64,000 bases of DNA from Thermogemmata fonticola (GTDB lineage: Bacteria > Planctomycetota > Planctomycetia > Gemmatales > Gemmataceae). Location: positions 496,001 to 560,000 of the forward strand of contig NZ_JACEFB010000001.1 of the NCBI RefSeq assembly GCF_013694095.1, given 5' to 3'. Under the pieces are notes generated by a model. That model was not told the DNA's origin. It saw only the letters and a program-made list of their open reading frames with translations, and did no database searches. Numbering within the stretch: position 1 is the stretch's first letter; every line of letters begins with the position of its first letter. Below, in pieces: positions 1 to 64,000 of the stretch. Made by a program: the position numbers and the translations under genes.

Positions 1-259
1 GGCCCGTGAGCAACTCTCCCTCCCCCGGCCACGTTCGCTGGGGATACTCTGCCTGGAGAACTTGCAGACCCCACGGGGACACGTTCCAACTCCAGGGTGT
101 GAACATCCGCACGTGACCCCAGCGCTGCACGTACTCCCCCACTTCCCCCTGTTCGTACACCATCACTGGCAAACCGCAGAGCCGAGCATATAAGGCCGCC
201 TCGATACCGACGGGTCCGGCTCCAATCACGGCCAGGCGGCGAATCTCTTGCTTCCTCAT
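1..259 (-). CDS. FAD-dependent oxidoreductase, N-terminal part (runs off left edge)
   Basis: This is the first 86 codons of a minus-strand gene cut by the window edge. After a short basic start (MRKQEIRRLA) comes VIGAGPVGIEAALYAR, a dinucleotide-binding GxGxxG fold of the FAD/NAD(P)-dependent oxidoreductase type, and then a region resembling the flavin-containing monooxygenase/thioredoxin reductase-like group (VYEQG, RWGHVRMFTPW). The substrate cannot be told from this fragment. The ATG at 259 is the only good start. The gene is divergent from the polysaccharide deacetylase gene at 575. The fold is clear; the exact enzyme is unknown. Confidence 0.75.
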   Translation of the reverse strand, partial: MRKQEIRRLAVIGAGPVGIEAALYARLCGLPVMVYEQGEVGEYVQRWGHVRMFTPWSWNVSPWGLQVLQAEYPQRTWPGEGELLTG

Positions 260-454
260 TGTTCCATCCCTGGGAATGCCCTGTCTTGAAGAATCTGAAG
301 TGGAGGCATCCTATCCTGCTTGGCGGTTTCGACTCAAGAGGCATCGGGATGTTGCCGGTATGAGTCTGTGAGCTTTACCGGGAAGTTGGTCCAGGGAATC
401 CGTCAGACAACATTTGGTGCAGCCTCTTTCTCCGCCCGCTGATGGGAATCGGGA

Positions 455-484
455 TTGTCAGGGTCCGCCGTAGCGGGGTAGAAA
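455..484 (+). promoter_or_regulatory. Possible sigma70-type promoter before the deacetylase gene
   Basis: TTGTCA at 455-460 and TAGAAA at 479-484 are separated by 18 bases, matching five of six and four of six consensus bases. Transcription would begin near 491, which makes an in-frame ATG at 494 almost leaderless and favours the ATG at 575 as the real start. Predicted by eye only. The rest of the 260-574 spacer shows nothing else I can support. Confidence 0.3.
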
Positions 485-574
485 TAACACCCTGTGTCTG
501 CGGCGGGAAACCGTGCCTGGACCGATAGGGATTTTCCGCAGAAGGCATCAGACAGGCGGGGAAAGGATCAGGGC

Positions 575-1510
575 ATGGAAGCATTCACAAACAGATCCCT
601 AACTCTTGGGGATCAAGCCGAGTACATTTTGAGTTTCGATGTCGAAGAACACGATCGAATCGAGGCGGCCCAGCGTTTGCATTGTCCTGCTGGCCTGCGT
701 TACGAGTATGCCCGGCGCATGGAAGCGCGGACGCGCGACATCCTGGCTTGGCTGGCAACTCACCGCCAACGGGCCACATTTTTTATCGTCGGAGAAGTTG
801 CCCAGAAACACCGGAGCTTGATTCGCGAGCTGGTCGCCGCCGGACATGAAGTGGCAGCCCATGGCTGGTGTCACGAACGCGTGGATCGGATGACGCGCCA
901 GCAGTTTCAGGAGGATGTGCGGCGCTGCAAGGCGGCCCTGGAAGATGCCGCTGGCGTGCTGGTGTTCGGCTACCGCGCACCTAGTTTCAGCATCGGTTGG
1001 CGGACGCCGTGGGTCGCAGATGTGCTGGCGGAGTGTGGCTATCGCTACGATGCCTCGATTTACCCGGTGCGGCATGACCGCTACGGCATCCCAGAAGCTC
1101 CCCGCGGACCCTTCTGGTTGCTGGGAGAGCAGCATCGTCTTCTGGAGCTGCCAGCCTTGACCTGGCGGGGGTTGGGTCGGAATTGGGCGGTTGGGGGGGG
1201 CGGGCATTTCCGCCTTTGGCCGCTGGCCTTCCTGCACGCCGGCTTGCACCAAGTCCGCCGGCTGCCCTGCCCCATCGGCGTGCTCTACTTCCATCCCTGG
1301 GAGTTTGATCCCGATCAACCCCGTCTTCCCCTACGCGGACTGGCCCGGTGGCGGACCTACGTGGGTCTGCGCCGTACGTCTCGCCGATTCCAGAAACTCC
1401 TGCAACGTTATCGCTTCGTGCGCGCTTGGGACGTGGTGGAAAAACTGCTGCGAACGTTCCCTCCGCTTCCCACCTTTTCCCTGGACCAGGCGGGGACGCT
1501 GGCGGCATGA
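575..1510 (+). CDS. Polysaccharide deacetylase family protein (DUF3473-type C-terminus)
   Basis: Predicted carbohydrate esterase 4-like enzyme of 311 residues that would remove acetyl groups from an N-acetylated polysaccharide. The NodB-type domain starts with ILSFDVEEHD, where the metal-binding Asp sits. It continues with ATFFIVGEVA, HEVAAHGWCHE (the His-x3-His zinc ligand region) and GYRAPSFSI. The C-terminal part (GVLYFHPWEFD and the following basic helix) resembles DUF3473, found in exopolysaccharide-linked deacetylases. The ATG at 575 follows GGAAAGGATCAGGG; an in-frame ATG at 494 would add 27 poorly conserved-looking residues. glmS, which feeds amino-sugar synthesis, follows after 79 bases, so the two may share a link to N-acetylated envelope glycans (inference). 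Confidence 0.88.
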   Translation: MEAFTNRSLTLGDQAEYILSFDVEEHDRIEAAQRLHCPAGLRYEYARRMEARTRDILAWLATHRQRATFFIVGEVAQKHRSLIRELVAAGHEVAAHGWCHERVDRMTRQQFQEDVRRCKAALEDAAGVLVFGYRAPSFSIGWRTPWVADVLAECGYRYDASIYPVRHDRYGIPEAPRGPFWLLGEQHRLLELPALTWRGLGRNWAVGGGGHFRLWPLAFLHAGLHQVRRLPCPIGVLYFHPWEFDPDQPRLPLRGLARWRTYVGLRRTSRRFQKLLQRYRFVRAWDVVEKLLRTFPPLPTFSLDQAGTLAA

Positions 1511-1589
1511 TTCCTCTTTTCCGCTCCTGAATGGATGCGTTAGAGTGCCCCAGCCAGAAGGCACGATCAGTGTGCTGGAGGACACTAGG

Positions 1590-3422
<1,833 letters not shown>

Positions 3423-3705
3423 ACATCTCCGGCCGCACAGGCAAACCCAGACTTTGCGCTCGACGCCCCTTTTGGATGCTGCCGTCTGATACTCCATTTC
3501 CAGCGTTGAGCGACTCGGTTTCCCAATGTCGTGGTTATAAGATCCAAAACTCTGAGGCCGCACGCCACGGGATTGAGTTGCAGGCGGGCGGTATATCTGT
3601 TACATTCGATAATATCGCCCAGCGAAGCGGCATCCGGGTTTCCCGTGGATTGGCAACCCCGGCATTTCTCCTCCGAGGAGTCGGGAGGCGCTCGCGGAAA
3701 GGACC

Positions 3706-4176
3706 ATGTTCGCGGAAATGTTCTGGACATCCTGGGGCATGGGTTCCAGCCATACCTGGACCACCACACAGACCCAATGGCTACTCCCCTATGTGCTGGG
3801 TTGGGCGGTCATCACGGTGCCTGCCGTCGTGGCGGGGTGGCTCGGCGTGTTCCAAAAAGCGGGCCAATCCCGCTGGGCCGCCTTGATCCCTGGGTACAAC
3901 ATCTATGTGCTCGTGGTCCGAGTCGCCGGTCTTAGTCCACTCTGGTGCCTGCTGCTGCTGATTCCCCCTGTCAACCTCGTGGCGGCGATTGTGGTGAATG
4001 TCGAAGTCGCCCGACGCTTTGGGAGAACAGAAGCCTTCGGCGTCGGCATGTCCGTCTTTGGCTTCATCCTCTATCCGTGGATCGGGTTTGGTTCGGCGGA
4101 ATATCATCGCTTGCCTGCCCTTCATACCCCCTTACCTCAACCCCTCCGCCGTTCCTCGGAATCCAGAAAACCGTAA
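3706..4176 (+). CDS. Small membrane protein, DUF5684-like
   Basis: A 156-residue protein with three or four hydrophobic segments: about residues 25-47, 66-95 (LLLLIPPVNLVAAIVVNV) and 108-128. The signature WAALIPGYNIYVLV followed by a Trp/Leu-rich helix resembles the DUF5684 family of bacterial inner-membrane proteins of unknown role. These sometimes occur near signal peptidases, but no signal peptidase is present here. The C-terminal 25 residues are polar and Pro-rich. It stands alone between glmS and the cytochrome-type protein. The spacers on both sides (3423-3705 and 4177-4428) hold nothing I can support. Confidence 0.7.
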   Translation: MFAEMFWTSWGMGSSHTWTTTQTQWLLPYVLGWAVITVPAVVAGWLGVFQKAGQSRWAALIPGYNIYVLVVRVAGLSPLWCLLLLIPPVNLVAAIVVNVEVARRFGRTEAFGVGMSVFGFILYPWIGFGSAEYHRLPALHTPLPQPLRRSSESRKP

Positions 4177-4428
4177 TGAGGCGTCCCGTTTTCCTTTGCT
4201 CAGCCTCCTCCGTCCTCCTGAATCGATGCGTTCCTCCTGCGGCGCTTCACCTGCGGCTTTGCCTGTTTTCCCCTTGCGGTACTCGCATCCCCTCATGGCG
4301 GTTGAATCTTCGCAAAATCTTGAAAAACATTGGACATGATTCCTCCCAAAGTGTGTAATAGTTGGATGAAGAGGATGTGCTGATCTAGCTTGTACGCCAG
4401 CCGTTACGGTACCATCGGAGCTGCCCCG

Positions 4429-7401
4429 ATGTTAGGTCCCATTAGTTGCCAACTCTGGCCATCGACCAACCGTTGCTGGATTATCGTCCTTGCAGTGATG
4501 GCCCTGGTGGCCAGCGGTAATTCTCGCACGGGTGCCGCAGAGGCACCGCCCTCCAAAGCCGGTGGCAAAGATCAGAGTCCGTCTGCTGCTGCTGTGGCCC
4601 TATTCGAGAGCAAAATCCGCCCCGTCCTCATCCGCGAGTGTTACAGTTGCCATAGTGCTGAGACGAAGAAAGGCCCCAAGGCGAATTTGCGCCTGGACAC
4701 TCGCGAGGGGATCCTGCAAGGGGGTGACTCTGGACCAGCGGTGGTGCCGGGCAAGCCGATGGAAAGCCTGTTGCTGAAGGCTCTGCGAGGAGATGACGGC
4801 GTAGCTCTGATGCCCCCGAAAGGGAAGCTACCGGATACGGTCATTGCGGACTTTGAGAAGTGGATTCGCTTGGGAGCACCGGACCCACGGACAACCGCAG
4901 CACCTGCGAGTTCTCGCGGCCAAATCGACTGGCAGCAAGCCCGGCAATTCTGGAGCTTCCAGCCGTTGCGACCACTCGAGCGTCCTCTGACATCGGCCGA
5001 TGTTGACGCTTTTATCGCTGCTCCTCTGCAACAGCGGAAGCTCCCACGCGCCCCCGAAGCGGACCGAGCCACCCTGCTCCGACGCCTGTATCTGGACCTC
5101 ATCGGTTTGCCCCCCTCACCAGAGGAAATCGCGGCCTTCGAGCAGGACAGCGCGCCGGATGCCTACGAAAAAGTTGTGGACCGCTTACTGGCATCGCCCC
5201 ACTTTGGTGAACGCTGGGGCCGCCACTGGCTCGACCTCGCACGCTACGCCGACTCTAACGGCAAAGATGAAAATCTCACCTATCACGAGGCCTGGTTGTA
5301 TCGGGATTACGTCATCCGTTCCTTTAACACTGACAAGCCATACGGACGCTTTATCGTCGAACAACTGGCCGGCGATTTGCTTCCCGCCCGTACTCCGGAA
5401 GAACGTGACGAGCTTCTGATCGCCACTGGTTTTCTGGTGATAGGTCCCAAAGTGCTGGCCGAGCGCGATAAAGTCAAATTACGCATGGATGTTGTAGATG
5501 AACAAATCGACACAATTGGCAAAGTCTTTTTTGGATTGGCCCTGGGCTGCGCCCGTTGTCATGACCACAAGTTCGACCCGATTCCCACAAGCGACTATTA
5601 CGCTCTGGCGGGCATCCTGCGGAGCACAAGGACCATCGAGGGCATCAAGCGGAACAATGCGGCGGTGTCGGGATGGATTGTCCGCCCCTTAGGCCCCGAC
5701 GGCGAGAAGCAGTGGGCCGCCTACCGCGCTTATCAGGATAAACTCAAGCAAGTCCAGCAGGAGCTGCAAAAGGCGCGCAATCAGCTCGCCGCGGCTGAAC
5801 AGAAAGCCCAGATGCGCTCTCCCCAAGCCCTGGCAGGAATCACCCTTGACGACACGCAAGCTCGGCGGACCGGGACCTGGAAGGATTCCACCTTCACCAA
5901 GCCGTATGTCGGGAAGGGATACATCCATGACGATCGCAGCGGCAAAGGGGAAAAGGAGGTTGTTTTTACGGCCAATTTCCCCCAGGCGGGACCCTATGAA
6001 GTCCTCATCGCCTATACGCCGGGATCCAATCGTGCCACCAATGTGCCGATCGTGGTTCGTCACCAGGACGGGGAAGCCACGTTTCGAGTCGATCAGACTC
6101 GGCGTCCCGCCATCGACGGCTTATTCCACTCCCTGGGAGTTTTCACCTTCGGCAAGAGCGGTACGGTTACCATCAGGAATGCTGGAACCGACGGTTACGT
6201 GATTGTCGATGCGGTGCGTTTTGTGCCGTCGGGAGAGTTGGCCCGGCTGCCGCAGCAGGAAATGGGGGTTCCGCTGGAGGTGAAAAAGGCAGTGGAGCAG
6301 GCCCGCGAGTTAGTGCGTAAATGGGAGTCGGAAGAAGCGGCTTTGAAGAAGACTGCCCCGTCCCCCCCGCCTCTCGCCATGGCCGTGCGCGACGAGGATA
6401 AGATCGAGGACTGCCGGATCAACATCCGCGGCAATCCGCATCAGTTGGGGGATGTCGTCCCTCGCGGGGTGCTCCGCGTACTTCCTCATGCTGCACCGGC
6501 GCAAATACCGCAGCATCAGAGCGGACGCCGGGAATTGGCCGAATGGATCGCCGCTCAACCTCTGACCGCTCGCGTCGCAGTCAACCGCATCTGGGCTCAT
6601 CTGTTCGGCCGGGGTATCGTCCGCACCGTGGATGACTTTGGCGCCCAAGGAGAACGGCCTTCCCATCCGGAATTGCTCGAGGCGCTCGCTGCCGAATTTG
6701 TCCGTAATGGGGGCAGCCACAAGCAACTGATCCGCTTGCTCGTCTTGACACACACCTATCGCCAGAGTGTACACGCTCCACCCCCTCTGATCCAAGCGGA
6801 CCCGGAGAATCGCCTCTTTGGTCGGGCCAACCGCCGCCGGTTAGAAGCCGAAGTGCTCCGCGACGCCATGCTGACAGTATCGGGGCAATTGGACCGGCGC
6901 GGAGGGGGACCGGTCGTGTCCCATCTCGGAGAGGTCGCGGTGGAGAACAACTCCCGCAGCCAGCATTTGGACACGGACGCTATCCGCACCCGCAGCGTCT
7001 ACCTGCCGATCATCCGCAACGAACTGCCTCCCATTCTGGAAGTGTTTGACTTTGCGGACCCCGACGTCCCGGTCGGCCAGCGCGATGCGACCACGGTGAG
7101 CACGCAAGCCCTGTTCCTGATGAATAGCACCTTCGCCAATCGCCAGGCCCGTTTGGCGGCGGCCCGACTTTGTGCAGAAACTCAAGACGACCGGCAGCGG
7201 CTCGAACGATTATTCCTCCTTGCCTTTGGACGTAAGCCCACCCCCCAGGAAATCCAACGGACCTTGGACTTCCTGCAGGAGTTCACCCTGAAGCTGCAAA
7301 CTTTGCCTAGCGAACGGCAACCGAAAGACTTGCGGCTCGAGGCCTGGGCGGCGGTGTGCCTGTCGGTCTTTGCCAGCCATGAGTTCCGTTACGTCGAGTG
7401 A
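4429..7401 (+). CDS. Planctomycete cytochrome-c-type DUF1549/DUF1553 protein with a golvesin-like insert
   Basis: Large exported protein of about 990 residues. A signal peptide ends near GAAEA. The planctomycete cytochrome domain follows (ECYSCHS, a CxxCH haem site, ending in LMPPKGKLP), then DUF1549 (FGERWGRHWLDLARYADS and a second CxxCH in CARCHDHKFD) and, at the C-terminus, DUF1553 (QPLTARVAVNRIWAHLFGRG to the FASHEFRYVE end). Between the two DUFs, around residues 470-610, lies a beta-rich segment resembling the golvesin/xanthan-lyase-type accessory domain (GPYEVLIAYTPGSNRATN, GYVIVDAVRFVP). The function of the family is not established; many members sit beside DUF1501 proteins, as here. 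ATG 4429 has GGAG eight bases upstream; an alternative TTG lies at 4390. Confidence 0.9.
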   Translation: MLGPISCQLWPSTNRCWIIVLAVMALVASGNSRTGAAEAPPSKAGGKDQSPSAAAVALFESKIRPVLIRECYSCHSAETKKGPKANLRLDTREGILQGGDSGPAVVPGKPMESLLLKALRGDDGVALMPPKGKLPDTVIADFEKWIRLGAPDPRTTAAPASSRGQIDWQQARQFWSFQPLRPLERPLTSADVDAFIAAPLQQRKLPRAPEADRATLLRRLYLDLIGLPPSPEEIAAFEQDSAPDAYEKVVDRLLASPHFGERWGRHWLDLARYADSNGKDENLTYHEAWLYRDYVIRSFNTDKPYGRFIVEQLAGDLLPARTPEERDELLIATGFLVIGPKVLAERDKVKLRMDVVDEQIDTIGKVFFGLALGCARCHDHKFDPIPTSDYYALAGILRSTRTIEGIKRNNAAVSGWIVRPLGPDGEKQWAAYRAYQDKLKQVQQELQKARNQLAAAEQKAQMRSPQALAGITLDDTQARRTGTWKDSTFTKPYVGKGYIHDDRSGKGEKEVVFTANFPQAGPYEVLIAYTPGSNRATNVPIVVRHQDGEATFRVDQTRRPAIDGLFHSLGVFTFGKSGTVTIRNAGTDGYVIVDAVRFVPSGELARLPQQEMGVPLEVKKAVEQARELVRKWESEEAALKKTAPSPPPLAMAVRDEDKIEDCRINIRGNPHQLGDVVPRGVLRVLPHAAPAQIPQHQSGRRELAEWIAAQPLTARVAVNRIWAHLFGRGIVRTVDDFGAQGERPSHPELLEALAAEFVRNGGSHKQLIRLLVLTHTYRQSVHAPPPLIQADPENRLFGRANRRRLEAEVLRDAMLTVSGQLDRRGGGPVVSHLGEVAVENNSRSQHLDTDAIRTRSVYLPIIRNELPPILEVFDFADPDVPVGQRDATTVSTQALFLMNSTFANRQARLAAARLCAETQDDRQRLERLFLLAFGRKPTPQEIQRTLDFLQEFTLKLQTLPSERQPKDLRLEAWAAVCLSVFASHEFRYVE

Positions 7402-7494
7402 ATGGCTCACGGGGAACTATATGCGGTCCATCCTACCAGGTCTCAGCGCCTAAGGCACCGCAAGATCGGCAAACGATTAATGGGAGGTCATGGG

Positions 7495-8919
7495 ATGTTC
7501 AGCCACGACTCCAAAGGTACCCAGAGCCGCCAACTTTGGTCCCGGCGTCAGATGCTGCAAGCCGCTTCGGCGGGTGCCGGCTTCGGGTATCTCGCCTTTG
7601 TGGACCTGCTGGCACGGGCTGGCGCCAGCGGGGGATTGCACCCCTTGGCGCCCAAACAAGGCCACCATCGCGCACGAGCCAAGCGGGTCATCTTCCTGTT
7701 CATGCACGGCGGTCCGAGCCATGTGGACACCTTCGACTATAAGCCAGTCCTGGAAAAAATGGATGGAAAGGAGCTGCCCTTTGAACCGGCCAAAGGAACG
7801 ACCGTCTCGCGCAAACTGATGAAGCCGCTGTGGAAGTTCCGCCAGCATGGTGAGAGCGGCTTATACATCTCGGAGCTGTTCCCCGAAGTGGCCCGGCATG
7901 CGGACGAGCTGTGCGTCATCAACGGCATGCACACCAACGGACAAAGTCACGGTCAGGCTGTGCTCATGCTGCACACCGGCGAGATTGCCTTGACCCGTCC
8001 CAGTGTGGGCGCGTGGATCACCTACGGCCTGGGCACGGAAAACCAGGACCTGCCGGGCTTTATCACCATCTGCCCGACCCGTGGACACGGCGGTGCTCAG
8101 TTGTATGGCAACGCCTTCCTACCCGCCGTCTACCAGGGAACTCCAATCGGGCATGCAGGCATCCCTGCCGCCCATGCTCAGATCAAACATCTCCACCACC
8201 CGGATTGGACGCCAGAGATTCAGCGGTACCAACTGGACTATCTGCAAGCCCTCAACCGGGAGTATGCCGAACGGGCAGGCTTTGACGATCGTCTGGAGGC
8301 CGCGGCGGCCAGTTACGAGCTAGCCTTCCGTATGCAAGCCGCCGTGCCGCGCATTGCTGACATCCGCGGAGAAAGCAAAGCCACGTTGGATTTGTACGGC
8401 ATCGGCCGGCAACCCACGGATGACTTTGGCCGCCAGTGCCTCATGGCACGGCGTTTCGCCGAGGCCGGCGTCCGCTACATCCAGGTTTCCCATTCCTTCA
8501 AATGGGATCAGCACGGCAACATGCCCCAACACGCGAAAAACGCCCTGGAGGTGGACAAGCCTATTGCCGGTCTGCTGACAGACCTGAAAGCCCGCGGTCT
8601 GCTCCAGGACACCTTGGTCCTTTGGGGGGGAGAGTTTGGCCGCACGCCGGTCACTCAAGGCAAGGATGGACGCGATCACAACCCGCAAGGATTCACCATG
8701 TGGCTCGCAGGCGGCGGGGTCAAAGGAGGCTTTTCCTACGGGGAAACGGACGAGTTCGGCTATTATGCCGTCAAAGACAAAGTCCACATGCACGATCTCC
8801 ACGCCACCATCCTATGGCTGCTAGGATTGGACCACGAAAAACTCACCTACCGCCATGCGGGCCGTGATTTCCGGCTGACCGATGTCCACGGCCGAGTGGT
8901 GCGTGAAATCTTTGCTTGA
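7495..8919 (+). CDS. DUF1501 domain-containing Tat-exported protein
   Basis: A 474-residue protein with a twin-arginine signal ([16 protein letters not shown]), so it is probably exported folded. The DUF1501 domain (sulfatase/alkaline-phosphatase-like fold) is recognised by [18 protein letters not shown] near residue 65, [33 protein letters not shown] and the [31 protein letters not shown] ending, quoted here only as the start and end of a conserved block (residues about 440-468). ATG 7495 follows GGGAGGT with ideal spacing; another ATG at 7480 is in frame. It lies 93 bases after the DUF1549/DUF1553 gene, the usual planctomycete pair, probably one operon. The biochemical role of DUF1501 is not known. 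Confidence 0.9.
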
Positions 8920-9276
8920 ACCTGATCTACCTCTTTCGCTCCATACCGATCCTCCCGAATCTGCACGCCGGCATAAACACGCGGCGGGGAGATAACCCGA
9001 ATTGCATGGGGAATCTCCCTGTTACCGCTCGTCCTCTCAGCAACTGGCGCTGACAGCTCTTCCCTCAAGCGTTGCTGAAGATCCGTCCGTGATACTTCCC
9101 CGCCTAGAAAGTAGCGTCATTCCTTGACCGAGGCCAAGAGGGAGGGCGTTACACTCTGCCATTCCTGGGTGCAGAGGAGATGTGCTGAAGTTCAACTTGC
9201 CTGGGAATATCGCGCGGCGGCCGCTAAAATGACGATGAATGAAATCGACACTATGCGAATAAGAGACGGAGGTGCG
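8920..9276 (+). other. Intergenic stretch without a recognisable gene
   Basis: About 350 bases between the DUF1501 gene and the lipB-like gene. No reading frame here looks coding. A TTGACC at 9123-9128 resembles a -35 box, but no -10 box stands at a suitable distance. No tRNA or riboswitch fold was recognised. Confidence 0.4.
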
Positions 9277-10041
9277 GTGAGCCGAACGAATGGTCCCGGT
9301 GCGAATCCCGGAACGTTTCCGCGGGATGACTCCTCCCCTGTTCTCCGAGCCTATTTACTGGGGACGGTGGACTGGGACAGCCTGCTGCAAATGCAGCGGC
9401 GCCTGATTTATGAGGTGAGCGGCACTAAGGGGACCAGCGCCGTGTTGATTTGCGAGCATCCGCCGAGCATCACGATTGGCCGGGAAGGCAGCCGGGATCA
9501 CATCCGTATCGAACCCGCCTGTTTAGCGCGTTGGGGGTGGCCGGTACGCTGGCACGCGCGTGGCGGCGGCGTGATGCTGCATTTACCCGGCCAACTCGCC
9601 TGCTATCCGATCGTGGTGCTGTCTCAGTATGGCTGGACCCCGGCAGAGTATGTTCAGCGACTGCAAGCGATCGCCTTGGAGTTATTACGGAGTTACGGAT
9701 TGTCAGCCTCGGCAGACCCCCGCTGCCCTGGTGCTGTTGTCTCCGGCAGGCGGATAGCTCACGTGGGAGCAGCCATCCGTCATGGCGTCACCTGTTTCGG
9801 CCTGCTAGTGAACGTGGACCCCGACTTGCAGCCTTTCCACCGGGTCCGCTGCGACGGAGATGACAAACCGATGACCTCCCTTCAGCGGGAGATTGGCAGC
9901 CGCTTCCGCATTAGCAGCGTACGCCAGCGGCTTCTGGAAATTCTGCAACAGCATTTGCAGACCGACCGCCTGTCGATTTTCCATACATTACCGGACCTTC
10001 TACCCCGCCCACGCCACCATGTTACCATTACCCGTAGTTGA
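9277..10041 (+). CDS. LipB-like octanoyltransferase with altered catalytic residues
   Basis: LipB moves octanoyl groups from acyl carrier protein to lipoyl domains. This 254-residue protein has the LipB fold: [15 protein letters not shown] near residue 58, [15 protein letters not shown] at 93-107 and a [14 protein letters not shown] block at 157. Compared with E. coli LipB (from memory), the catalytic Lys is Arg159, the FHG motif after it reads CFG, and the active-site Cys appears as RVRCDG (Cys192) with one residue missing before it. It may be inactive, or a changed acyltransferase. GTG 9277 follows GGAGG by four bases; in-frame ATGs at 9229 and 9253 are alternatives. It overlaps lipA by 23 bases, so the two are co-translated. 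Confidence 0.75.
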
Positions 10042-10975
10042 AGCAGCACCCGCAACTGTTCCGCATGAATCAGCGAGCCGGAGTGGTCGAAGCGCTCGCC
10101 CAGCGAACCATCGTGGCCCGAGGCTTCCACCGTGGTTGAAGCGGCCTCTGCCCCGCGGTAACGGCAACAACTTCACCCACAACCTGCTCCAGGACCTGCG
10201 CCTGGAAACGGTTTGTGAAAACGCCCGCTGCCCGAACCGCCCGGAATGCTGGGCCCAGCGCACCGCCACCTTCATGATCCTGGGGAATGTCTGCACACGA
10301 CCCTGTAGCTTCTGTTCGGTTCCGAAGGGAACACCCCAGTCTGTGGATGAGGACGAGCCGGAACGACTGGCGGAAGCCTGTGTGCGGCTGGGTTTGCGGC
10401 ATGTGGTCATCACTTCGGTGACGCGAGATGATCTGCCAGATGGAGGCGCAGAACATTTTGTGCGATGCCTGGAAGCGGTCCGCCGCCGCCTGCCCCACGC
10501 CACCCTCGAAGTGCTCACCCCGGACTTTCAGGGCCACGTCGCCGCCATTGACCGGGTAATCGCCGCCCGGCCCCATGTCTTCAATCACAATTTGGAAACC
10601 GTACCTCGCCTCTATCGGGTGGCGCGGGGGCGAGCTGAGTACCGCCGCAGCCTCGCTCTTCTGGCTCGTGTCAAGGAAAAGGACCCCGCCATTTTCACCA
10701 AAGCGGGACTGATGCTGGGATTAGGTGAAACTCTCGACGAGGTCCTGGAGGTATTCGCTGATTTACGGAGCATCGGCTGCGATATTGTCACCCTCGGCCA
10801 GTATCTGGCCCCGACACTACACCACAGCCTGCCCGTGGCTCGCTACCTCCCGCCGGAGGAATTTGACTCCATCGCCCAATTGGCGCGCTTGCTGGGCTTC
10901 CGCCACGTGGTGGCCGGACCGTTCGTCCGCTCCAGCTATCACGCCGCGGAAATGCTCCCCGCTCATTCCGCGTGA
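10019..10975 (+). CDS. lipA: Lipoyl synthase
   Basis: Radical-SAM enzyme that inserts two sulfurs into octanoyl groups bound to lipoyl domains. The 318-residue product has every hallmark: [13 protein letters not shown] (auxiliary cluster, CX4CX5C), CTRPCSFC (radical-SAM CX3CX2C), [41 protein letters not shown] and the RSSYHA ending that ligates the auxiliary cluster. ATG 10019 lies inside the 3' end of the lipB-like gene. The lipA stop codon overlaps a possible GTG start of the next gene. Unlike its two neighbours, it shows no altered key residues. Confidence 0.96.
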
Positions 10976-11049
10976 CTCGGAACGACATGCCAAGGGGTCC
11001 AGCATCTGGGGGACTCGATTCACTCCACGACGAGGTGGCAGGTAGTCTT

Positions 11050-11316
11050 ATGTACCCGGAGATGGTACCGATCATTCTGCCCAATTTGGGAACGGACCGG
11101 GCGGTACTCAGCGCTTGGTACGTACATCCTGGCGAAACGGTTTATGCCGGGGATCGCGTGGCAGAAGTCCTCATCCCCGGAGCCACGGTGGACATCCCCG
11201 CGCCGATCGATGGCGTGCTCGTGGAGCGCCAAGCGGGGGTGGATCAAGCTTTGTTCCCCGGTAGCGTCCTCGGCTATCTCTCGCCCCTCGCCGCCGAGGA
11301 AGGGGGACCCTCCTGA
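11050..11316 (+). CDS. Lipoyl/biotinyl-attachment-like small protein without the acceptor lysine
   Basis: An 88-residue single domain resembling the lipoyl domain of 2-oxoacid dehydrogenase E2 subunits: MVPIILPNLGTDRAVLSAWYV, then HPGETVYAGDRVAEV and PAPIDGVLVER. At the hairpin tip, where the lipoylated lysine normally sits in a DKA motif, it reads IPGAT. The protein contains no lysine at all, so it cannot be lipoylated or biotinylated there. It directly follows lipA, with a GTG at 10972 overlapping the lipA stop. ATG 11050, after an AGGTAG, starts right at the domain; ATG 10987 and GTG 10972 are in-frame alternatives and also add no lysine. Confidence 0.75.
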   Translation: MYPEMVPIILPNLGTDRAVLSAWYVHPGETVYAGDRVAEVLIPGATVDIPAPIDGVLVERQAGVDQALFPGSVLGYLSPLAAEEGGPS

Positions 11317-11465
11317 TCTTTTCTCCGGTGCTCCAACTCCCCGCGTATTCCACACTCCATACTCGAAAGCAGGGGGACATGTAGCCAAGCGCGGCCTGCC
11401 TCACTATACTTTCTTATCTCATGTGGGTGTGAGCTTTCGGAACAGAATATCCGAGGGTACGTGCT

Positions 11466-11801
11466 GTGGGAGTGCGCATTCGTTTGAAGCAGATGGGGCG
11501 GCGCCACCGGCTGTATTACCGCATTTGTGCGATGGATTCCCGGCAGCCCCGTGATGGCAAGGTCCTGGAAGAGCTGGGAACTTACGATCCCCATGTGCCT
11601 GATCCAGATGCGGCCGTGACGCTGCGTCCGAGCCGGATCAAATATTGGCTGAGCGTGGGCGCCCAACCGACGGACCACTGCAAGGTGCTGTTCCGCAAAT
11701 ACATGAAGAAATGGGAAGCGATTGAGGCGGAACAGGCCGCCGCCCGGCAAGCCTCGGCCGCCGATGCACCGGCTCCTGCCTCCACAGCTCCCACGGGCTG
11801 A
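11466..11801 (+). CDS. rpsP: 30S ribosomal protein S16
   Basis: Component of the small ribosomal subunit. The GTG start gives MGVRIRLKQMGRRHRLYYRICAMDSRQPRDG, seen here only as its conserved beginning (residues 1-31), then LEELGTYDP and the DRIKYWLSVGAQPTD-type motif, all typical. The 111-residue length exceeds the usual 80-90 because of an Ala-rich tail (about 25 residues) at the C-terminus. trmD follows after 48 bases. No rimM lies between them, although the order rpsP-rimM-trmD-rplS is common in other bacteria. Confidence 0.96.
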   Translation: MGVRIRLKQMGRRHRLYYRICAMDSRQPRDGKVLEELGTYDPHVPDPDAAVTLRPSRIKYWLSVGAQPTDHCKVLFRKYMKKWEAIEAEQAAARQASAADAPAPASTAPTG

Positions 11802-11849
11802 GACTCCCCTTGGGCCTACGGCCCCGTTTCTGGGGGCGAGGAGGAGGGC

Positions 11850-12596
11850 GTGATCCGCTTTGATGTGCTGACCTTATTTCCCGGTCTCTTTGACAGCTAC
11901 CTGCGCCACAGCCTTCTGGAAGACGCCATTGCGAAAGGCCTGGTGCAAGTCCACCTGTGGAATATCCGGGATTGGTCGCACGACAAGCACCACAAAGTGG
12001 ACGATCGACCCTTCGGCGGCGGACCGGGCATGGTGCTTATGGCGCCCCCCGTCGTGGAGTGTGTCGAGGCCGTGCAAGCGCAAGCGCAGCCTCCGGGCCG
12101 GGTCATCCTGCTGACCCCCGCAGGGGAACGCCTCACCCAACCCTTGGTCCGGCGGCTGGCCCAGGAACCCCGCTTGCTTCTCGTGTGCGGGCGCTATGAG
12201 GGATTCGATGAACGCATCCGCGACATTCTGCACCCTTGGGAGATTTCCATCGGCGATTACATCTGCAACGGCGGAGAAGTTCCCGCGATGGTCATCATCG
12301 ATTGCGTGATTCGCTTGGTTCCTGGGGTGTTAGGCGATGAACAGAGTATCGCGGAAGAATCGCATAACACTCCGGGCGAGTTGGAATACCCGCAATATAC
12401 TCGGCCCAGAGTGTACCGCGGGCACGAGGTTCCGCCGGTGCTATTGAGTGGGAACCACGCGGCCATCGCGGCATGGCGGCAGGAACAGGCCGCTTTGCGC
12501 AGCCAGCAGAGGCGCCTCCGGCCTTCCTTGGTCGATGCGCCCCATGAAACCCCGCCGCCCCACTCCTCCTGGCCCGCGGAAAAGGCGACGTCCTAA
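11850..12596 (+). CDS. trmD: tRNA (guanine(37)-N1)-methyltransferase
   Basis: Methylates G37 next to the anticodon, which prevents frameshifting. The 248-residue product begins [18 protein letters not shown] and carries [42 protein letters not shown] and the trefoil-knot motif [40 protein letters not shown], a conserved block near residues 186-210, follows. Start GTG 11850 has a strong GGAGGAGG site. It lies between rpsP and rplS in the common ribosomal/translation operon. Confidence 0.96.
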
Positions 12597-12682
12597 TCGC
12601 TCAGGAGGACTGTAAGAGACTTCCTTCCAACACCCAAGCGGCCCAATCAGGGCCACATTTTCTCATCCAGGAGAGGTCTATC

Positions 12683-13210
12683 ATGATCGGCACACTGCTG
12701 CGTCATGTTGAGCAACAGTACCTGCGTACGGACATTCCAGACTTCCGCATTGGCGATCGGGTGGAAGTCCACCAGCGAATCCTGGACGGTCCCAAGGAGC
12801 GCATCCAGGTTTTTGAGGGGGATGTGATCGCCCGGCAGCATGATGGCGTCCGGGAAACGTTCACGGTGCGCCGTATTGTCCAGGGAGAAGGCGTGGAGCG
12901 TATTTTCCCCTTGCATTCTCCACGCATTGCGAAGATAGTGGTCAAGAAAGCGGGCAAAGTCCGCCGGGCGAAGCTCTACTACTTGCGGGAACGAGTCGGG
13001 AAAGCCACCCGCATCCGTGAGGATAAGGAACGGCAAGCCCGGATCGACGAGGAACTCCGGCGCGCTGCGGAAGAGGCCGCCAAGGCCGCTGCGGAAGCGG
13101 CGGCTAAGGCCGCCGCCGAGGGCGGAACCAGCAAGTCCGCTCAGAAGAAGAAAGCCAAACGCGAAGCTCAAGCGAGTGGTAACACCGGTGCCAAGGGCAA
13201 AAAGAAATAA
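12683..13210 (+). CDS. rplS: 50S ribosomal protein L19 with a long basic tail
   Basis: Ribosomal protein at the subunit interface. The first 113 residues are normal L19: [47 protein letters not shown] and [19 protein letters not shown] tail of about 60 residues then follows, rich in Ala, Glu and Lys and ending in [12 protein letters not shown] and GKKK. This makes the protein 175 residues instead of about 115. The Ala-rich repeats could form a helix and the basic end may contact rRNA (inference). The 3' end overlaps the likely start of yraN. Confidence 0.95.
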
Positions 13211-13742
13211 CCCGTCCTCCCTCTCCTCAGTTGAGCGGCACGACTCCGCACGGGACTCTTCCACCCCTTGGTGGCAGCGCTGGCGTCGGGCACTCTGCCC
13301 TTCCCATGATGATGCTTCCGCCGACCACTTCACCCGTTGGCCTTGGTGGCGGCGGTGGTTTGGCCACCGCTGTGAACGGGCGGTTGCCGCCCATCTCCGC
13401 CGCTTGAAGTTTATCCTCCTCGCCGCCAATCTCCGCCTCTCGCCTGGCGAAATCGACCTCCTCGCTCTGGACGGAGAGACCCTGGTAGTTGTCGAGGTCC
13501 GCTCCACCCAATCCTCCCGGCCAGAAGCGATCCAAGAGATCATGGCCTCGGTCGACCAGCGCAAACAACAGAAGCTGACGCGAGCTGCCCTTGCCTTCCT
13601 TCAGCGTTATCGAGCCTTGGGACAAGTTCCTGTTCGCTTCGATATCGTCGCCGTTGCTTGGCCGCCCCACGCCCGTTATCCCCTCATCCATCACATTCCC
13701 AATGCCTTCGAGGCCCAGGGAAGATTCCAGTTCTTTTCCTGA
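13176..13742 (+). CDS. UPF0102/YraN-family nuclease-like protein
   Basis: Contains the YraN core, a restriction-endonuclease-like fold: [23 protein letters not shown], cited only as the start of the domain (about residues 62-84), then [23 protein letters not shown] with the GEIDL and VEVR active-site-like residues, and later FDIVAV. The role of the family is uncertain. No ATG exists before the domain. The frame offers GTG codons at 13176 and 13188, both inside the rplS tail, so the gene is probably translationally coupled to rplS. The N-terminal 60 residues, Trp/Arg-rich, are not conserved as far as I can tell. Confidence 0.75.
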
Positions 13743-13795
13743 ATAAGCCGGTTTTTACCCATAACGCCTGCACCCGGCCCAGCCCATCGCAGGAG

Positions 13796-13810
13796 CCGAG
13801 CCTTGCTCGG
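13796..13810 (+). terminator. Possible weak terminator after the rpsP-yraN operon
   Basis: A perfect hairpin of CCGAGC and GCTCGG with a three-base loop is followed by a pyrimidine-rich TCCCTTCTT run. It lies 54 bases after the yraN stop and before tyrS. The T-tract is broken, so terminator function is uncertain. Confidence 0.3.
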
Positions 13811-13967
13811 TCCCTTCTTCCGATCCCTTCGATCCGCCGCTGTGTCTTGACCTCACTGGCGAAAGTCTCATCCTGAACGGTATCAGGCCGATGAGCAAGC
13901 GATGAGGCGACATACTGTTCGGAGAACATTCGGCCGATCTGTGACGATAGCACAAGGTGGTGAGCTT

Positions 13968-15194
13968 ATGTTTCCTCCTGTGGACGAACAACTCCGCATC
14001 TTATTGCGAGGTGTGGCCCAAATCGAAACCCTCGAAGAATTGCGTGCCCGGTTGGAATGGAGTTACCAAACGGGGCAGCCCTTGCGCATCAAGTACGGGA
14101 TTGATCCAACCGGATTCGATGTCCACTTGGGGCATACGGTTCCCCTGCGCAAGCTCCGGCAATTTCAACAGTTGGGGCACCGAGCTGTTTTGATCATCGG
14201 CACCGCCACAGCGGCAGTGGGAGACCCCAGCGGACGCGATGCCAGCCGCCAAGGGCTGACGCCGGAACAGATCGAGAGAAATGCGCGGACCTACCTGGAG
14301 CAAATCGCCAAGATCATCGACATCCAGGCGGCCGAAGTCCGTGCCAATCACGAGTGGTTCGACCGGTTCCGCTTCCCCGACTTCCTGCGCCTGCTCGGGC
14401 AGACTACCGTCCAACGTCTGCTGGAACGCGACGATTTCAGCAAGCGTCTCCAGGCGAACAGTCCCATTTACCTCCACGAGTGTCTCTATCCCTTGCTCCA
14501 AGGTTGGGATTCGGTGGAAGTGCGAGCGGATGTGGAACTCGGCGGAACCGAGCAGTTGTACAACCTCATGGTCGGGCGCGATCTGCAACGGGCCGCAGGG
14601 CAGAAACCCCAAGTGTGCCTGACCATGCCCATCCTGCGCGGCACCGATGGAGTGAAAAAAATGGGCAAGAGCGTGGGCAATTACATCGGCGTCAGCGAAC
14701 CGCCTCAAGAGATGTTCGGCAAAACCATGCGCATCCCGGACGAACTGATGCCCGAATGGTTCACGCTGCTGACGGATCGCACCGAGGCTGAAATCCAGGC
14801 CATCCTCTCCGGCAAGCCCAACGAAGCCAAAAAAACCTTAGCCGCCGACATCGTTCGCTTCTTCTATGGGGAAGATGCTGCGCAGCAATGCCTGGAAGAA
14901 TGGCGGCGGCAATTCGAGGAAAAAGGCGACCCCGAACAGATGCCGGAAGTCCGCCTGCCGGCGGAGTGGTCCACAGCGGCGAACGTCCCCGTTGTGGACT
15001 TGCTCGTCGCCAGCGGTTTAGCGGCCAGCAAAAGCGAAGCCCGGCGGAAAATCGAGGAGGGGGCCGTCAATTATGGCCCTGATCGAGTGAAAATTACGGA
15101 CGTCAAAGCTACGCTGACACCGCAGGATGGCCTCATCCTCCGCTTAGGACGCAAGCGCGCTCGGCTGCGGACCACCTCCGCTCCTCAAGGCTAA
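13968..15194 (+). CDS. tyrS: Tyrosine--tRNA ligase
   Basis: Class I synthetase that charges tRNA-Tyr. The 408-residue product carries KYGIDPTGFDVHLGHTVPL (HIGH box as HLGH, residues 53-56), VGDPSGRDASR, YPLLQGWDS, ELGGTEQLYNLMVGRDLQ and the KMSKS loop as KKMGKSVGNYIG. A C-terminal S4-like RNA-binding domain (VVDLLVASGLAASKSEARRK) follows. Two signatures deviate slightly: GTDQ reads GTEQ and KMSKS reads KMGKS. ATG 13968 follows AAGGTGGTGAG, the clear ribosome site. It is transcribed alone and convergent with the amidohydrolase gene; the 15195-15417 spacer holds no strong terminator. Confidence 0.93.
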   Translation: MFPPVDEQLRILLRGVAQIETLEELRARLEWSYQTGQPLRIKYGIDPTGFDVHLGHTVPLRKLRQFQQLGHRAVLIIGTATAAVGDPSGRDASRQGLTPEQIERNARTYLEQIAKIIDIQAAEVRANHEWFDRFRFPDFLRLLGQTTVQRLLERDDFSKRLQANSPIYLHECLYPLLQGWDSVEVRADVELGGTEQLYNLMVGRDLQRAAGQKPQVCLTMPILRGTDGVKKMGKSVGNYIGVSEPPQEMFGKTMRIPDELMPEWFTLLTDRTEAEIQAILSGKPNEAKKTLAADIVRFFYGEDAAQQCLEEWRRQFEEKGDPEQMPEVRLPAEWSTAANVPVVDLLVASGLAASKSEARRKIEEGAVNYGPDRVKITDVKATLTPQDGLILRLGRKRARLRTTSAPQG

Positions 15195-15417
15195 CCATCC
15201 GCGGCCCTAGGGTAACATACGCCGTCCTCTCTCTCTCCACTACCTGGCGGCATCTCTCGCACGGTGGCAGGTCTCGTCTGTCCTTCCTGTCTCGCGGCAG
15301 GCAGCATGGGACACGGATGAACGGGACAACTGAACCGAACAGCGTAGGAAGCCGTCGCTCTCCCCTTCTCCTACTCCTTTGCTGCTGCCCCCTTCCCCCT
15401 GTATTCTTTGCCTCCTC

Positions 15418-16845
15418 TTACCGGCTAAGCAAATCCAGAACTGCTGAGGACATGCAGCGCACTCCGGTTTTCAGAGTTGGTTCGGGAACTGGGGCAAAAC
15501 GGTCGGTGTGGAGGCCAGGTAGCGGCGCCCCTCCGGGCTTCTGGGCAGCGGCGTAACGCTCCGGCTCAACGGTCCCCAGAAAGAAGATGAAGATTGGTGT
15601 ATTCTCCGCGGCGTACCGCCCAAAGTCCTCGGCTCCCATGACGGGGGGACGCTCCCGGACATTTTCCGGTCCCAGAATTGACTGGAACACGCGCACGCAC
15701 CGCTCGGTGAGGGCGGGGTCATTGATCGTCGGTGGCGTGTACTCATCCAGGCGAACCCGGATTTCCGGCTCTGGTGCTCGCGCGCTGACAGCCACGGCCC
15801 GGCATATCCGCTCAATGGCTCGCAGGACATGGTCCCGTGTTTCGGTCCGGGTCGTGCGCACCGTCAATTGCAAGCGGACTTCATTGGGTATGATGTTGTG
15901 TTTGGTCCCGCCGTGGATCGATCCGACAGTGATCACGACCGGATCGATCGGATTGACTTCTCGGCTGACGATGGTCTGCAAATCCAAGATGATTCGGGCG
16001 GCTAGAACGACCGGGTCCACGGTCAGATGGGGGGCGGCCCCATGACCGCCTTGGCCTTTGACGACGATGTCCACGGCGTCCGAGGCGGCCAGACTCAAGC
16101 CGGCCCGATAGGCTACCGTTCCGACCGGCAAATGGGCATCGCAGTGCAATGCCAAGGCATAGTCCGGTTTAGGGAAGCGTCGGTATAAACCATCTTCCAG
16201 CATACGCCGGGCGCCCGCGACAATCTCCTCAGCGGGTTGGGCCACAAACAGCAGCGTCCCGCTCCATTCCCCTTTCAGTGCGGTCAGAACCTGTGCTGTT
16301 CCCACCCAACAGGCCATATGCATGTCGTGCCCGCAGGCATGCATCACCCCCACTTCCTGCCCCCAGCGGTCCCGCGTGCGGACCTTGCTGGCATAGGGCA
16401 AGCCGGTCTGTTCGATGATCGGCAGGGCATCCATGTCCGTGCGCACGAGAACGACAGGGCCGCGGCCATTCTTCAAAACCGCCACGACGCCATGCCCGCC
16501 GACCTTTTCCGTGACGTCCCAACCGAGCTGGCGCATCTCCTGGGCGAGCCGGGCCGCTGTTTTTTCCTCCTGCAAGGACAATTCGGGGTGGGCATGCAGT
16601 TCTTGATACAAGCGAACCAGGCCGGGGAGCGAATTATTCAAAAATCCATCAATCTGTTTCTGTCTGGCGAGAATCTTGGACTTCCCTGGAGACTGAGCCG
16701 TATCTCGCAGAGAAAGGTCAAGCGATTTCGGAACCAGGCTGGGCATCGGCGGTTGGGAGGATGCGGTCTTTACCGGCTGGGCCAGGGTGCAGATTCCTGA
16801 ACCGCAACTAGCAATCAGACAAGCAATTAGAGCCATGTGCCGCAT
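15418..16845 (-). CDS. Exported M20-family amidohydrolase
   Basis: Metal-dependent hydrolase of the IAA-amino-acid/hippurate hydrolase type, which splits N-acyl amino acids or related amides. The 475-residue protein starts with a signal peptide whose IASC could be a lipobox, suggesting a lipoprotein (Cys14). The catalytic domain shows LHAHPELSLQE, TDMDALPIIEQTGLPYAS, VMHACGHDMHMA (metal-binding Cys/His) and QPAEEIVAGARRML. The dimerisation domain has KGQGGHGAAPHLTVDPV and the end has MGAEDFGRYAE-like metal ligands. ATG 16845 follows GAGGT; ATG 16836 is an alternative. The substrate cannot be told. Confidence 0.9.
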   Translation of the reverse strand: MRHMALIACLIASCGSGICTLAQPVKTASSQPPMPSLVPKSLDLSLRDTAQSPGKSKILARQKQIDGFLNNSLPGLVRLYQELHAHPELSLQEEKTAARLAQEMRQLGWDVTEKVGGHGVVAVLKNGRGPVVLVRTDMDALPIIEQTGLPYASKVRTRDRWGQEVGVMHACGHDMHMACWVGTAQVLTALKGEWSGTLLFVAQPAEEIVAGARRMLEDGLYRRFPKPDYALALHCDAHLPVGTVAYRAGLSLAASDAVDIVVKGQGGHGAAPHLTVDPVVLAARIILDLQTIVSREVNPIDPVVITVGSIHGGTKHNIIPNEVRLQLTVRTTRTETRDHVLRAIERICRAVAVSARAPEPEIRVRLDEYTPPTINDPALTERCVRVFQSILGPENVRERPPVMGAEDFGRYAAENTPIFIFFLGTVEPERYAAAQKPGGAPLPGLHTDRFAPVPEPTLKTGVRCMSSAVLDLLSR

Positions 16846-16883
16846 GGGTGACCTCACGGTCGGAGGAAGGTAGGGGGAACCAG

Positions 16884-16901
16884 CGGGCAAAAAATTGCCC
16901 G
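16884..16901 (-). other. Hairpin in the leader of the amidohydrolase gene
   Basis: A perfect seven-base-pair inverted repeat, CGGGCAA and TTGCCCG, around four bases, 39 bases upstream of the amidohydrolase start. Read on the plus strand it is followed by a loose T-rich stretch. It could be an attenuator or simply a structured leader; no partner element is seen. Confidence 0.25.
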
Positions 16902-17064
16902 ATTTGACATTTTTTACTCGAATCCGACACCTCCGGTAGCGTATATTTCTATAACCGCATCTCTTTTTTCGCCCAGCATCCATCGCAGAGAGATCCGGTT
17001 GCCTGATACGCCAGCGCGTTAGGGTGTTGGCCCAGTTCTGCACCTGAGGGAGGATTTGTGTACT

Positions 17065-17274
17065 ATGACCATCAAAACTTTGACGCTCAAACAGCGGAAG
17101 TCCATTTTCCAGGCACTTGTCAAGGCCCAAGACCAAGGGATTCCCGTACCGGAATCCAAACAGCGCATTATGGAAAAGTATCAGCTTACACCGGAGCAGT
17201 TGGAATTGATTGAAGAGGAAGGCTTGGAGAAGGAGTGGCCGCCTCTCAACAGCGATGACCATCCCAACTCCTAA
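17065..17274 (+). CDS. Small conserved-looking protein of unknown function
   Basis: Encodes 69 residues: MTIKTLTLKQRKSIFQAL at the start, then helical, charged sequence with PVPESKQRIMEKYQLTPEQL and a very acidic end. The middle looks like a short helix-turn-helix in composition (a helix, a turn before YQLTPEQ, a second helix), but I cannot assign a family. ATG 17065 has GGGAGG ten bases upstream, a strong site, and the start fits codon use of the region. It is divergent from the amidohydrolase and convergent with the diadenylate cyclase gene. Confidence 0.6.
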   Translation: MTIKTLTLKQRKSIFQALVKAQDQGIPVPESKQRIMEKYQLTPEQLELIEEEGLEKEWPPLNSDDHPNS

Positions 17275-17505
17275 GCGGCCTCCCGCTGTAACGTTCCGGC
17301 GCGGTCTTCGGCTGAAGTTCTGGGTGTCATCCGTTGAACCCATCCTGTGTCCATTAGGGTGGGTTCATTGCATTTTCCCGACGGGAGAAGCGAAGACTTT
17401 TTCAGGAGATGAGCTATGCAGAATGCCACGTTTCGGGGGGTAGCTCTGCCGTAAGGTTGGAGGATTCCGAGAGTCGCAGGATATGCTGGGGGATGCTGGC
17501 AACGC

Positions 17506-18447
17506 CTAGCGTTCCGGCTCGTGGGTTTCCAACCGGAAAGGCTGCCAGATGTGGGGGCGGGCCAATGGCTCAATGTGAAGCACTTCCTCGCCTTTTTTGA
17601 AGACGCGGACCGAGCCGGAGGACTGACTGACTGCAAAGGCCACCGCGTTTGTGTGCTTGCTGATCGCTGCGGCGGCCAGATGGCGGGAACCAAAGCCCTT
17701 GCGCAAGTTGACACCATCGGTGCGGGCATTGAGATGGAGGCAGGCAGCTTCGGCGATCCCATCCCGGCTGATCAGGATGGCACCATCCAGCTTGGCGATC
17801 TCCTTGATTTGCTCGCGGACATCCCGCTTGCGCACATCTCTTTCCGCCCGGCTATAACCCCGAAACGGGTTGAAGTTTTGGAAGCGCGATAGGCTTAGCA
17901 CTTTGCGGGTATCGCCCACGACCAGGATGGTGCCGATGGGTTGTCCTTCCCGTCCTTCCCGTCCAATTTCTGTGGCCAATTCCACCACCGCACGCAGAAC
18001 ATCGAGGGGAGCAGCATCCGCCAACACGCGCAAATCTTGGGGTGTGAGCCGTTCCAAATGTTCGCCCAAGTGAATGACACTGAGGGTGTCAATGGGTTCA
18101 GGTCCATCCTCCAGAGTAGCGATACCGTTGTACAGGGCCACCACGTGGGCGCCGGGTTGCAAGTGCTTTTCGGTGACGGCGCGGAGTAAGGCAGCATTCA
18201 TCCGTTCTTGGGTCGGGCGGGGTTCCGAATCGACATCGACAACAATCCAACCTTCCCGATCGCGGAGGGAACGGGTCAAGGCGGGGTTGACCGCTGCCAC
18301 GAGCAGTTTGCAATCTCCCAAAATGCGGGCCACATCCTCCCACGGCAGGCTGGTCTCCGTCAGCAATAGGACGGCGTCAGCGGGCAGGTTTTGGACCAAC
18401 TCCCGCGCCGCTTGTAACAATGCGACGGACTGGGAAGGCAAGCTCAT
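17506..18447 (-). CDS. Diadenylate cyclase (DAC domain), DacZ-like architecture
   Basis: Predicted to make cyclic di-AMP from two ATP. The DAC domain fills about residues 150-290: LDGAILISRDG carries the DGA motif (221-223), and GFGSRHLAAAAISKHTNAVA carries the RHR-type motif as RHL (255-257), followed by VSQSSGSVRVFKKG. The N-terminal 140 residues form an alpha/beta domain (LPADAVLLLTETS, VVALYNGIATLE) that resembles the pyruvate-kinase C-terminal fold. From memory, that arrangement and the RHxAAAAI version match archaeal DacZ more than bacterial CdaA or DisA. There are no membrane segments, so it is cytosolic. Transcribed alone. Confidence 0.82.
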   Translation of the reverse strand: MSLPSQSVALLQAARELVQNLPADAVLLLTETSLPWEDVARILGDCKLLVAAVNPALTRSLRDREGWIVVDVDSEPRPTQERMNAALLRAVTEKHLQPGAHVVALYNGIATLEDGPEPIDTLSVIHLGEHLERLTPQDLRVLADAAPLDVLRAVVELATEIGREGREGQPIGTILVVGDTRKVLSLSRFQNFNPFRGYSRAERDVRKRDVREQIKEIAKLDGAILISRDGIAEAACLHLNARTDGVNLRKGFGSRHLAAAAISKHTNAVAFAVSQSSGSVRVFKKGEEVLHIEPLARPHIWQPFRLETHEPER

Positions 18448-18879
18448 GTCCGGTGCCGGATTTCCAACTGAAAATGTTCCCCAATCGCTTCAATCTATAC
18501 CCTGGACTGCCAGAGGGCTATAGCCCCTCCCGCGCGTCGCAAGTCCACCTTCCATCCTGCGCGTCTTTGCTCTGGTTCAGCGGGTGGGAAATAGCGGATT
18601 TGCCGTCTCAGGTCATCACCATTGGAAACTCGCTCTCAGGAGCGATCGAAGATAGTCCTGCCCCCATCCTTGGCCACAGTCGGCCACTCCGCGGCCTGGA
18701 ACAGCCACTCCGGTCCATCTGGGAGGTTCCCACATCCGCCTCGTCTTGTACAGCTTGCGAGAAATGCGGACAATGGCAAGACGGAAGTCAGTCACACATA
18801 CCCAGAAGATGGCAACTATACTTTCGGGAACGTGGAGTTGGTAAGACACCGGTAGGCTTCGGGGAACAGCGAGGCGAGG
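18448..18879 (+). other. Intergenic region before the transsulfuration genes
   Basis: About 430 bases between the divergent diadenylate cyclase gene and the cystathionine beta-synthase gene. A TATACT at 18817-18822 could serve as a -10 box for the plus-strand genes, but no good -35 box precedes it. I looked for SAM and SAH riboswitch features and saw none. No coding frame is convincing. Confidence 0.35.
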
Positions 18880-20265
18880 ATGCACGAGTCGATTCTGGAC
18901 GCCATTGGGCACACACCCCTGGTGCTGTTGCAGCGGCTGACGCAAGGCTTGCAGGCACGCGTGGCCGTGAAGATCGAGTCAGCCAATCCGGGCGGAAGTA
19001 TCAAAGACCGGGTGGCCTGGGCGATGATCCAGGATGCCGAGCGGAAAGGATTGCTCGCTCCCGGCGGCACGATCATCGAGGCGACGGCGGGCAACACGGG
19101 AGTCGGCCTGGCAATGGTCGCGGCTGTGCGCGGCTACCGCTGCATCTGCGTGTTGCCGGACAAAATGTCCCAGGAAAAAATCGCGCTGCTCAAAGCTTAC
19201 GGAGCGGAGGTGGTCATAACGCCGACTAACGTCCCGCCTGATTCGCCGGAAAGTTACAACGGCGTTGCCGACCGGCTGGCGCGCGAGATTCCCGGAGCCT
19301 GGCGGCCCAACCAATTTGGCAATCTCTCCAATCCGGAGATCCACTACCTGACTACGGGGCCGGAAATCTGGGAGCAAACCAAAGGAAAGGTCACCGTCTT
19401 TGTCGCCGGCGTCGGGACTGGCGGGACTATCACCGGCGTGGCGCGCTACCTCAAGGAACGCAATCCGAACATCCGCGTGGTGGGTGCCGATCCCGAAGGC
19501 TCGGTCTTGTCGGGGGGTACGCCCAAACCCTGGAAAGTCGAAGGGATCGGCGAGGACTTTGTGCCCAAGACATTTTCCAGCCAGTATGTGGACGAGTGGG
19601 AGCGGATCAGCGACGCGGAGTCCTTCCATATCGCCCGGCAGTTGGCCCGCCGGGAGGGATTGCTCCTGGGCGGCAGCAGCGGCACGAACGTGGCAGCGGC
19701 CTTGCGTTACGCCCGCCGCCTAGGCCCGGAACATCTGGTTGTCACAATTGGCTGCGACACCGGCCGCAATTACCTGAGCAAATTCTTCGATGACAACTGG
19801 CTGGCAGAAAACCAACTCACCTATCGCCAGACTCAGCGGCACTCGGTGGCCGACCTGCTCCAGCGCCGCGGACCCAGGCAATTGGCCATCATTCAGCCTG
19901 ATGCTACCGCCGATGAGGCGATTCACCTGATGGAACGTCTCGGCGTCTCTCAATTGCCTGTCCTGGAACAAGGGCGCGCCATCGGCAGCATCCAGGAGAT
20001 CACCTTGGCCCGCCTGCTCCACGATGGCCGGGACCCCACACAGGTCACCATTCGGGAGGTCATGGCGCGGCCTTTGCCCCTTGTGGACCTCCACACGGAC
20101 CTGGACGAAGTATATCGCTTGCTGCTGGCCGGCTACAGCGGCGTGCTGGCCACGGATCGCGATCAGGTTCTGGACATCATCACTCGGATCGACTTGATTC
20201 AATACTGGGACGAAACGCGCACCCACAGCAAAACCGAACCCAGCGAGGAAGCGCCATCCTCGTGA
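18880..20265 (+). CDS. Cystathionine beta-synthase
   Basis: PLP enzyme that condenses serine (or a related substrate) with homocysteine. Residues 1-320 are the fold II catalytic domain: NPGGSIKDRVAW with the PLP lysine (Lys42), EATAGNTGVGLAM, GVGTGGTITGVARYLKE for the phosphate, and LLGGSSGTNVAAAL. Two CBS motifs fill about residues 335-450 (ADEAIHLMERLGVSQLPVLEQG and DEVYRLLLAGYSGVLATDRDQVL being their starts). Total length 461 fits a CBS with regulatory domains rather than cysteine synthase. ATG 18880 follows GAGGCGAGG. It is followed after 106 bases by the gamma-lyase, forming a transsulfuration pair. Confidence 0.9.
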   Translation: MHESILDAIGHTPLVLLQRLTQGLQARVAVKIESANPGGSIKDRVAWAMIQDAERKGLLAPGGTIIEATAGNTGVGLAMVAAVRGYRCICVLPDKMSQEKIALLKAYGAEVVITPTNVPPDSPESYNGVADRLAREIPGAWRPNQFGNLSNPEIHYLTTGPEIWEQTKGKVTVFVAGVGTGGTITGVARYLKERNPNIRVVGADPEGSVLSGGTPKPWKVEGIGEDFVPKTFSSQYVDEWERISDAESFHIARQLARREGLLLGGSSGTNVAAALRYARRLGPEHLVVTIGCDTGRNYLSKFFDDNWLAENQLTYRQTQRHSVADLLQRRGPRQLAIIQPDATADEAIHLMERLGVSQLPVLEQGRAIGSIQEITLARLLHDGRDPTQVTIREVMARPLPLVDLHTDLDEVYRLLLAGYSGVLATDRDQVLDIITRIDLIQYWDETRTHSKTEPSEEAPSS

Positions 20266-20371
20266 TCCTAAGGGTGCCATCCGCCCCGCGCGATAGCGTA
20301 AGCCACGGAGATCCGGAAATCCTACTGCTGCAATCTCCAGCAGATGCACAGGATCAGGAGAAGGAGCAGCC

Positions 20372-21544
20372 ATGCCGCCAGATGATCCCCGTAATTATGC
20401 AGCGTGGGGTTTTTCCACGCGTGCGATTCACGCCGGTCAGGAAGCCGACCCGGCCACGGGAGCCACGATCGTCCCGATTTATGCCACGAGCACCTATACG
20501 CAGGCGGCCCCCGGCGTGCACAAGGGGTACGAATACAGCCGCAGCGGCAACCCGACCCGCAAGGCTTTGGAAACCGCCTTGGCCGCTCTGGAAGATGGGG
20601 AGATGGCCCTGGCGTTCGCCTCCGGTTTGGCAGCGACCACGGCGGTGTTCGCTTCCCTGCTGCGTCCCGGCGATGAAGTCCTCGCCGCGGCGGACCTTTA
20701 TGGCGGCACCTTCCGACTGCTGGAAAAAGTCTTTCAGCCGTGGGGTCTCGCCGCACGATATATCGACGACCCATCCCCCGCGGGTTTTGCTGCCCACATC
20801 ACCCCGCGCACCCGCCTGGTGTGGATCGAAACGCCGACCAATCCCCTGCTCCGCATCCTCGACATTGCCGCCATCGCAGACGTAGCCCGCCGTTCCAACG
20901 TTCCCCTGGCCGTGGACAACACCTTCGCCTCCCCTTATCTCCAGCAGCCGCTGCGTTTAGGTGCGGATTTGGTCGTTCACAGCACGACCAAGTATCTGGG
21001 CGGGCATTCCGATGTCATCGGGGGTTGCGTCGTAGGCCGTCGCGAGCTGCTGGAGCCGATCCGGTTTTATCAGAACGCGGCAGGTGCTGTTCCCAGTCCT
21101 TTCGATGCCTTTCTGGTCCTGCGGGGTCTCAAGACATTAGCCCTGCGGATGGAGCGGCACAGTACCAACGCGCAGGCCTTGGCCGAGTGGCTGGCTAACC
21201 ATCCGGCGGTGGAGCAGGTGTATTATCCGGGCCTATCGAGCCATCCGGGCCACGAGATCGCCCGCCGACAAATGCGGCACTTTGGGGGGATGCTGTCCCT
21301 GCGCCTGCGAGGCGGCGGCGAGAAAGCCCGACGGTTCCTCTCTCACCTGCGCCTGATCAGCCTGGCGGAGAGCTTGGGCGGCGTCGAATCTCTGGCCTGC
21401 CATCCGGCCACGATGACCCACGCCAGCATTCCCCGCGAACTGCGGGAAGCCCGCGGCATCGATGAAGCCCTCGTCCGCCTGAGCATTGGGATCGAAGACC
21501 TGCAAGACCTCCGCCACGATTTGGAGCAAGCCCTGGCCGATTAG
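20372..21544 (+). CDS. Cystathionine gamma-lyase/gamma-synthase family enzyme
   Basis: PLP enzyme of the Cys/Met metabolism family, 390 residues. Motifs: FSTRAIHAGQEADPATGA, EYSRSGNPTRKALE, FASGLAATTAVF, ETPTNPLLRILDI, VDNTFASPYLQQPL and HSTTKYLGGHSDVIGG with the PLP lysine (Lys207). The C-terminal ESLAC HPATMTHAS and LRLSIGIED-type motif (here VRLSIGIED) is also typical. Beside cystathionine beta-synthase, a gamma-lyase making cysteine from cystathionine is the likeliest role; gamma-synthase cannot be excluded from sequence. Its stop codon overlaps the stop codon of the convergent molybdoenzyme gene. Confidence 0.9.
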   Translation: MPPDDPRNYAAWGFSTRAIHAGQEADPATGATIVPIYATSTYTQAAPGVHKGYEYSRSGNPTRKALETALAALEDGEMALAFASGLAATTAVFASLLRPGDEVLAAADLYGGTFRLLEKVFQPWGLAARYIDDPSPAGFAAHITPRTRLVWIETPTNPLLRILDIAAIADVARRSNVPLAVDNTFASPYLQQPLRLGADLVVHSTTKYLGGHSDVIGGCVVGRRELLEPIRFYQNAAGAVPSPFDAFLVLRGLKTLALRMERHSTNAQALAEWLANHPAVEQVYYPGLSSHPGHEIARRQMRHFGGMLSLRLRGGGEKARRFLSHLRLISLAESLGGVESLACHPATMTHASIPRELREARGIDEALVRLSIGIEDLQDLRHDLEQALAD

Positions 21545-23745
21545 CTCTCCGGCGACCGGGAACCGACTCCGGGGCTGACGCCTTGCTTTGCTCCAGGGCC
21601 GACGCGCTGCTCCGCCTCCTCTGCCCGGCGCACTTCCACCAAGTTGTCGAAGAATGTGGCCCCGCCGCCGAGGTCCGACAGTGCGGTGCTCGTCGTGGCG
21701 TTACTGTTGGCGCCATCGGGGGCGTAACGCTTCCACCAATTGCCCAGCGAAACGACGACTCCGGGACGGACGGTCGGTCCGACTTTGGCTTTGGCGCGAA
21801 ATCGACCCCGGTCGTTGAAAATGACGACCCAATCGCCGGTACGAATCTGCCGCGACTCGGCATCCTGAGGATGGATTTCCAAAGTCGGCTCCCCAGCTTG
21901 CTGGCGCAGGGAATCGACGTTGACGAAAGTGGAATTGAGGAAACTCGGTGCGGGGGGTGAGAGCAATTGCAGAGGGTAGCGTGCGGCCAGATCGGGGCGC
22001 GTCTGCGGGTCCTCATGCGGGGGAACATAGTGGGGCAGCGGGTCTCTGCCCGCACGGGCTTCCCGTTCGGAGTATAGCTCGCACTTTCCGGAGGGTGTCG
22101 GAAATTTCCCCTCCGCAAACGGTGCCCAGGGACGGGGCAGATTCAAGCGCACCGGACCGGACCGTACCGCCGCGAGTGTGATTCCTTCCAGCGGCCCGCG
22201 CCCATGCAAGCAGAGCGCTGCCAGTGTTTCGTCATCGTCCGCCCAGAGCTGCTCTTCCAAACCCATCGCCTGAGCTAGCAGGCGGAACACCTCCGTATTC
22301 GGTTTGGCCTCGCCGAGCGGAGCAATCGCGGGATTGTTGGCCTGAACGTACAAATGGCCGTAACTGCTGTGCAGATCGAAGTGTTCGAGTTGGGATGTAG
22401 CCGGCAGAACGATGTCGGCGTAGGCGGCGGTGTCGGTCAGAAAGAGATCGTGCACCACTGTGAACAAGTCTTCGCGTGCCAAGCCGGCCCGCACCCGATT
22501 CTGATCGGGGCAGACTGTCGCCGGGTTGGCATTATAGACAAAGAGCGCGCGGATGGGCGGCCCCTCCAATTCGCCAAGCAAGGCTTCCGCCAACTGCACC
22601 ATATTGATGACTCGCGTGCCAGGAGGAATGAGGTCCGGACGGGTCAGAGCGGTATCGTCAAAGCCATAAGCCTTACTGGTGCTCAGAAACGCCCCGGCGC
22701 CGGGATAACGCCAGTCGCCTGTCAGTGCGGGCAGGCAGGTGATGGCGCGCACAGCCATGGCCCCGCCGCCGTGCCGCTGCACACCATAGTTGAGCCGGAT
22801 CAAGGCGGGGCCGCCAAACACAGAGCGGGCACAGGCATACTCGCGGGCCAGTTGTTCGATGTTCGCCACGGGCAACCCCGTGATGTGAGACACTCGCTCC
22901 ACGGGATAGTCCCGCAGGACGCGCTCACGCAAAGCCTCCGCTCCTACGCAATAGCGCTGCAAATAATCGGCGTCCTGCCAGTTTTCCCGGAAGATGATGT
23001 GCATCAGTCCCAAGGCTAAAGCGGCATCTGTCCCGGGGCGGATGGGCAGCCACCAGTCGGATCGGGCCGCCGTGGGGGAGCGATACGGATCGATGGTCAC
23101 GATCCGGGCGCCCTGGCGGCGGGCCTCATGCTCGATCCGCCAGAAGTGCACATTGGTCACGGCGGTATTCGACCCCCAATTGATGATGTAGCGGCAATGC
23201 ACTGCCGCCTCCGGGTCGATCATCGCGCGTGTGCCCAAGGTGATGTTGCAGCCTTCCTCTCCCGCCGTAGAGCAGATGGTCCGTGCCAGGACGCTGGCGC
23301 CCAGGCGGTGGAAAAAACGCCGATCGATGCTGCCGTACATCAGCTTGCCCATCGTCCCTGCGTAGCTGTACGGCAGGATCGCCTGCGGCCCGTCCTGCGC
23401 GATGATAGTCCGAAACCGATCTGCGATCTGAGCGATCGCCTCTGGCCAACTGATTCTACGGAATTGTCCCGCCCCCTTTGGCCCCACCCGCTCTAAGGGA
23501 TAGAGCAGCCGATCGCGGTGGTAGACCCGCTCCAGATAGCGCGCGACTTTTTGGCAAAGAAAGCCGCGCGTGAAGGGATGGTCAGGGTCGCCGCGCAGGT
23601 CCACAGCGCGCCCCGTGCGACGATCCACGGTCACCACCCAGCCGCAAGTGTCCGGGCAATCATGCGGACACACGCCCTTGATCTGCACCCATTCCTCTGG
23701 AAGTGAGTTCTGCTCTTGCGGAAGTGGGTTTTTCGTACCGTCCAT
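21541..23745 (-). CDS. Molybdopterin-dependent oxidoreductase, formate dehydrogenase/DMSO reductase superfamily
   Basis: A 734-residue catalytic subunit. The N-terminal CPHDCPDTCG and GFLCQK supply the four cysteines of a [4Fe-4S] cluster. Further family features are ISWPEAIAQIADRF, NWGSNTAVTNVH, TIDPYRSPTAARSDWWLPIRPGTDAALALG cited as a long conserved block (about residues 220-249), FVYNANPATVCPDQ and the C-terminal LNSTFVNVDSLR. A Cys in RTICSTAGEEG may be the molybdenum ligand. No signal peptide, no membrane or iron-sulfur partner next to it, so it probably acts in the cytoplasm; substrate unknown. The last codons overlap the convergent gamma-lyase gene. Confidence 0.88.
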   Translation of the reverse strand: MDGTKNPLPQEQNSLPEEWVQIKGVCPHDCPDTCGWVVTVDRRTGRAVDLRGDPDHPFTRGFLCQKVARYLERVYHRDRLLYPLERVGPKGAGQFRRISWPEAIAQIADRFRTIIAQDGPQAILPYSYAGTMGKLMYGSIDRRFFHRLGASVLARTICSTAGEEGCNITLGTRAMIDPEAAVHCRYIINWGSNTAVTNVHFWRIEHEARRQGARIVTIDPYRSPTAARSDWWLPIRPGTDAALALGLMHIIFRENWQDADYLQRYCVGAEALRERVLRDYPVERVSHITGLPVANIEQLAREYACARSVFGGPALIRLNYGVQRHGGGAMAVRAITCLPALTGDWRYPGAGAFLSTSKAYGFDDTALTRPDLIPPGTRVINMVQLAEALLGELEGPPIRALFVYNANPATVCPDQNRVRAGLAREDLFTVVHDLFLTDTAAYADIVLPATSQLEHFDLHSSYGHLYVQANNPAIAPLGEAKPNTEVFRLLAQAMGLEEQLWADDDETLAALCLHGRGPLEGITLAAVRSGPVRLNLPRPWAPFAEGKFPTPSGKCELYSEREARAGRDPLPHYVPPHEDPQTRPDLAARYPLQLLSPPAPSFLNSTFVNVDSLRQQAGEPTLEIHPQDAESRQIRTGDWVVIFNDRGRFRAKAKVGPTVRPGVVVSLGNWWKRYAPDGANSNATTSTALSDLGGGATFFDNLVEVRRAEEAEQRVGPGAKQGVSPGVGSRSPES

Positions 23746-23960
23746 TCATGCTTCCTCAACAAACCCAGCCCAGAGCGAAGGGGCGGGGGGAATGTCCGGA
23801 GGGGCGGAGGGAATGTATCGATGCATCCATCACATCACGTCGGTGAGGAATTCGCAACGCCATCTCGCCAGCCGCCCCACCGTCTGCTAGTTTATGATGT
23901 ATGTTATGGCGTGGTGGGAGTGGATGGCTTCTCACCCGTACACCCTGAAATGGCACACCT

Positions 23961-25478
23961 ATGCCACCCCCCAGTACAGCCGCCGAGTTCCTCGACCTCT
24001 TGCGGCGCAGCCAACTGGTGCCGGAAGTCCGTCTGGACGAGGTCTTACAACGCCATCGCCAAAACGGCACTTTACCCCAGCAACTCGATCCCCTGGCGAA
24101 CCTGCTGATCCGAGAAGGGTTGCTCACCTACTTCCAGGCGAAACAACTGAAGTTAGGGCGATACAAGCGTTTTACCATCGCTGGCAAGTATAAGCTGCTG
24201 GAGCTGATCGGTGTCGGAGGAATGGGGGCCGTCTATCTGTGCGAACACATGCTCATGCGCCGCCTGGTGGCCCTCAAAGTGCTGCCGATCGAAAAGCTCT
24301 CCGATCCCTCTCACGAGGAGCGTTTCTACCGCGAAGCCCGTGCCGTCGCCGCTCTGGATCACCCTAACATCGTCCGAGCCTACGACATCGACAAGTTTGA
24401 GCAACTACACTTCCTGGTGATGGAATATGTCGATGGTACGAGCTTGCAGGAGATCGTGGCCCGCTACGTGCTGGAAAAACGGCTGTTTGATCCGCTCCGC
24501 GCCGCCCATTACATTGCTCAGGCGGCCCTGGGTTTGCAACATGGCCACGAATTGGGCATGGTCCATCGGGACATCAAACCCGGCAATCTGCTGCTCGACC
24601 GCCACGGCTGTATCAAAGTGTTGGACATGGGTCTGGCCCGGTTCTTCAACAAACAGCAGGATTGCGTGACGGAGAAGTACGACGAGAAATGCGTCCTAGG
24701 AACGGCGGATTATCTGGCTCCCGAGCAGGCGGTGAGCAACATCGTGGATATTCGAGCCGACATCTACTCCCTGGGAGCTACCTTTTACTTCCTGCTCACC
24801 GGCCAACCCCCCTTTCCCGAAGGGACGGTCACGGCCAAGCTTGTGGCCCATCAGACGCGGCAGCCCCGGCCCGTGGAGTCGTTCCGCAAGGATGTGCCGC
24901 CGAATATGCTCAAAGTCTTGCGGGTCATGATGGCTAAGAATCCCGCGGATCGCTTCCAGCAGCCCGTGGAAGTGGTGGAAGCCCTCAGCGAATGGGTGCA
25001 CCAGCCGATTGATCCGCCGCCGGCGCGAGAAATGCCGCAACATTGCCCGCTGGTCCGCATGATTGCCGGCCCTAGCACACCCCAACCCAATGCGGTCCCC
25101 TTGGCCCGCCTGCTGTTCAGCACGCCACGCACCGCCTTGGCCCGCGGCACCACCACACCGCCGCCAACCTCCGCTTCCGCAACCCTGTCCCAAAGCACCG
25201 TCACCTTCGGTCCTTTACCCAGCAGTTCCTCCCATCCCAGCGGAGAAATCACGGTGCCTGTCGGCCCTGCTTCGACCGCTCGCTCCTCGGCGGCCCCGAC
25301 CCTGCCGTTCACCCCAGCTCCTGCGACACCGGTCGATACATCCTCTGCCGCACCACAGGCTTCTGTTCGCTACCGTTCGCTCCACTGGCCCTTCTGGCTC
25401 CTCTTGGCAGCACTCCTTTTGCTTTTCGCCACGGCATTGTACCTGGCCTACCTGCTCGGTCGCGGTGCCCTAGGCTGA
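23961..25478 (+). CDS. Transmembrane Ser/Thr protein kinase 1
   Basis: 505 residues. An N-terminal module of about 75 residues (LIREGLLTYFQAKQL) precedes a Hanks-type kinase domain with GVGGMGAVY (84-92), Lys106 in VALKVLP, HRDIKPGN (202-209), DMG in place of DFG (222-224) and the APEQA motif. A Pro/Ser/Thr-rich linker leads to one membrane helix near the C-terminus (WPFWLLLAALLLLFATALYL), with almost nothing beyond it. So the kinase is cytoplasmic and membrane-anchored without an external sensor. The gene is the neighbour and paralogue of the next one, which has an outside domain. Confidence 0.93.
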   Translation: MPPPSTAAEFLDLLRRSQLVPEVRLDEVLQRHRQNGTLPQQLDPLANLLIREGLLTYFQAKQLKLGRYKRFTIAGKYKLLELIGVGGMGAVYLCEHMLMRRLVALKVLPIEKLSDPSHEERFYREARAVAALDHPNIVRAYDIDKFEQLHFLVMEYVDGTSLQEIVARYVLEKRLFDPLRAAHYIAQAALGLQHGHELGMVHRDIKPGNLLLDRHGCIKVLDMGLARFFNKQQDCVTEKYDEKCVLGTADYLAPEQAVSNIVDIRADIYSLGATFYFLLTGQPPFPEGTVTAKLVAHQTRQPRPVESFRKDVPPNMLKVLRVMMAKNPADRFQQPVEVVEALSEWVHQPIDPPPAREMPQHCPLVRMIAGPSTPQPNAVPLARLLFSTPRTALARGTTTPPPTSASATLSQSTVTFGPLPSSSSHPSGEITVPVGPASTARSSAAPTLPFTPAPATPVDTSSAAPQASVRYRSLHWPFWLLLAALLLLFATALYLAYLLGRGALG

Positions 25479-25715
25479 GCTATTACGCTGTCTCTTGAGT
25501 TTTACGACAGTAGGCTTAATGGGACGTTCTTTGGAAGCTTCAATCTCGAAGACGACGGGTCACATCTCATGACGAAACGGTACATTCTCTGAAAAAAAAT
25601 GGGGTATACTGAGAGAAGAAGCGGCCAAGAGAGGCGTTGGACAATAGTCAACCGCAGAGGGTGGCCAATAATCTATTGCGGGAATGTTTTCACTTGGCGT
25701 TGAGATCATCACACC

Positions 25716-28379
25716 ATGCCCGCTCCAACTACTGCCTCGGAGTTTGTCGATTTGGTGCTCAAAAGCGGGGTTGTCGAAGAGTCCCGCGTGCGGGAGTTCC
25801 TGAAAAAACTGGCCGAGGGTAGCAACGGCATCCCTTCCGACCCCGCTCGCTTGGCGGGCTTGATGGTACACGAGGGGCTTTTGACCTACTTCCAGGCGGA
25901 ACAGATCCTCCAGGGTAAATACAAGCGCTTCACCATCGGCAAGTACAAGGTGTTAGAGAAACTCGGCTCCGGCGGGATGGGGCAGGTTTTTTTGTGTGAG
26001 CACATCTTGATGCGTCGTCGGGTAGCCATCAAAGTCCTTCCGACCACGAAGGCGCAAGACCCGGCTGGGTTGGAACGCTTTTATCGGGAAGCCCGTGCTA
26101 TCGCCGCCGTCGACCATCCCAATCTCGTCCGCGCCTATGACATCGACCAGGCGGAAAACCTGCACTTTCTGGTCATGGAGTATGTGGACGGCGTCAGCTT
26201 GCAGGAGCTGGTCAAAAAGATCGGTCCTCTGCCGGTACTGCGAGCCTGCCATTACATCTACGGTGCTGCCGTCGGCCTCAATCACGTCCACGAGATCGGT
26301 TTGATCCATCGCGACATCAAGCCCAGTAACATCCTGGTCGATCGCCATGGAATGGTGAAGATTCTGGACCTGGGATTGGCTCGCTTTTTCCATGACACAG
26401 ATGAGCTAACCAAAAAGTACGACGAAAACATCCTTGGCACGGCGGATTATCTCTCGCCCGAACAAGCGGTAGACAGCCACACGGTGGACATTCGGACCGA
26501 CATTTACTCTCTCGGCGCCACCTTCTATTACTTGCTCACCGGTCAACCTCCGTTTCCGGAAGGGACCGTGACGCAGAAGCTGATCTGGCATCAGACGCGC
26601 GATCCCAAGCCGATCTCGGCTTATCGATCCGATGTGCCTCCGGAGATTATCGCCATCATCGACAAGATGATGAAGAAGAAACCAGAGGAGCGCTATCAAA
26701 CCCCCGCAGAATTGATGCAGGCTCTGGCACCGTGGGTCACCGTTCCCATTCCCCCGCCAAGCGAACAGGAATTGCCCGCTTTGTCCCGTGCGGCTGGAGG
26801 AGGGGCGCGACCGCAAGTTGCTGCAGGTCCGATTACACCGATCACTCCGTCCCCGTCTCCCGTCTCGGGAAACAGCTCGTCCGTGTCAACGCTCCCGTCT
26901 CTGGGACCTGCTGGGGTTCCCCATCCTCCACCGCCTCAGACGCCGCCGCCGAGTGCCTCGGAACTGTACCCTGGCGTAGCCGCTCTTCCCCCCTCCCCGC
27001 CTCTGTCTTCAGGCGCTGCCCTTACGCCTTCTGCCGCGTTGGGGACCAGCGGAGCTTCCCCTAACTCTGCGGAAACAGGGGGGGTGTCTCTCGTGGCTCC
27101 GGTGGCTCCCGCGGCCGTGTGGGAAAGCCTCTCGGAGCAATTGAGCGTGGAAACAACTGCTGCCGCCGTCCAATCCACCAGCACGGCTACACCTCTGCGC
27201 GTAAGTCGTCGCTCTGCCACCGCCGCCTCCCGCTCCTCACGGTTGATCGTCCTAGCCGGTTCCGGATTGCTCTTGGCCACAGCAGGGGTGGCGATCGCCT
27301 GGTACTTCCTCAAAGGTTCTTCCTCTCCAACTACCTCCCCTCAAACTCCGGGTGCGGGGTCCACTTCCGGCCAACGCACGTGGATTGTCACCAAGGCAAC
27401 AGGCGAGCTGAATACGGTTCCGTCTTTGCGCGAGGCCCTGCTCAAAGCAGCACCGGGCGATCTGATCCTCGTCCGTGAAGCCAAAATTAGCGAACCGCCG
27501 CTGCGCTTGGACCGCCAACGCCACAAAAATATCACCATTCGCGGCGGCCTTCCGGGAGATACCTATCCCGTTTGGGAAGCCACCGGCGGCGGCAAACCCA
27601 TGCTGGAAATCTCCGGCGTCGAAGGAGTCCAACTGCAAAAGCTCGTGCTCGACGGTGCAGACCTGGCGGCGAATGGAGTGTTCCTGAGCGGTATCGTTCC
27701 GGGAGTCGTCCTGGAACAGATCACCTTGCAGCGCTGTTCCTTGGCGGCTGTGCGCTGTCAAAACGTCACGGGAAGTGCGGAGCAACCGGTTCACATCCGC
27801 CAAGTCCGCTTTTTGCTGCACAAGCCGGAACAGATCGGGGTCCATTTGGCTGCCCTCAACGCCAGCACGCAACACCTCCAGATCACCGACTGCCGCTTCG
27901 AGGGGAATAACAACTCCGTGGGTATCCGCCTGGAGGGCAACAGCCAGAATGTTCTCATCAGCGACGGGCGGTTTTTCCAGATCCGCAGTGCGCTGAAGCT
28001 GGGTCCTGTCCCCCTGAAAGGGGCCTGTCAGGGAACATTTCAGCGTAATGTCCTCGCAAATTGTGCCGAGGGACTGGTGTGGGATCGGCAGGTGCCCAAG
28101 GCCGCCAGTGGCGTTAAGGAAACGCCAGGGAAATATAGCTGGCAGATCAACGGAAATTACTTCTTCTCGGTCCGGGAAATCGGCAAGGGCGAGGGCGGGG
28201 GCGGCCCGCTGGAGGGGCTACAAATCCGAGACAACGCTCGGGCGCCGGGTTGCGGGGAAGGCAATCTCGGTTGGCAGATTCCCGAACGCGCTTTACCACA
28301 ACCGCTCAAGACCGATCCGAACGACGACGCTACCTTTCTCCGCCTCCCACCACAGGCGCAATTGCTAGGGAGCAAATAG
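25716..28379 (+). CDS. Transmembrane Ser/Thr protein kinase 2 with a C-terminal beta-helix domain
   Basis: 887 residues. The N-terminal module and kinase domain parallel the preceding gene: GLLTYFQAEQI, GSGGMGQVF, Lys106, HRDIKPSN (198-205), DLG (218-220) and SPEQA. A long Pro/Ser/Ala-rich linker follows. A membrane helix (LIVLAGSGLLLATAGVAIAW) lies near residue 520. About 330 residues after it look like a right-handed beta-helix: repeated short strands such as HKNITIRGG, VQLQKLVLDGADL, LQITDCRFEGNN and NVLISDGRFFQI. That domain would be periplasmic and might bind a carbohydrate or wall ligand (inference). A TATACT at 25605-25610 may be its -10 box. Confidence 0.93.
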   Translation: MPAPTTASEFVDLVLKSGVVEESRVREFLKKLAEGSNGIPSDPARLAGLMVHEGLLTYFQAEQILQGKYKRFTIGKYKVLEKLGSGGMGQVFLCEHILMRRRVAIKVLPTTKAQDPAGLERFYREARAIAAVDHPNLVRAYDIDQAENLHFLVMEYVDGVSLQELVKKIGPLPVLRACHYIYGAAVGLNHVHEIGLIHRDIKPSNILVDRHGMVKILDLGLARFFHDTDELTKKYDENILGTADYLSPEQAVDSHTVDIRTDIYSLGATFYYLLTGQPPFPEGTVTQKLIWHQTRDPKPISAYRSDVPPEIIAIIDKMMKKKPEERYQTPAELMQALAPWVTVPIPPPSEQELPALSRAAGGGARPQVAAGPITPITPSPSPVSGNSSSVSTLPSLGPAGVPHPPPPQTPPPSASELYPGVAALPPSPPLSSGAALTPSAALGTSGASPNSAETGGVSLVAPVAPAAVWESLSEQLSVETTAAAVQSTSTATPLRVSRRSATAASRSSRLIVLAGSGLLLATAGVAIAWYFLKGSSSPTTSPQTPGAGSTSGQRTWIVTKATGELNTVPSLREALLKAAPGDLILVREAKISEPPLRLDRQRHKNITIRGGLPGDTYPVWEATGGGKPMLEISGVEGVQLQKLVLDGADLAANGVFLSGIVPGVVLEQITLQRCSLAAVRCQNVTGSAEQPVHIRQVRFLLHKPEQIGVHLAALNASTQHLQITDCRFEGNNNSVGIRLEGNSQNVLISDGRFFQIRSALKLGPVPLKGACQGTFQRNVLANCAEGLVWDRQVPKAASGVKETPGKYSWQINGNYFFSVREIGKGEGGGGPLEGLQIRDNARAPGCGEGNLGWQIPERALPQPLKTDPNDDATFLRLPPQAQLLGSK

Positions 28380-28480
28380 ATTCTTCGGTCCCGCTGTCCC
28401 TGTGCTGGCATGATCGTATTAGACTCTCACGGCAGCTTCAGGGCAGCAGGACCGTTTCCACCTCCCCCGGCAGGAGGGCC

Positions 28481-29500
28481 TTAGGGCAGCAGAGCGGTCG
28501 TTTCCGCGAAGCCGAACATGCGGTTGAAGTTTTGCACGGCCACTCCGCTCGCTCCGCGGACCAGATTGTCCTCCGCCGTCACGATCACCAGGCGGCCTCC
28601 GCGCACCGGCTGGAGGAAGATGTCCAGGAAGTTGCTATGGGCCGTGTCCTTCGTTGCGGGCGGTTGCTGTCGCAGGCGGATGAAAGGCAGCTCCCGGTAG
28701 TAACTGCGGTATAGCTCCTGGAGCTGCGAGAGCGTGATAGGCCGCGTCGGCACAGCGTAAATCGTGCTCAGGATGCCGCGGTCCATCGGAATTAAGTGCG
28801 GCGTGAAAACCACAGTCACGCTCTGCCCGGCCAAGTCGCTGAGCACCTGTTCGATTTCTGGTGTGTGGCGGTGGACGCCGATGCCGTAGGCGGACACGCT
28901 TTCGTTGCATTCGGGAAAGTGGAAGGTCAGCTTGGGCGTGCGTCCGCCCCCGCTTACCCCGCTTTTGCTGTCAATGATGATGCTGGTCAGGTCGATCCAG
29001 CGTTCGGCCACCAGAGGAGCTAGTCCCAGAATTGCCGTTTGCGGATAACAACCAGGGTTGGCAATCAAGCGGGCTTGGGGAATCCGGTCGCCATAGATTT
29101 CCGGCAGGCCGTAAACTGCATGTTCCAGGTTCCGCAGATCGTGGTGCGGTTCCTTATACCACTGTTCGTACACGGCCGGGTCTCGCAGGCGATAGTCGGC
29201 ACTGAGATCGATCACCCGAATCCCCCGCTCCAGCAGAGGAGGTATGGATTCCATGCTGGCCCCGTGCGGCAGGCAACTGAAAGCCGCTTCCACACCTTGA
29301 GCAACCAAGGCGTCCGGATCAAACGGTTCGCACATCCGTTCCAAGCGGCCATAGAGAAAGGGGTGCAGATCGGCGATTGATTCCTTCTGGCGGGAGGTGA
29401 TCGCGGCAATCTCGACGCCGGGATGCCGCAGCAAGATTTTGAGAAGTTCCCCCGCTGTGTATCCTGAGCCGCCTAAGATGGCAATACGCACTTTCCGCAT
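28481..29500 (-). CDS. argC: N-acetyl-gamma-glutamyl-phosphate reductase
   Basis: Third step of arginine biosynthesis: NADPH-dependent reduction of N-acetylglutamyl phosphate to the semialdehyde. 339 residues. The nucleotide-binding motif is ILGGSGYTAGELL, followed by SCLPHGASM, DLSADYRL and ANPGCYPQTAIL, with catalytic Cys151 (the family usually has PGCYPT, here PGCYPQ). SKSGVSGGGR and FTPHLIPMDRGIL are also typical. ATG 29500 follows AGGAG. It is divergent from the amidase gene, only 40 bases away, so the two promoters must overlap or one is transcribed from elsewhere. Confidence 0.95.
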   Translation of the reverse strand: MRKVRIAILGGSGYTAGELLKILLRHPGVEIAAITSRQKESIADLHPFLYGRLERMCEPFDPDALVAQGVEAAFSCLPHGASMESIPPLLERGIRVIDLSADYRLRDPAVYEQWYKEPHHDLRNLEHAVYGLPEIYGDRIPQARLIANPGCYPQTAILGLAPLVAERWIDLTSIIIDSKSGVSGGGRTPKLTFHFPECNESVSAYGIGVHRHTPEIEQVLSDLAGQSVTVVFTPHLIPMDRGILSTIYAVPTRPITLSQLQELYRSYYRELPFIRLRQQPPATKDTAHSNFLDIFLQPVRGGRLVIVTAEDNLVRGASGVAVQNFNRMFGFAETTALLP

Positions 29501-29540
29501 GATTAGCTCCTTGCAAGCTGTCCAGGGGAGTACAGGCATT

Positions 29541-30854
29541 ATGGTATCGTCCGCAAGGATATCGGGAGTGGGGGAGGCGCTCCGGCAAGGCCAGCTCTCG
29601 GTCCGGCAACTGGCGGAGCAGTTCCTGAAGCGCATCGCGGATGCCGAGGGGCAGATTCACGCCTGGGCAGCGGTCGATGCCAGTGGGGCACTCCAGGAGG
29701 CGCAACGGCTCGATGAGGAAGCGCAGCGGGGGCACTGGCGCGGTCCCCTCCATGGCATTCCGATCGGCATCAAGGACATCATCGATGTTTTCGATCTGCC
29801 CACCGGCTGCGGTTCTCAGCGCTGGGCCAATAGTTATGCGCGCCAGGATGCTCCCATCGTCCGGCAACTGCGCCAGGCCGGCGCTGTCATCCTCGGCAAG
29901 ACCGTCACCACGCCTTACGCCTACCTCGATCCGCCTCCGACTTGCAACCCCTGGCAGACGGAACGGACTCCCGGCGGCAGCTCCAGCGGCTCAGCGGCGG
30001 CTGTAGCGGCGGGAATGGTTCCTCTCGCCTTGGGAAGCCAAACCGGCGGTTCTGTCATCCGTCCGGCTGCTTACTGCGGCATCTGGGCGCTTAAACCGAC
30101 GTTCGGCCAGCTTTCCACGCGTGGGATTCTGCCCTTAGCCCCCTCCTTGGACCACGTCGGCCTGATGGCGGGTCATCTGGAGGACTTGCAAATCCTCTGG
30201 AGCGCGTTGCGGCCCGCCCCAATGGGAATCCCCCCACTTCTAGAGAGTCCTGGAAGACTTTTGCTGACCCTGCCGGAATACTTGCAGGATCCGCGTTTGG
30301 AACCAGTCATGCATCGGGCCTTCAAACAGTGGCAACAACAGCTCGAACAGGCCGGTTGGCAGTGGCTGGAAACACCCTTGCCGATTCCCCTCGTGGAAAT
30401 TCGCCGCCATCACGCCGTCATCCTCGCAGTGGAAGCAGCCGCCTTTCACCACGGGCGCTGGCAGCGGCATCCCGACGACTATCCGCCCAAAATCACACAA
30501 TTGATCCGCGACGGACTGAACCACTCGGCCTGGAGCTATCACGAGGCCCGGCAACACCTCCGCCAAGCTCGGCGGGAAATCGATGCATGGCTGCTGCGCG
30601 CCGGCGGCTGGCTTGCACTGCCAGCAACCCCTGGCACCCCTCCACCGCGGGACACCACAGGCGATCCCGCCTTCCAATCCCCCTGGAGCTACCTGGGACT
30701 GCCGGTGGTCACGTTTCCCATCGCCTGGACTTCCGACGGGTTGCCGCTGGCGGTGCAACTCATCGGTCCTCGTTGGCAGGAGGAAGCCTTGTTGTCCCTC
30801 GCTCAGCAACTGAGCCAAACCGTTCCCTGTCCGCCCCGCCGTTTGCCGGTGTAA
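29541..30854 (+). CDS. Amidase signature enzyme
   Basis: 437 residues with the amidase-signature Ser-cisSer-Lys triad: Lys78 in HGIPIGIKDIID, Ser147 in the TPGGSSSGSAAAVAAG block and Ser171 in GSQTGGSVIRPAAYCG. The remainder (FGQLSTRGILPLAPSLDHVG) is also typical. Related to GatA, but there is no gatB or gatC nearby and the C-terminal part is short, so a general amide hydrolase is likelier than the amidotransferase subunit. ATG 29541 is chosen because the frame upstream overlaps argC on the other strand. Confidence 0.85.
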   Translation: MVSSARISGVGEALRQGQLSVRQLAEQFLKRIADAEGQIHAWAAVDASGALQEAQRLDEEAQRGHWRGPLHGIPIGIKDIIDVFDLPTGCGSQRWANSYARQDAPIVRQLRQAGAVILGKTVTTPYAYLDPPPTCNPWQTERTPGGSSSGSAAAVAAGMVPLALGSQTGGSVIRPAAYCGIWALKPTFGQLSTRGILPLAPSLDHVGLMAGHLEDLQILWSALRPAPMGIPPLLESPGRLLLTLPEYLQDPRLEPVMHRAFKQWQQQLEQAGWQWLETPLPIPLVEIRRHHAVILAVEAAAFHHGRWQRHPDDYPPKITQLIRDGLNHSAWSYHEARQHLRQARREIDAWLLRAGGWLALPATPGTPPPRDTTGDPAFQSPWSYLGLPVVTFPIAWTSDGLPLAVQLIGPRWQEEALLSLAQQLSQTVPCPPRRLPV

Positions 30855-31038
30855 GAAGGGAAGTAGGTTGTCTGTGTCCTTCTCTTCCCATGTCCGAAGG
30901 GGGTACCATGGTACAGACCCGCCATGTGGAAATCAACCACCAACTTGTCGTGTATTCCAATCCTCCTTCTTCGGTATGGTAATGTAACTGTAGGTGCCCT
31001 ACCCGCACCGAAAATAACGTGCCTATGGGAATCCCGGC

Positions 31039-31776
31039 ATGACCTTTTTTGCGGACTATCTGGATATCCTGTACGAGGACAATCACTGCCTGGCGTTGAA
31101 TAAGCCCGCCGGCTGGCCCACCACCCACTATCAGGGGAAGGAAGAGACGGTTGATCGACTGGTCAAAAGCTATCTCAAGGAGAAGTATCGTAAGCCGGGC
31201 AACGTTTTCCTCGGAGTGGTGCATCGGTTGGATAAACCGGTTACTGGTGCCTTGCTTTTCGCGCGGACCAGCAAGGCGGCGGCCCGCCTGTGCGAACAAT
31301 TCCGCCTCGGCGCGGTTGAGAAGGTGTACTGGGCCGTCGTCGAGGAACCCGCCCTCTGTCCCACTTCCACGAAGGCTCCTTGGCAGCGGCAGGAGAGCGG
31401 CATCCTGGAGGATTGGCTAATAAAAGAGCCAGCCGTGCCGCGCGTGGCGGTGACTCCGGCGCCCACACCGCGTTCCCAACGCGTGAGCGTGATGTTCCAA
31501 GTCAAGGCTCGGCACCAGCGGCTAATCCTCTTGGAGTTACGTCCTCATACCGGCCGCAAACACCAGCTCCGCGTCCAACTGGCCTCCCGCGGCTACCCGA
31601 TCTACGGGGACAACAGATACGGCAGCCCCTACCGCTTGGGCCACGCCATCGCCCTGCATGCCCGAAGCCTGACTTTCTTCCATCCCACGACGCGGGAGCC
31701 GATCACGATCACCGCCCCCCTGCCCCGTTACTGGCTGGGGCGCTTCGCCTACCTGCTGCAAAACGTGTCCCTGTGA
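31039..31776 (+). CDS. RluA-family pseudouridine synthase
   Basis: Isomerises uridine to pseudouridine in rRNA or tRNA. 245 residues. Motifs: DILYEDNHCLALNKPAGWPT, GVVHRLDKPVTGALLFARTSKAA with the catalytic Asp in HRLDKP, and LRPHTGRKHQLRVQLASRGYPIYGDNRYG, cited as the conserved block near residues 171-200. There is no S4 RNA-binding domain, and the enzyme is shorter than RluA/RluD with S4, so it resembles the compact RluA/TruC group. The target base cannot be predicted. ATG 31039 starts right at the domain. Confidence 0.92.
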   Translation: MTFFADYLDILYEDNHCLALNKPAGWPTTHYQGKEETVDRLVKSYLKEKYRKPGNVFLGVVHRLDKPVTGALLFARTSKAAARLCEQFRLGAVEKVYWAVVEEPALCPTSTKAPWQRQESGILEDWLIKEPAVPRVAVTPAPTPRSQRVSVMFQVKARHQRLILLELRPHTGRKHQLRVQLASRGYPIYGDNRYGSPYRLGHAIALHARSLTFFHPTTREPITITAPLPRYWLGRFAYLLQNVSL

Positions 31777-31919
31777 AAACCGCCTTGTTTCTCCATTCGG
31801 ACTTGTCTCTTTCATAGACTTGGCGGCACAGCCAACTCTCCCACGACGGCATAAACTGACCGGAACCGTTGAACTCGTCACGCCAAGCCGGTGAGCAACC
31901 GGTGGACTCTTAGTTAGCC

Positions 31920-32876
31920 ATGCAAGCTGGAATGCGTCTGAGTTCTCCGCCCCCGCTCAACGTCCTCCCAGGGATCATTCACACCGATCCTGGTCGGCGG
32001 GGTTTGAGTCGCAATCCACACGGCAATCTGTTCACCGCTACGGCAACGGATTTGGCCTCGGCGTGCCAGAACCTCACGCATCACCCCGCCCCTCGCTTGG
32101 CCATCGTGACGGGCTTTTTTATCCCTACTGCCGACCCGCCCGGTCACGAAACCGATGGTCCCCTCGGTGCCTTATTCCTGCTGAGGACCTGCGCTGCGCT
32201 GGGGATTCCCGCTCGGATTGCCACGGATCCGCCGGGCATCGCCGCCATGCGCGCGGGACTGCGCCACTGTGACCTGCCGGGAGATTGGCTCTGTGAACTG
32301 CCCCCTCCTACTGCGGACGCCTGGGATAGGCCTTCATCTCATCTGCTGGGATACTTTCCAACCCATTACGTCTTTATCGAACGAGCCGGACCCAATGCCG
32401 AGGGTCGATGCCTGACGATGCGCGGCGTGGACATTACCGAACAGATGGGACCTGTCCACCGCTGGATTGACAATGCAAATCCGGCAGCAGACGCCAATAA
32501 CTCCCCCGTGACAATTGGCATTGGAGATGGGGGGAATGAAATCGGCATGGGCAAGATCGACCCGGCAATCCTGGCGGACAACATTCCCCTGGGACGGCAG
32601 ATTCATTGCCGGATTGCCACCGATTACCTGATCGTCGCCGGAGTGAGCAATTGGGGAAGTTACGCTCTGGCGGCCGGTTTGTTTCTCTTGCGTCGACAAA
32701 AGCCGCCGCCGGGATTGTTCGATCCCCAAGCGGAGCGCCATCTTCTGGAAATAATGGTCCGTGAGGGTCTACTGGTGGACGGTGTGACAGGGCGGCCTGA
32801 GGTGAGTGTGGATGGGTTGGCGTGGGAGGCGTACATTGAGCCGCTGATACGGATGCGGGAGATGCTAGCATGGTGA
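31920..32876 (+). CDS. DUF4392 protein, D-glutamate cyclase C-terminal-type half
   Basis: 318 residues corresponding to the DUF4392 domain, which forms the C-terminal half of mitochondrial D-glutamate cyclase (the enzyme forming 5-oxo-D-proline). Seen: LAIVTGFFIP, HETDGPLGALFL, YPTHYVFIERAGP-like FPTHYVFIERAGP, GIGDGGNEIGMGKI and ATDYLIVAGVSNWGSYALAAGL. The next gene, overlapping by seven bases, encodes the other half (DUF1445), so both products probably form one enzyme or complex (inference). The spacer before it (31777-31919) holds nothing recognised. Confidence 0.85.
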   Translation: MQAGMRLSSPPPLNVLPGIIHTDPGRRGLSRNPHGNLFTATATDLASACQNLTHHPAPRLAIVTGFFIPTADPPGHETDGPLGALFLLRTCAALGIPARIATDPPGIAAMRAGLRHCDLPGDWLCELPPPTADAWDRPSSHLLGYFPTHYVFIERAGPNAEGRCLTMRGVDITEQMGPVHRWIDNANPAADANNSPVTIGIGDGGNEIGMGKIDPAILADNIPLGRQIHCRIATDYLIVAGVSNWGSYALAAGLFLLRRQKPPPGLFDPQAERHLLEIMVREGLLVDGVTGRPEVSVDGLAWEAYIEPLIRMREMLAW

Positions 32877-33673
32877 ACCCTTCCAAGTGGCAACGGGCGA
32901 CCGGGGCGGAGGTTCGGCAGGCCTGCCGCCGCGGCGAACTTAGCGGACCGACGAGCGGCTTAGCGCTGGGATATGTTCAGGCCAATTTGGTCATCTTGCC
33001 GCGCGATTGGGCCTTCGACTTTTTGCTCTTCTGCCAGCGGAACCCACAGGCCTGTCCGATCCTGGAGGTCACCGATCCCGGCGATCCGGAAGCCCGGCTG
33101 GTCGCCCCCGGCAGCGATCTGCGCACCGACCTGCCGGCCTACCGCATCTGGGAACGCGGAGAATGCGTGGCGGAAGTCTCGGAGATCGCCAGATGGTGGC
33201 GCGAAGACTCGGTCGCTTTTCTTCTAGGCTGCTCTTTCACCTTCGAGGCCGCCCTCCTGCAAGCGGGTCTGCGCGTGCGGCACATCGAACTTGGCCGCAA
33301 TGTGCCCATGTTCCGCACCAACATTCCGTGCCAAGCCGCCGGGCGCTTCCACGGCCCGTTGGTGGTGTCCATGCGGCCTTTCCCGCCTCAACATGTCATC
33401 CGGGCGATTCAGATCACCCGGCGCTATCCACGCGCACATGGCGCTCCGGTCCATTTAGGCCAGCCCGCGGCGATCGGTATCTCTGACCTTCTCCGTCCGG
33501 ACTATGGCGATCCGGTCCCCGTCGAAGCCGATGAAATTCCGCTATTCTGGGCCTGCGGCGTCACCCCGCAAGCCGCGTTGTTACACGCCCGCCCCCCACT
33601 GGCCATCACCCACAAGCCGGGCCACATGTTTGTGACGGACCTGCTGGACAGCCAGTTGGATGAAGCGATATAG
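32870..33673 (+). CDS. DUF1445 putative hydro-lyase, D-glutamate cyclase N-terminal-type half
   Basis: 267 residues of the UPF0317/DUF1445 family: GLALGYVQANLVILPRDWAFDFLLF, cited as the conserved start (residues 31-55), LLGCSFTFEAALL, NVPMFRTNIPC, PLVVSMRPFP and FWACGVTPQAA, with a final THKPGHMFVTDL. In mammals this domain is fused in front of DUF4392 in D-glutamate cyclase. Start ATG 32870 lies in the last codons of the preceding gene and has GGGAG about nine bases upstream. Overlap implies translational coupling and roughly equal amounts of the two halves. Confidence 0.87.
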   Translation: MVNPSKWQRATGAEVRQACRRGELSGPTSGLALGYVQANLVILPRDWAFDFLLFCQRNPQACPILEVTDPGDPEARLVAPGSDLRTDLPAYRIWERGECVAEVSEIARWWREDSVAFLLGCSFTFEAALLQAGLRVRHIELGRNVPMFRTNIPCQAAGRFHGPLVVSMRPFPPQHVIRAIQITRRYPRAHGAPVHLGQPAAIGISDLLRPDYGDPVPVEADEIPLFWACGVTPQAALLHARPPLAITHKPGHMFVTDLLDSQLDEAI

Positions 33674-33791
33674 CACGCGAACCCAAACTCTCCAAATTGG
33701 GGAGGGAAAAAGCCCGATCTCGGACGGAATCCGGTCCCAGGAAATACACGACTCCGATCCTACCCATGAATGAGCTTTTTTTGTCCCAGCC

Positions 33792-34475
33792 ATGAAAGAG
33801 CGTGTTTTGGTCTCATGGAGCAGTGGTAAGGATTCCGCCTGGATGCTCCATGTCTTGCGCCAGCGGGACGACGTCGAAGTGGTCGGCCTATTGACAACCG
33901 TCAATGAGGCCTTCGGCCGCGTGGCCATGCATGGAGTGCGTCGGGAGGTTCTCCGGGCACAGGCTCGCGCCGCTGGTTTGCCTCTCTGGGAAATCCCCTT
34001 GCCCTGGCCGTGCAGCAACGCCGAATACGAGGAGCGTATGCTCCGCTGGTGCACTTGTGCCCGCCAAGCCGGCATCACAGCCGTCGCCTTCGGGGATCTG
34101 TTCCTGGAGGATGTCCGAGCTTATCGGGAACAACAGTTAAGCCAAGTGGGTTTGCGACCGCTATTCCCCCTGTGGGGACGTCCCCAAGACACAGCGGCAC
34201 TGGCGGAAACTATGCTGGCGGCAGGACTGCAAGCCGCGGTAGTATGCATCGATCCCCGGCGCTTGGACCCGCCCCAACGGTGGATCGGCCGGTGGTACAC
34301 GCGGCAATTCCTCCAGGACCTTCCCTCCGATGTGGACCCCTGTGGCGAACAGGGCGAGTTTCACACCCTCTGCGTGGCCGGGCCGATGTTCCGCTATCCC
34401 GTGCAAATCACACTGGGAACAGCGGTCGAACGCGACGGTTTCTGGTTCATCGACAGCCAACTTGCCTCGGAATGA
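33792..34475 (+). CDS. Dph6-like ATP pyrophosphatase (adenine nucleotide alpha hydrolase)
   Basis: 227 residues. The PP-loop is SWSSGKDSAW near the start, then GVRREVLRAQARAAGLPL, AFGDLFLEDVRAYRE, GLRPLFPLWGR and CGEQGEFHTLC, the signature of diphthine--ammonia ligase-like proteins. Bacteria lack diphthamide, so the bacterial members must act on something else, which is unknown. It is transcribed alone towards the rRNA operon. The space 34476-34647 holds no gene. Confidence 0.85.
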   Translation: MKERVLVSWSSGKDSAWMLHVLRQRDDVEVVGLLTTVNEAFGRVAMHGVRREVLRAQARAAGLPLWEIPLPWPCSNAEYEERMLRWCTCARQAGITAVAFGDLFLEDVRAYREQQLSQVGLRPLFPLWGRPQDTAALAETMLAAGLQAAVVCIDPRRLDPPQRWIGRWYTRQFLQDLPSDVDPCGEQGEFHTLCVAGPMFRYPVQITLGTAVERDGFWFIDSQLASE

Positions 34476-34647
34476 GAGGACTCGTTCACCCAAAAAACAG
34501 TTTCTCTCACGCGAGCACAGATGGAGGTGTGGAGATGACGGCGGATGGCTGAACTCGTCGGTCAAGGAAAGGAAGTTGAAGTGAAGTAGAAGAAAAGGTT
34601 TGAGTAACAGCCGACGGAGAGGGAGGAAGGAACGTTGTAAAATCGAA

Positions 34648-34677
34648 GAACCCCGGTTCGGTATGGAACCGGGGTTC
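34648..34677 (-). terminator. Terminator of the rRNA operon
   Basis: A perfect 12-base-pair inverted repeat, GAACCCCGGTTC with GAACCGGGGTTC, around six bases, 16 bases after the 5S gene end. On the minus strand it is followed by TTCGATTTTAC, a modest T-tract. It is the strongest hairpin between the rRNA operon and the convergent Dph6-like gene and may also stop that gene. Confidence 0.75.
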
Positions 34678-34693
34678 TGGGAAGGAAGAAGGT

Positions 34694-34802
34694 GCCGGCA
34701 ATGACCTACTCTCGCCCTGGACGGACTACCATCGGCCCCTAAGCGTTTCACGGCCGTGTTCGGAATGGGAACGGGTGTTTCCGCTAGGGTATGGTCACCG
34801 GC
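34694..34802 (-). rRNA. 5S ribosomal RNA
   Basis: On the minus strand the sequence contains the conserved 5S loop region CCCATTCCGAACACGG, with AAACGC and GATGGTAGT in the right places, and matching ends GCCGGTGACC and GGTCATTGCCGGC that form the terminal helix. Length about 109 bases. It is 76 bases downstream of the 23S gene; that spacer has a seven-base-pair hairpin at 34814-34832. Confidence 0.93.
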
Positions 34803-34849
34803 ATAGTCGGTAGCGCTTGCAGAGGGCAAGCGGGAGTGTGTTTGGGAAT

Positions 34850-34861
34850 ATCTGGCAGGCA
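34850..34861 (-). repeat. Downstream arm of the 23S processing stem
   Basis: ATCTGGCAGGCA on the plus strand here is the exact reverse complement of TGCCTGCCAGAT at 37865-37876 in the rRNA leader. In the transcript the two segments flank 23S rRNA and can pair over 12 bases. They probably bring the precursor ends together for RNase III-type cleavage (inference). Confidence 0.6.
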
Positions 34862-34878
34862 GAGGGACACGAGAGAGT

Positions 34879-37660
<2,782 letters not shown>

Positions 37661-37992
37661 ACCCCCTCGCGGTCAGCTCACGCCCCGCGGGAAGCTCGCA
37701 ACCGGCCCACCCTGCACCTCGGGAAGAAAGGGCAGGGGTGTTTGCTCGCTTCTCAGGCTCGTGTCGTGTCGCAAACCGTTCCGGCTTCAGGAATCAGCCA
37801 TCGCATGCATGCCGCATACGCGGCTCATCCCCTTCGCCTTCCCGGCTTGCTTCGATGCTCTTCTTGCCTGCCAGATTGTCAAACATCCACCCCGATAGTT
37901 TCACCGCTACCGGATCCCATTCTTGGGATGCTTAGTTTATGCCACCGGCTGCAAGGCGTCCACTCTTTTTTTCGACGTTTCTTGCCGCCGGT
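37661..37992 (-). other. rRNA leader with processing-stem arm and boxA-like sequence
   Basis: About 330 bases between the predicted start of transcription and 23S rRNA. It contains the upstream stem arm at 37865-37876 and, next to it in the transcript, GTTTGACAAT, which resembles the boxA-type antitermination signals of rRNA operons. No tRNA and no coding gene are present. Confidence 0.5.
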
Positions 37993-37998
37993 GCGGAA

Positions 37999-38027
37999 AT
38001 CTTAGGCGTCCAGGCTCCCGGTGTCAA
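37999..38027 (-). promoter_or_regulatory. rRNA operon promoter
   Basis: On the minus strand a perfect -35 box TTGACA (38027-38022) and a -10 box TAAGAT (38004-37999) are exactly 17 bases apart. Transcription would begin near 37992 and run into the 23S gene. It is the best sigma70-type match seen in the window. Confidence 0.7.
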
Positions 38028-38344
38028 GCGGACGAAAACAATTTTTTCTCGACTCCCTCAAAACCCCTTCATTTGCAGCACTTCTGCGCTTCCAGCCCGC
38101 GGACGTATGCATGCTCACTTGCCGACCAGGACCTCATTTTCCTGCTCTCGGTCTCGGCGGCGGCAAAGGATGGAGGAATGCCCCGTGGCGGTGTCTCTCT
38201 GGTAGGAAAACACCCTTCCAGACACCCCTCCGGCCCGTTATCAAACATGTAGGGGCATGACACAACTCTATCCGGTCACGGAATCTTTTTTGCTTCGAGT
38301 CGTGGCGTTCGCGGTGATAGGATGAAGACGAGGGGGACCCCAAC
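38028..38344. other. Spacer between the rRNA promoter and the histidine kinase gene
   Basis: About 317 bases with divergent genes on either side. The kinase gene should have its promoter here, but I see no convincing -35/-10 pair. Several open frames exist but none looks coding. Confidence 0.35.
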
Positions 38345-39793
38345 GTGACCACCGTGCATTTTCGCTATTTCTGGCCTTTTGTCCTGGTGACGGCTTGTCT
38401 GGTGGGTTTGTGCGTGGTGGTGGCGGTGTCGCTTTTCCGCCAGCAAGCCACCATCACCGTGGCGCTGCGGGAGAATGTGACGACCCGGCGGGCGGCGTCG
38501 GACTTACGCGGCTGCTTGAACACCCTGATCGCTCTTGAGACGCACCATGTCGAGGCGGTCTCGGACCTGCATGCTCGCGCCGTGGTGTATATCGCGGAAA
38601 TTCGCCAAACGGCCAATCAACCGGAGGAGCAGGCATTAGCGGCCCGACTGGAAGAGAACTTCTCCCGCTATCTGGAAATGTGGCAATCGTTACCACCGGC
38701 TCCCGATCCGCGCCACGCCAGCCGACTGATGGAAGCGACGCAATACCTGGAGACCCAAGTGCTGGCCCCCTGCCGGGACATCGAGAACTTCAACGATCGC
38801 CAAATGGCTCAGACGGCGGAACAGCATGAGCGGGTGCTCGGCCAATTGGCCTGGGGTATGGCGGGGATTGGCGCCTTGGGCGGCTTTGCCGGTTTGGTCT
38901 TCGGTTATGGTGTGGCTCGCGGCTTGAGTCAGTCGATCCACCGCTTGCAAGTGCGCATTGCCGATGCGGCTGGTAAACTGGAACCGATTCCTTTGCCCGA
39001 AATCGTCTTTGTCGACGAGCCGGGGTTCCAGGGTCTCAATGAACAGGTGGACCGGCTGACGTCCCGCATTGAGCAAGTCGTCCATCAGCTCCAGCAGCGG
39101 GAGCGGGAGGTGCTGCGTGCCGAGCAATTGGCGGCGGTCGGCCAACTGGCCGCGGGGGTCGCCCATGAGATTCGCAACCCCTTGACCGCCATTAAGATGC
39201 TGGTGCAGAACGCCTTGGAAGCCTCCGATGGCGGCGGGCTGTCGGCGGATGATCTGCTCATTGTCGAAGCGGAAATCCGGCGGATGGAGCGTTCCCTCCA
39301 GGCTTTTTTGGAGTTTGCCCGGCCCCCCAAACCCGAACGCCGGCTGGTCGAACTCCGGGCGATCTTGGGGAATGTGGCCGCTCTGGCCCGCGGGCGTGCC
39401 GACAAGCAGAGGGTGCAGGTGCGGCTGGACACCCCGCCGCAGCCGGTCACGCTTCTCGCCGACCCAAACCAGCTCCAGCAGTTGTTCGTCAACTTGGTGC
39501 TCAACGCTCTCGATGCGATGCCCAACGGCGGAACCTTGACCATTCAAGTTCACCAGAACAAAGGTTCCGTTATCGTGGAGGTCCACGACACGGGAGCGGG
39601 CTTACCGGAGGAGTTGATGGATCGGCTTTTCGAGCCATTTGTGAGCAACAAAGAGACCGGCTTGGGCTTGGGGCTGCCGATTTCCCGGCGGATTGCGGAA
39701 GATCATGGAGGGAGCATCCAGGCGGCCCAACGCGCGGGAGGGGGGGCGAGCTTCATCGTGACGCTGCCGGTCGTCGAGTCCCCGGAGGGATAA
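38345..39793 (+). CDS. NtrB-like sensor histidine kinase
   Basis: 482 residues. Membrane helices at about 10-30 and 168-190 flank a helical periplasmic sensor region. Then a HAMP-like segment and coiled coil lead to the dimerisation helix with phospho-accepting His274 in GVAHEIRNPLTAIKM. The ATPase domain has NLVLNALDAMPNGG (N box), VHDTGAGLPEE (G1 box) and TGLGLGLPISRRIAEDHGG (G2 box). GTG 38345 follows GAGGGGG. The stop is six bases before the response regulator, so they form one operon and very probably one signalling pair. Confidence 0.93.
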   Translation: MTTVHFRYFWPFVLVTACLVGLCVVVAVSLFRQQATITVALRENVTTRRAASDLRGCLNTLIALETHHVEAVSDLHARAVVYIAEIRQTANQPEEQALAARLEENFSRYLEMWQSLPPAPDPRHASRLMEATQYLETQVLAPCRDIENFNDRQMAQTAEQHERVLGQLAWGMAGIGALGGFAGLVFGYGVARGLSQSIHRLQVRIADAAGKLEPIPLPEIVFVDEPGFQGLNEQVDRLTSRIEQVVHQLQQREREVLRAEQLAAVGQLAAGVAHEIRNPLTAIKMLVQNALEASDGGGLSADDLLIVEAEIRRMERSLQAFLEFARPPKPERRLVELRAILGNVAALARGRADKQRVQVRLDTPPQPVTLLADPNQLQQLFVNLVLNALDAMPNGGTLTIQVHQNKGSVIVEVHDTGAGLPEELMDRLFEPFVSNKETGLGLGLPISRRIAEDHGGSIQAAQRAGGGASFIVTLPVVESPEG

Positions 39794-39799
39794 GGTGCG

Positions 39800-41254
39800 A
39801 TGCCTGTGCTGTTAGTCGTGGACGATGAACCGGCCATCCGCCATGCCTTTCAACGGGTGTTCCGGGAGACCGAGTTCACCATCCGCTTGGTCGCCACCGC
39901 GGCGGAGGCTTTGGAGCAAGCGGGCCGCGAGCGCCCGGATGTGATCGTCTTGGACGTGCATTTGCCCGATGCAACAGGACTGGAGACCTTCCGCCGCCTC
40001 CGATCCCTGGATGCCCGCATTCCGATCATCCTCATCACGGGTCATGGCACAGCCGATTTGGCCATCGAAGCGATGAAAGAGGGGGCTTACGAATACCTCC
40101 TCAAGCCTCTGGAACTTGGAGAGCTGCGCACCATTATCGATCGGGCAGCTCAATCGAGCCGCTTGATGAGCGTGCCGACCGCCATTGCTGAGTTGGAGAC
40201 GCCGCCGCCGGGGGGCGATATTCTCCTGGGCCGCTGCCCCGCGATGCAGGAGGTGTACAAAGCCATCGGCCGGGTGGCGCAGCAGGACGTCACCGTGCTG
40301 CTGACCGGCGAAAGCGGCACGGGCAAGGAGCTAGTGGCGCGAGCTATCTATCAGCACTCCAACCGGGCCCACAAAACCTTTCTGGCGATCAACTGTGCGG
40401 CCATTCCCGAAAGCCTGTTGGAAAGCGAGCTATTTGGCCACGAAAAGGGGGCGTTCACGGGAGCAGAACGGCGGCGCATCGGCAAGTTCGAGCAAGCCAG
40501 CGGCGGCACTATCTTCCTGGATGAAGTCGGGGAGATGTCACCGCTGACCCAAGCGAAAATCCTGCGCCTGATCCAGGAACAAAGCTTTGAACGCGTCGGC
40601 GGCAGTGAAACGATCCACACCGACGTCCGGCTGATCGCCGCCACCAATGCCAATCTGGCCCAATTGGTCGAGGAGGGTCGTTTCCGCAAGGACCTGTACT
40701 TCCGGCTCAACGTCTTTGCCATTCATCTGCCCCCCTTGCGCGAACGCGAGGGGGACTTGGAGCTGCTCGTCGAGCATTACGTCCGGCGCTTCGGCCAAGA
40801 GCTAGGCAAGCCTGTCCGCGAAGTGGAACCGGAAGCCTGGAAAATCCTTCGGGCCTACTCTTGGCCGGGCAATGTCCGCGAATTGCAAAGCGTCCTCAAA
40901 CAAGCCATCCTGCGCATGAGCGGCTCCGTCCTCTTGGCCGCCTGCCTGCCGGAACAACTGCGCAGAGGGAACAACTTCCGCACCACGAGCAGCGAATCCG
41001 AACTTTTTTGGGACAGATTTGTCAGCGAACGCCTCGCCGCCGGCACCGAGAATCTCTACGCCGAGTGCCTGGAACGGATGGAACGCGAGGTCATCCTGCG
41101 GGTACTCAAACATACCGCAGGAAACCAAGTCCAAGCCGCCCGCATTCTGGGCATCACCCGCGGCAGCTTGCGCAACAAGATCCGCGCCTTGGGCATCACC
41201 ATCTCGCGATCGGTGGAATCGGAGGACGACACCGAGCCATCCCAAACCCCTTGA
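39800..41254 (+). CDS. NtrC-family sigma54-dependent response regulator
   Basis: 484 residues with three domains. The receiver (1-125) has the acidic pair VVDDE, phosphorylated Asp52 in VIVLDVHLPD and the conserved Lys in YLLKPLELGEL. The AAA+ domain has LTGESGTGKELVARAIY (Walker A), the sigma54-contact loop GAFTGA and GTIFLDEVGEM (Walker B). The C-terminal Fis-type HTH is HTAGNQVQAARILGITRGSLRNKI, cited as the conserved block near 438-461. It would activate promoters read by sigma54 polymerase. No obvious target promoter (GG-N10-GC) was found in adjacent spacers. Confidence 0.95.
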   Translation: MPVLLVVDDEPAIRHAFQRVFRETEFTIRLVATAAEALEQAGRERPDVIVLDVHLPDATGLETFRRLRSLDARIPIILITGHGTADLAIEAMKEGAYEYLLKPLELGELRTIIDRAAQSSRLMSVPTAIAELETPPPGGDILLGRCPAMQEVYKAIGRVAQQDVTVLLTGESGTGKELVARAIYQHSNRAHKTFLAINCAAIPESLLESELFGHEKGAFTGAERRRIGKFEQASGGTIFLDEVGEMSPLTQAKILRLIQEQSFERVGGSETIHTDVRLIAATNANLAQLVEEGRFRKDLYFRLNVFAIHLPPLREREGDLELLVEHYVRRFGQELGKPVREVEPEAWKILRAYSWPGNVRELQSVLKQAILRMSGSVLLAACLPEQLRRGNNFRTTSSESELFWDRFVSERLAAGTENLYAECLERMEREVILRVLKHTAGNQVQAARILGITRGSLRNKIRALGITISRSVESEDDTEPSQTP

Positions 41255-41544
41255 ATCCGGGCCTTGTCCCCTTCGGTACCGCGGCCTGGTCCAGAGGGAT
41301 CGCCTACAGCTCAGCCCCCGTAATGCCTCGAGGTCTGAAGAAAGCCTTGGGGTAAAAACCGTGTGCTCCACCTGAAGGAGGTCGCGTCCCAAGGGGGAAC
41401 TGAGAGACAGAAGGAGCGGCCCCAGCATCACGCTCGCTTCGTCCGGCAACGCCAGTGGAGAGTACCCCTTCCAGCGCCTTGGGCCTTTCGGTTGGAGGAG
41501 TTTTGTTGGGCACTCTGAGGTAGCCACGTGTCCTCAGCGTCGGT

Positions 41545-42804
41545 TCAGTCGATAGACAAAACATGATTGATCTCACGCTGGTAGGCTTCCACATGGCCGC
41601 GTAGGACTTCCAGGAGCGTGACAGGCCGTCCGAGAGTAGCAGATTCCAAAATGGCACAGGCCGCAGCCAGATCATATAGTCCTTCTTCCCCGCTGGTTTC
41701 TGGACCGAGCGAACCTGTGGCGATGGCTTGTAACCAATCCCATTGGGCCAGTGCGAAGGAATCTTGGAGGCCGAGGGGAAAGCAACGATCCCGTTGGAGG
41801 GGATCAGCCTGTCGGAAATAGGTTTCGAGCAGTGATCCCCTTTGGCCATCGTCGAGGACTAATTGGTCTGCCTGAATGCATCCCCGGCTCCCAAAAAAGG
41901 CTGGCCAGCTCGACAGACGCAACGGTTCGCCATGCCCGCCCCAAGACCATAGCAGTTGAGCAAGGGCACCGTTGCGAAAAGTGAGGGTCGCAAAATAGGT
42001 GTCCTCCACCGTGGCCGTGGTGCGCAGGGTTATCTGGCCTGCGTCGTCCCGCCAGAAGCGCTCGGCTTCCCACTGGCGTGTCACCGCATAGACAGTGTCG
42101 ATTTCTCCTATGACGTATCGCAGAATATCCATGTGATGAACGCCGATGTCCAAACTGGCGCCTCCCCCTGCCCGGAATTTGTCGTGCCTCCAGGGCGTTT
42201 GGGCGACGATCCGGTCGGGAGACCAGAAGCCCCCGATGGCACCGAGAAAGGCCATTTGGGGGGTTCCCAACAATCCTGTGGCGAAAGCCCAGTGGGCAGC
42301 GCGCACCCAGGGGCGGTAACGTGCGTTCTCAAAAACTCCAAGGACCAAGCCTTTTTGTCGGGCACTTTCGACCATCCGGGCCGCAGCACGCACAGAGATG
42401 GCCAGGGGCTTTTGCGTCAATAAGTGCAAGCCGTGCTCCAGTGCAGCTAACCCCACGAGATGATGGAGATGGACCGGGGTGATATCCAGCACGGCATCCG
42501 CTACCTGATCGGCGAACAGGTGCCGGTAGTCGGTGTAGATCCGCACAGGAACATCATCCTGGAAATCCTCCAGACAGGTAGGGGGCGCTGCCAAGGGATC
42601 GCCGCTATCAGGGGGTAACACAGGGGGGCGAGGCAGCACACCAGGAGTCCGCCTGACAAAGGTCTGGGCCTGTTCCTCGTGGGGAGCGGCCAAGGCGGTG
42701 ATGCGAAAGCCGTGAAAACCCCGCTGCCTCAGTTGCCAAAACCCGCGCAGATGGGCGTTGAGAATACGGCCACAACCGACGATTGCTACACGGATGATGT
42801 CCAT
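41545..42804 (-). CDS. Gfo/Idh/MocA-family oxidoreductase (cytoplasmic) 1
   Basis: 419 residues. The Rossmann motif VAIVGCGRILNAHL begins near residue 6. The usual EKP catalytic Lys motif appears as TQKPLAISV, with Gln for Glu. DIGVHHMDILRYVIGEI is the conserved His-containing block. The insert after residue 55 (Pro-rich) is unusual. No signal peptide. Likely an NAD-dependent sugar or inositol-type dehydrogenase; substrate unknown. Start ATG 42804 follows AAGGACGG. The gap 41255-41544 on its other side, facing the NtrC gene, has no recognised element. Confidence 0.87.
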   Translation of the reverse strand: MDIIRVAIVGCGRILNAHLRGFWQLRQRGFHGFRITALAAPHEEQAQTFVRRTPGVLPRPPVLPPDSGDPLAAPPTCLEDFQDDVPVRIYTDYRHLFADQVADAVLDITPVHLHHLVGLAALEHGLHLLTQKPLAISVRAAARMVESARQKGLVLGVFENARYRPWVRAAHWAFATGLLGTPQMAFLGAIGGFWSPDRIVAQTPWRHDKFRAGGGASLDIGVHHMDILRYVIGEIDTVYAVTRQWEAERFWRDDAGQITLRTTATVEDTYFATLTFRNGALAQLLWSWGGHGEPLRLSSWPAFFGSRGCIQADQLVLDDGQRGSLLETYFRQADPLQRDRCFPLGLQDSFALAQWDWLQAIATGSLGPETSGEEGLYDLAAACAILESATLGRPVTLLEVLRGHVEAYQREINHVLSID

Positions 42805-42844
42805 CAGTCCGTCCTTCGCGACGGTGGAGGGAGAGCTTATCCAT

Positions 42845-43873
42845 CTAGGGAAGCGGTAGGAGGATCTGCCGGCCGGTACGCCAGGAACGCAGGCCGGCTT
42901 CTAGAATTTCCTGGACATCACGGCCAATGCTACTGCGACACAAGGGGAGAAAGTCGCTACCACTTTCCACAGCGTGTACAAAGTGGAGAGTAGCGTTGCT
43001 GGTGGGATCAGGCGGAGGGGGGACATCCAAGGGGTATCCTTGGGGGTGTGCCGCATTGGCGAGCAGGAGTCGCCCGCCCCGCCGAGGTTCGATCAAGAGG
43101 GTGCCTTGGGTCCCGTAGATTACCGCCACACCACTAGTGAGTTGGCCCACTTGTGTCCAAGAGGCTTCTGCCAGTGCCAGCGCGTGGGGATAACTCAAGA
43201 GCAGGACGGCGTTGTCCTCGACCGCCAAGTCCGGCTGGCCGAGGCGTCCAGCCACGGCTGTGACTCCGTGGGGCATCCCCAATACCACCCGGGCTAGTAA
43301 CGCGCCGTAGCAGCCATAGTCCATTAAAGCGCCGCCTCCGTTCCGCTGGGGGTCGAACAACCAGTCGCAGAAAAACGAGGAACACCCCATTGCTTTCGGC
43401 CCGGCGTGCGCCGCCCGATACTTGACTTGCCAGACGTTGCCCACCACTCCATCTTGGATCAGTTGCAAAGCATACTGCAATTGCGGCCACCACGCAAAGG
43501 GCCAATTGACCATCAAGCGGACACCTGAGCGGTGGACGGCCTCGAGCATGCGATTGGCTCCCGCCAGATCGGCGGCCATCGGTTTTTCGACTAAGATGTG
43601 CCACCCTCGTTCGGCAGCTTTGACGGCCAACTCGGCGCCGGTAGAGTTATCACTATAGATGTATACGGCATCCAGGGTTTCCCGCTCGAACACGGAGTCG
43701 TAATCCTTGTAGGTCGTGCAGGAAACCTCTTGCCGGAGGCGGGCTAATAACTCCTCGTGCGGGTCCGCTGCTGCTACCAGAACCACCCGTCCACTGGCCT
43801 GCACCTCACGCAGTACGCTCCAAACATGATCGTGCGTCAGCCCTAATACCCCGAGACGGTACAGTCGGCTCAC
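42845..43873 (-). CDS. Gfo/Idh/MocA-family oxidoreductase (cytoplasmic) 2
   Basis: 342 residues from GTG 43873, which has GGAGAG upstream; a TTG at 43891 is possible. The Rossmann start is LGVLGLTHDHVWSVL, so the classic GxGxxG is partly replaced. The EKP motif is present in ILVEKPMAADLAG, and GGGALMDYGCYGALLAR holds the substrate-side residues. It lies 40 bases before the previous oxidoreductase gene in the direction of transcription, so the two are likely co-transcribed. Together with the upstream lyase they suggest processing of an unusual sugar (inference). Confidence 0.87.
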   Translation of the reverse strand: MSRLYRLGVLGLTHDHVWSVLREVQASGRVVLVAAADPHEELLARLRQEVSCTTYKDYDSVFERETLDAVYIYSDNSTGAELAVKAAERGWHILVEKPMAADLAGANRMLEAVHRSGVRLMVNWPFAWWPQLQYALQLIQDGVVGNVWQVKYRAAHAGPKAMGCSSFFCDWLFDPQRNGGGALMDYGCYGALLARVVLGMPHGVTAVAGRLGQPDLAVEDNAVLLLSYPHALALAEASWTQVGQLTSGVAVIYGTQGTLLIEPRRGGRLLLANAAHPQGYPLDVPPPPDPTSNATLHFVHAVESGSDFLPLCRSSIGRDVQEILEAGLRSWRTGRQILLPLP

Positions 43874-43986
43874 GGCTGGCTCTCCACACAATTGCTACCC
43901 TTGCCTCGGTCGCCCTCCCCCCTCCCAACCATTGATACAGCCCCGCCTATGGCATCGACCGCCCTTCGATTTCCTCCCCCAATGGT

Positions 43987-44430
43987 CTACTTATCCCTTG
44001 TGAGAAAGTTGCTCTCTTCCTCCCCCATCGCGATCACCCGTATCAAACGCATCAGCTTCCGTTGGACCAAGTCCCAGGTATGCCTGTCACAACAGGCTCG
44101 CACCTGGACTTCCGAGTGGGCTGGGTTCCCCGCTACGGGAAGAAAACACAGGTACTCCAGTCGAACCTGCAGCGAGGATAGCACTTGAGAAATGTCACTC
44201 ACAACGCCCGCTTCATTGACGACTACCATCCGGAGGTGGTAGGTTCTGCTTGTCTTCTCAGAGGCTTCATGAGCAGGCGTCAGTGTCAGCGGCTGATGAG
44301 GTCCGCCTTCCTCCGGCCATTTCCCGTGGGATAACATAAGCTCACCTAGCTCAACATACTGGGGGATTCCAATAACTGCCAACCGGCAAGCGTGCGTCCC
44401 GCTTCTTGTGTTCACGGGATGCTCAGCCAT
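43987..44430 (-). CDS. ACT-domain protein
   Basis: 147 residues. The C-terminal 90 residues look like an ACT regulatory domain: YHLRMVVVNEAGVVSDISQVL, then LEYLCFLPVAG and DLVQRKLMRLIRVIAM, resembling the small subunit of acetolactate synthase. The N-terminal 60 residues are unlike any family I recognise. Its start overlaps the end of the heparinase-like gene by 19 bases. No acetolactate synthase large subunit lies nearby, so a regulatory role for another enzyme is open. Call is tentative but the ACT pattern is clear. Confidence 0.65.
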   Translation of the reverse strand: MAEHPVNTRSGTHACRLAVIGIPQYVELGELMLSHGKWPEEGGPHQPLTLTPAHEASEKTSRTYHLRMVVVNEAGVVSDISQVLSSLQVRLEYLCFLPVAGNPAHSEVQVRACCDRHTWDLVQRKLMRLIRVIAMGEEESNFLTRDK

Positions 44431-46628
44431 TGCTGGCCATTGCTGACGTGGACTCGGCCTCGCAGAGCCACGTTGCCCATTTGGACTTCTTCTGGCTTAC
44501 CTCCCTGTCGGTCATCGAAAACCACTGTCACCGCTCCTTCCGAACAGACCACCCGGTACGCGGTCACTCCTGCCGGCAACTCCATCTTTAGGGGTTGAAC
44601 CGGTTTCGGCTTGCCTTCTTCCCCGATGAGTGACAGCACCATGTCGAACGTCACGGTGCCGCTAGCTTCCTGGCTCCACACCGCGTAAGGTGCTTCCGTC
44701 ACCGGCGCCGGCAGATCGCCATATTGGAGGGGGAACCAGAATCCAGACTGCGGAGCGTAGGACCGGTCATGATGCAGACCGCTGCGCAGAACGGGTCCGC
44801 TCAGAGCGGAGGACATCTGAGCCGGGCGGCAGTCGAATTGGACTGCGCCTGGCAGGCGCGTCTGCAAAGCTTGGCTTTCGGCGAGCACCTGGGGCTTTTG
44901 CGGGGTCAAATGCAACAGCCAGTCGTAACGGCGTTTCTGTTCGCAGCGGAGCACATCATGCACCCACACGGTATGGGGTTTGATGAACACGACGAACCTT
45001 TCGCAACTCACCGGAGGTTGGAGCTTCTTAAAGCCATCGGTGGCCGCCCAGGCCAGGTCGGCGAAAGAACCGCTGCGGAAAGCCATCAAGCGGGGATGGG
45101 ACAGGCGTTGATAGCTCCACGGCCCGCTGGGTTCGGAGTCGCCTAGGCCATCCACAAGAACGGTATTGTGGGCGTCGGCCCGTTTGAAGTATTTCCACTG
45201 CGAGGGGTCGTCGTAGTTGGCCATTTGCGGGTCGCAAGCAAGTGGCTGGCCGCCTGCATGGATGACAAGGTTCGGTTTGCCGCAGTGCCAGTGTCCAGAA
45301 TGTCGACCGCTAGCGTCCAAGATGACCAGCAGGGCGTCCTTATGCCAACCGTCGCGCATCGAGGCGATCCCTGCATGGGGAAATGCCCGGCTCGCGGGAG
45401 GCCACGTTTCTCTGGGAGATTCTCCTGTAATTGCCAGCAGGTCCGGCCGACGCAAAACCGCAGCGGCCCGACGGAGCAGCGCGACATCGGAAGTGTGCCA
45501 ACCGTCGTTGATCGGTACATGCCGGCCGCTGCCATCGCACATGTACAACAAAAAATCCGCACTGCGCTGCAAGTGTTCTTCCAACCATCGCATCTCTAGC
45601 GCTGTCGCGCCGTTGGCTCTCAGAACCTCGTAGGCATCGAGAAAAACGAAGAAGACCTTGGCGTGATAATGGGGGCTGTTTTCTATTTGCACGCCATCTT
45701 TGTGGAAGTCGGTCTGGGCATGCCTGCGGAGGATGTAAAGGCCCAGTTCTTTCCACTGACTGGAGCCTTTCATTTCCGGCAGCAAAACGCCGCCGGCCAG
45801 GAGGGTCATGCCGTGGATATTCTGATGATTGTGGGGCTTATAGCCGAACCGGGCATATTGGCTTATCAGGAAATCCAGGGATTGATGAATGGAGATTAGC
45901 AAGGCGAGGTGGAATTCGGGCGTTGCTTCTTTCCAGTCGAGGCTGGCGAAAAAGATACTGAGCAGCATCCGCCCGCGTAAAGCCACTTCGATCTCTTGCC
46001 AGGCAAAACCGGTCTTATGCCCATCCCACCAACCGCTGACAGGCAACTCCGGCGGCGGACAATCGCGGTACCAGTCCATGAAGGTCTCCACGACCTTCCG
46101 CCGCAGTTCGCTGGAATCGGACCGATTCGCTGCGGCTGTCCAACCCGCCAGGTTGATCAAGCGATTGCGGATCTCAAAGCTTTCATACTGCTCTTTCGGG
46201 GGATTATTGTTATTGCGCCAATTGATGCGACCGTCCTTGCCATAACGCTGGAGGAACTCCGCGGCATCCTGCTTCCAGTAGTCCACAAATGCGGCGTCGG
46301 TGCTTTCACGCCAATGCCGGACCTGCGGGTCTTGTCGTGCAGAACGCTTCCGGAAGTAGTCGAGCAAAGCCAGAGCGGCTTGCTGAATCTCGCCTGCCGC
46401 TACCTTTTGGCGGACTGAATCCAATGCCGAATGTTTCAGGTCCAGAGCTTGACGGAGAAGTTCCTCGACAGATCGAATGTGCCGCTGGGGTGGAACCAGT
46501 TTCGGCGGCTTGGCGATGTCGCCCTCTCCGCTGGCTCCCAGCAGGGCACAAAGCAGCACCAGCCCCACGCCGCCAAGGCCTTTGTGGAGAGCGCTGCGGT
46601 TATTACTTCTTCGCATTGCAGTCGTCAT
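44412..46628 (-). CDS. Heparinase II/III-type polysaccharide lyase, exported
   Basis: About 738 residues. A signal peptide (KGLGGVGLVLLCALLGASG) is followed by an all-helical toroid domain: NRLINLAGW-like, HQNIHGMTLLAGGVLL and DGVQIENSPHYHAKVFF, with the Asn/His/Tyr residues typical of alginate/heparin lyases. The C-terminal heparinase II/III domain has DASGRHSGHWHCGKPNLVIHAGGQPLACDP, cited as the conserved block near 460-490, and HNTVLVDGLGD. It probably cleaves uronic-acid polysaccharides outside the cytoplasm. Start ATG 46628 follows GGGAAG; ATGs at 46640 and 46685 are in-frame alternatives. Confidence 0.87.
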   Translation of the reverse strand: MTTAMRRSNNRSALHKGLGGVGLVLLCALLGASGEGDIAKPPKLVPPQRHIRSVEELLRQALDLKHSALDSVRQKVAAGEIQQAALALLDYFRKRSARQDPQVRHWRESTDAAFVDYWKQDAAEFLQRYGKDGRINWRNNNNPPKEQYESFEIRNRLINLAGWTAAANRSDSSELRRKVVETFMDWYRDCPPPELPVSGWWDGHKTGFAWQEIEVALRGRMLLSIFFASLDWKEATPEFHLALLISIHQSLDFLISQYARFGYKPHNHQNIHGMTLLAGGVLLPEMKGSSQWKELGLYILRRHAQTDFHKDGVQIENSPHYHAKVFFVFLDAYEVLRANGATALEMRWLEEHLQRSADFLLYMCDGSGRHVPINDGWHTSDVALLRRAAAVLRRPDLLAITGESPRETWPPASRAFPHAGIASMRDGWHKDALLVILDASGRHSGHWHCGKPNLVIHAGGQPLACDPQMANYDDPSQWKYFKRADAHNTVLVDGLGDSEPSGPWSYQRLSHPRLMAFRSGSFADLAWAATDGFKKLQPPVSCERFVVFIKPHTVWVHDVLRCEQKRRYDWLLHLTPQKPQVLAESQALQTRLPGAVQFDCRPAQMSSALSGPVLRSGLHHDRSYAPQSGFWFPLQYGDLPAPVTEAPYAVWSQEASGTVTFDMVLSLIGEEGKPKPVQPLKMELPAGVTAYRVVCSEGAVTVVFDDRQGGKPEEVQMGNVALRGRVHVSNGQQWLSIP

Positions 46629-46779
46629 AAATCTTCCCATTACGGCTGCCATTGCCTGGATCGGTCCGGGCTTGGGGTCAACCAAGTCCTTGCTCTATTT
46701 TTCGTCGTTGAAAGCAAAAACATCGCGTAGAGTAGCAGTGTGGCGATGGCAGACAATCCTCTCAGGGAACAGGTATCCT

Positions 46780-47135
46780 TTACTCTGCCAAGACGAGGCA
46801 GTGGATGGTGAATTTCCCCGGCCCGGCGTGGCGGCTGTAGACCAGTAGGCTGCGGCCATCCCCGGTGGAAGCCAGAGCGGGCTGCCGCTCGAACACCCCC
46901 TGTTTTGACACCACGATGACACCCGTGGTCGCTCGGCTCCGCAACTGGGCGATTTTCGCCGACAATTCTTCAGGGTTCTTCCCGTCGAACGGCACGCTGC
47001 CGTAATCTAGGGGTTGGCCGGTCACTGGATTCATCAGGCTCGCCGCCACGTCGAACTCCACCGCCACGCCTCCTTTTGCTCTCCAGCGTGTATGGCATGT
47101 TCGCTAATCACGAGCAGATTTTTTTCCGTGAAACC
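46780..47135 (-). pseudogene. Frameshifted remnant of the propeller-like repeat protein gene
   Basis: About 350 bases after the sulfatase stop encode the C-terminal 120 residues of a close copy of the protein at 48536-49876. One frame reads NLLVISEH, then after a shift AVEFDVAASLMNPVTGQPLDYGSVPF to the end FTIHCLVLAE. The frameshift lies near an A7 run and the purine-rich stretch around 47070-47110. The last part is nearly identical at DNA level. A 52-base perfect direct repeat (46814-46865 and 48570-48621) marks the recent copying. There is no start region, so it is a remnant of a lost extra copy. Confidence 0.8.
46814..46865 (-). repeat. 52-base direct repeat, copy 1 (in remnant)
   Basis: Identical to 48570-48621. 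Encodes part of the GDGRSLLVYSRHAGPG motif in the same frame. See the remnant gene entry. Confidence 0.85.
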
Positions 47136-47151
47136 GAAAGGCTGGCTTCGG

Positions 47152-48468
47152 CTACTTTTTGTAGTCCTTGCCGTCGAAGCTATCGCGGACTGAGCGTTGC
47201 CAAGCCTCCAAGTCGCGGCGCATCTTGGCGACCTGCTCGGGATAGCGGTCGGCCACGTTGGTCCTTTCGGCTGGGTCGTCCTCAAGGTGATACAGCACCA
47301 GCTCCCCCTGGCCCTTCTTGGTGTAGACGCCTGGTGGGTTGACCATCAGCTTGAACGGCCAGTCAATCCACACGGCCCAGGTGTCCTTGATGAAGTCGCT
47401 TTGCGCAAGGTCCTTCACAGTTGGCTTGGGGGCAAGGAAGCCCATGGGCGTTGGGCGTTTCTTCATTTTGCCCTCCAAGGCCGGGAACAGACTGATGCCG
47501 TCGAGGGGATACGGGGCCATGTCGCTGCTGCCAACCGCCTCAAGTAAGGTGGGCAGCATGTCCTGGTGGAAGCACGGGAAGGTACAGCGGATCGGCTCCT
47601 GGAATCGGCCCGGCCATTCCAGGCAAGCGACCGTGCGAACGCCGATATGCAGCTTGCCTTTGCCCGAAGGGTCCATCGACAGCGGTGTGATGCCGCCGTT
47701 GTCGCTTGTAAACCAGATGATGGTGTTGTCTGCGATGCCAAGCCGGCGCAATTCCGCTCGGAGATTGCCGACAGCGGCATCGATGCCGCTGATCTCGGCC
47801 AGGAAGTGGGCGTATTTGCCCTGGTCGGCGTAGAGCTTGAGGAACTCCTCGGCACCGACGTGGGGAGCGTGCGGGGAGCCGAAACAGACGTAGGCGAAGA
47901 ACGGCTTCTTCAGGGCAGCCTGTTTGCGGATGAACTCGAGGGCCAGGTTCATCGTGAACACGGAGCTATCTCCCTCGATTTTGATTCTTTCCGGCTTTTT
48001 GTTGTTGTCGTAGACGACAAACGTGCCGCCGATATTGAAGTGGTCGGGCGAGAAATACGACACGTCGAAGCCCTCACGGATAGGATTCCCGCCCAGGTGC
48101 CACTTGCCGAAATGGGCGGTCGCGTAACCGAGCTTGTTGAGAAGCTCGGCGATGGTAACCTCTTGCGGGCGCATGGCCCCAAGGCGGGCCAGGCCGGTGC
48201 GGAAGGGGTTGCGGCCGGTCAGGATGGCGAAACGCCCCGGCGAGCACATCTGCTGCGCAGAGTAAAAGTTGTCGAAACGGACGCCGGTCTTGACCAGGCT
48301 ATCGAGGTGCGGCGTTTTGACGATTTTGTTTCCACTGTAACCCGTGTCGCCCCAACCCATGTCATCGGCCACCACGATGACGATATTCGGCCGCTTAGCA
48401 TCGCCAGCCAGGGCGAACTGCGGTGCGAACACGATGGCGGTGACGGCCAACAAGCAGCGGTAAATCAT
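47152..48468 (-). CDS. Exported formylglycine sulfatase, module B
   Basis: 438 residues. The signal peptide ends near FALAG. The sulfatase domain begins RPNIVIVVADDMGWGDTGYSG with metal-binding Asp pair. The formylglycine motif is CSPGR (Cys75 to Arg79), followed by LTGRNPF and the W/HLGG region (FGKWHLGG). WFTSDNGG carries the second metal ligands. It would remove sulfate esters from glycans after Cys75 is oxidised. ATG 48468 follows GAGGAG. It is the last gene of the second four-gene module and precedes the remnant gene by only a few bases. Confidence 0.93.
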   Translation of the reverse strand: MIYRCLLAVTAIVFAPQFALAGDAKRPNIVIVVADDMGWGDTGYSGNKIVKTPHLDSLVKTGVRFDNFYSAQQMCSPGRFAILTGRNPFRTGLARLGAMRPQEVTIAELLNKLGYATAHFGKWHLGGNPIREGFDVSYFSPDHFNIGGTFVVYDNNKKPERIKIEGDSSVFTMNLALEFIRKQAALKKPFFAYVCFGSPHAPHVGAEEFLKLYADQGKYAHFLAEISGIDAAVGNLRAELRRLGIADNTIIWFTSDNGGITPLSMDPSGKGKLHIGVRTVACLEWPGRFQEPIRCTFPCFHQDMLPTLLEAVGSSDMAPYPLDGISLFPALEGKMKKRPTPMGFLAPKPTVKDLAQSDFIKDTWAVWIDWPFKLMVNPPGVYTKKGQGELVLYHLEDDPAERTNVADRYPEQVAKMRRDLEAWQRSVRDSFDGKDYKK

Positions 48469-48535
48469 GGTGTACTCCTCCGTTGCACAGAGGCGCATCG
48501 AAAAGGAGACCAGGTTCATCTGCGCGTTACCTCTG

Positions 48536-49876
48536 TCACTCTGCCAGAACCACAAAGCGTAAGGTAAAGTTCCCCGGCCCGGCGTGGCGGCTGTAGACCA
48601 GTAGGCTGCGGCCATCCCCGGACGAAGCTAAAGCCGGTTGCCTCTCGAATACCCCCTTTTCTGCCGCGACCACCACGCCCACTGGCGATTTGGCCCGCAA
48701 TTCCTCGATTTGCTTCCCGTGCTTTTGAGGGTCTTTCTCTTCAAAGCGGACGGAACCGAAATCGAGAGGCTGCCCACTTGCAGGGTCAATCCGCGTCGCC
48801 ACGAGGTCCACCTCGACTGCCACCCCCGCTTTTTGACCCGCTTTGACATCCGTGCCACGTTCGCTGACGACCAGAAAGTTCTTGCCGTCGTAAACGGAAG
48901 CGGCCCACAGCTCATTGGTGGGTGCATAATGTTGCGGCATTCCCACGACGAGATAACGCTCGCCTTTAGGCCAGACCGCACTTTGGAAGACGCAATTGTA
49001 CGAGCCATGGCCGACCTGCCGATAGCTCCAAAGATAAGCCCGCCGTGATTTAGGGTCGGCGGCCAGGGTGTAACTGTGGCCGAAATAATCGAAAGGAATG
49101 ATTTCGACTTGCCCATCTCGTTTGACACGGAGTAACCAGGAACCGCCGTAGGACCAGCCATCGGGATGCTTTTGGGCAGCGATGAGATAACCTTCACCCT
49201 CCCAGCGAACTATGGCCCCCAGTAACGAACCGTTCTTGCCGAATTCACTCAGAACAGTGCCATGGGGCTTTGCCACTTTGCCGTCCTGGAGAAACGTGCC
49301 TGCCAGGACATACCGTTCGGGACCGCTTGGATTGGGCCGCAGGTCGGACCATACCAGGAACGTCTGTTTGCCGTCAGAGGCCAAGTTGGGATGAACCTGA
49401 TTGCCGGGACCATCAGCAACAGGAAAGCCATCGGGGTCGAGGACTTTACCGTCAGGGGAAACGCGTGCGGCAAAGACATCCCAGTCTCGACCGCTGCGAT
49501 AGTCCTGCCAAGCTACGACAAAGTTCGAACCGTCGAATGTTACCTTAGGATAAAGCTGATGGTGACCGGCACGACAAACCACAACACCTTTGGGATCCAA
49601 CGGCTTGCCTTCCGCAGAGACCCGCGCCGCCCAAATGTTGGCGTCGGCAGTCCCTTCGTATCCCGATCCCTCCTGCCAAACCACCAGATAGACACCGCCG
49701 CCCCAGGCCACATCCGGCCAGCGTTGATTGCCTCCCGGAAACTCCGGAGCCACCGCTGCCGCCGAACCCACCTTCAAACCGCCCTCCTTATCCTGATAGG
49801 CCAAGCTCATCAGGACCGCCAGGCCCGACATTATTAGGAGCATGGCAGGCAATGCGTAGCCGATGAATTTTTTCAT
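48536..49876 (-). CDS. Exported propeller-like repeat protein, module B
   Basis: 446 residues with signal peptide or N-terminal anchor (ALPAMLLIMSGLAVLMSLAY). The body contains repeats built on 'yLVVWqe...iwaaRVsaeGkpLDPkGvvv': YLVVWQEGSGYEG, FVVAWQDYRSGRDWDVFAARV and TFLVWSDLRP, about 50 residues apart. Such repeats fold as propeller blades in secreted proteins. The end carries GDGRSLLVYSRHAGPGNFTL. The start codon overlaps the stop of the preceding gene (ATGA), so they are translationally coupled. Ligand unknown; carbohydrate or substrate binding is inferred from the neighbourhood. Confidence 0.8.
   Translation of the reverse strand: MKKFIGYALPAMLLIMSGLAVLMSLAYQDKEGGLKVGSAAAVAPEFPGGNQRWPDVAWGGGVYLVVWQEGSGYEGTADANIWAARVSAEGKPLDPKGVVVCRAGHHQLYPKVTFDGSNFVVAWQDYRSGRDWDVFAARVSPDGKVLDPDGFPVADGPGNQVHPNLASDGKQTFLVWSDLRPNPSGPERYVLAGTFLQDGKVAKPHGTVLSEFGKNGSLLGAIVRWEGEGYLIAAQKHPDGWSYGGSWLLRVKRDGQVEIIPFDYFGHSYTLAADPKSRRAYLWSYRQVGHGSYNCVFQSAVWPKGERYLVVGMPQHYAPTNELWAASVYDGKNFLVVSERGTDVKAGQKAGVAVEVDLVATRIDPASGQPLDFGSVRFEEKDPQKHGKQIEELRAKSPVGVVVAAEKGVFERQPALASSGDGRSLLVYSRHAGPGNFTLRFVVLAE
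48570..48621 (-). repeat. 52-base direct repeat, copy 2 (in intact gene)
   Basis: Identical to 46814-46865, inside the 3' end of the module B propeller-like repeat gene. Confidence 0.85.
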
Positions 49877-51138
49877 GGTTTGTTCTCCTCGGTTGCGTCG
49901 GCTTTGCGAAGCCGGAAGAAAACGGTCTTGCTTTTGAACGGCCCCGGAGGACCGGCCTCCCACCAGATACCATCTCGACCCATGATGGCCGTAAAGTTGC
50001 CAAGGTCCCAGAATTGCTGGCCTACGCCCCAGGTCCCGTCTTTCTGCAACACTTCAACCCGGTCGGGAAGGTAACGAGAAAGCGCCGAGGGAATCTCATG
50101 ACGTGCCAGCACGTTGCCATTGGGGTCGACCGAAAAGCCAAAGCTGCAATGCACTTGATAGCAGGCTGGATCACCCAGACCCCAACGGCGGTCCTTGATC
50201 AGAAATTCGGGGGGAGCATAGCCGGCTATCGGAACGTACTTTCCCTCAGGTGTGACTTTGGCGGCATCCGGCCAACACCGCCCGCCGATGTAAATGGAGC
50301 CGTCCGTATGCCAGACTAGCGTTACGCCTTCGCCCGAGCCGATCTGGACTTGCCGAGGCTTGGCGTTGGGCCACTTTTGCGCATAGATAGCCGCCAGGTC
50401 TTGCGAAGCCTTGGCTTGCGTAATCAGGGTAGTCACCCGGCCCTGAGCATCCGCTTTCGCTAACCCTCCGGCGAAGGTGAAATAAAGATTTCCCTGCGGG
50501 TCCATTGTCAACCCTTTGCCGAAACGACCAAATTCCGCCAAGCGTACTTCTTCATTCACCCCAGGAAGACTGCCCCGCGACCCGCGGCCGGCTACGGTTT
50601 CCAGAAACCATGTTCCATCGCTCCGACGGGAAAGTTTTCGCAACAGACCGTTGTCGTTGATAAACAGGGTGTGTCCAGACGCCGCTACCGAGAAATAGCC
50701 GCCGCCATAGACCCCCGGTCCCAGCAAACCGGAGAATTCCCCAGGCCCATCCAAGGTGTCGCCCAGGTCATTCCCACCGGCAATCGGCCAGATTTCCCCC
50801 TTCTCCAGTTTCCAGAATTGCCGCCGCTTGTCGTGAAAGTACAAACGGACGCCGTCATCCTTGCCCAGATAAAGCTGATCAGCTTGCTCAATGGGACGGA
50901 CCATATGGGGCAGACTTCCCCCCACTGCCCAGCGAGCTGGACCGCCGAATGATCGGCCGTTCTGGCACATGGCAAACGCAATGTGTTCCGCACGCCAGCC
51001 GGGCAGGAATTTGATTTCAAACGGCGGCGCGGGCAGCCACTCGTTTTTGGATTCCTGGGCTGACGCTCTTCCCGACGGCCCAATCAGCACTCCCGACAGC
51101 AGAAGTGGGACATACAGGGAGAAAAGGCAGCGTGTCAT
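49873..51138 (-). CDS. Exported NHL/propeller-like protein, module B
   Basis: 421 residues. A signal peptide (LLLSGVLIGPSGRASA) precedes a beta-rich body of short blades: LFINDNGLLRKLSR, FGKGLTMDPQGNLYFTF and ADAQGRVTTLITQ, which fits NHL-type or similar six-bladed propellers. EHIAFAMCQNGRS near the start is shared with the module A protein (EHFAFCCMDG). No catalytic motif was recognised. It follows the thioredoxin-like gene by 40 bases and overlaps the next gene by four bases. Confidence 0.75.
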   Translation of the reverse strand: MTRCLFSLYVPLLLSGVLIGPSGRASAQESKNEWLPAPPFEIKFLPGWRAEHIAFAMCQNGRSFGGPARWAVGGSLPHMVRPIEQADQLYLGKDDGVRLYFHDKRRQFWKLEKGEIWPIAGGNDLGDTLDGPGEFSGLLGPGVYGGGYFSVAASGHTLFINDNGLLRKLSRRSDGTWFLETVAGRGSRGSLPGVNEEVRLAEFGRFGKGLTMDPQGNLYFTFAGGLAKADAQGRVTTLITQAKASQDLAAIYAQKWPNAKPRQVQIGSGEGVTLVWHTDGSIYIGGRCWPDAAKVTPEGKYVPIAGYAPPEFLIKDRRWGLGDPACYQVHCSFGFSVDPNGNVLARHEIPSALSRYLPDRVEVLQKDGTWGVGQQFWDLGNFTAIMGRDGIWWEAGPPGPFKSKTVFFRLRKADATEENKP

Positions 51139-51178
51139 TTGTGTCTCTCCGATACGAGGTGTAAATGCTCGTTGACTT

Positions 51179-52453
51179 TCACTTGGGTTTCAAGTAAGCG
51201 GCATCTCCAGCTCCGCCGGGTGGCAAGCGGTCGGTGGGACGTGGCTTGGCGACCAACTCGAATGCAATGCCTAAAGGTTGAGCACCGGGGCGGTATCCTC
51301 CCCCGCCGTGCTGAATATGGCCGGTCACTTTACCCAGCGCGACCAGATCGAATCGCGTGAAAGCGGCCTGGGACCGGGAATAGACGAGCTTTCCGAGGAT
51401 GACTGGCTCATAGGTCAGATCGTCGCCAAGTTGCAGCTTCGCCTGGCCTTCCACGCGCAGGCGAATCTCCTCGCTGTCCGTGTATTCCACGCTGACGGTC
51501 AACCGCCCGTCTTTGGTAGTTGCCTTGGCGAAGCAGGGACCTTCGGTGAAGCCCACGCGGGGATTCAAGTGATAGCGAAACAACCGCAATTGCAGCGATT
51601 CAGGGACCGGCAATTGCTGGCCTTGTGCAGTAGCGTTTGCGATCAAGGCCTTCCCTTCCTCCGCGAGCACCCACATCGTATCGTCGAAGGGTTCCCGGCA
51701 AAGCTTCCGGTTGCGTTCCGGCGTCTTTTCGGTGTAGTCGCTCGGCTGGGTGTAGCGGATGGTACCATCAGAATTGCGTCCGAGTTGCCGCAGGTAAACC
51801 CGCAGAATCAACGTTCCCGCGGGAGCTTTCGGCAGGCCATCATCAACGCGTTGGTTGTCTTGGAGCAAATCCGCCGGCCCACGCTTATCCGCCTCCGGCA
51901 GACTGTCGAACGTCTGCAACGCCTTCTTCAGCATCCCCAAGGCCACTCCCGGCGTGTTGAAGGCGATGCGTCCGAGGTGTTTCCCGGAAGCTGTCACCAC
52001 GTCCATGCAGAAGTTCGAGGTCAACGCTGTACTGCCCACATTAGCATTGCGGAAAAACGTCCCGACGGCATCTTGCCGCTTGCGCACGGTTCCAGCGTCA
52101 GGCACCGTGACAGCAATGCATCGCTCCTTGACCAATCGAGTGAACTCCTCGTTCCACACCGCCGGGTCGCGCGCTGCGGAGACGGACCAGCGGCAATTGC
52201 CGAGCGGTGAACCACGGTGCCCTGACAGAATCAGCAAGGGCTTGCCTTCCTTAGCCGCCTGTAACCGGGCGTTGTGCACATCGGTTTGCCAGTGGACCTG
52301 CCAGAAGCGGCATTCTCCCGGCTGCGGCTTGATAAATTGGTGCCATGGATCGAAATTTTCCCAGGTCAGTTCGCGCAACGGGGGTGCCGGTTGAGCCAAA
52401 AGGCACAGCCCAGGCAATAAAAACCACACACTCATAGCGAAGCGACGAAGCAT
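51179..52453 (-). CDS. Exported thioredoxin-like protein of unknown role, module B
   Basis: 424 residues. A signal peptide (SVWFLLPGLCLLAQ) is followed by PQPGECRFWQVHWQ and the thioredoxin-like start KEGKPLLILSGHRGSPLGNC, where Cys87 sits after the strand but in place of CxxC there is only one Cys. FTRLVKERCIAVTV is the matching next strand. The C-terminal 250 residues have an ASGKHLGRIAFNTPG stretch and a beta-rich end (KLVYSRSQAAFTRFDLVALG). No known family was recognised for that part. It starts the second module; its paralogue is the interrupted gene at 57069-58367. ATG 52453 follows GAGGCGGT. Confidence 0.75.
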   Translation of the reverse strand: MLRRFAMSVWFLLPGLCLLAQPAPPLRELTWENFDPWHQFIKPQPGECRFWQVHWQTDVHNARLQAAKEGKPLLILSGHRGSPLGNCRWSVSAARDPAVWNEEFTRLVKERCIAVTVPDAGTVRKRQDAVGTFFRNANVGSTALTSNFCMDVVTASGKHLGRIAFNTPGVALGMLKKALQTFDSLPEADKRGPADLLQDNQRVDDGLPKAPAGTLILRVYLRQLGRNSDGTIRYTQPSDYTEKTPERNRKLCREPFDDTMWVLAEEGKALIANATAQGQQLPVPESLQLRLFRYHLNPRVGFTEGPCFAKATTKDGRLTVSVEYTDSEEIRLRVEGQAKLQLGDDLTYEPVILGKLVYSRSQAAFTRFDLVALGKVTGHIQHGGGGYRPGAQPLGIAFELVAKPRPTDRLPPGGAGDAAYLKPK

Positions 52454-52555
52454 GGGTACCGCCTCAAATGCAGAAGCAATGGCCCGAATCCAAGCTGTCA
52501 AGCCTCACCTTCGTTCCCAATTTTGGAGTGACGAGCAGCGACTATGCGGTCGGCC

Positions 52556-54067
52556 TTATCTCTTTCGATACCAGACGGGTGTGCCGAACCATTCGTGCAT
52601 TTCTTTTTCAAAGCGGGCGACGACTTCGGGCGGTTCTGGAACCCATCCGCGGTCGCCGGTTTCCGTGATCCACGTGTCCAAGGCCGTCCGCAGTCGTACA
52701 AGGGCTTGTTGGTGTTCAGGCTTCTTCGACTCGGCTAAGTTGTGAATTTCGTAAGGGTCGGCTGCGGTGTCGTAGAGTTCCTCTTCTGGCAGGCGGGAAC
52801 GCATCAGGGCCAAGGGTGGTCCTGATAGTTTGCCTTCGGCGTGCAACTGCCGCATGAGAGGGATGACCAAAAAGCATTTCTCCTTGTAGCGGTTCAAAGC
52901 GAGGAACGACTGCTCCGGCATGTAGTTGCGGATATAACGATAACGAGCATCCCGAACGGTACGGATGCGGTTGACAGTCTCATCGATGCGATCCCGCGCA
53001 CTGAAGGCATAGGTGCGCGGCGGGTCTGCTTGCGGACCGAGAAAGATTCGGCTCTGCATCAACGGGGGGCGAGGCAAACCGGCAATGGCCAGCGTCGTCG
53101 CCGTCAGGTCGAGTAAACTAATGACTTGACCGCTGACCGACCCGGCTTTCCAGGATGGAGGAGCGGGAAAATTCTTCGGCCAGCGAATGATCATGGGCAC
53201 GTGCAAGCCGCTATCGTAGCACCAATGGATCCCGCGCGCTTCCAGGCGGCCATTGTCCGCGAAGAAAACAATCACCGTATCGTCCTCCAAGCCATCGCGG
53301 CGTAACGCTTCCAGAATCCAGCCGACGCGGCGATCCAGGCCGGAGACTGCATTCAAATAGCGCGCCCACTCTTGTCGGGTGATGGGGTGATCGGGGTAGT
53401 AAGGCGGCGGAGTGACTTTGTCCGGGTGGGCAATCTGCGGATGCTCGCGTTCGCCGACCCACTCCACCCGCTCTTTCTTGGCACATTTGCGGTCGTAAAT
53501 GTCGTATTCGACCTCCGGCAGGTTGATCATGGCGAAGAAAGGCTGGCGATTTTTCAGTGCGGACCAATCCTCCGACTCGAAAATGGGGCCTTCATTGACG
53601 AAATTGAGGTCGAGTTTGCCAGTGCCAACCCATTGACTGCCAATGGTACGAATGTTCGCCGTGAAGTAACCCGCATCCTTGAGCCAATGCGTTAAGGGCC
53701 GAACGCCCGGCGGCAAGCGGAAATCGTCATCGCGGTGGCTACGCATGTGGTGCGTGTCCGTCGTCGTTTGATACATGCCCGTCATGATAGCCGATCGACT
53801 CGGAGCGCAGACCGGCGACGTGGCAAAAACACGCGTATAGCGGACCCCTTGGCTAGCCAGGCGATCAAGGTTCGGCGTTTGAACTTGGTGCATGCCATAA
53901 CAGCCCAGGTCTGGCCCAATGTTCTCCGCGACAATCCAGAGAATATTCGGCCGACGCTGGGGTTTCGCCAGTTCCGGCGGCTGAGAACTGACGGTTCCTG
54001 ACAGCAACAAGACACCAACGAAGGCCAACGACAACTCCACGCGGCATGGCCGTCCGACTGCCCTCAT
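52556..54067 (-). CDS. Exported formylglycine sulfatase, module A
   Basis: 503 residues. A signal peptide (LSLAFVGVLLLSGTVSS) precedes RPNILWIVAENIGPDLGCYG; the usual metal-binding Asp-Asp of the family reads Glu-Asn here. The formylglycine motif CAPSR is at Cys87, followed by MTGMYQTTTDTHHMRSH, which matches planctomycete sulfatases of the heparan/N-sulfoglucosamine type. VFFADNGRLEARG and the C-terminal EELYDTAADPYEIHNLA are typical. ATG 54067 follows GGGGGTGG; ATG 54124 is an upstream alternative. It closes the first module. Substrate unknown. Confidence 0.92.
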   Translation of the reverse strand: MRAVGRPCRVELSLAFVGVLLLSGTVSSQPPELAKPQRRPNILWIVAENIGPDLGCYGMHQVQTPNLDRLASQGVRYTRVFATSPVCAPSRSAIMTGMYQTTTDTHHMRSHRDDDFRLPPGVRPLTHWLKDAGYFTANIRTIGSQWVGTGKLDLNFVNEGPIFESEDWSALKNRQPFFAMINLPEVEYDIYDRKCAKKERVEWVGEREHPQIAHPDKVTPPPYYPDHPITRQEWARYLNAVSGLDRRVGWILEALRRDGLEDDTVIVFFADNGRLEARGIHWCYDSGLHVPMIIRWPKNFPAPPSWKAGSVSGQVISLLDLTATTLAIAGLPRPPLMQSRIFLGPQADPPRTYAFSARDRIDETVNRIRTVRDARYRYIRNYMPEQSFLALNRYKEKCFLVIPLMRQLHAEGKLSGPPLALMRSRLPEEELYDTAADPYEIHNLAESKKPEHQQALVRLRTALDTWITETGDRGWVPEPPEVVARFEKEMHEWFGTPVWYRKR

Positions 54068-54206
54068 TGCCACCCCCAACCGCCTCGCCTGCAAAGCCTC
54101 GGACATCCCAGGGAACAAAGCCAAGCTCTAAGCCTCCCTTCTTTGTTCCTTCGGATCGCTCATCCGTCTGCTACGCCGTCCGACTTCAAGCTCCCCTCTG
54201 CTAGCG

Positions 54207-55592
54207 TTACGGGCTGGCCTTCTTCAGACTCACCCGCCGGGCCACCAGCTTTATGTCCTCGACACCCCGCAGCTCACTATTGACCACCAAACACACCCCC
54301 TGCGGCCCTGCACTCACCGCCGGTAAAATGTGCTCCTTGCCCGGCTCGGCCGCTATCTTGAAGCCGCCCTTGGCACGGCCGCAGACGATTTTCGTTCCGT
54401 CCGGCGACACGTACCATCCCGCGATGCACATGTGAGTCGCCACACCTTGGCCTTTCACCCCCTTCGGTTCCTTGGCATCCTGGGCGTTTTCCATGACATA
54501 GAGGAAATGCTCGCCGTCAAAAGCCACGGCCGTGTGAGGCGTCAGATAACTCACCCGCGCTTGCTCCAGGCCATCGAGCGCAGTTCTCGTTGTCTGAAAG
54601 GCTCCATCTGGAGAGAGCGTCCAGAGCGTGGCCACATAGGGTGAACCGCCCCCGAAACCTTCCGCCATTCGCACCGAGGTGACGAAAGAGGATCCATTCC
54701 AGGCTACAGGAAGCCATCGCGCCGTCACCTTTCCACCTAGTCCCCGCCCACTCTTCCGAGCGTCCGAAGTAGGAGGGAGAGGTCCATGTTTGCGCGCTCC
54801 TGTCTTGGCGTCCAGGAGAATCCAATTGATCACTGTGCCGCCAAATCGGTTGTGCCTTTGTTCCACAAAGGTGACGGCCAGCACATCCCCGCCACTGGCG
54901 ATCGAAGGATGAGCCGCTTGATACGCCTTGTTGCTCACTAACTCCGTGGGCGTCGCATCGACCAACTTCCCTTGCGGGGAAACCCGTGCTCCATAAATTG
55001 CGTAGCCATTGCCGGGAGTGTTCGGCAAACCCGAACCCACGAAGGCCGACCAAACCACGTGATAGTGGCCGCCTGCAAACGCTGCCGCCGGCTCACACTG
55101 ATTGTGTTCGCCTCCGGCGATCAGGAAGGGTTCCCCTTGCGGCTTGCCCTCAGCACTGACCACGATCCCGCGAACGTCCCAGTCCCGACCATTGGAGAGT
55201 TCCCCCCATACCACCAGCCAATTTTGCCCGTCCGAGGCAACACTGACGTAGGAACGCAGCCCCTTTCCGTACGCCAGGCGAATCCCTGCTGGGTCGAGCG
55301 ACTGGCCATCCTCGCCGACGCGGGCGCACCAGATTTCCGTGCTTCCTTCATTGAGGCAGCCTTCACGCCAGGCTACCAGCCAGCTTTTCGCTCCCGCCGC
55401 CCAGGCTACTGCCGCTTGAGTCTGCGCACGTGCCCCGGCTGCCTTCGCCGCCACTTCCTGCGGAGGACTGATAAGCGTTTGGTATTCATCAGCACCACTC
55501 GCTCCTCCGGTACTTATCCATCCGGCCACTCCACTGGCCATTGCGGCAAGGAACAAGCCGCTCCATACCCATTTCCCCTTACGCTTCCTCAT
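54207..55592 (-). CDS. Exported propeller-like repeat protein, module A
   Basis: 461 residues with a signal peptide (VWSGLFLAAMASGVAGW). The repeats are diverged copies of those in the module B protein: WLVAWREGCLNEGSTEIWCARV, cited as its start, NWLVVWGELSNGRDWDVRGIVVS and YHVVWSAFVGSG. The C-terminus ends DIKLVARRVSLKKASP. ATG 55592 follows GAGGGG and the preceding gene's stop is ten bases upstream, so they are co-transcribed. The role is unknown; same position in the module as the 48536-49876 gene. Confidence 0.78.
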   Translation of the reverse strand: MRKRKGKWVWSGLFLAAMASGVAGWISTGGASGADEYQTLISPPQEVAAKAAGARAQTQAAVAWAAGAKSWLVAWREGCLNEGSTEIWCARVGEDGQSLDPAGIRLAYGKGLRSYVSVASDGQNWLVVWGELSNGRDWDVRGIVVSAEGKPQGEPFLIAGGEHNQCEPAAAFAGGHYHVVWSAFVGSGLPNTPGNGYAIYGARVSPQGKLVDATPTELVSNKAYQAAHPSIASGGDVLAVTFVEQRHNRFGGTVINWILLDAKTGARKHGPLPPTSDARKSGRGLGGKVTARWLPVAWNGSSFVTSVRMAEGFGGGSPYVATLWTLSPDGAFQTTRTALDGLEQARVSYLTPHTAVAFDGEHFLYVMENAQDAKEPKGVKGQGVATHMCIAGWYVSPDGTKIVCGRAKGGFKIAAEPGKEHILPAVSAGPQGVCLVVNSELRGVEDIKLVARRVSLKKASP

Positions 55593-55602
55593 TTCTTGCC
55601 CC

Positions 55603-56958
55603 TCATGGCAGTTTTTGGATGCTCTCTTTCCCGAAGTCGATGGGGCCGACACGCCACACCCAGGCATCTCCCCCGCCCATGCTGTACAACTGATAAAAGT
55701 AGCCAGGGTCGGCCATGACCCAGCCTCTACCCCAGGCGGGAGCTTTATCCGGGGGACAGGCTTGCCAGGTCAGCTCGCCGCCACCAGAAGCTTGCTTGGT
55801 GGGAAACTCCCGCCACTCCCCGTCCTTACACAGCGTCGAGACGCGGCCATCCTTGAAACGCCGCAGCGGCGCATCATCTACCGCTCCGAAAAACACAATG
55901 TCCGGAGCCCAGGTGCCGCCAGCCAATAGCGGCCCGCCGAAAAACGCCGCCTGCCTCAACGCATCGCCGTCCCATCTCTTGTTCACATCCCCAGCGTCCT
56001 GCGCCACACGCCATGCTTTCTTGCGGTCCGCTGTTACCTTGACCACGGTCCCCTTCGGATAGTTGCCCTGATACCAGCCCAGGTAAAAACTGCCGTCGGG
56101 AGTCACCACAATCTTTTCCGCGGGCGGCAATGGTTTTCCGTCATGTCGCGTCCCAATTTCTGGCTTGCCGAGATAGTCCGCCGTCGAAAGAACGCACGTG
56201 AGCGTGCCCTGGGCATCGTCGTACTGCCACAGGTTCCCCTCGCTGTGAAAGTAAACATTCAGCTTACCACCCACGCGACCGGTGGTGATGAACGGCAGCT
56301 TGTCGAAGAAAACGTCTTTCGCGGCAATCGACTTTCCCACTTCCGTGGGCGGAGCGCTCTTGCCCAGGCCAATGATTCGCTTGAACCACCACCGGCCGCC
56401 CTTTTCCTTGTTCCGCCAAACCTTGTAAATGCTGTATTCCAGACCGGTGCCCAAACCCGCTCGGGTGAGCAAATAGCCCGCCGGTTGACCGTCTGGCCCA
56501 TCCCGCAAAGGGTTCCCCACTGCCACCACCGTGGAAATGGGGTTGCCGATGCCTCCCACCCGTTGCAGGTGCGGGATAAACGAGGCTGGTCCTTCGTCGA
56601 CATTGAGCCGACCATGCCAATAATCCGCCCCGGCAATCGTCTCCACCATGCCATCCATCCGGGCCACCCGCAGCCCGCTATCCCCGTGGGCTGGAATGAA
56701 GTAAAGGTTCCCTTCGTCGTCCACGGAAACTGCTTTCGTCACCGGTGCCATGGCCTCCTTACGCGGGCCGTCCAGATAACCATCCATGCAACAGAAGGCG
56801 AAATGCTCGTACTTCGGCGGTCCCGATATTTGGCTCCCCGGCGATGGTTTGTCCTGCCCGCTCGTCTCCGTCGCTAGCCACCCCGCCGCCAGCACTGCTG
56901 ACGCAGCCAGGGTGCAAAAAGAAGGGTTGATCCAGCGTCGTTTACAAGGTCTGAACAT
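55603..56958 (-). CDS. Exported NHL/propeller-like protein, module A
   Basis: 451 residues with a signal peptide (LAASAVLAAGWLATETSG). The body has blades such as AVSVDDEGNLYFIPAHGDSG, LNVYFHSEGNLWQYDDAQG and IVVTPDGSFYLGWYQG, typical of NHL-like propellers. It is the paralogue of the 49873-51138 protein, although strongly diverged. ATG 56958 follows GGAGA. The upstream gene ends 110 bases before it, with no clear promoter between. No catalytic residues were recognised. Confidence 0.78.
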   Translation of the reverse strand: MFRPCKRRWINPSFCTLAASAVLAAGWLATETSGQDKPSPGSQISGPPKYEHFAFCCMDGYLDGPRKEAMAPVTKAVSVDDEGNLYFIPAHGDSGLRVARMDGMVETIAGADYWHGRLNVDEGPASFIPHLQRVGGIGNPISTVVAVGNPLRDGPDGQPAGYLLTRAGLGTGLEYSIYKVWRNKEKGGRWWFKRIIGLGKSAPPTEVGKSIAAKDVFFDKLPFITTGRVGGKLNVYFHSEGNLWQYDDAQGTLTCVLSTADYLGKPEIGTRHDGKPLPPAEKIVVTPDGSFYLGWYQGNYPKGTVVKVTADRKKAWRVAQDAGDVNKRWDGDALRQAAFFGGPLLAGGTWAPDIVFFGAVDDAPLRRFKDGRVSTLCKDGEWREFPTKQASGGGELTWQACPPDKAPAWGRGWVMADPGYFYQLYSMGGGDAWVWRVGPIDFGKESIQKLP

Positions 56959-57068
56959 GCGTCTTTCTCCCGTGCGGCTTGGATTGGCCCGGCGGTCCGA
57001 CCCCGGCGGCCTTCGGCGACCTTTCCTAGGCCGGACCACTCCAGGGTTACCGAAGCAACTCAGCCCAG

Positions 57069-58367
57069 CTACTTCCGGCTCGTTAGCACGAGCGGTTTGG
57101 GTTCGAGGTACTGCTTCAGGTCATCGCGGGCACCGCGAGGCCAGACCAGTTGGGCTTCCGTCGGCTTCTTCACCAATTCGTAAAAGATGCCGAGATAGTA
57201 TTTCCCCACAATCAGCCCACGCGGCGAATTGTTCCCCTCGCCGAACGCCAGTAAATCGAAGCGGGTCACCTCTTGCTTCACCCGGTCGTAAGTCAGGTAA
57301 CCCAGGATGGCCGGTGAGTAGGAAATCACCTTGCCCTTAGGGCCGGGGTCCTTGACGGAAAGCTCGAAGCGTCCCTGGAGCTTGAGGCGCAGCTCCTTGT
57401 CCGAGACTTCCTCGACGGTGACGGTAACTTGGGCTGCCGCGGGCTGCACACTGGCGAATTTGACACTTTCCCCCAACCCTCGCTCTGGGTCGAGCTGATA
57501 GCGAGCCAAGCGAGCCACGAAGGAAGCCGGGGCCGCATAGCTCTTCCCTTTCTCCGGAGACGAAGGCAAAAGCGCCTGCCACTCGGCTCGGGGGATCCAC
57601 ATCATGTCCTGAGCGGGTTCCCGGAGGCGTTCCCAGCCGGATTGGCCCTCGCCGGGCGTGTAGTCCGCCTGCTCCGTGTAGCGCAGGGAGCCGTCCGGAT
57701 TCGCCATGAATCGGCGGAACTGACCCATGAGGATCAGTGTTCCCTCCGGCGGACGGTGCAGCGGGCGTTTCGGGTCCGCTGGGCCATAGGCCACTTTCAA
57801 GCCGGGCTTGCGTTCCTCCTCCGGCAATGCTTCCCAGGCGGCCAGGATTTTCTTCAAACTGGCCATACGAAGCCGATCGTTGACCCACAGCACATCACCG
57901 AGCTTTTTGCCCGAAGCTGTGATGACACTGGTCTTACCACTTGCGGTTCCCGTTACACATTTGGTCTTGCGGACCATCTCGCCGATAGCATCCTGGCGCG
58001 CACTCTCCCGCCGAGCATCCACCGAGACGCACACAAACTTTTCTTTGAGCAGATTGACGATTTCTTCAGTCCACAGGGACGGCGCACGGCCGCCAGAACC
58101 GGCCGCTCAGCACACCGTGTGCGGGGGACCGCCCGCACCCGACCAGACGAAGATCGGCTTCCCCTCCGCGGCTGCCTTTTGGATCGCCTCATCGAGGCTC
58201 AGAAGCCAGGGAATCTGCCAGAAGCGGCTCTCCCCCGGCTGCGGCTGAATCAGTTGCCGGAGCTTGTCGAAATTGTCCGGCGTCACCGGGGCAGGTTCCG
58301 CCGCTAGACCTGCTAGCCCGCCCCACACCAGCGCAATCATCACTCCCCATCGTTTGCTTCGGCTCAT
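57069..58367 (-). pseudogene. Exported thioredoxin-like protein, module A, split by one in-frame TGA
   Basis: Read through one TGA (58109-58107, codon 87), the frame gives 432 residues, close to the 424 of its module B paralogue, and aligns without gaps around the stop: SGAGGPPHTVC, TGA, AAGSGGRAPSLWTEEIVN against SGHRGSPLGNC, R, WSVSAARDPAVWNEEF. A signal peptide (IALVWGGLAGLAAEP) and PQPGESRFWQ precede it. The stop directly follows Cys86, the cysteine that the paralogue also has. CGA to TGA is one transition, so a nonsense mutation is the simplest view; selenocysteine is possible but unsupported by a clear SECIS. Otherwise intact, first in the module, preceded by a promoter and operator. 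Confidence 0.7.
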
Positions 58368-58457
58368 ACCTGACACCCTCGATTCTGGTAAATCCCACGA
58401 CTCCCGCTTCCAGGGAAGAACACCGACAACTTCCGGAAGCCATCGGTGCCCGCAAGA

Positions 58458-58486
58458 AATATACCTCAGCCTGCTCCCTTGGTCGA
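58458..58486 (-). promoter_or_regulatory. Promoter of module A
   Basis: On the minus strand TCGACC (58486-58481) and TATATT (58463-58458) are 17 bases apart, matching four and five of six consensus bases. Transcription would begin near 58451, giving a leader of about 84 bases. The poor -35 box fits a promoter that needs an activator, and a palindrome lies just upstream. Confidence 0.5.
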
Positions 58487-58507
58487 TGTGATATTTTTCT
58501 TGATTGA

Positions 58508-58526
58508 CTCTAGCTTTTTTCTAGAG
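58508..58526. promoter_or_regulatory. Palindromic operator, site 1
   Basis: CTCTAG-CTTTTTT-CTAGAG, a perfect inverted repeat with a seven-base AT-rich spacer. Its centre is about 66 bases before the predicted module A transcription start, the usual position for the recognition site of LysR-type activators. The same palindrome occurs at 61654-61674 next to the lysR-type gene. Confidence 0.7.
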
Positions 58527-58689
58527 CTGTTTTGTGGCAAAGTACGGCGAAAAGCCCGGTACATGGGCTTCTATTTGACGCGAAACTTCAAGGTCAGGGA
58601 ACTGGAGGGGTCTAGCGGCTACCCAGAAGGTGGAAAAGGGAAAAGGAATGGCGGAAAAATGCAGCGGAAACGCGGTGCCTTCCCCGGTT

Positions 58690-60030
58690 TTAGAGGGTCC
58701 ACCCTTTGCGGTACTCGCGGCGGAGGAAGCGATCTGCTTCGGGGCAATGCAGGGCTTTCAAGGCCGCACTATCCCAAAGGATTTTGCGGCCGGTGCGCAA
58801 GGCCACGTTCCCCAACAACACGATCTCGGTGAGCGGTCCAGCGTAACCGAAGTGACTTCCAGCAGGTTTTCCCCCTTTGCAGGCCTCGATCCACTCTCGG
58901 TAATGGCCCGGTGAACGCGGCAGAAACGGTGCCGGAGCCTGGAATCCGGCGAATTGAGCTTGGGGTAGCAACTGGAGGGGGCCGCCGCCGTGGGGGAGGA
59001 GCAGTTTGCCTTTATCGCCGATCAGCAGGGAGCCATTTCCTGGAATCTTGACACCCTCGAAAAGGTCTTTCGGGGGGAGCTTGCCGCCATCGTACCACGT
59101 CAGTTGGACAGGGGGAAGTTGGTCTTGAGGCGAGGGCCGACCTTGGAGGCGGCGCGCGGGAAATGTCCAACGAATCACCGACCACTTCGGAGCGGTTTCG
59201 GGGTGCAGTCCTGAAGACTCGGCTTCCACCTCCGTAGGGGCGGAGAGATGGAGCGCCCAGACGATCGGGTCCAGGATATGGCAGCCCATATCTCCCAAGG
59301 CGCCCGTGCCGAAGTCCCACCAGCCGCGCCAGCGGAAGGGGTGGTAGGCGGGGTGGTACGGCCGCTCCGGGGCTGGACCTAACCACAGGTCCCAATGAAC
59401 ATGTCGGGGGACAGGGGGCGTTTCGGCGGGGCGGTCAATGCCCTGCGGCCAGATCGGTCGGTTGGTCCAAGCATGCACCTGGCGCACGGGGCCGATTACC
59501 CCCGCTTGTACCCATTCCACCGCCCGGCGGTAGGTTTCGCTGGAGTGGTGCTGATTGCCCATCTGGGTGGCACAGCGGCTTTGGGCAGCCAGTTCCGTCA
59601 AGACACGGGCTTCGTAAACCGAATGCGTGAGGGGCTTCTCGACGTAAACGTGTTTGCCCTGGCGCAATGCCAAGGCCGCGGCCGGCGCATGGGTATGGTC
59701 CGGCGTACTGATCACCACCGCCTCCACCTCCTTGCGTTCGAGCAGCTTGCGAAAGTCGTGTTCGATGGCCGCCTTGGGGAATTTCGCTGCCGCCTTTGCC
59801 AATGCCTCCTCGTCCACATCGCACAGGGCCACGATATTCACCCCGTCGACCGCTGCGACACCTGCGAGATTCACCGCTCCTCGCCCGCCGACACCGATGA
59901 CGCCGACGTTCACCCGGTCCACAGCGGCTCCAGGTCGGGCTGTCTGAGGGGAAGCACCGAGACCTACACTTGCTCCTGCTACTCCTACAGCGCGCAAAAA
60001 CTGCCGACGGTGTAGCGCTGGGCTGGGCAT
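58690..60030 (-). CDS. Tat-exported Gfo/Idh/MocA-family oxidoreductase A
   Basis: 446 residues. A twin-arginine signal (HRRQFLRAVGVAGASVG) precedes the Rossmann start VGVIGVGGRGAVNLAG. The catalytic EKP motif is VYVEKPLTHSVYEAR, and DMGCHILDPIVWALHL holds the conserved His region. This is the planctomycete exported type that carries its nucleotide cofactor through the Tat pathway. ATG 60030 follows AGGAG; ATG 60072 is in frame. It is the second gene after the next entry, with 48 bases between them. A sugar oxidation or glycosidase-like role is plausible (inference). Confidence 0.9.
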   Translation of the reverse strand: MPSPALHRRQFLRAVGVAGASVGLGASPQTARPGAAVDRVNVGVIGVGGRGAVNLAGVAAVDGVNIVALCDVDEEALAKAAAKFPKAAIEHDFRKLLERKEVEAVVISTPDHTHAPAAALALRQGKHVYVEKPLTHSVYEARVLTELAAQSRCATQMGNQHHSSETYRRAVEWVQAGVIGPVRQVHAWTNRPIWPQGIDRPAETPPVPRHVHWDLWLGPAPERPYHPAYHPFRWRGWWDFGTGALGDMGCHILDPIVWALHLSAPTEVEAESSGLHPETAPKWSVIRWTFPARRLQGRPSPQDQLPPVQLTWYDGGKLPPKDLFEGVKIPGNGSLLIGDKGKLLLPHGGGPLQLLPQAQFAGFQAPAPFLPRSPGHYREWIEACKGGKPAGSHFGYAGPLTEIVLLGNVALRTGRKILWDSAALKALHCPEADRFLRREYRKGWTL

Positions 60031-60078
60031 GGTTTCGACTCCTGTTTTTCCGGGCGGGTTGAGCCGGCGCATCGATCC

Positions 60079-61440
60079 TCACACCTCCCAACCTTTGCGG
60101 TAGTCCCGCTTGACCCAACGGTTGGCGGCAGGGGCATTGACAAACTCCAGCCGCTCGACATCCCACTCCAGGGAAGTACCGGGTCCCACGTGGCTAGCGA
60201 CCACCCCCGTGAGGATAAATTCGGTAAAGGGACCGGCGTAGTCGAAGTTGGAGCTAGCTGCCTCGCCGCCGCGACAGGCTGCCAGAAAGTCGCCCATCAT
60301 CCCGTGCTTGGAGCGCGGGAGTTGCCGCGGGGGTTTCGGCGTCGCTTCGTGTTTCTCTTTGGGCAAGATGCGGGGATTTTCGCCATACACTCCCGTAACC
60401 ATGTACCCTTTGGTTCCAACGTAGAGTGTGCCTCCATTGGGCGCTTTCTCTCCCAATTTCTCGAAGAGTTCTTTGACGGCTGCAGGCCAAGCGAAGTCAT
60501 AGGAGTTAACGGTTACCGCGGGCATGTCTCCGCGGGGAGGAAATTGCCAGCGAATGTGATTATTTTGGGGGAACATCTCCGCACTTCCCGGCGTCTGGGA
60601 GACACATTCGATGGTGAACTTTTTGGCCTGGCTCAGACGCAAGGCCCAGAAGACGCCGTCCAAAACGTGACAGCCCATGTCGCCCAGGGTACCTGTGCCG
60701 AACTCCCGCCACGAACGCCAGCGGAAGGGATGCAAACCCGGATGGTAATCGCGGGCCCGCGCCGGTCCAAGCCATTCCTCCCAATGCAACCCTGCCGGCA
60801 CGGGCTGACTGGCGGGCCGGCCGCCTTGACCGCCAAAGTTGCGGCTCATCAGGCTGTGCGTTTCCACGACCGTTCCGATGGCCCCCGCCCAAATATACTC
60901 GCACAAAAGCCGGTATCCCTCCGCACTGTGTCCCTGGTTGCCCATCTGTGTGGCCACCTTGGAGCGGCGGGCTTCTGCGGTCAACTTCCGTGCTTCGTAC
61001 AGACACCAGGTCAACGGCTTCTCGCAAAACACCGACTTCCCCAACTGAATGGCCCGGATCGCCGCCGGCGCGTGATGATGATCGGGCGTGGCGATCAGCA
61101 CAGCGTCGAGTTCCTTGTGACATTCGTCGTACATCCGCCGGTAATCGTGATACACTTTGACTTTCGCCAACCCCTTGTCTGTCTTGGCCTCCACTTTTTT
61201 CATGGCGTCGGCGATACGTCCCTCATCGACATCCACCATGGCCACCAGCCGCTCCTGGAGCGCCACCAGCGGGTTCCCCGACCCGCGTCCGCCGCAACCG
61301 ATCACCGCAATCCCCAATTTGTCTCCCACCCCCGGCGCTTTGGCGGCCACGACCCTCCTTTCGCCAAGCCCCATAGCTACAACCGCGGAAGCACCCAATT
61401 GGCAGAACTCACGGCGGCTGACGGTTCCTTGAGATTTCAT
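60079..61440 (-). CDS. Tat-exported Gfo/Idh/MocA-family oxidoreductase B
   Basis: 453 residues. The Tat signal is SRREFCQLGASAVVAMGLG. The Rossmann motif is IAVIGCGGRGSGNPL, the catalytic motif VFCEKPLTWCLYEARK and the His region GDMGCHVLDGVFWALRL. It is related to the following gene (shared HWEEWLGPA and RKGWEV-type ends) and heads the operon; it is divergent from the LysR-type gene. ATG 61440 lies eight bases after GGAG; ATG 61446 is an alternative. A possible minus-strand -10 box TAAGAT (61600-61595) with a weak -35 precedes it. Confidence 0.9.
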   Translation of the reverse strand: MKSQGTVSRREFCQLGASAVVAMGLGERRVVAAKAPGVGDKLGIAVIGCGGRGSGNPLVALQERLVAMVDVDEGRIADAMKKVEAKTDKGLAKVKVYHDYRRMYDECHKELDAVLIATPDHHHAPAAIRAIQLGKSVFCEKPLTWCLYEARKLTAEARRSKVATQMGNQGHSAEGYRLLCEYIWAGAIGTVVETHSLMSRNFGGQGGRPASQPVPAGLHWEEWLGPARARDYHPGLHPFRWRSWREFGTGTLGDMGCHVLDGVFWALRLSQAKKFTIECVSQTPGSAEMFPQNNHIRWQFPPRGDMPAVTVNSYDFAWPAAVKELFEKLGEKAPNGGTLYVGTKGYMVTGVYGENPRILPKEKHEATPKPPRQLPRSKHGMMGDFLAACRGGEAASSNFDYAGPFTEFILTGVVASHVGPGTSLEWDVERLEFVNAPAANRWVKRDYRKGWEV

Positions 61441-61602
61441 GGGCATTTCTCCGAAAATCGTCCGTTGAACCCACTCGGCAAGCTCAGAACCCCCTTTGTT
61501 CCTCCCACGCGGCTGGGCCGACTGTCGGACTGTCCCGGTCCCCAACGCTCCCCCTTGCCAAGCCCGCTTACGACACTCGCCTCGACGATGCTGTATCTTA
61601 CT

Positions 61603-61631
61603 CTGTCATCCGGGACGTGGAGCGGTAGAAT
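61603..61631 (+). promoter_or_regulatory. Promoter of the LysR-type gene
   Basis: CTGTCA (61603-61608) and TAGAAT (61626-61631) are 17 bases apart, matching four and five of six consensus bases. Transcription would start near 61638. The palindrome at 61654-61674 would then lie inside the transcribed leader, a layout that suits self-repression. Predicted by eye. Confidence 0.45.
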
Positions 61632-61653
61632 ATCATTCGATTTTTCATGGTAG

Positions 61654-61674
61654 CCTCTAGAAAAAGACTAGAGG
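61654..61674. promoter_or_regulatory. Palindromic operator, site 2
   Basis: CCTCTAG-AAAAAGA-CTAGAGG, perfect over seven bases per arm. It overlaps the ribosome-binding AGAGG of the LysR-type gene and lies upstream of the divergent exported-oxidoreductase operon. Same core (CTCTAG-N7-CTAGAG, AT-rich spacer) as 58508-58526; these are the only two copies I found in the window. Confidence 0.75.
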
Positions 61675-61680
61675 ATAACG

Positions 61681-62622
61681 ATGATGGGTAGTCGGCGATT
61701 GCGACAGGTGTACAAGGAGGTGCGCTTTCAACAATTGCGGAGTTTTTGTGCCACGGCGCGGTTAGGCAGTCTTTCCGCGGCGGCTCAAGCGTTGGGTGTG
61801 GCCCAACCCACGGTTTGGGCGCAGGTCCACGCTTTGGAGCGGGAATTGGGCACGGCCCTGGTGGAACCACACGGGCGTGGCTGCCGCCTCACGGAAGCCG
61901 GCCGACTGCTGGCGGAACTGGCCCTACCGTTGGTGACCTCCCTCGATTCCCTTCCCCGCATCTTCTCGGAACGAATCGGCCAAACAGTCGCCCGGCTGAC
62001 AGTGGCCGCCTCGCAGCGCATCCTGGTCGAGGACCTCCCCGAAGTCATTGCGGACTTCGAGCGGCGCTATCCCCAGGTCCGCTTGTCCTTGGTGGAATGT
62101 CTCAGTGGCCAGGTGGCCGAGGCCGTGGACCGCGGCGAGGCTGACTTAGGTCTGAGCACCGAAAGTGCTACCGAGCCATTGCGCTCCCGCCTCGTTTTCA
62201 CCCCGGCTTACTCCCTGGATATGCTCCTGGTCACCCCCTTGGACCACCCCTTGGCCCGCCGCTCTCGCATTACCTTGCGGGACTTGCGCGGCTATCCATT
62301 GGTGAACGCGGCTTCCGGCTTTCCCCGGCCAGATATGGCTGCCACGTTGGAACGAGCGGGAGTGCTCTTTGCCGCCCCCCAACGCATCCAAGCTGTCAAT
62401 ACCCCTGTCATACGCCGCTATGTGGAGATGGGCTTTGGCATCGGTATCGTCGTCGGTCGGCCGGGACGGAAGAAATCCCCCACACTCCATGAACGTTCCC
62501 TGAATCGCTATTTCGGCCCAGCCACTGTCCATCTGATCTGGCGCAAAGGCGGCGACCTGCTGCCTCACGTACGCACCTTTGCCCACACGGTACAGACCGT
62601 TTTGAATTCCCCGCCGGCTTGA
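61681..62622 (+). CDS. LysR-family transcriptional regulator
   Basis: 313 residues. The winged helix-turn-helix fills about residues 13-72: QLRSFCATARLGSLSAAAQALGVAQPTVWAQVHALERELG, cited as the conserved block, and LTEAGRLLAEL. The substrate-binding domain has RLTVAASQRILVEDLPEV, LGLSTESA and RYVEMGFGIGIVVGR. It would sense a small metabolite, perhaps a sugar released by the neighbouring enzymes (inference). ATG 61681 follows AGAGG; ATG 61684 is also possible. The palindrome in its leader and its twin at 58508 mark the likely regulon. Confidence 0.93.
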   Translation: MMGSRRLRQVYKEVRFQQLRSFCATARLGSLSAAAQALGVAQPTVWAQVHALERELGTALVEPHGRGCRLTEAGRLLAELALPLVTSLDSLPRIFSERIGQTVARLTVAASQRILVEDLPEVIADFERRYPQVRLSLVECLSGQVAEAVDRGEADLGLSTESATEPLRSRLVFTPAYSLDMLLVTPLDHPLARRSRITLRDLRGYPLVNAASGFPRPDMAATLERAGVLFAAPQRIQAVNTPVIRRYVEMGFGIGIVVGRPGRKKSPTLHERSLNRYFGPATVHLIWRKGGDLLPHVRTFAHTVQTVLNSPPA

Positions 62623-62711
62623 TCCTCCTCAGGGGACGTCGTAGCTAGGAATGAGGCCTGAAAGACGCATCGCTCAAGGGAGTATGCCCTCGCCCGGCGT
62701 GATCCGCGCCG

Positions 62712-62739
62712 TTGACATCCCTCCGAGTCCGGGTAAACT
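62712..62739 (+). promoter_or_regulatory. Promoter of the right-edge sulfatase gene
   Basis: A perfect TTGACA (62712-62717) and TAAACT (62734-62739) are 16 bases apart. Transcription would begin near 62746, about 50 bases before the start codon. No CTCTAG palindrome is present, so this gene may not belong to the same regulon. Confidence 0.5.
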
Positions 62740-62797
62740 GAGGCGCGCCCAGCGCCCTAAGCTGTTGTTTCGCTTTCCACCTCCGGGGGAATGAGTC

Positions 62798-64000
62798 ATG
62801 AACTACCGCCAGGTTGTCGGTGCGGGACTTTTACTTCTGACCGTGATGGGAACAGGCTCGCTCCGAGCTGCTGAAGCGGACCCGCCAACCCCTCAGGCTT
62901 CCTCCCAACCTCAGGCTTCCCTCGTTGAGCGGCCCAACATCCTCTTCATCTTCAGTGATGACCATGCGTATCAGGCGATCAGTTGCTACGGCGATCCTCG
63001 ACGGCTCATCGACACGCCGAACATCGACCGCTTGGCCCGCGAAGGGGTCCGTTTCGACCGCTGCTTAGTGCCCAATTCCATTTGCGGTCCGAGCCGGGCG
63101 ACGGTGCTGACGGGCAAATACTCCCATCTCCATGGCTTTTACAACAACACCAACAGCCGCTTCGATGGCAGCCAAGTGACTTTCCCCAAGCTGTTGCAAA
63201 AGGCCGGCTATCAGACCGCCCTCATCGGCAAGTGGCACTTGGTCAGCGACCCGACGGGTTTCGACCACTGGCACATTCTGCCCGGCCAGGGGTTGTATTA
63301 CAATCCGCCGATGATCCGCAACGGTCAGCGCGTGCAGCAGAGCGGCTACGTCACAGATGTGATCACCGACTTGAGCCTCGAATGGCTAGAAAAGCGGGAC
63401 AAATCCCGGCCCTTTCTGCTGATGGTCCATCACAAGGCGCCGCACCGGGAGTGGTCGCCGGCTTTACGCCACTTGGGGCACGACCAGGACCGGCAGTATC
63501 CCGAACCGCCGACGCTCTTTGACGATTATTCCGGCCACGGCCAAGCGATCCGAGACCAGGACATGACTTTAGCACGCACTTTCACCGATTTGGACGCCAA
63601 GCTCAAGCCCCCGCCGAACCTGACGCCGGAGCAGCGCCGTCTCTGGGATGCCTACTACGAACCGCGGAACAAAGCCTTTCTGGAAAAAAAGCTAACCGGA
63701 AAGGAGTTAATCCGTTGGCGATACAACCGTTACATGCATGATTATTTGGGTTGTGTGAAAGGTGTGGATGAATCTGTGGGACGTTTGTTGAAATATCTCG
63801 ATGACCATAATCTGGCACAAAAGACGATCGTCGTTTACTCCTCGGATCAGGGATTCTACCTGGGGGAGCATGGCTGGTTCGACAAGCGCTTCATTTTGGA
63901 AGAATCGCTGCGGACGCCGCTATTGATCCGCTGGCCCGGTGTGGCCAAAGCGGGGCATGCGGACAAGCACCTGACCAGCCTGCTAGACCTGGCCCCGACC
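62798..64000 (+). CDS. Exported formylglycine sulfatase, partial (runs off right edge)
   Basis: First 401 residues. A signal peptide ([20 protein letters not shown]) is followed by [22 protein letters not shown] with the metal-binding Asp pair, CGPSR (Cys96 to Arg100) as formylglycine motif, [10 protein letters not shown] and [24 protein letters not shown] carries the later metal/active-site residues, and [11 protein letters not shown] the conserved His region. It resembles the iduronate/choline-type sulfatases of planctomycetes. ATG 62798 follows GGGGGA; the ATG at 62791 is in another frame. Confidence 0.92.

Follow-up and report, generated by a model that had tools for sequence, protein, structure and literature searches.

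The gene on the minus strand at 57069 to 58367 of the window (the whole 64,000-nucleotide stretch of DNA analyzed here) contains an apparent stop codon that is, from sequence comparison, very probably a selenocysteine codon. Taken as a whole, we consider it highly likely that the gene encodes a selenoprotein, with UGA codon 87 decoded as selenocysteine (Sec) through SelB and a SECIS element, and that its product is a probably exported redox protein of the thioredoxin fold from a family of Planctomycetota. This large thioredoxin-like selenoprotein family is spread across the phylum and is in no protein-family library searched. The features of the gene are as follows.

57069..58367 (−): probable selenoprotein gene, 432 codons plus TAG, with one UGA read through; full-length homologues
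58299..58367 (−): residues 1-23, probably a secretion signal, with an approximate end point (hydropathy only)
57819..58226 (−): predicted thioredoxin-fold domain, residues 48-183 (AlphaFold2 model and VIA-align)
58110..58112 (−): TGC, Cys86, adjoining the Sec codon; Cys at −1 or −2 in 85/91 UGA members
58107..58109 (−): TGA, probable Sec codon, residue 87; conserved at 91/103 homologue sites
58095..58106 (−): spacer of 12 nt from the UGA to the SECIS stem (offset scan and covariation)
58078..58094 (−): bSECIS-like hairpin GGCGGC-CGUGC-GCCGUC, 6 bp with a 5-nt loop, −8.5 kcal/mol, within the reading frame
57168..57752 (−): beta-rich domain at the C terminus (residues about 206-400), conserved among family members and lacking a firm structural counterpart

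Read from the ATG at 58367 to the TAG at 57069, the frame has the TGA at 58109-58107 as its sole internal stop. The initial annotation had placed a single in-frame TGA directly after a cysteine codon and had proposed that reading through it restores a protein of 432 residues; both statements were borne out, with TGC TGA GCG at 58112-58104 of the minus strand and no other stop in the frame. A listing of plain open reading frames, in which TGA counts as a stop, gave just 57069-58034 (321 aa). This leftover piece begins downstream of the active site, so the active-site half of the protein was lost from the listing.

A six-frame search found matches to the protein in 55 of 95 genomes of the same taxonomic family, and almost every match carried a flag for a single in-frame TGA. 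Since such a flag may reflect a terminal stop, the aligned site itself was read in homologues. A profile search of the phylum gave matches in 199/392 genomes (E ≤ 1e-3), many of them weak and with the sites of many of the weakest left unread; a locus search with a narrower alignment returned 4 related loci, and the plasmid records searched held no match. The site was read in 103 matches from 99 loci, which comprised 91 TGA, 7 Ser, 2 Asp, 1 Cys, 1 Arg, and 1 Pro; the real share of TGA is probably higher than this, since copies lacking UGA were oversampled on purpose. No second in-frame TGA was present inside any of the matched stretches at these 103 sites. The sharing of one aligned column by TGA across homologues is far beyond chance. 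Because U was written as C in the search profile, Cys forms would be expected to score at least as high as Sec forms, and only one was found in the Planctomycetota genomes (L030, in genome G033). This locus retains 4 of 6 hairpin stem pairs at +12, a state that resembles replacement of Sec by Cys with the SECIS in decay. In genome G062, there were 15 family matches, including a tandem array of at least 6 family genes on one contig (L139, about 3217-13415), which is a lineage-specific expansion of the selenoprotein family.

Identity to the window protein drops to about 25-35% among family members, and two types of site were distinguished: G-G-x-P-x-x-x-C-U, as in the window protein, and G-H-P-L-G-C-x-U-N-N-G, as in most of the phylum. 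Cys was absent from both −1 and −2 in 6/91 UGA members, indicating that a partner Cys is not obligatory. Gly occupied U+3 in 75/91, so that Sec has no downstream partner of the CxxC type, and an Arg was present near +7 in 89/91. The codons after the TGA were also compared with those before it. Relative to L003, dN was 0.38 and dS 1.45 over 339 codons after the TGA (0.30 and 1.23 before it); relative to L002, dS was saturated, with a protein identity of 73% after the TGA. The 345 residues past the UGA make up most of the protein and are 57-73% identical in the nearest relatives. Such purifying selection on the codons after the TGA shows that the downstream part is translated in these lineages.

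A conserved hairpin follows the UGA. When 6-bp stems closing a loop of 5 nt were scanned across offsets, UGA members gave a sharp peak exactly 12 nt after the UGA, where a mean of 4.71 of 6 stem pairs was retained (complete in 36/91), versus 2.42 in non-UGA members. The loop begins 18 nt from the UGA in the window gene and lies a few nucleotides further downstream in other Planctomycetota. In 26 relatives, 94.9% of cells were paired and four pairs carried compensatory changes; doubly changed cells numbered 23, compared to 4.6 in shuffles, and 0 of 500 shuffles reached either the pairing or the double-change figure. Pairing collapsed every time that the hairpin was slid to other offsets in these relatives, and 39 sequences picked by protein alignment only gave the same covariation picture. 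Shuffling of synonymous codons weakened the fold in UGA members (real −6.39 versus shuffled −3.14 kcal/mol) but not in non-UGA members (−2.23 versus −2.21 kcal/mol), so that conservation of Gly-Arg does not account for the hairpin; this signal sits in the whole set, with P ≤ 0.05 in just 32% of single sequences.

The published bSECIS model calls for a loop of 3-9 nt, an upper stem of 4-16 bp, a G within the first two positions of the loop, a UGA-to-loop distance of 16-37 nt, and an MFE of −7.5 or lower (PMC13188914). The window hairpin agrees with all of these rules. The geometric ones hold for 90/90 distinct UGA sequences, with energies of −5 kcal/mol or lower in 74 and of −7.5 or lower in 53. 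Among non-UGA members, 9/12 also pass on geometry, which by itself therefore does not tell the two groups apart; 1/12 reaches −5 or −7.5. An Rfam search of the site region gave nothing meaningful. The initial annotation had counted against selenocysteine a CGGCCG/CGGCCG hairpin lying too near the UGA. That hairpin is real here, but it is not the conserved one: considered as a SECIS candidate, it was rejected, with 42.9% of cells paired and no excess over shuffles. It is locally the stabler fold in the window sequence and would compete with the SECIS, although a ribosome stopped with its A site over the UGA would be expected to unfold it.

The source genome encodes SelA (448 bits), full-length SelB (396 bits), and SelD (291 bits), together with a tRNA-Sec gene (74.9 bits) that ARAGORN likewise called as tRNA-SeC, anticodon tca. 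The search for selA, selB, selC, and selD that the initial annotation had proposed therefore found all four. Among near-complete genomes of the taxonomic family, the UGA form occurred in 0/5 without SelB and a family match in 40/61 with it (Fisher P = 0.007), in a comparison counted by hand in which the 40 are any family match, their UGA status not checked individually. The five genomes without a SelB hit over the cut-off were G009, G050, G055, G068, and G094, of which G055 has a partial family match that stops short of the site. G073, of the same genus as the source genome, has a full SelB and no match to the selenoprotein family, and the selenoproteins for which it decodes Sec should accordingly be others; its best formate dehydrogenase match had no in-frame TGA.

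These observations bear on the readings that compete with selenocysteine. The initial annotation had named a recent nonsense mutation, recoding as selenocysteine, and sequencing error; the second is now strongly supported, while the conservation of the TGA across species refutes the first and disposes of the third. A change of CGA to TGA that left the window copy a pseudogene would sit well with the Arg codon (CGC) of the paralogue in the window, but TGA stands in the same column at 91/103 homologue sites, the codons beyond it are under purifying selection, and the hairpin covaries, so that we regard this explanation as very unlikely. A one-base error of sequencing or assembly is contradicted by the finding of an identical TGA in independent assemblies from many genera, and its probability is negligible.

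Two further explanations accept the TGA as genuine. If UGA were decoded as some other amino acid, by near-cognate read-through or genome-wide reassignment, the frame would stay open past it, as it does; against this, the paralogue and several family genes terminate at TGA, the genome encodes a complete set of Sec components, including a tRNA-Sec with anticodon tca, and the covarying hairpin after the UGA is either weak or not present in members without that codon. We give this reading very little credence. Selenocysteine decoding competes with termination in general, and this, with the competing hairpin in the window sequence, is what could be said for the UGA as a regulated stop, with an 86-residue form as the main product and the full-length protein as a minor one. 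However, the short form would stop just ahead of the active-site residue and would omit most of a protein that is conserved in the nearest relatives; we consider such regulation improbable.

With UGA 87 as a selenocysteine codon, the conserved elements suggest that SelB and Sec-tRNA(Sec) would read it, directed by the SECIS hairpin that starts within the coding sequence 12 nt beyond the codon. The selenoprotein is probably secreted: a signal-like hydrophobic N terminus was evident from hydropathy in 29/30 aligned members with an assigned start. An AlphaFold2 model built from a 5-sequence alignment reached a pLDDT of 76 overall and a pTM of 0.77, with a pLDDT of 47 in the block 81-90 around Sec; prediction from the single sequence was of no use (pLDDT 38). 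By VIA-align, residues 48-183 matched 3f9u (Z 11.1 over 105 residues, rmsd 2.2), 2lst (Z 10.3), and DsbH 2ju5 (Z 8.8). For the C-terminal domain, the structural matches were no better than middling ones to beta-barrels (Z 6 or less), taken neither for nor against a fold. Judging from fold and motif, the Cys-Sec pair (Cys-x-Sec in most relatives) would form the redox center of the thioredoxin-fold domain, most likely turning over through a selenenylsulfide with the neighboring Cys and reducing a putative extracytoplasmic substrate, either a disulfide or a peroxide. Members without Sec (the Ser, Asp, Arg, and Pro forms) presumably lack this redox function.

One such member lies in the window itself, and two further genes lie between it and the selenoprotein gene.

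51179..52501 (−): paralogue with Arg (CGC, 52190-52192) in place of Sec; the conserved hairpin is disrupted, with 4 of its 6 pairs left at +12
54207-55667 and 55603-57039 (−): two neighbor genes; in Gemmatales bacterium KatS3mg105, their homologues come after the selenoprotein gene

The paralogue aligned with the selenoprotein over its full length (37% identity; E = 3e-79). Of the alignment first described, the shared Cys and the Arg at the site stood, but the gap-free stretch is longer than the 26 residues given. The Arg had also been raised as an argument against selenocysteine, and this argument lapses, the paralogue being one of the few copies with neither the UGA nor the conserved hairpin. 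From 47152 to 58367, the window carries a pair of similar modules, both containing a sulfatase, a thioredoxin-like family member, and related large neighbor proteins; the thioredoxin-like copy kept Sec in one module and has Arg in the other. Several neighbors are common to the window and KatS3mg105 (L047), and sulfatases lie nearby in a few loci; beyond these, no clear recurring gene partner was found across the phylum loci. Elsewhere in the window, 34693-37651 carries 23S and 5S rRNA genes, with no 16S rRNA gene in the 64 kb, and these are apparently unlinked rRNA genes.

On the searches made, both the family and the scarcity of Cys forms within it are new; the mechanism is standard. None of the 119 prokaryotic selenoprotein families and subfamilies in a 2026 list was recognized as this thioredoxin-like family, and the string "Planctomyc" was not found in the main text of that review (PMC13188914). 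Selenoprotein candidates were reported in two planctomycetes by a study of three planctomycete genomes, and, going by the part of that paper available to us, an earlier sighting of the family among them is possible (PMC4807772). According to the recent review, almost every selenoprotein has Cys homologues, which are much the more abundant (PMC13188914), and a 2025 predictor warns that selenoproteins without Cys homologues may be missed (PMC12013277). A Cys-poor family fits this blind spot of methods based on Cys/Sec pairs; that its non-UGA members are Ser, Asp, Arg, and Pro forms with only one Cys may explain why such searches missed it. We put at about an even chance the wider proposition that this is a phylum-wide, locally expanding, and almost exclusively Sec family, with a chemistry that sulfur is apparently unable to perform, and that it was missed since homology methods seek Cys/Sec pairs. 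The present analysis read about a hundred genes of this kind, and a gene caller that takes TGA for a stop would split each of them. The family appears to break the rule of Cys homologues, making it a direct test case for what Sec does that Cys cannot, and it suggests that Planctomycetota are an undersurveyed source of selenoproteins.

In Pfam and NCBIfam searches, the window protein reached no cut-off. The thioredoxin-like selenoprotein Sec.1 (PF13192, motif CxU; PMC13188914, Table 1) resembles the new family in its thioredoxin-like label and Cys-x-Sec spacing, and its profile matched no member. The C-terminal thioredoxin domains of the Thioredoxin_7/DsbH/DsbD group (PF13899, PF03190; 3f9u, 2lst, 2ju5, 3ira) share the predicted fold of residues 48-183 (Z 8-11) and weak sequence similarity: Thioredoxin_7 (PF13899) scored 17.5 bits against the window protein (gathering cut-off, 27), with a best E of 0.00022 among 33 members and 7/33 at E ≤ 0.1. 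Unlike that group, the new family lacks a CxxC motif, carries Sec at the site, and has an additional C-terminal domain of about 200 residues.

The VPGUxxT proteins (NF041382, NF041383), which are also thioredoxin-like selenoproteins occurring in Planctomycetota, came closest. Their NCBIfam score was 12 bits against cut-offs of 350 and 275 (E = 0.095, against 0.011 for the top scorer among 33 members), and a profile-profile comparison, in which the VPGUxxT side consisted of five proteins from the same phylum, indicated a homologous thioredoxin domain (hhalign probability 94; E = 1.4e-7; columns 52-179). The Sec columns coincide in this alignment, so that Sec probably occupies the nucleophile position of the thioredoxin fold, behind a lengthened loop. 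Several VPGUxxT type-two proteins of Planctomycetota have two in-frame TGAs (L146 and L151; also L141, L147, and L150 by TGA count), the second of which, in L146 and L151, lies about 120 residues past VPGU within F-x-M-x-[C/U]-[YF]-W. We take this stretch to recall the catalytic motif of MsrA, which suggests that L146 and L151 may be thioredoxin and MsrA-like fusions with two selenocysteines; the 2026 review lists one (PMC13188914). The new family differs from VPGUxxT in several respects. In place of VPG-U-x-x-C/T, it has C-(x)-U-x-x-G and a longer loop (C-U-A-A-G in the window protein and C-x-U-N-N-G in most relatives, with no VPGUxxT); the match is confined to the thioredoxin domain, with the C-terminal part outside it; and VPGUxxT has Cys forms in Planctomycetota, whereas the new family has hardly any. 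On these sequence comparisons, the new family is a distant relative of the VPGUxxT thioredoxin-like selenoproteins.
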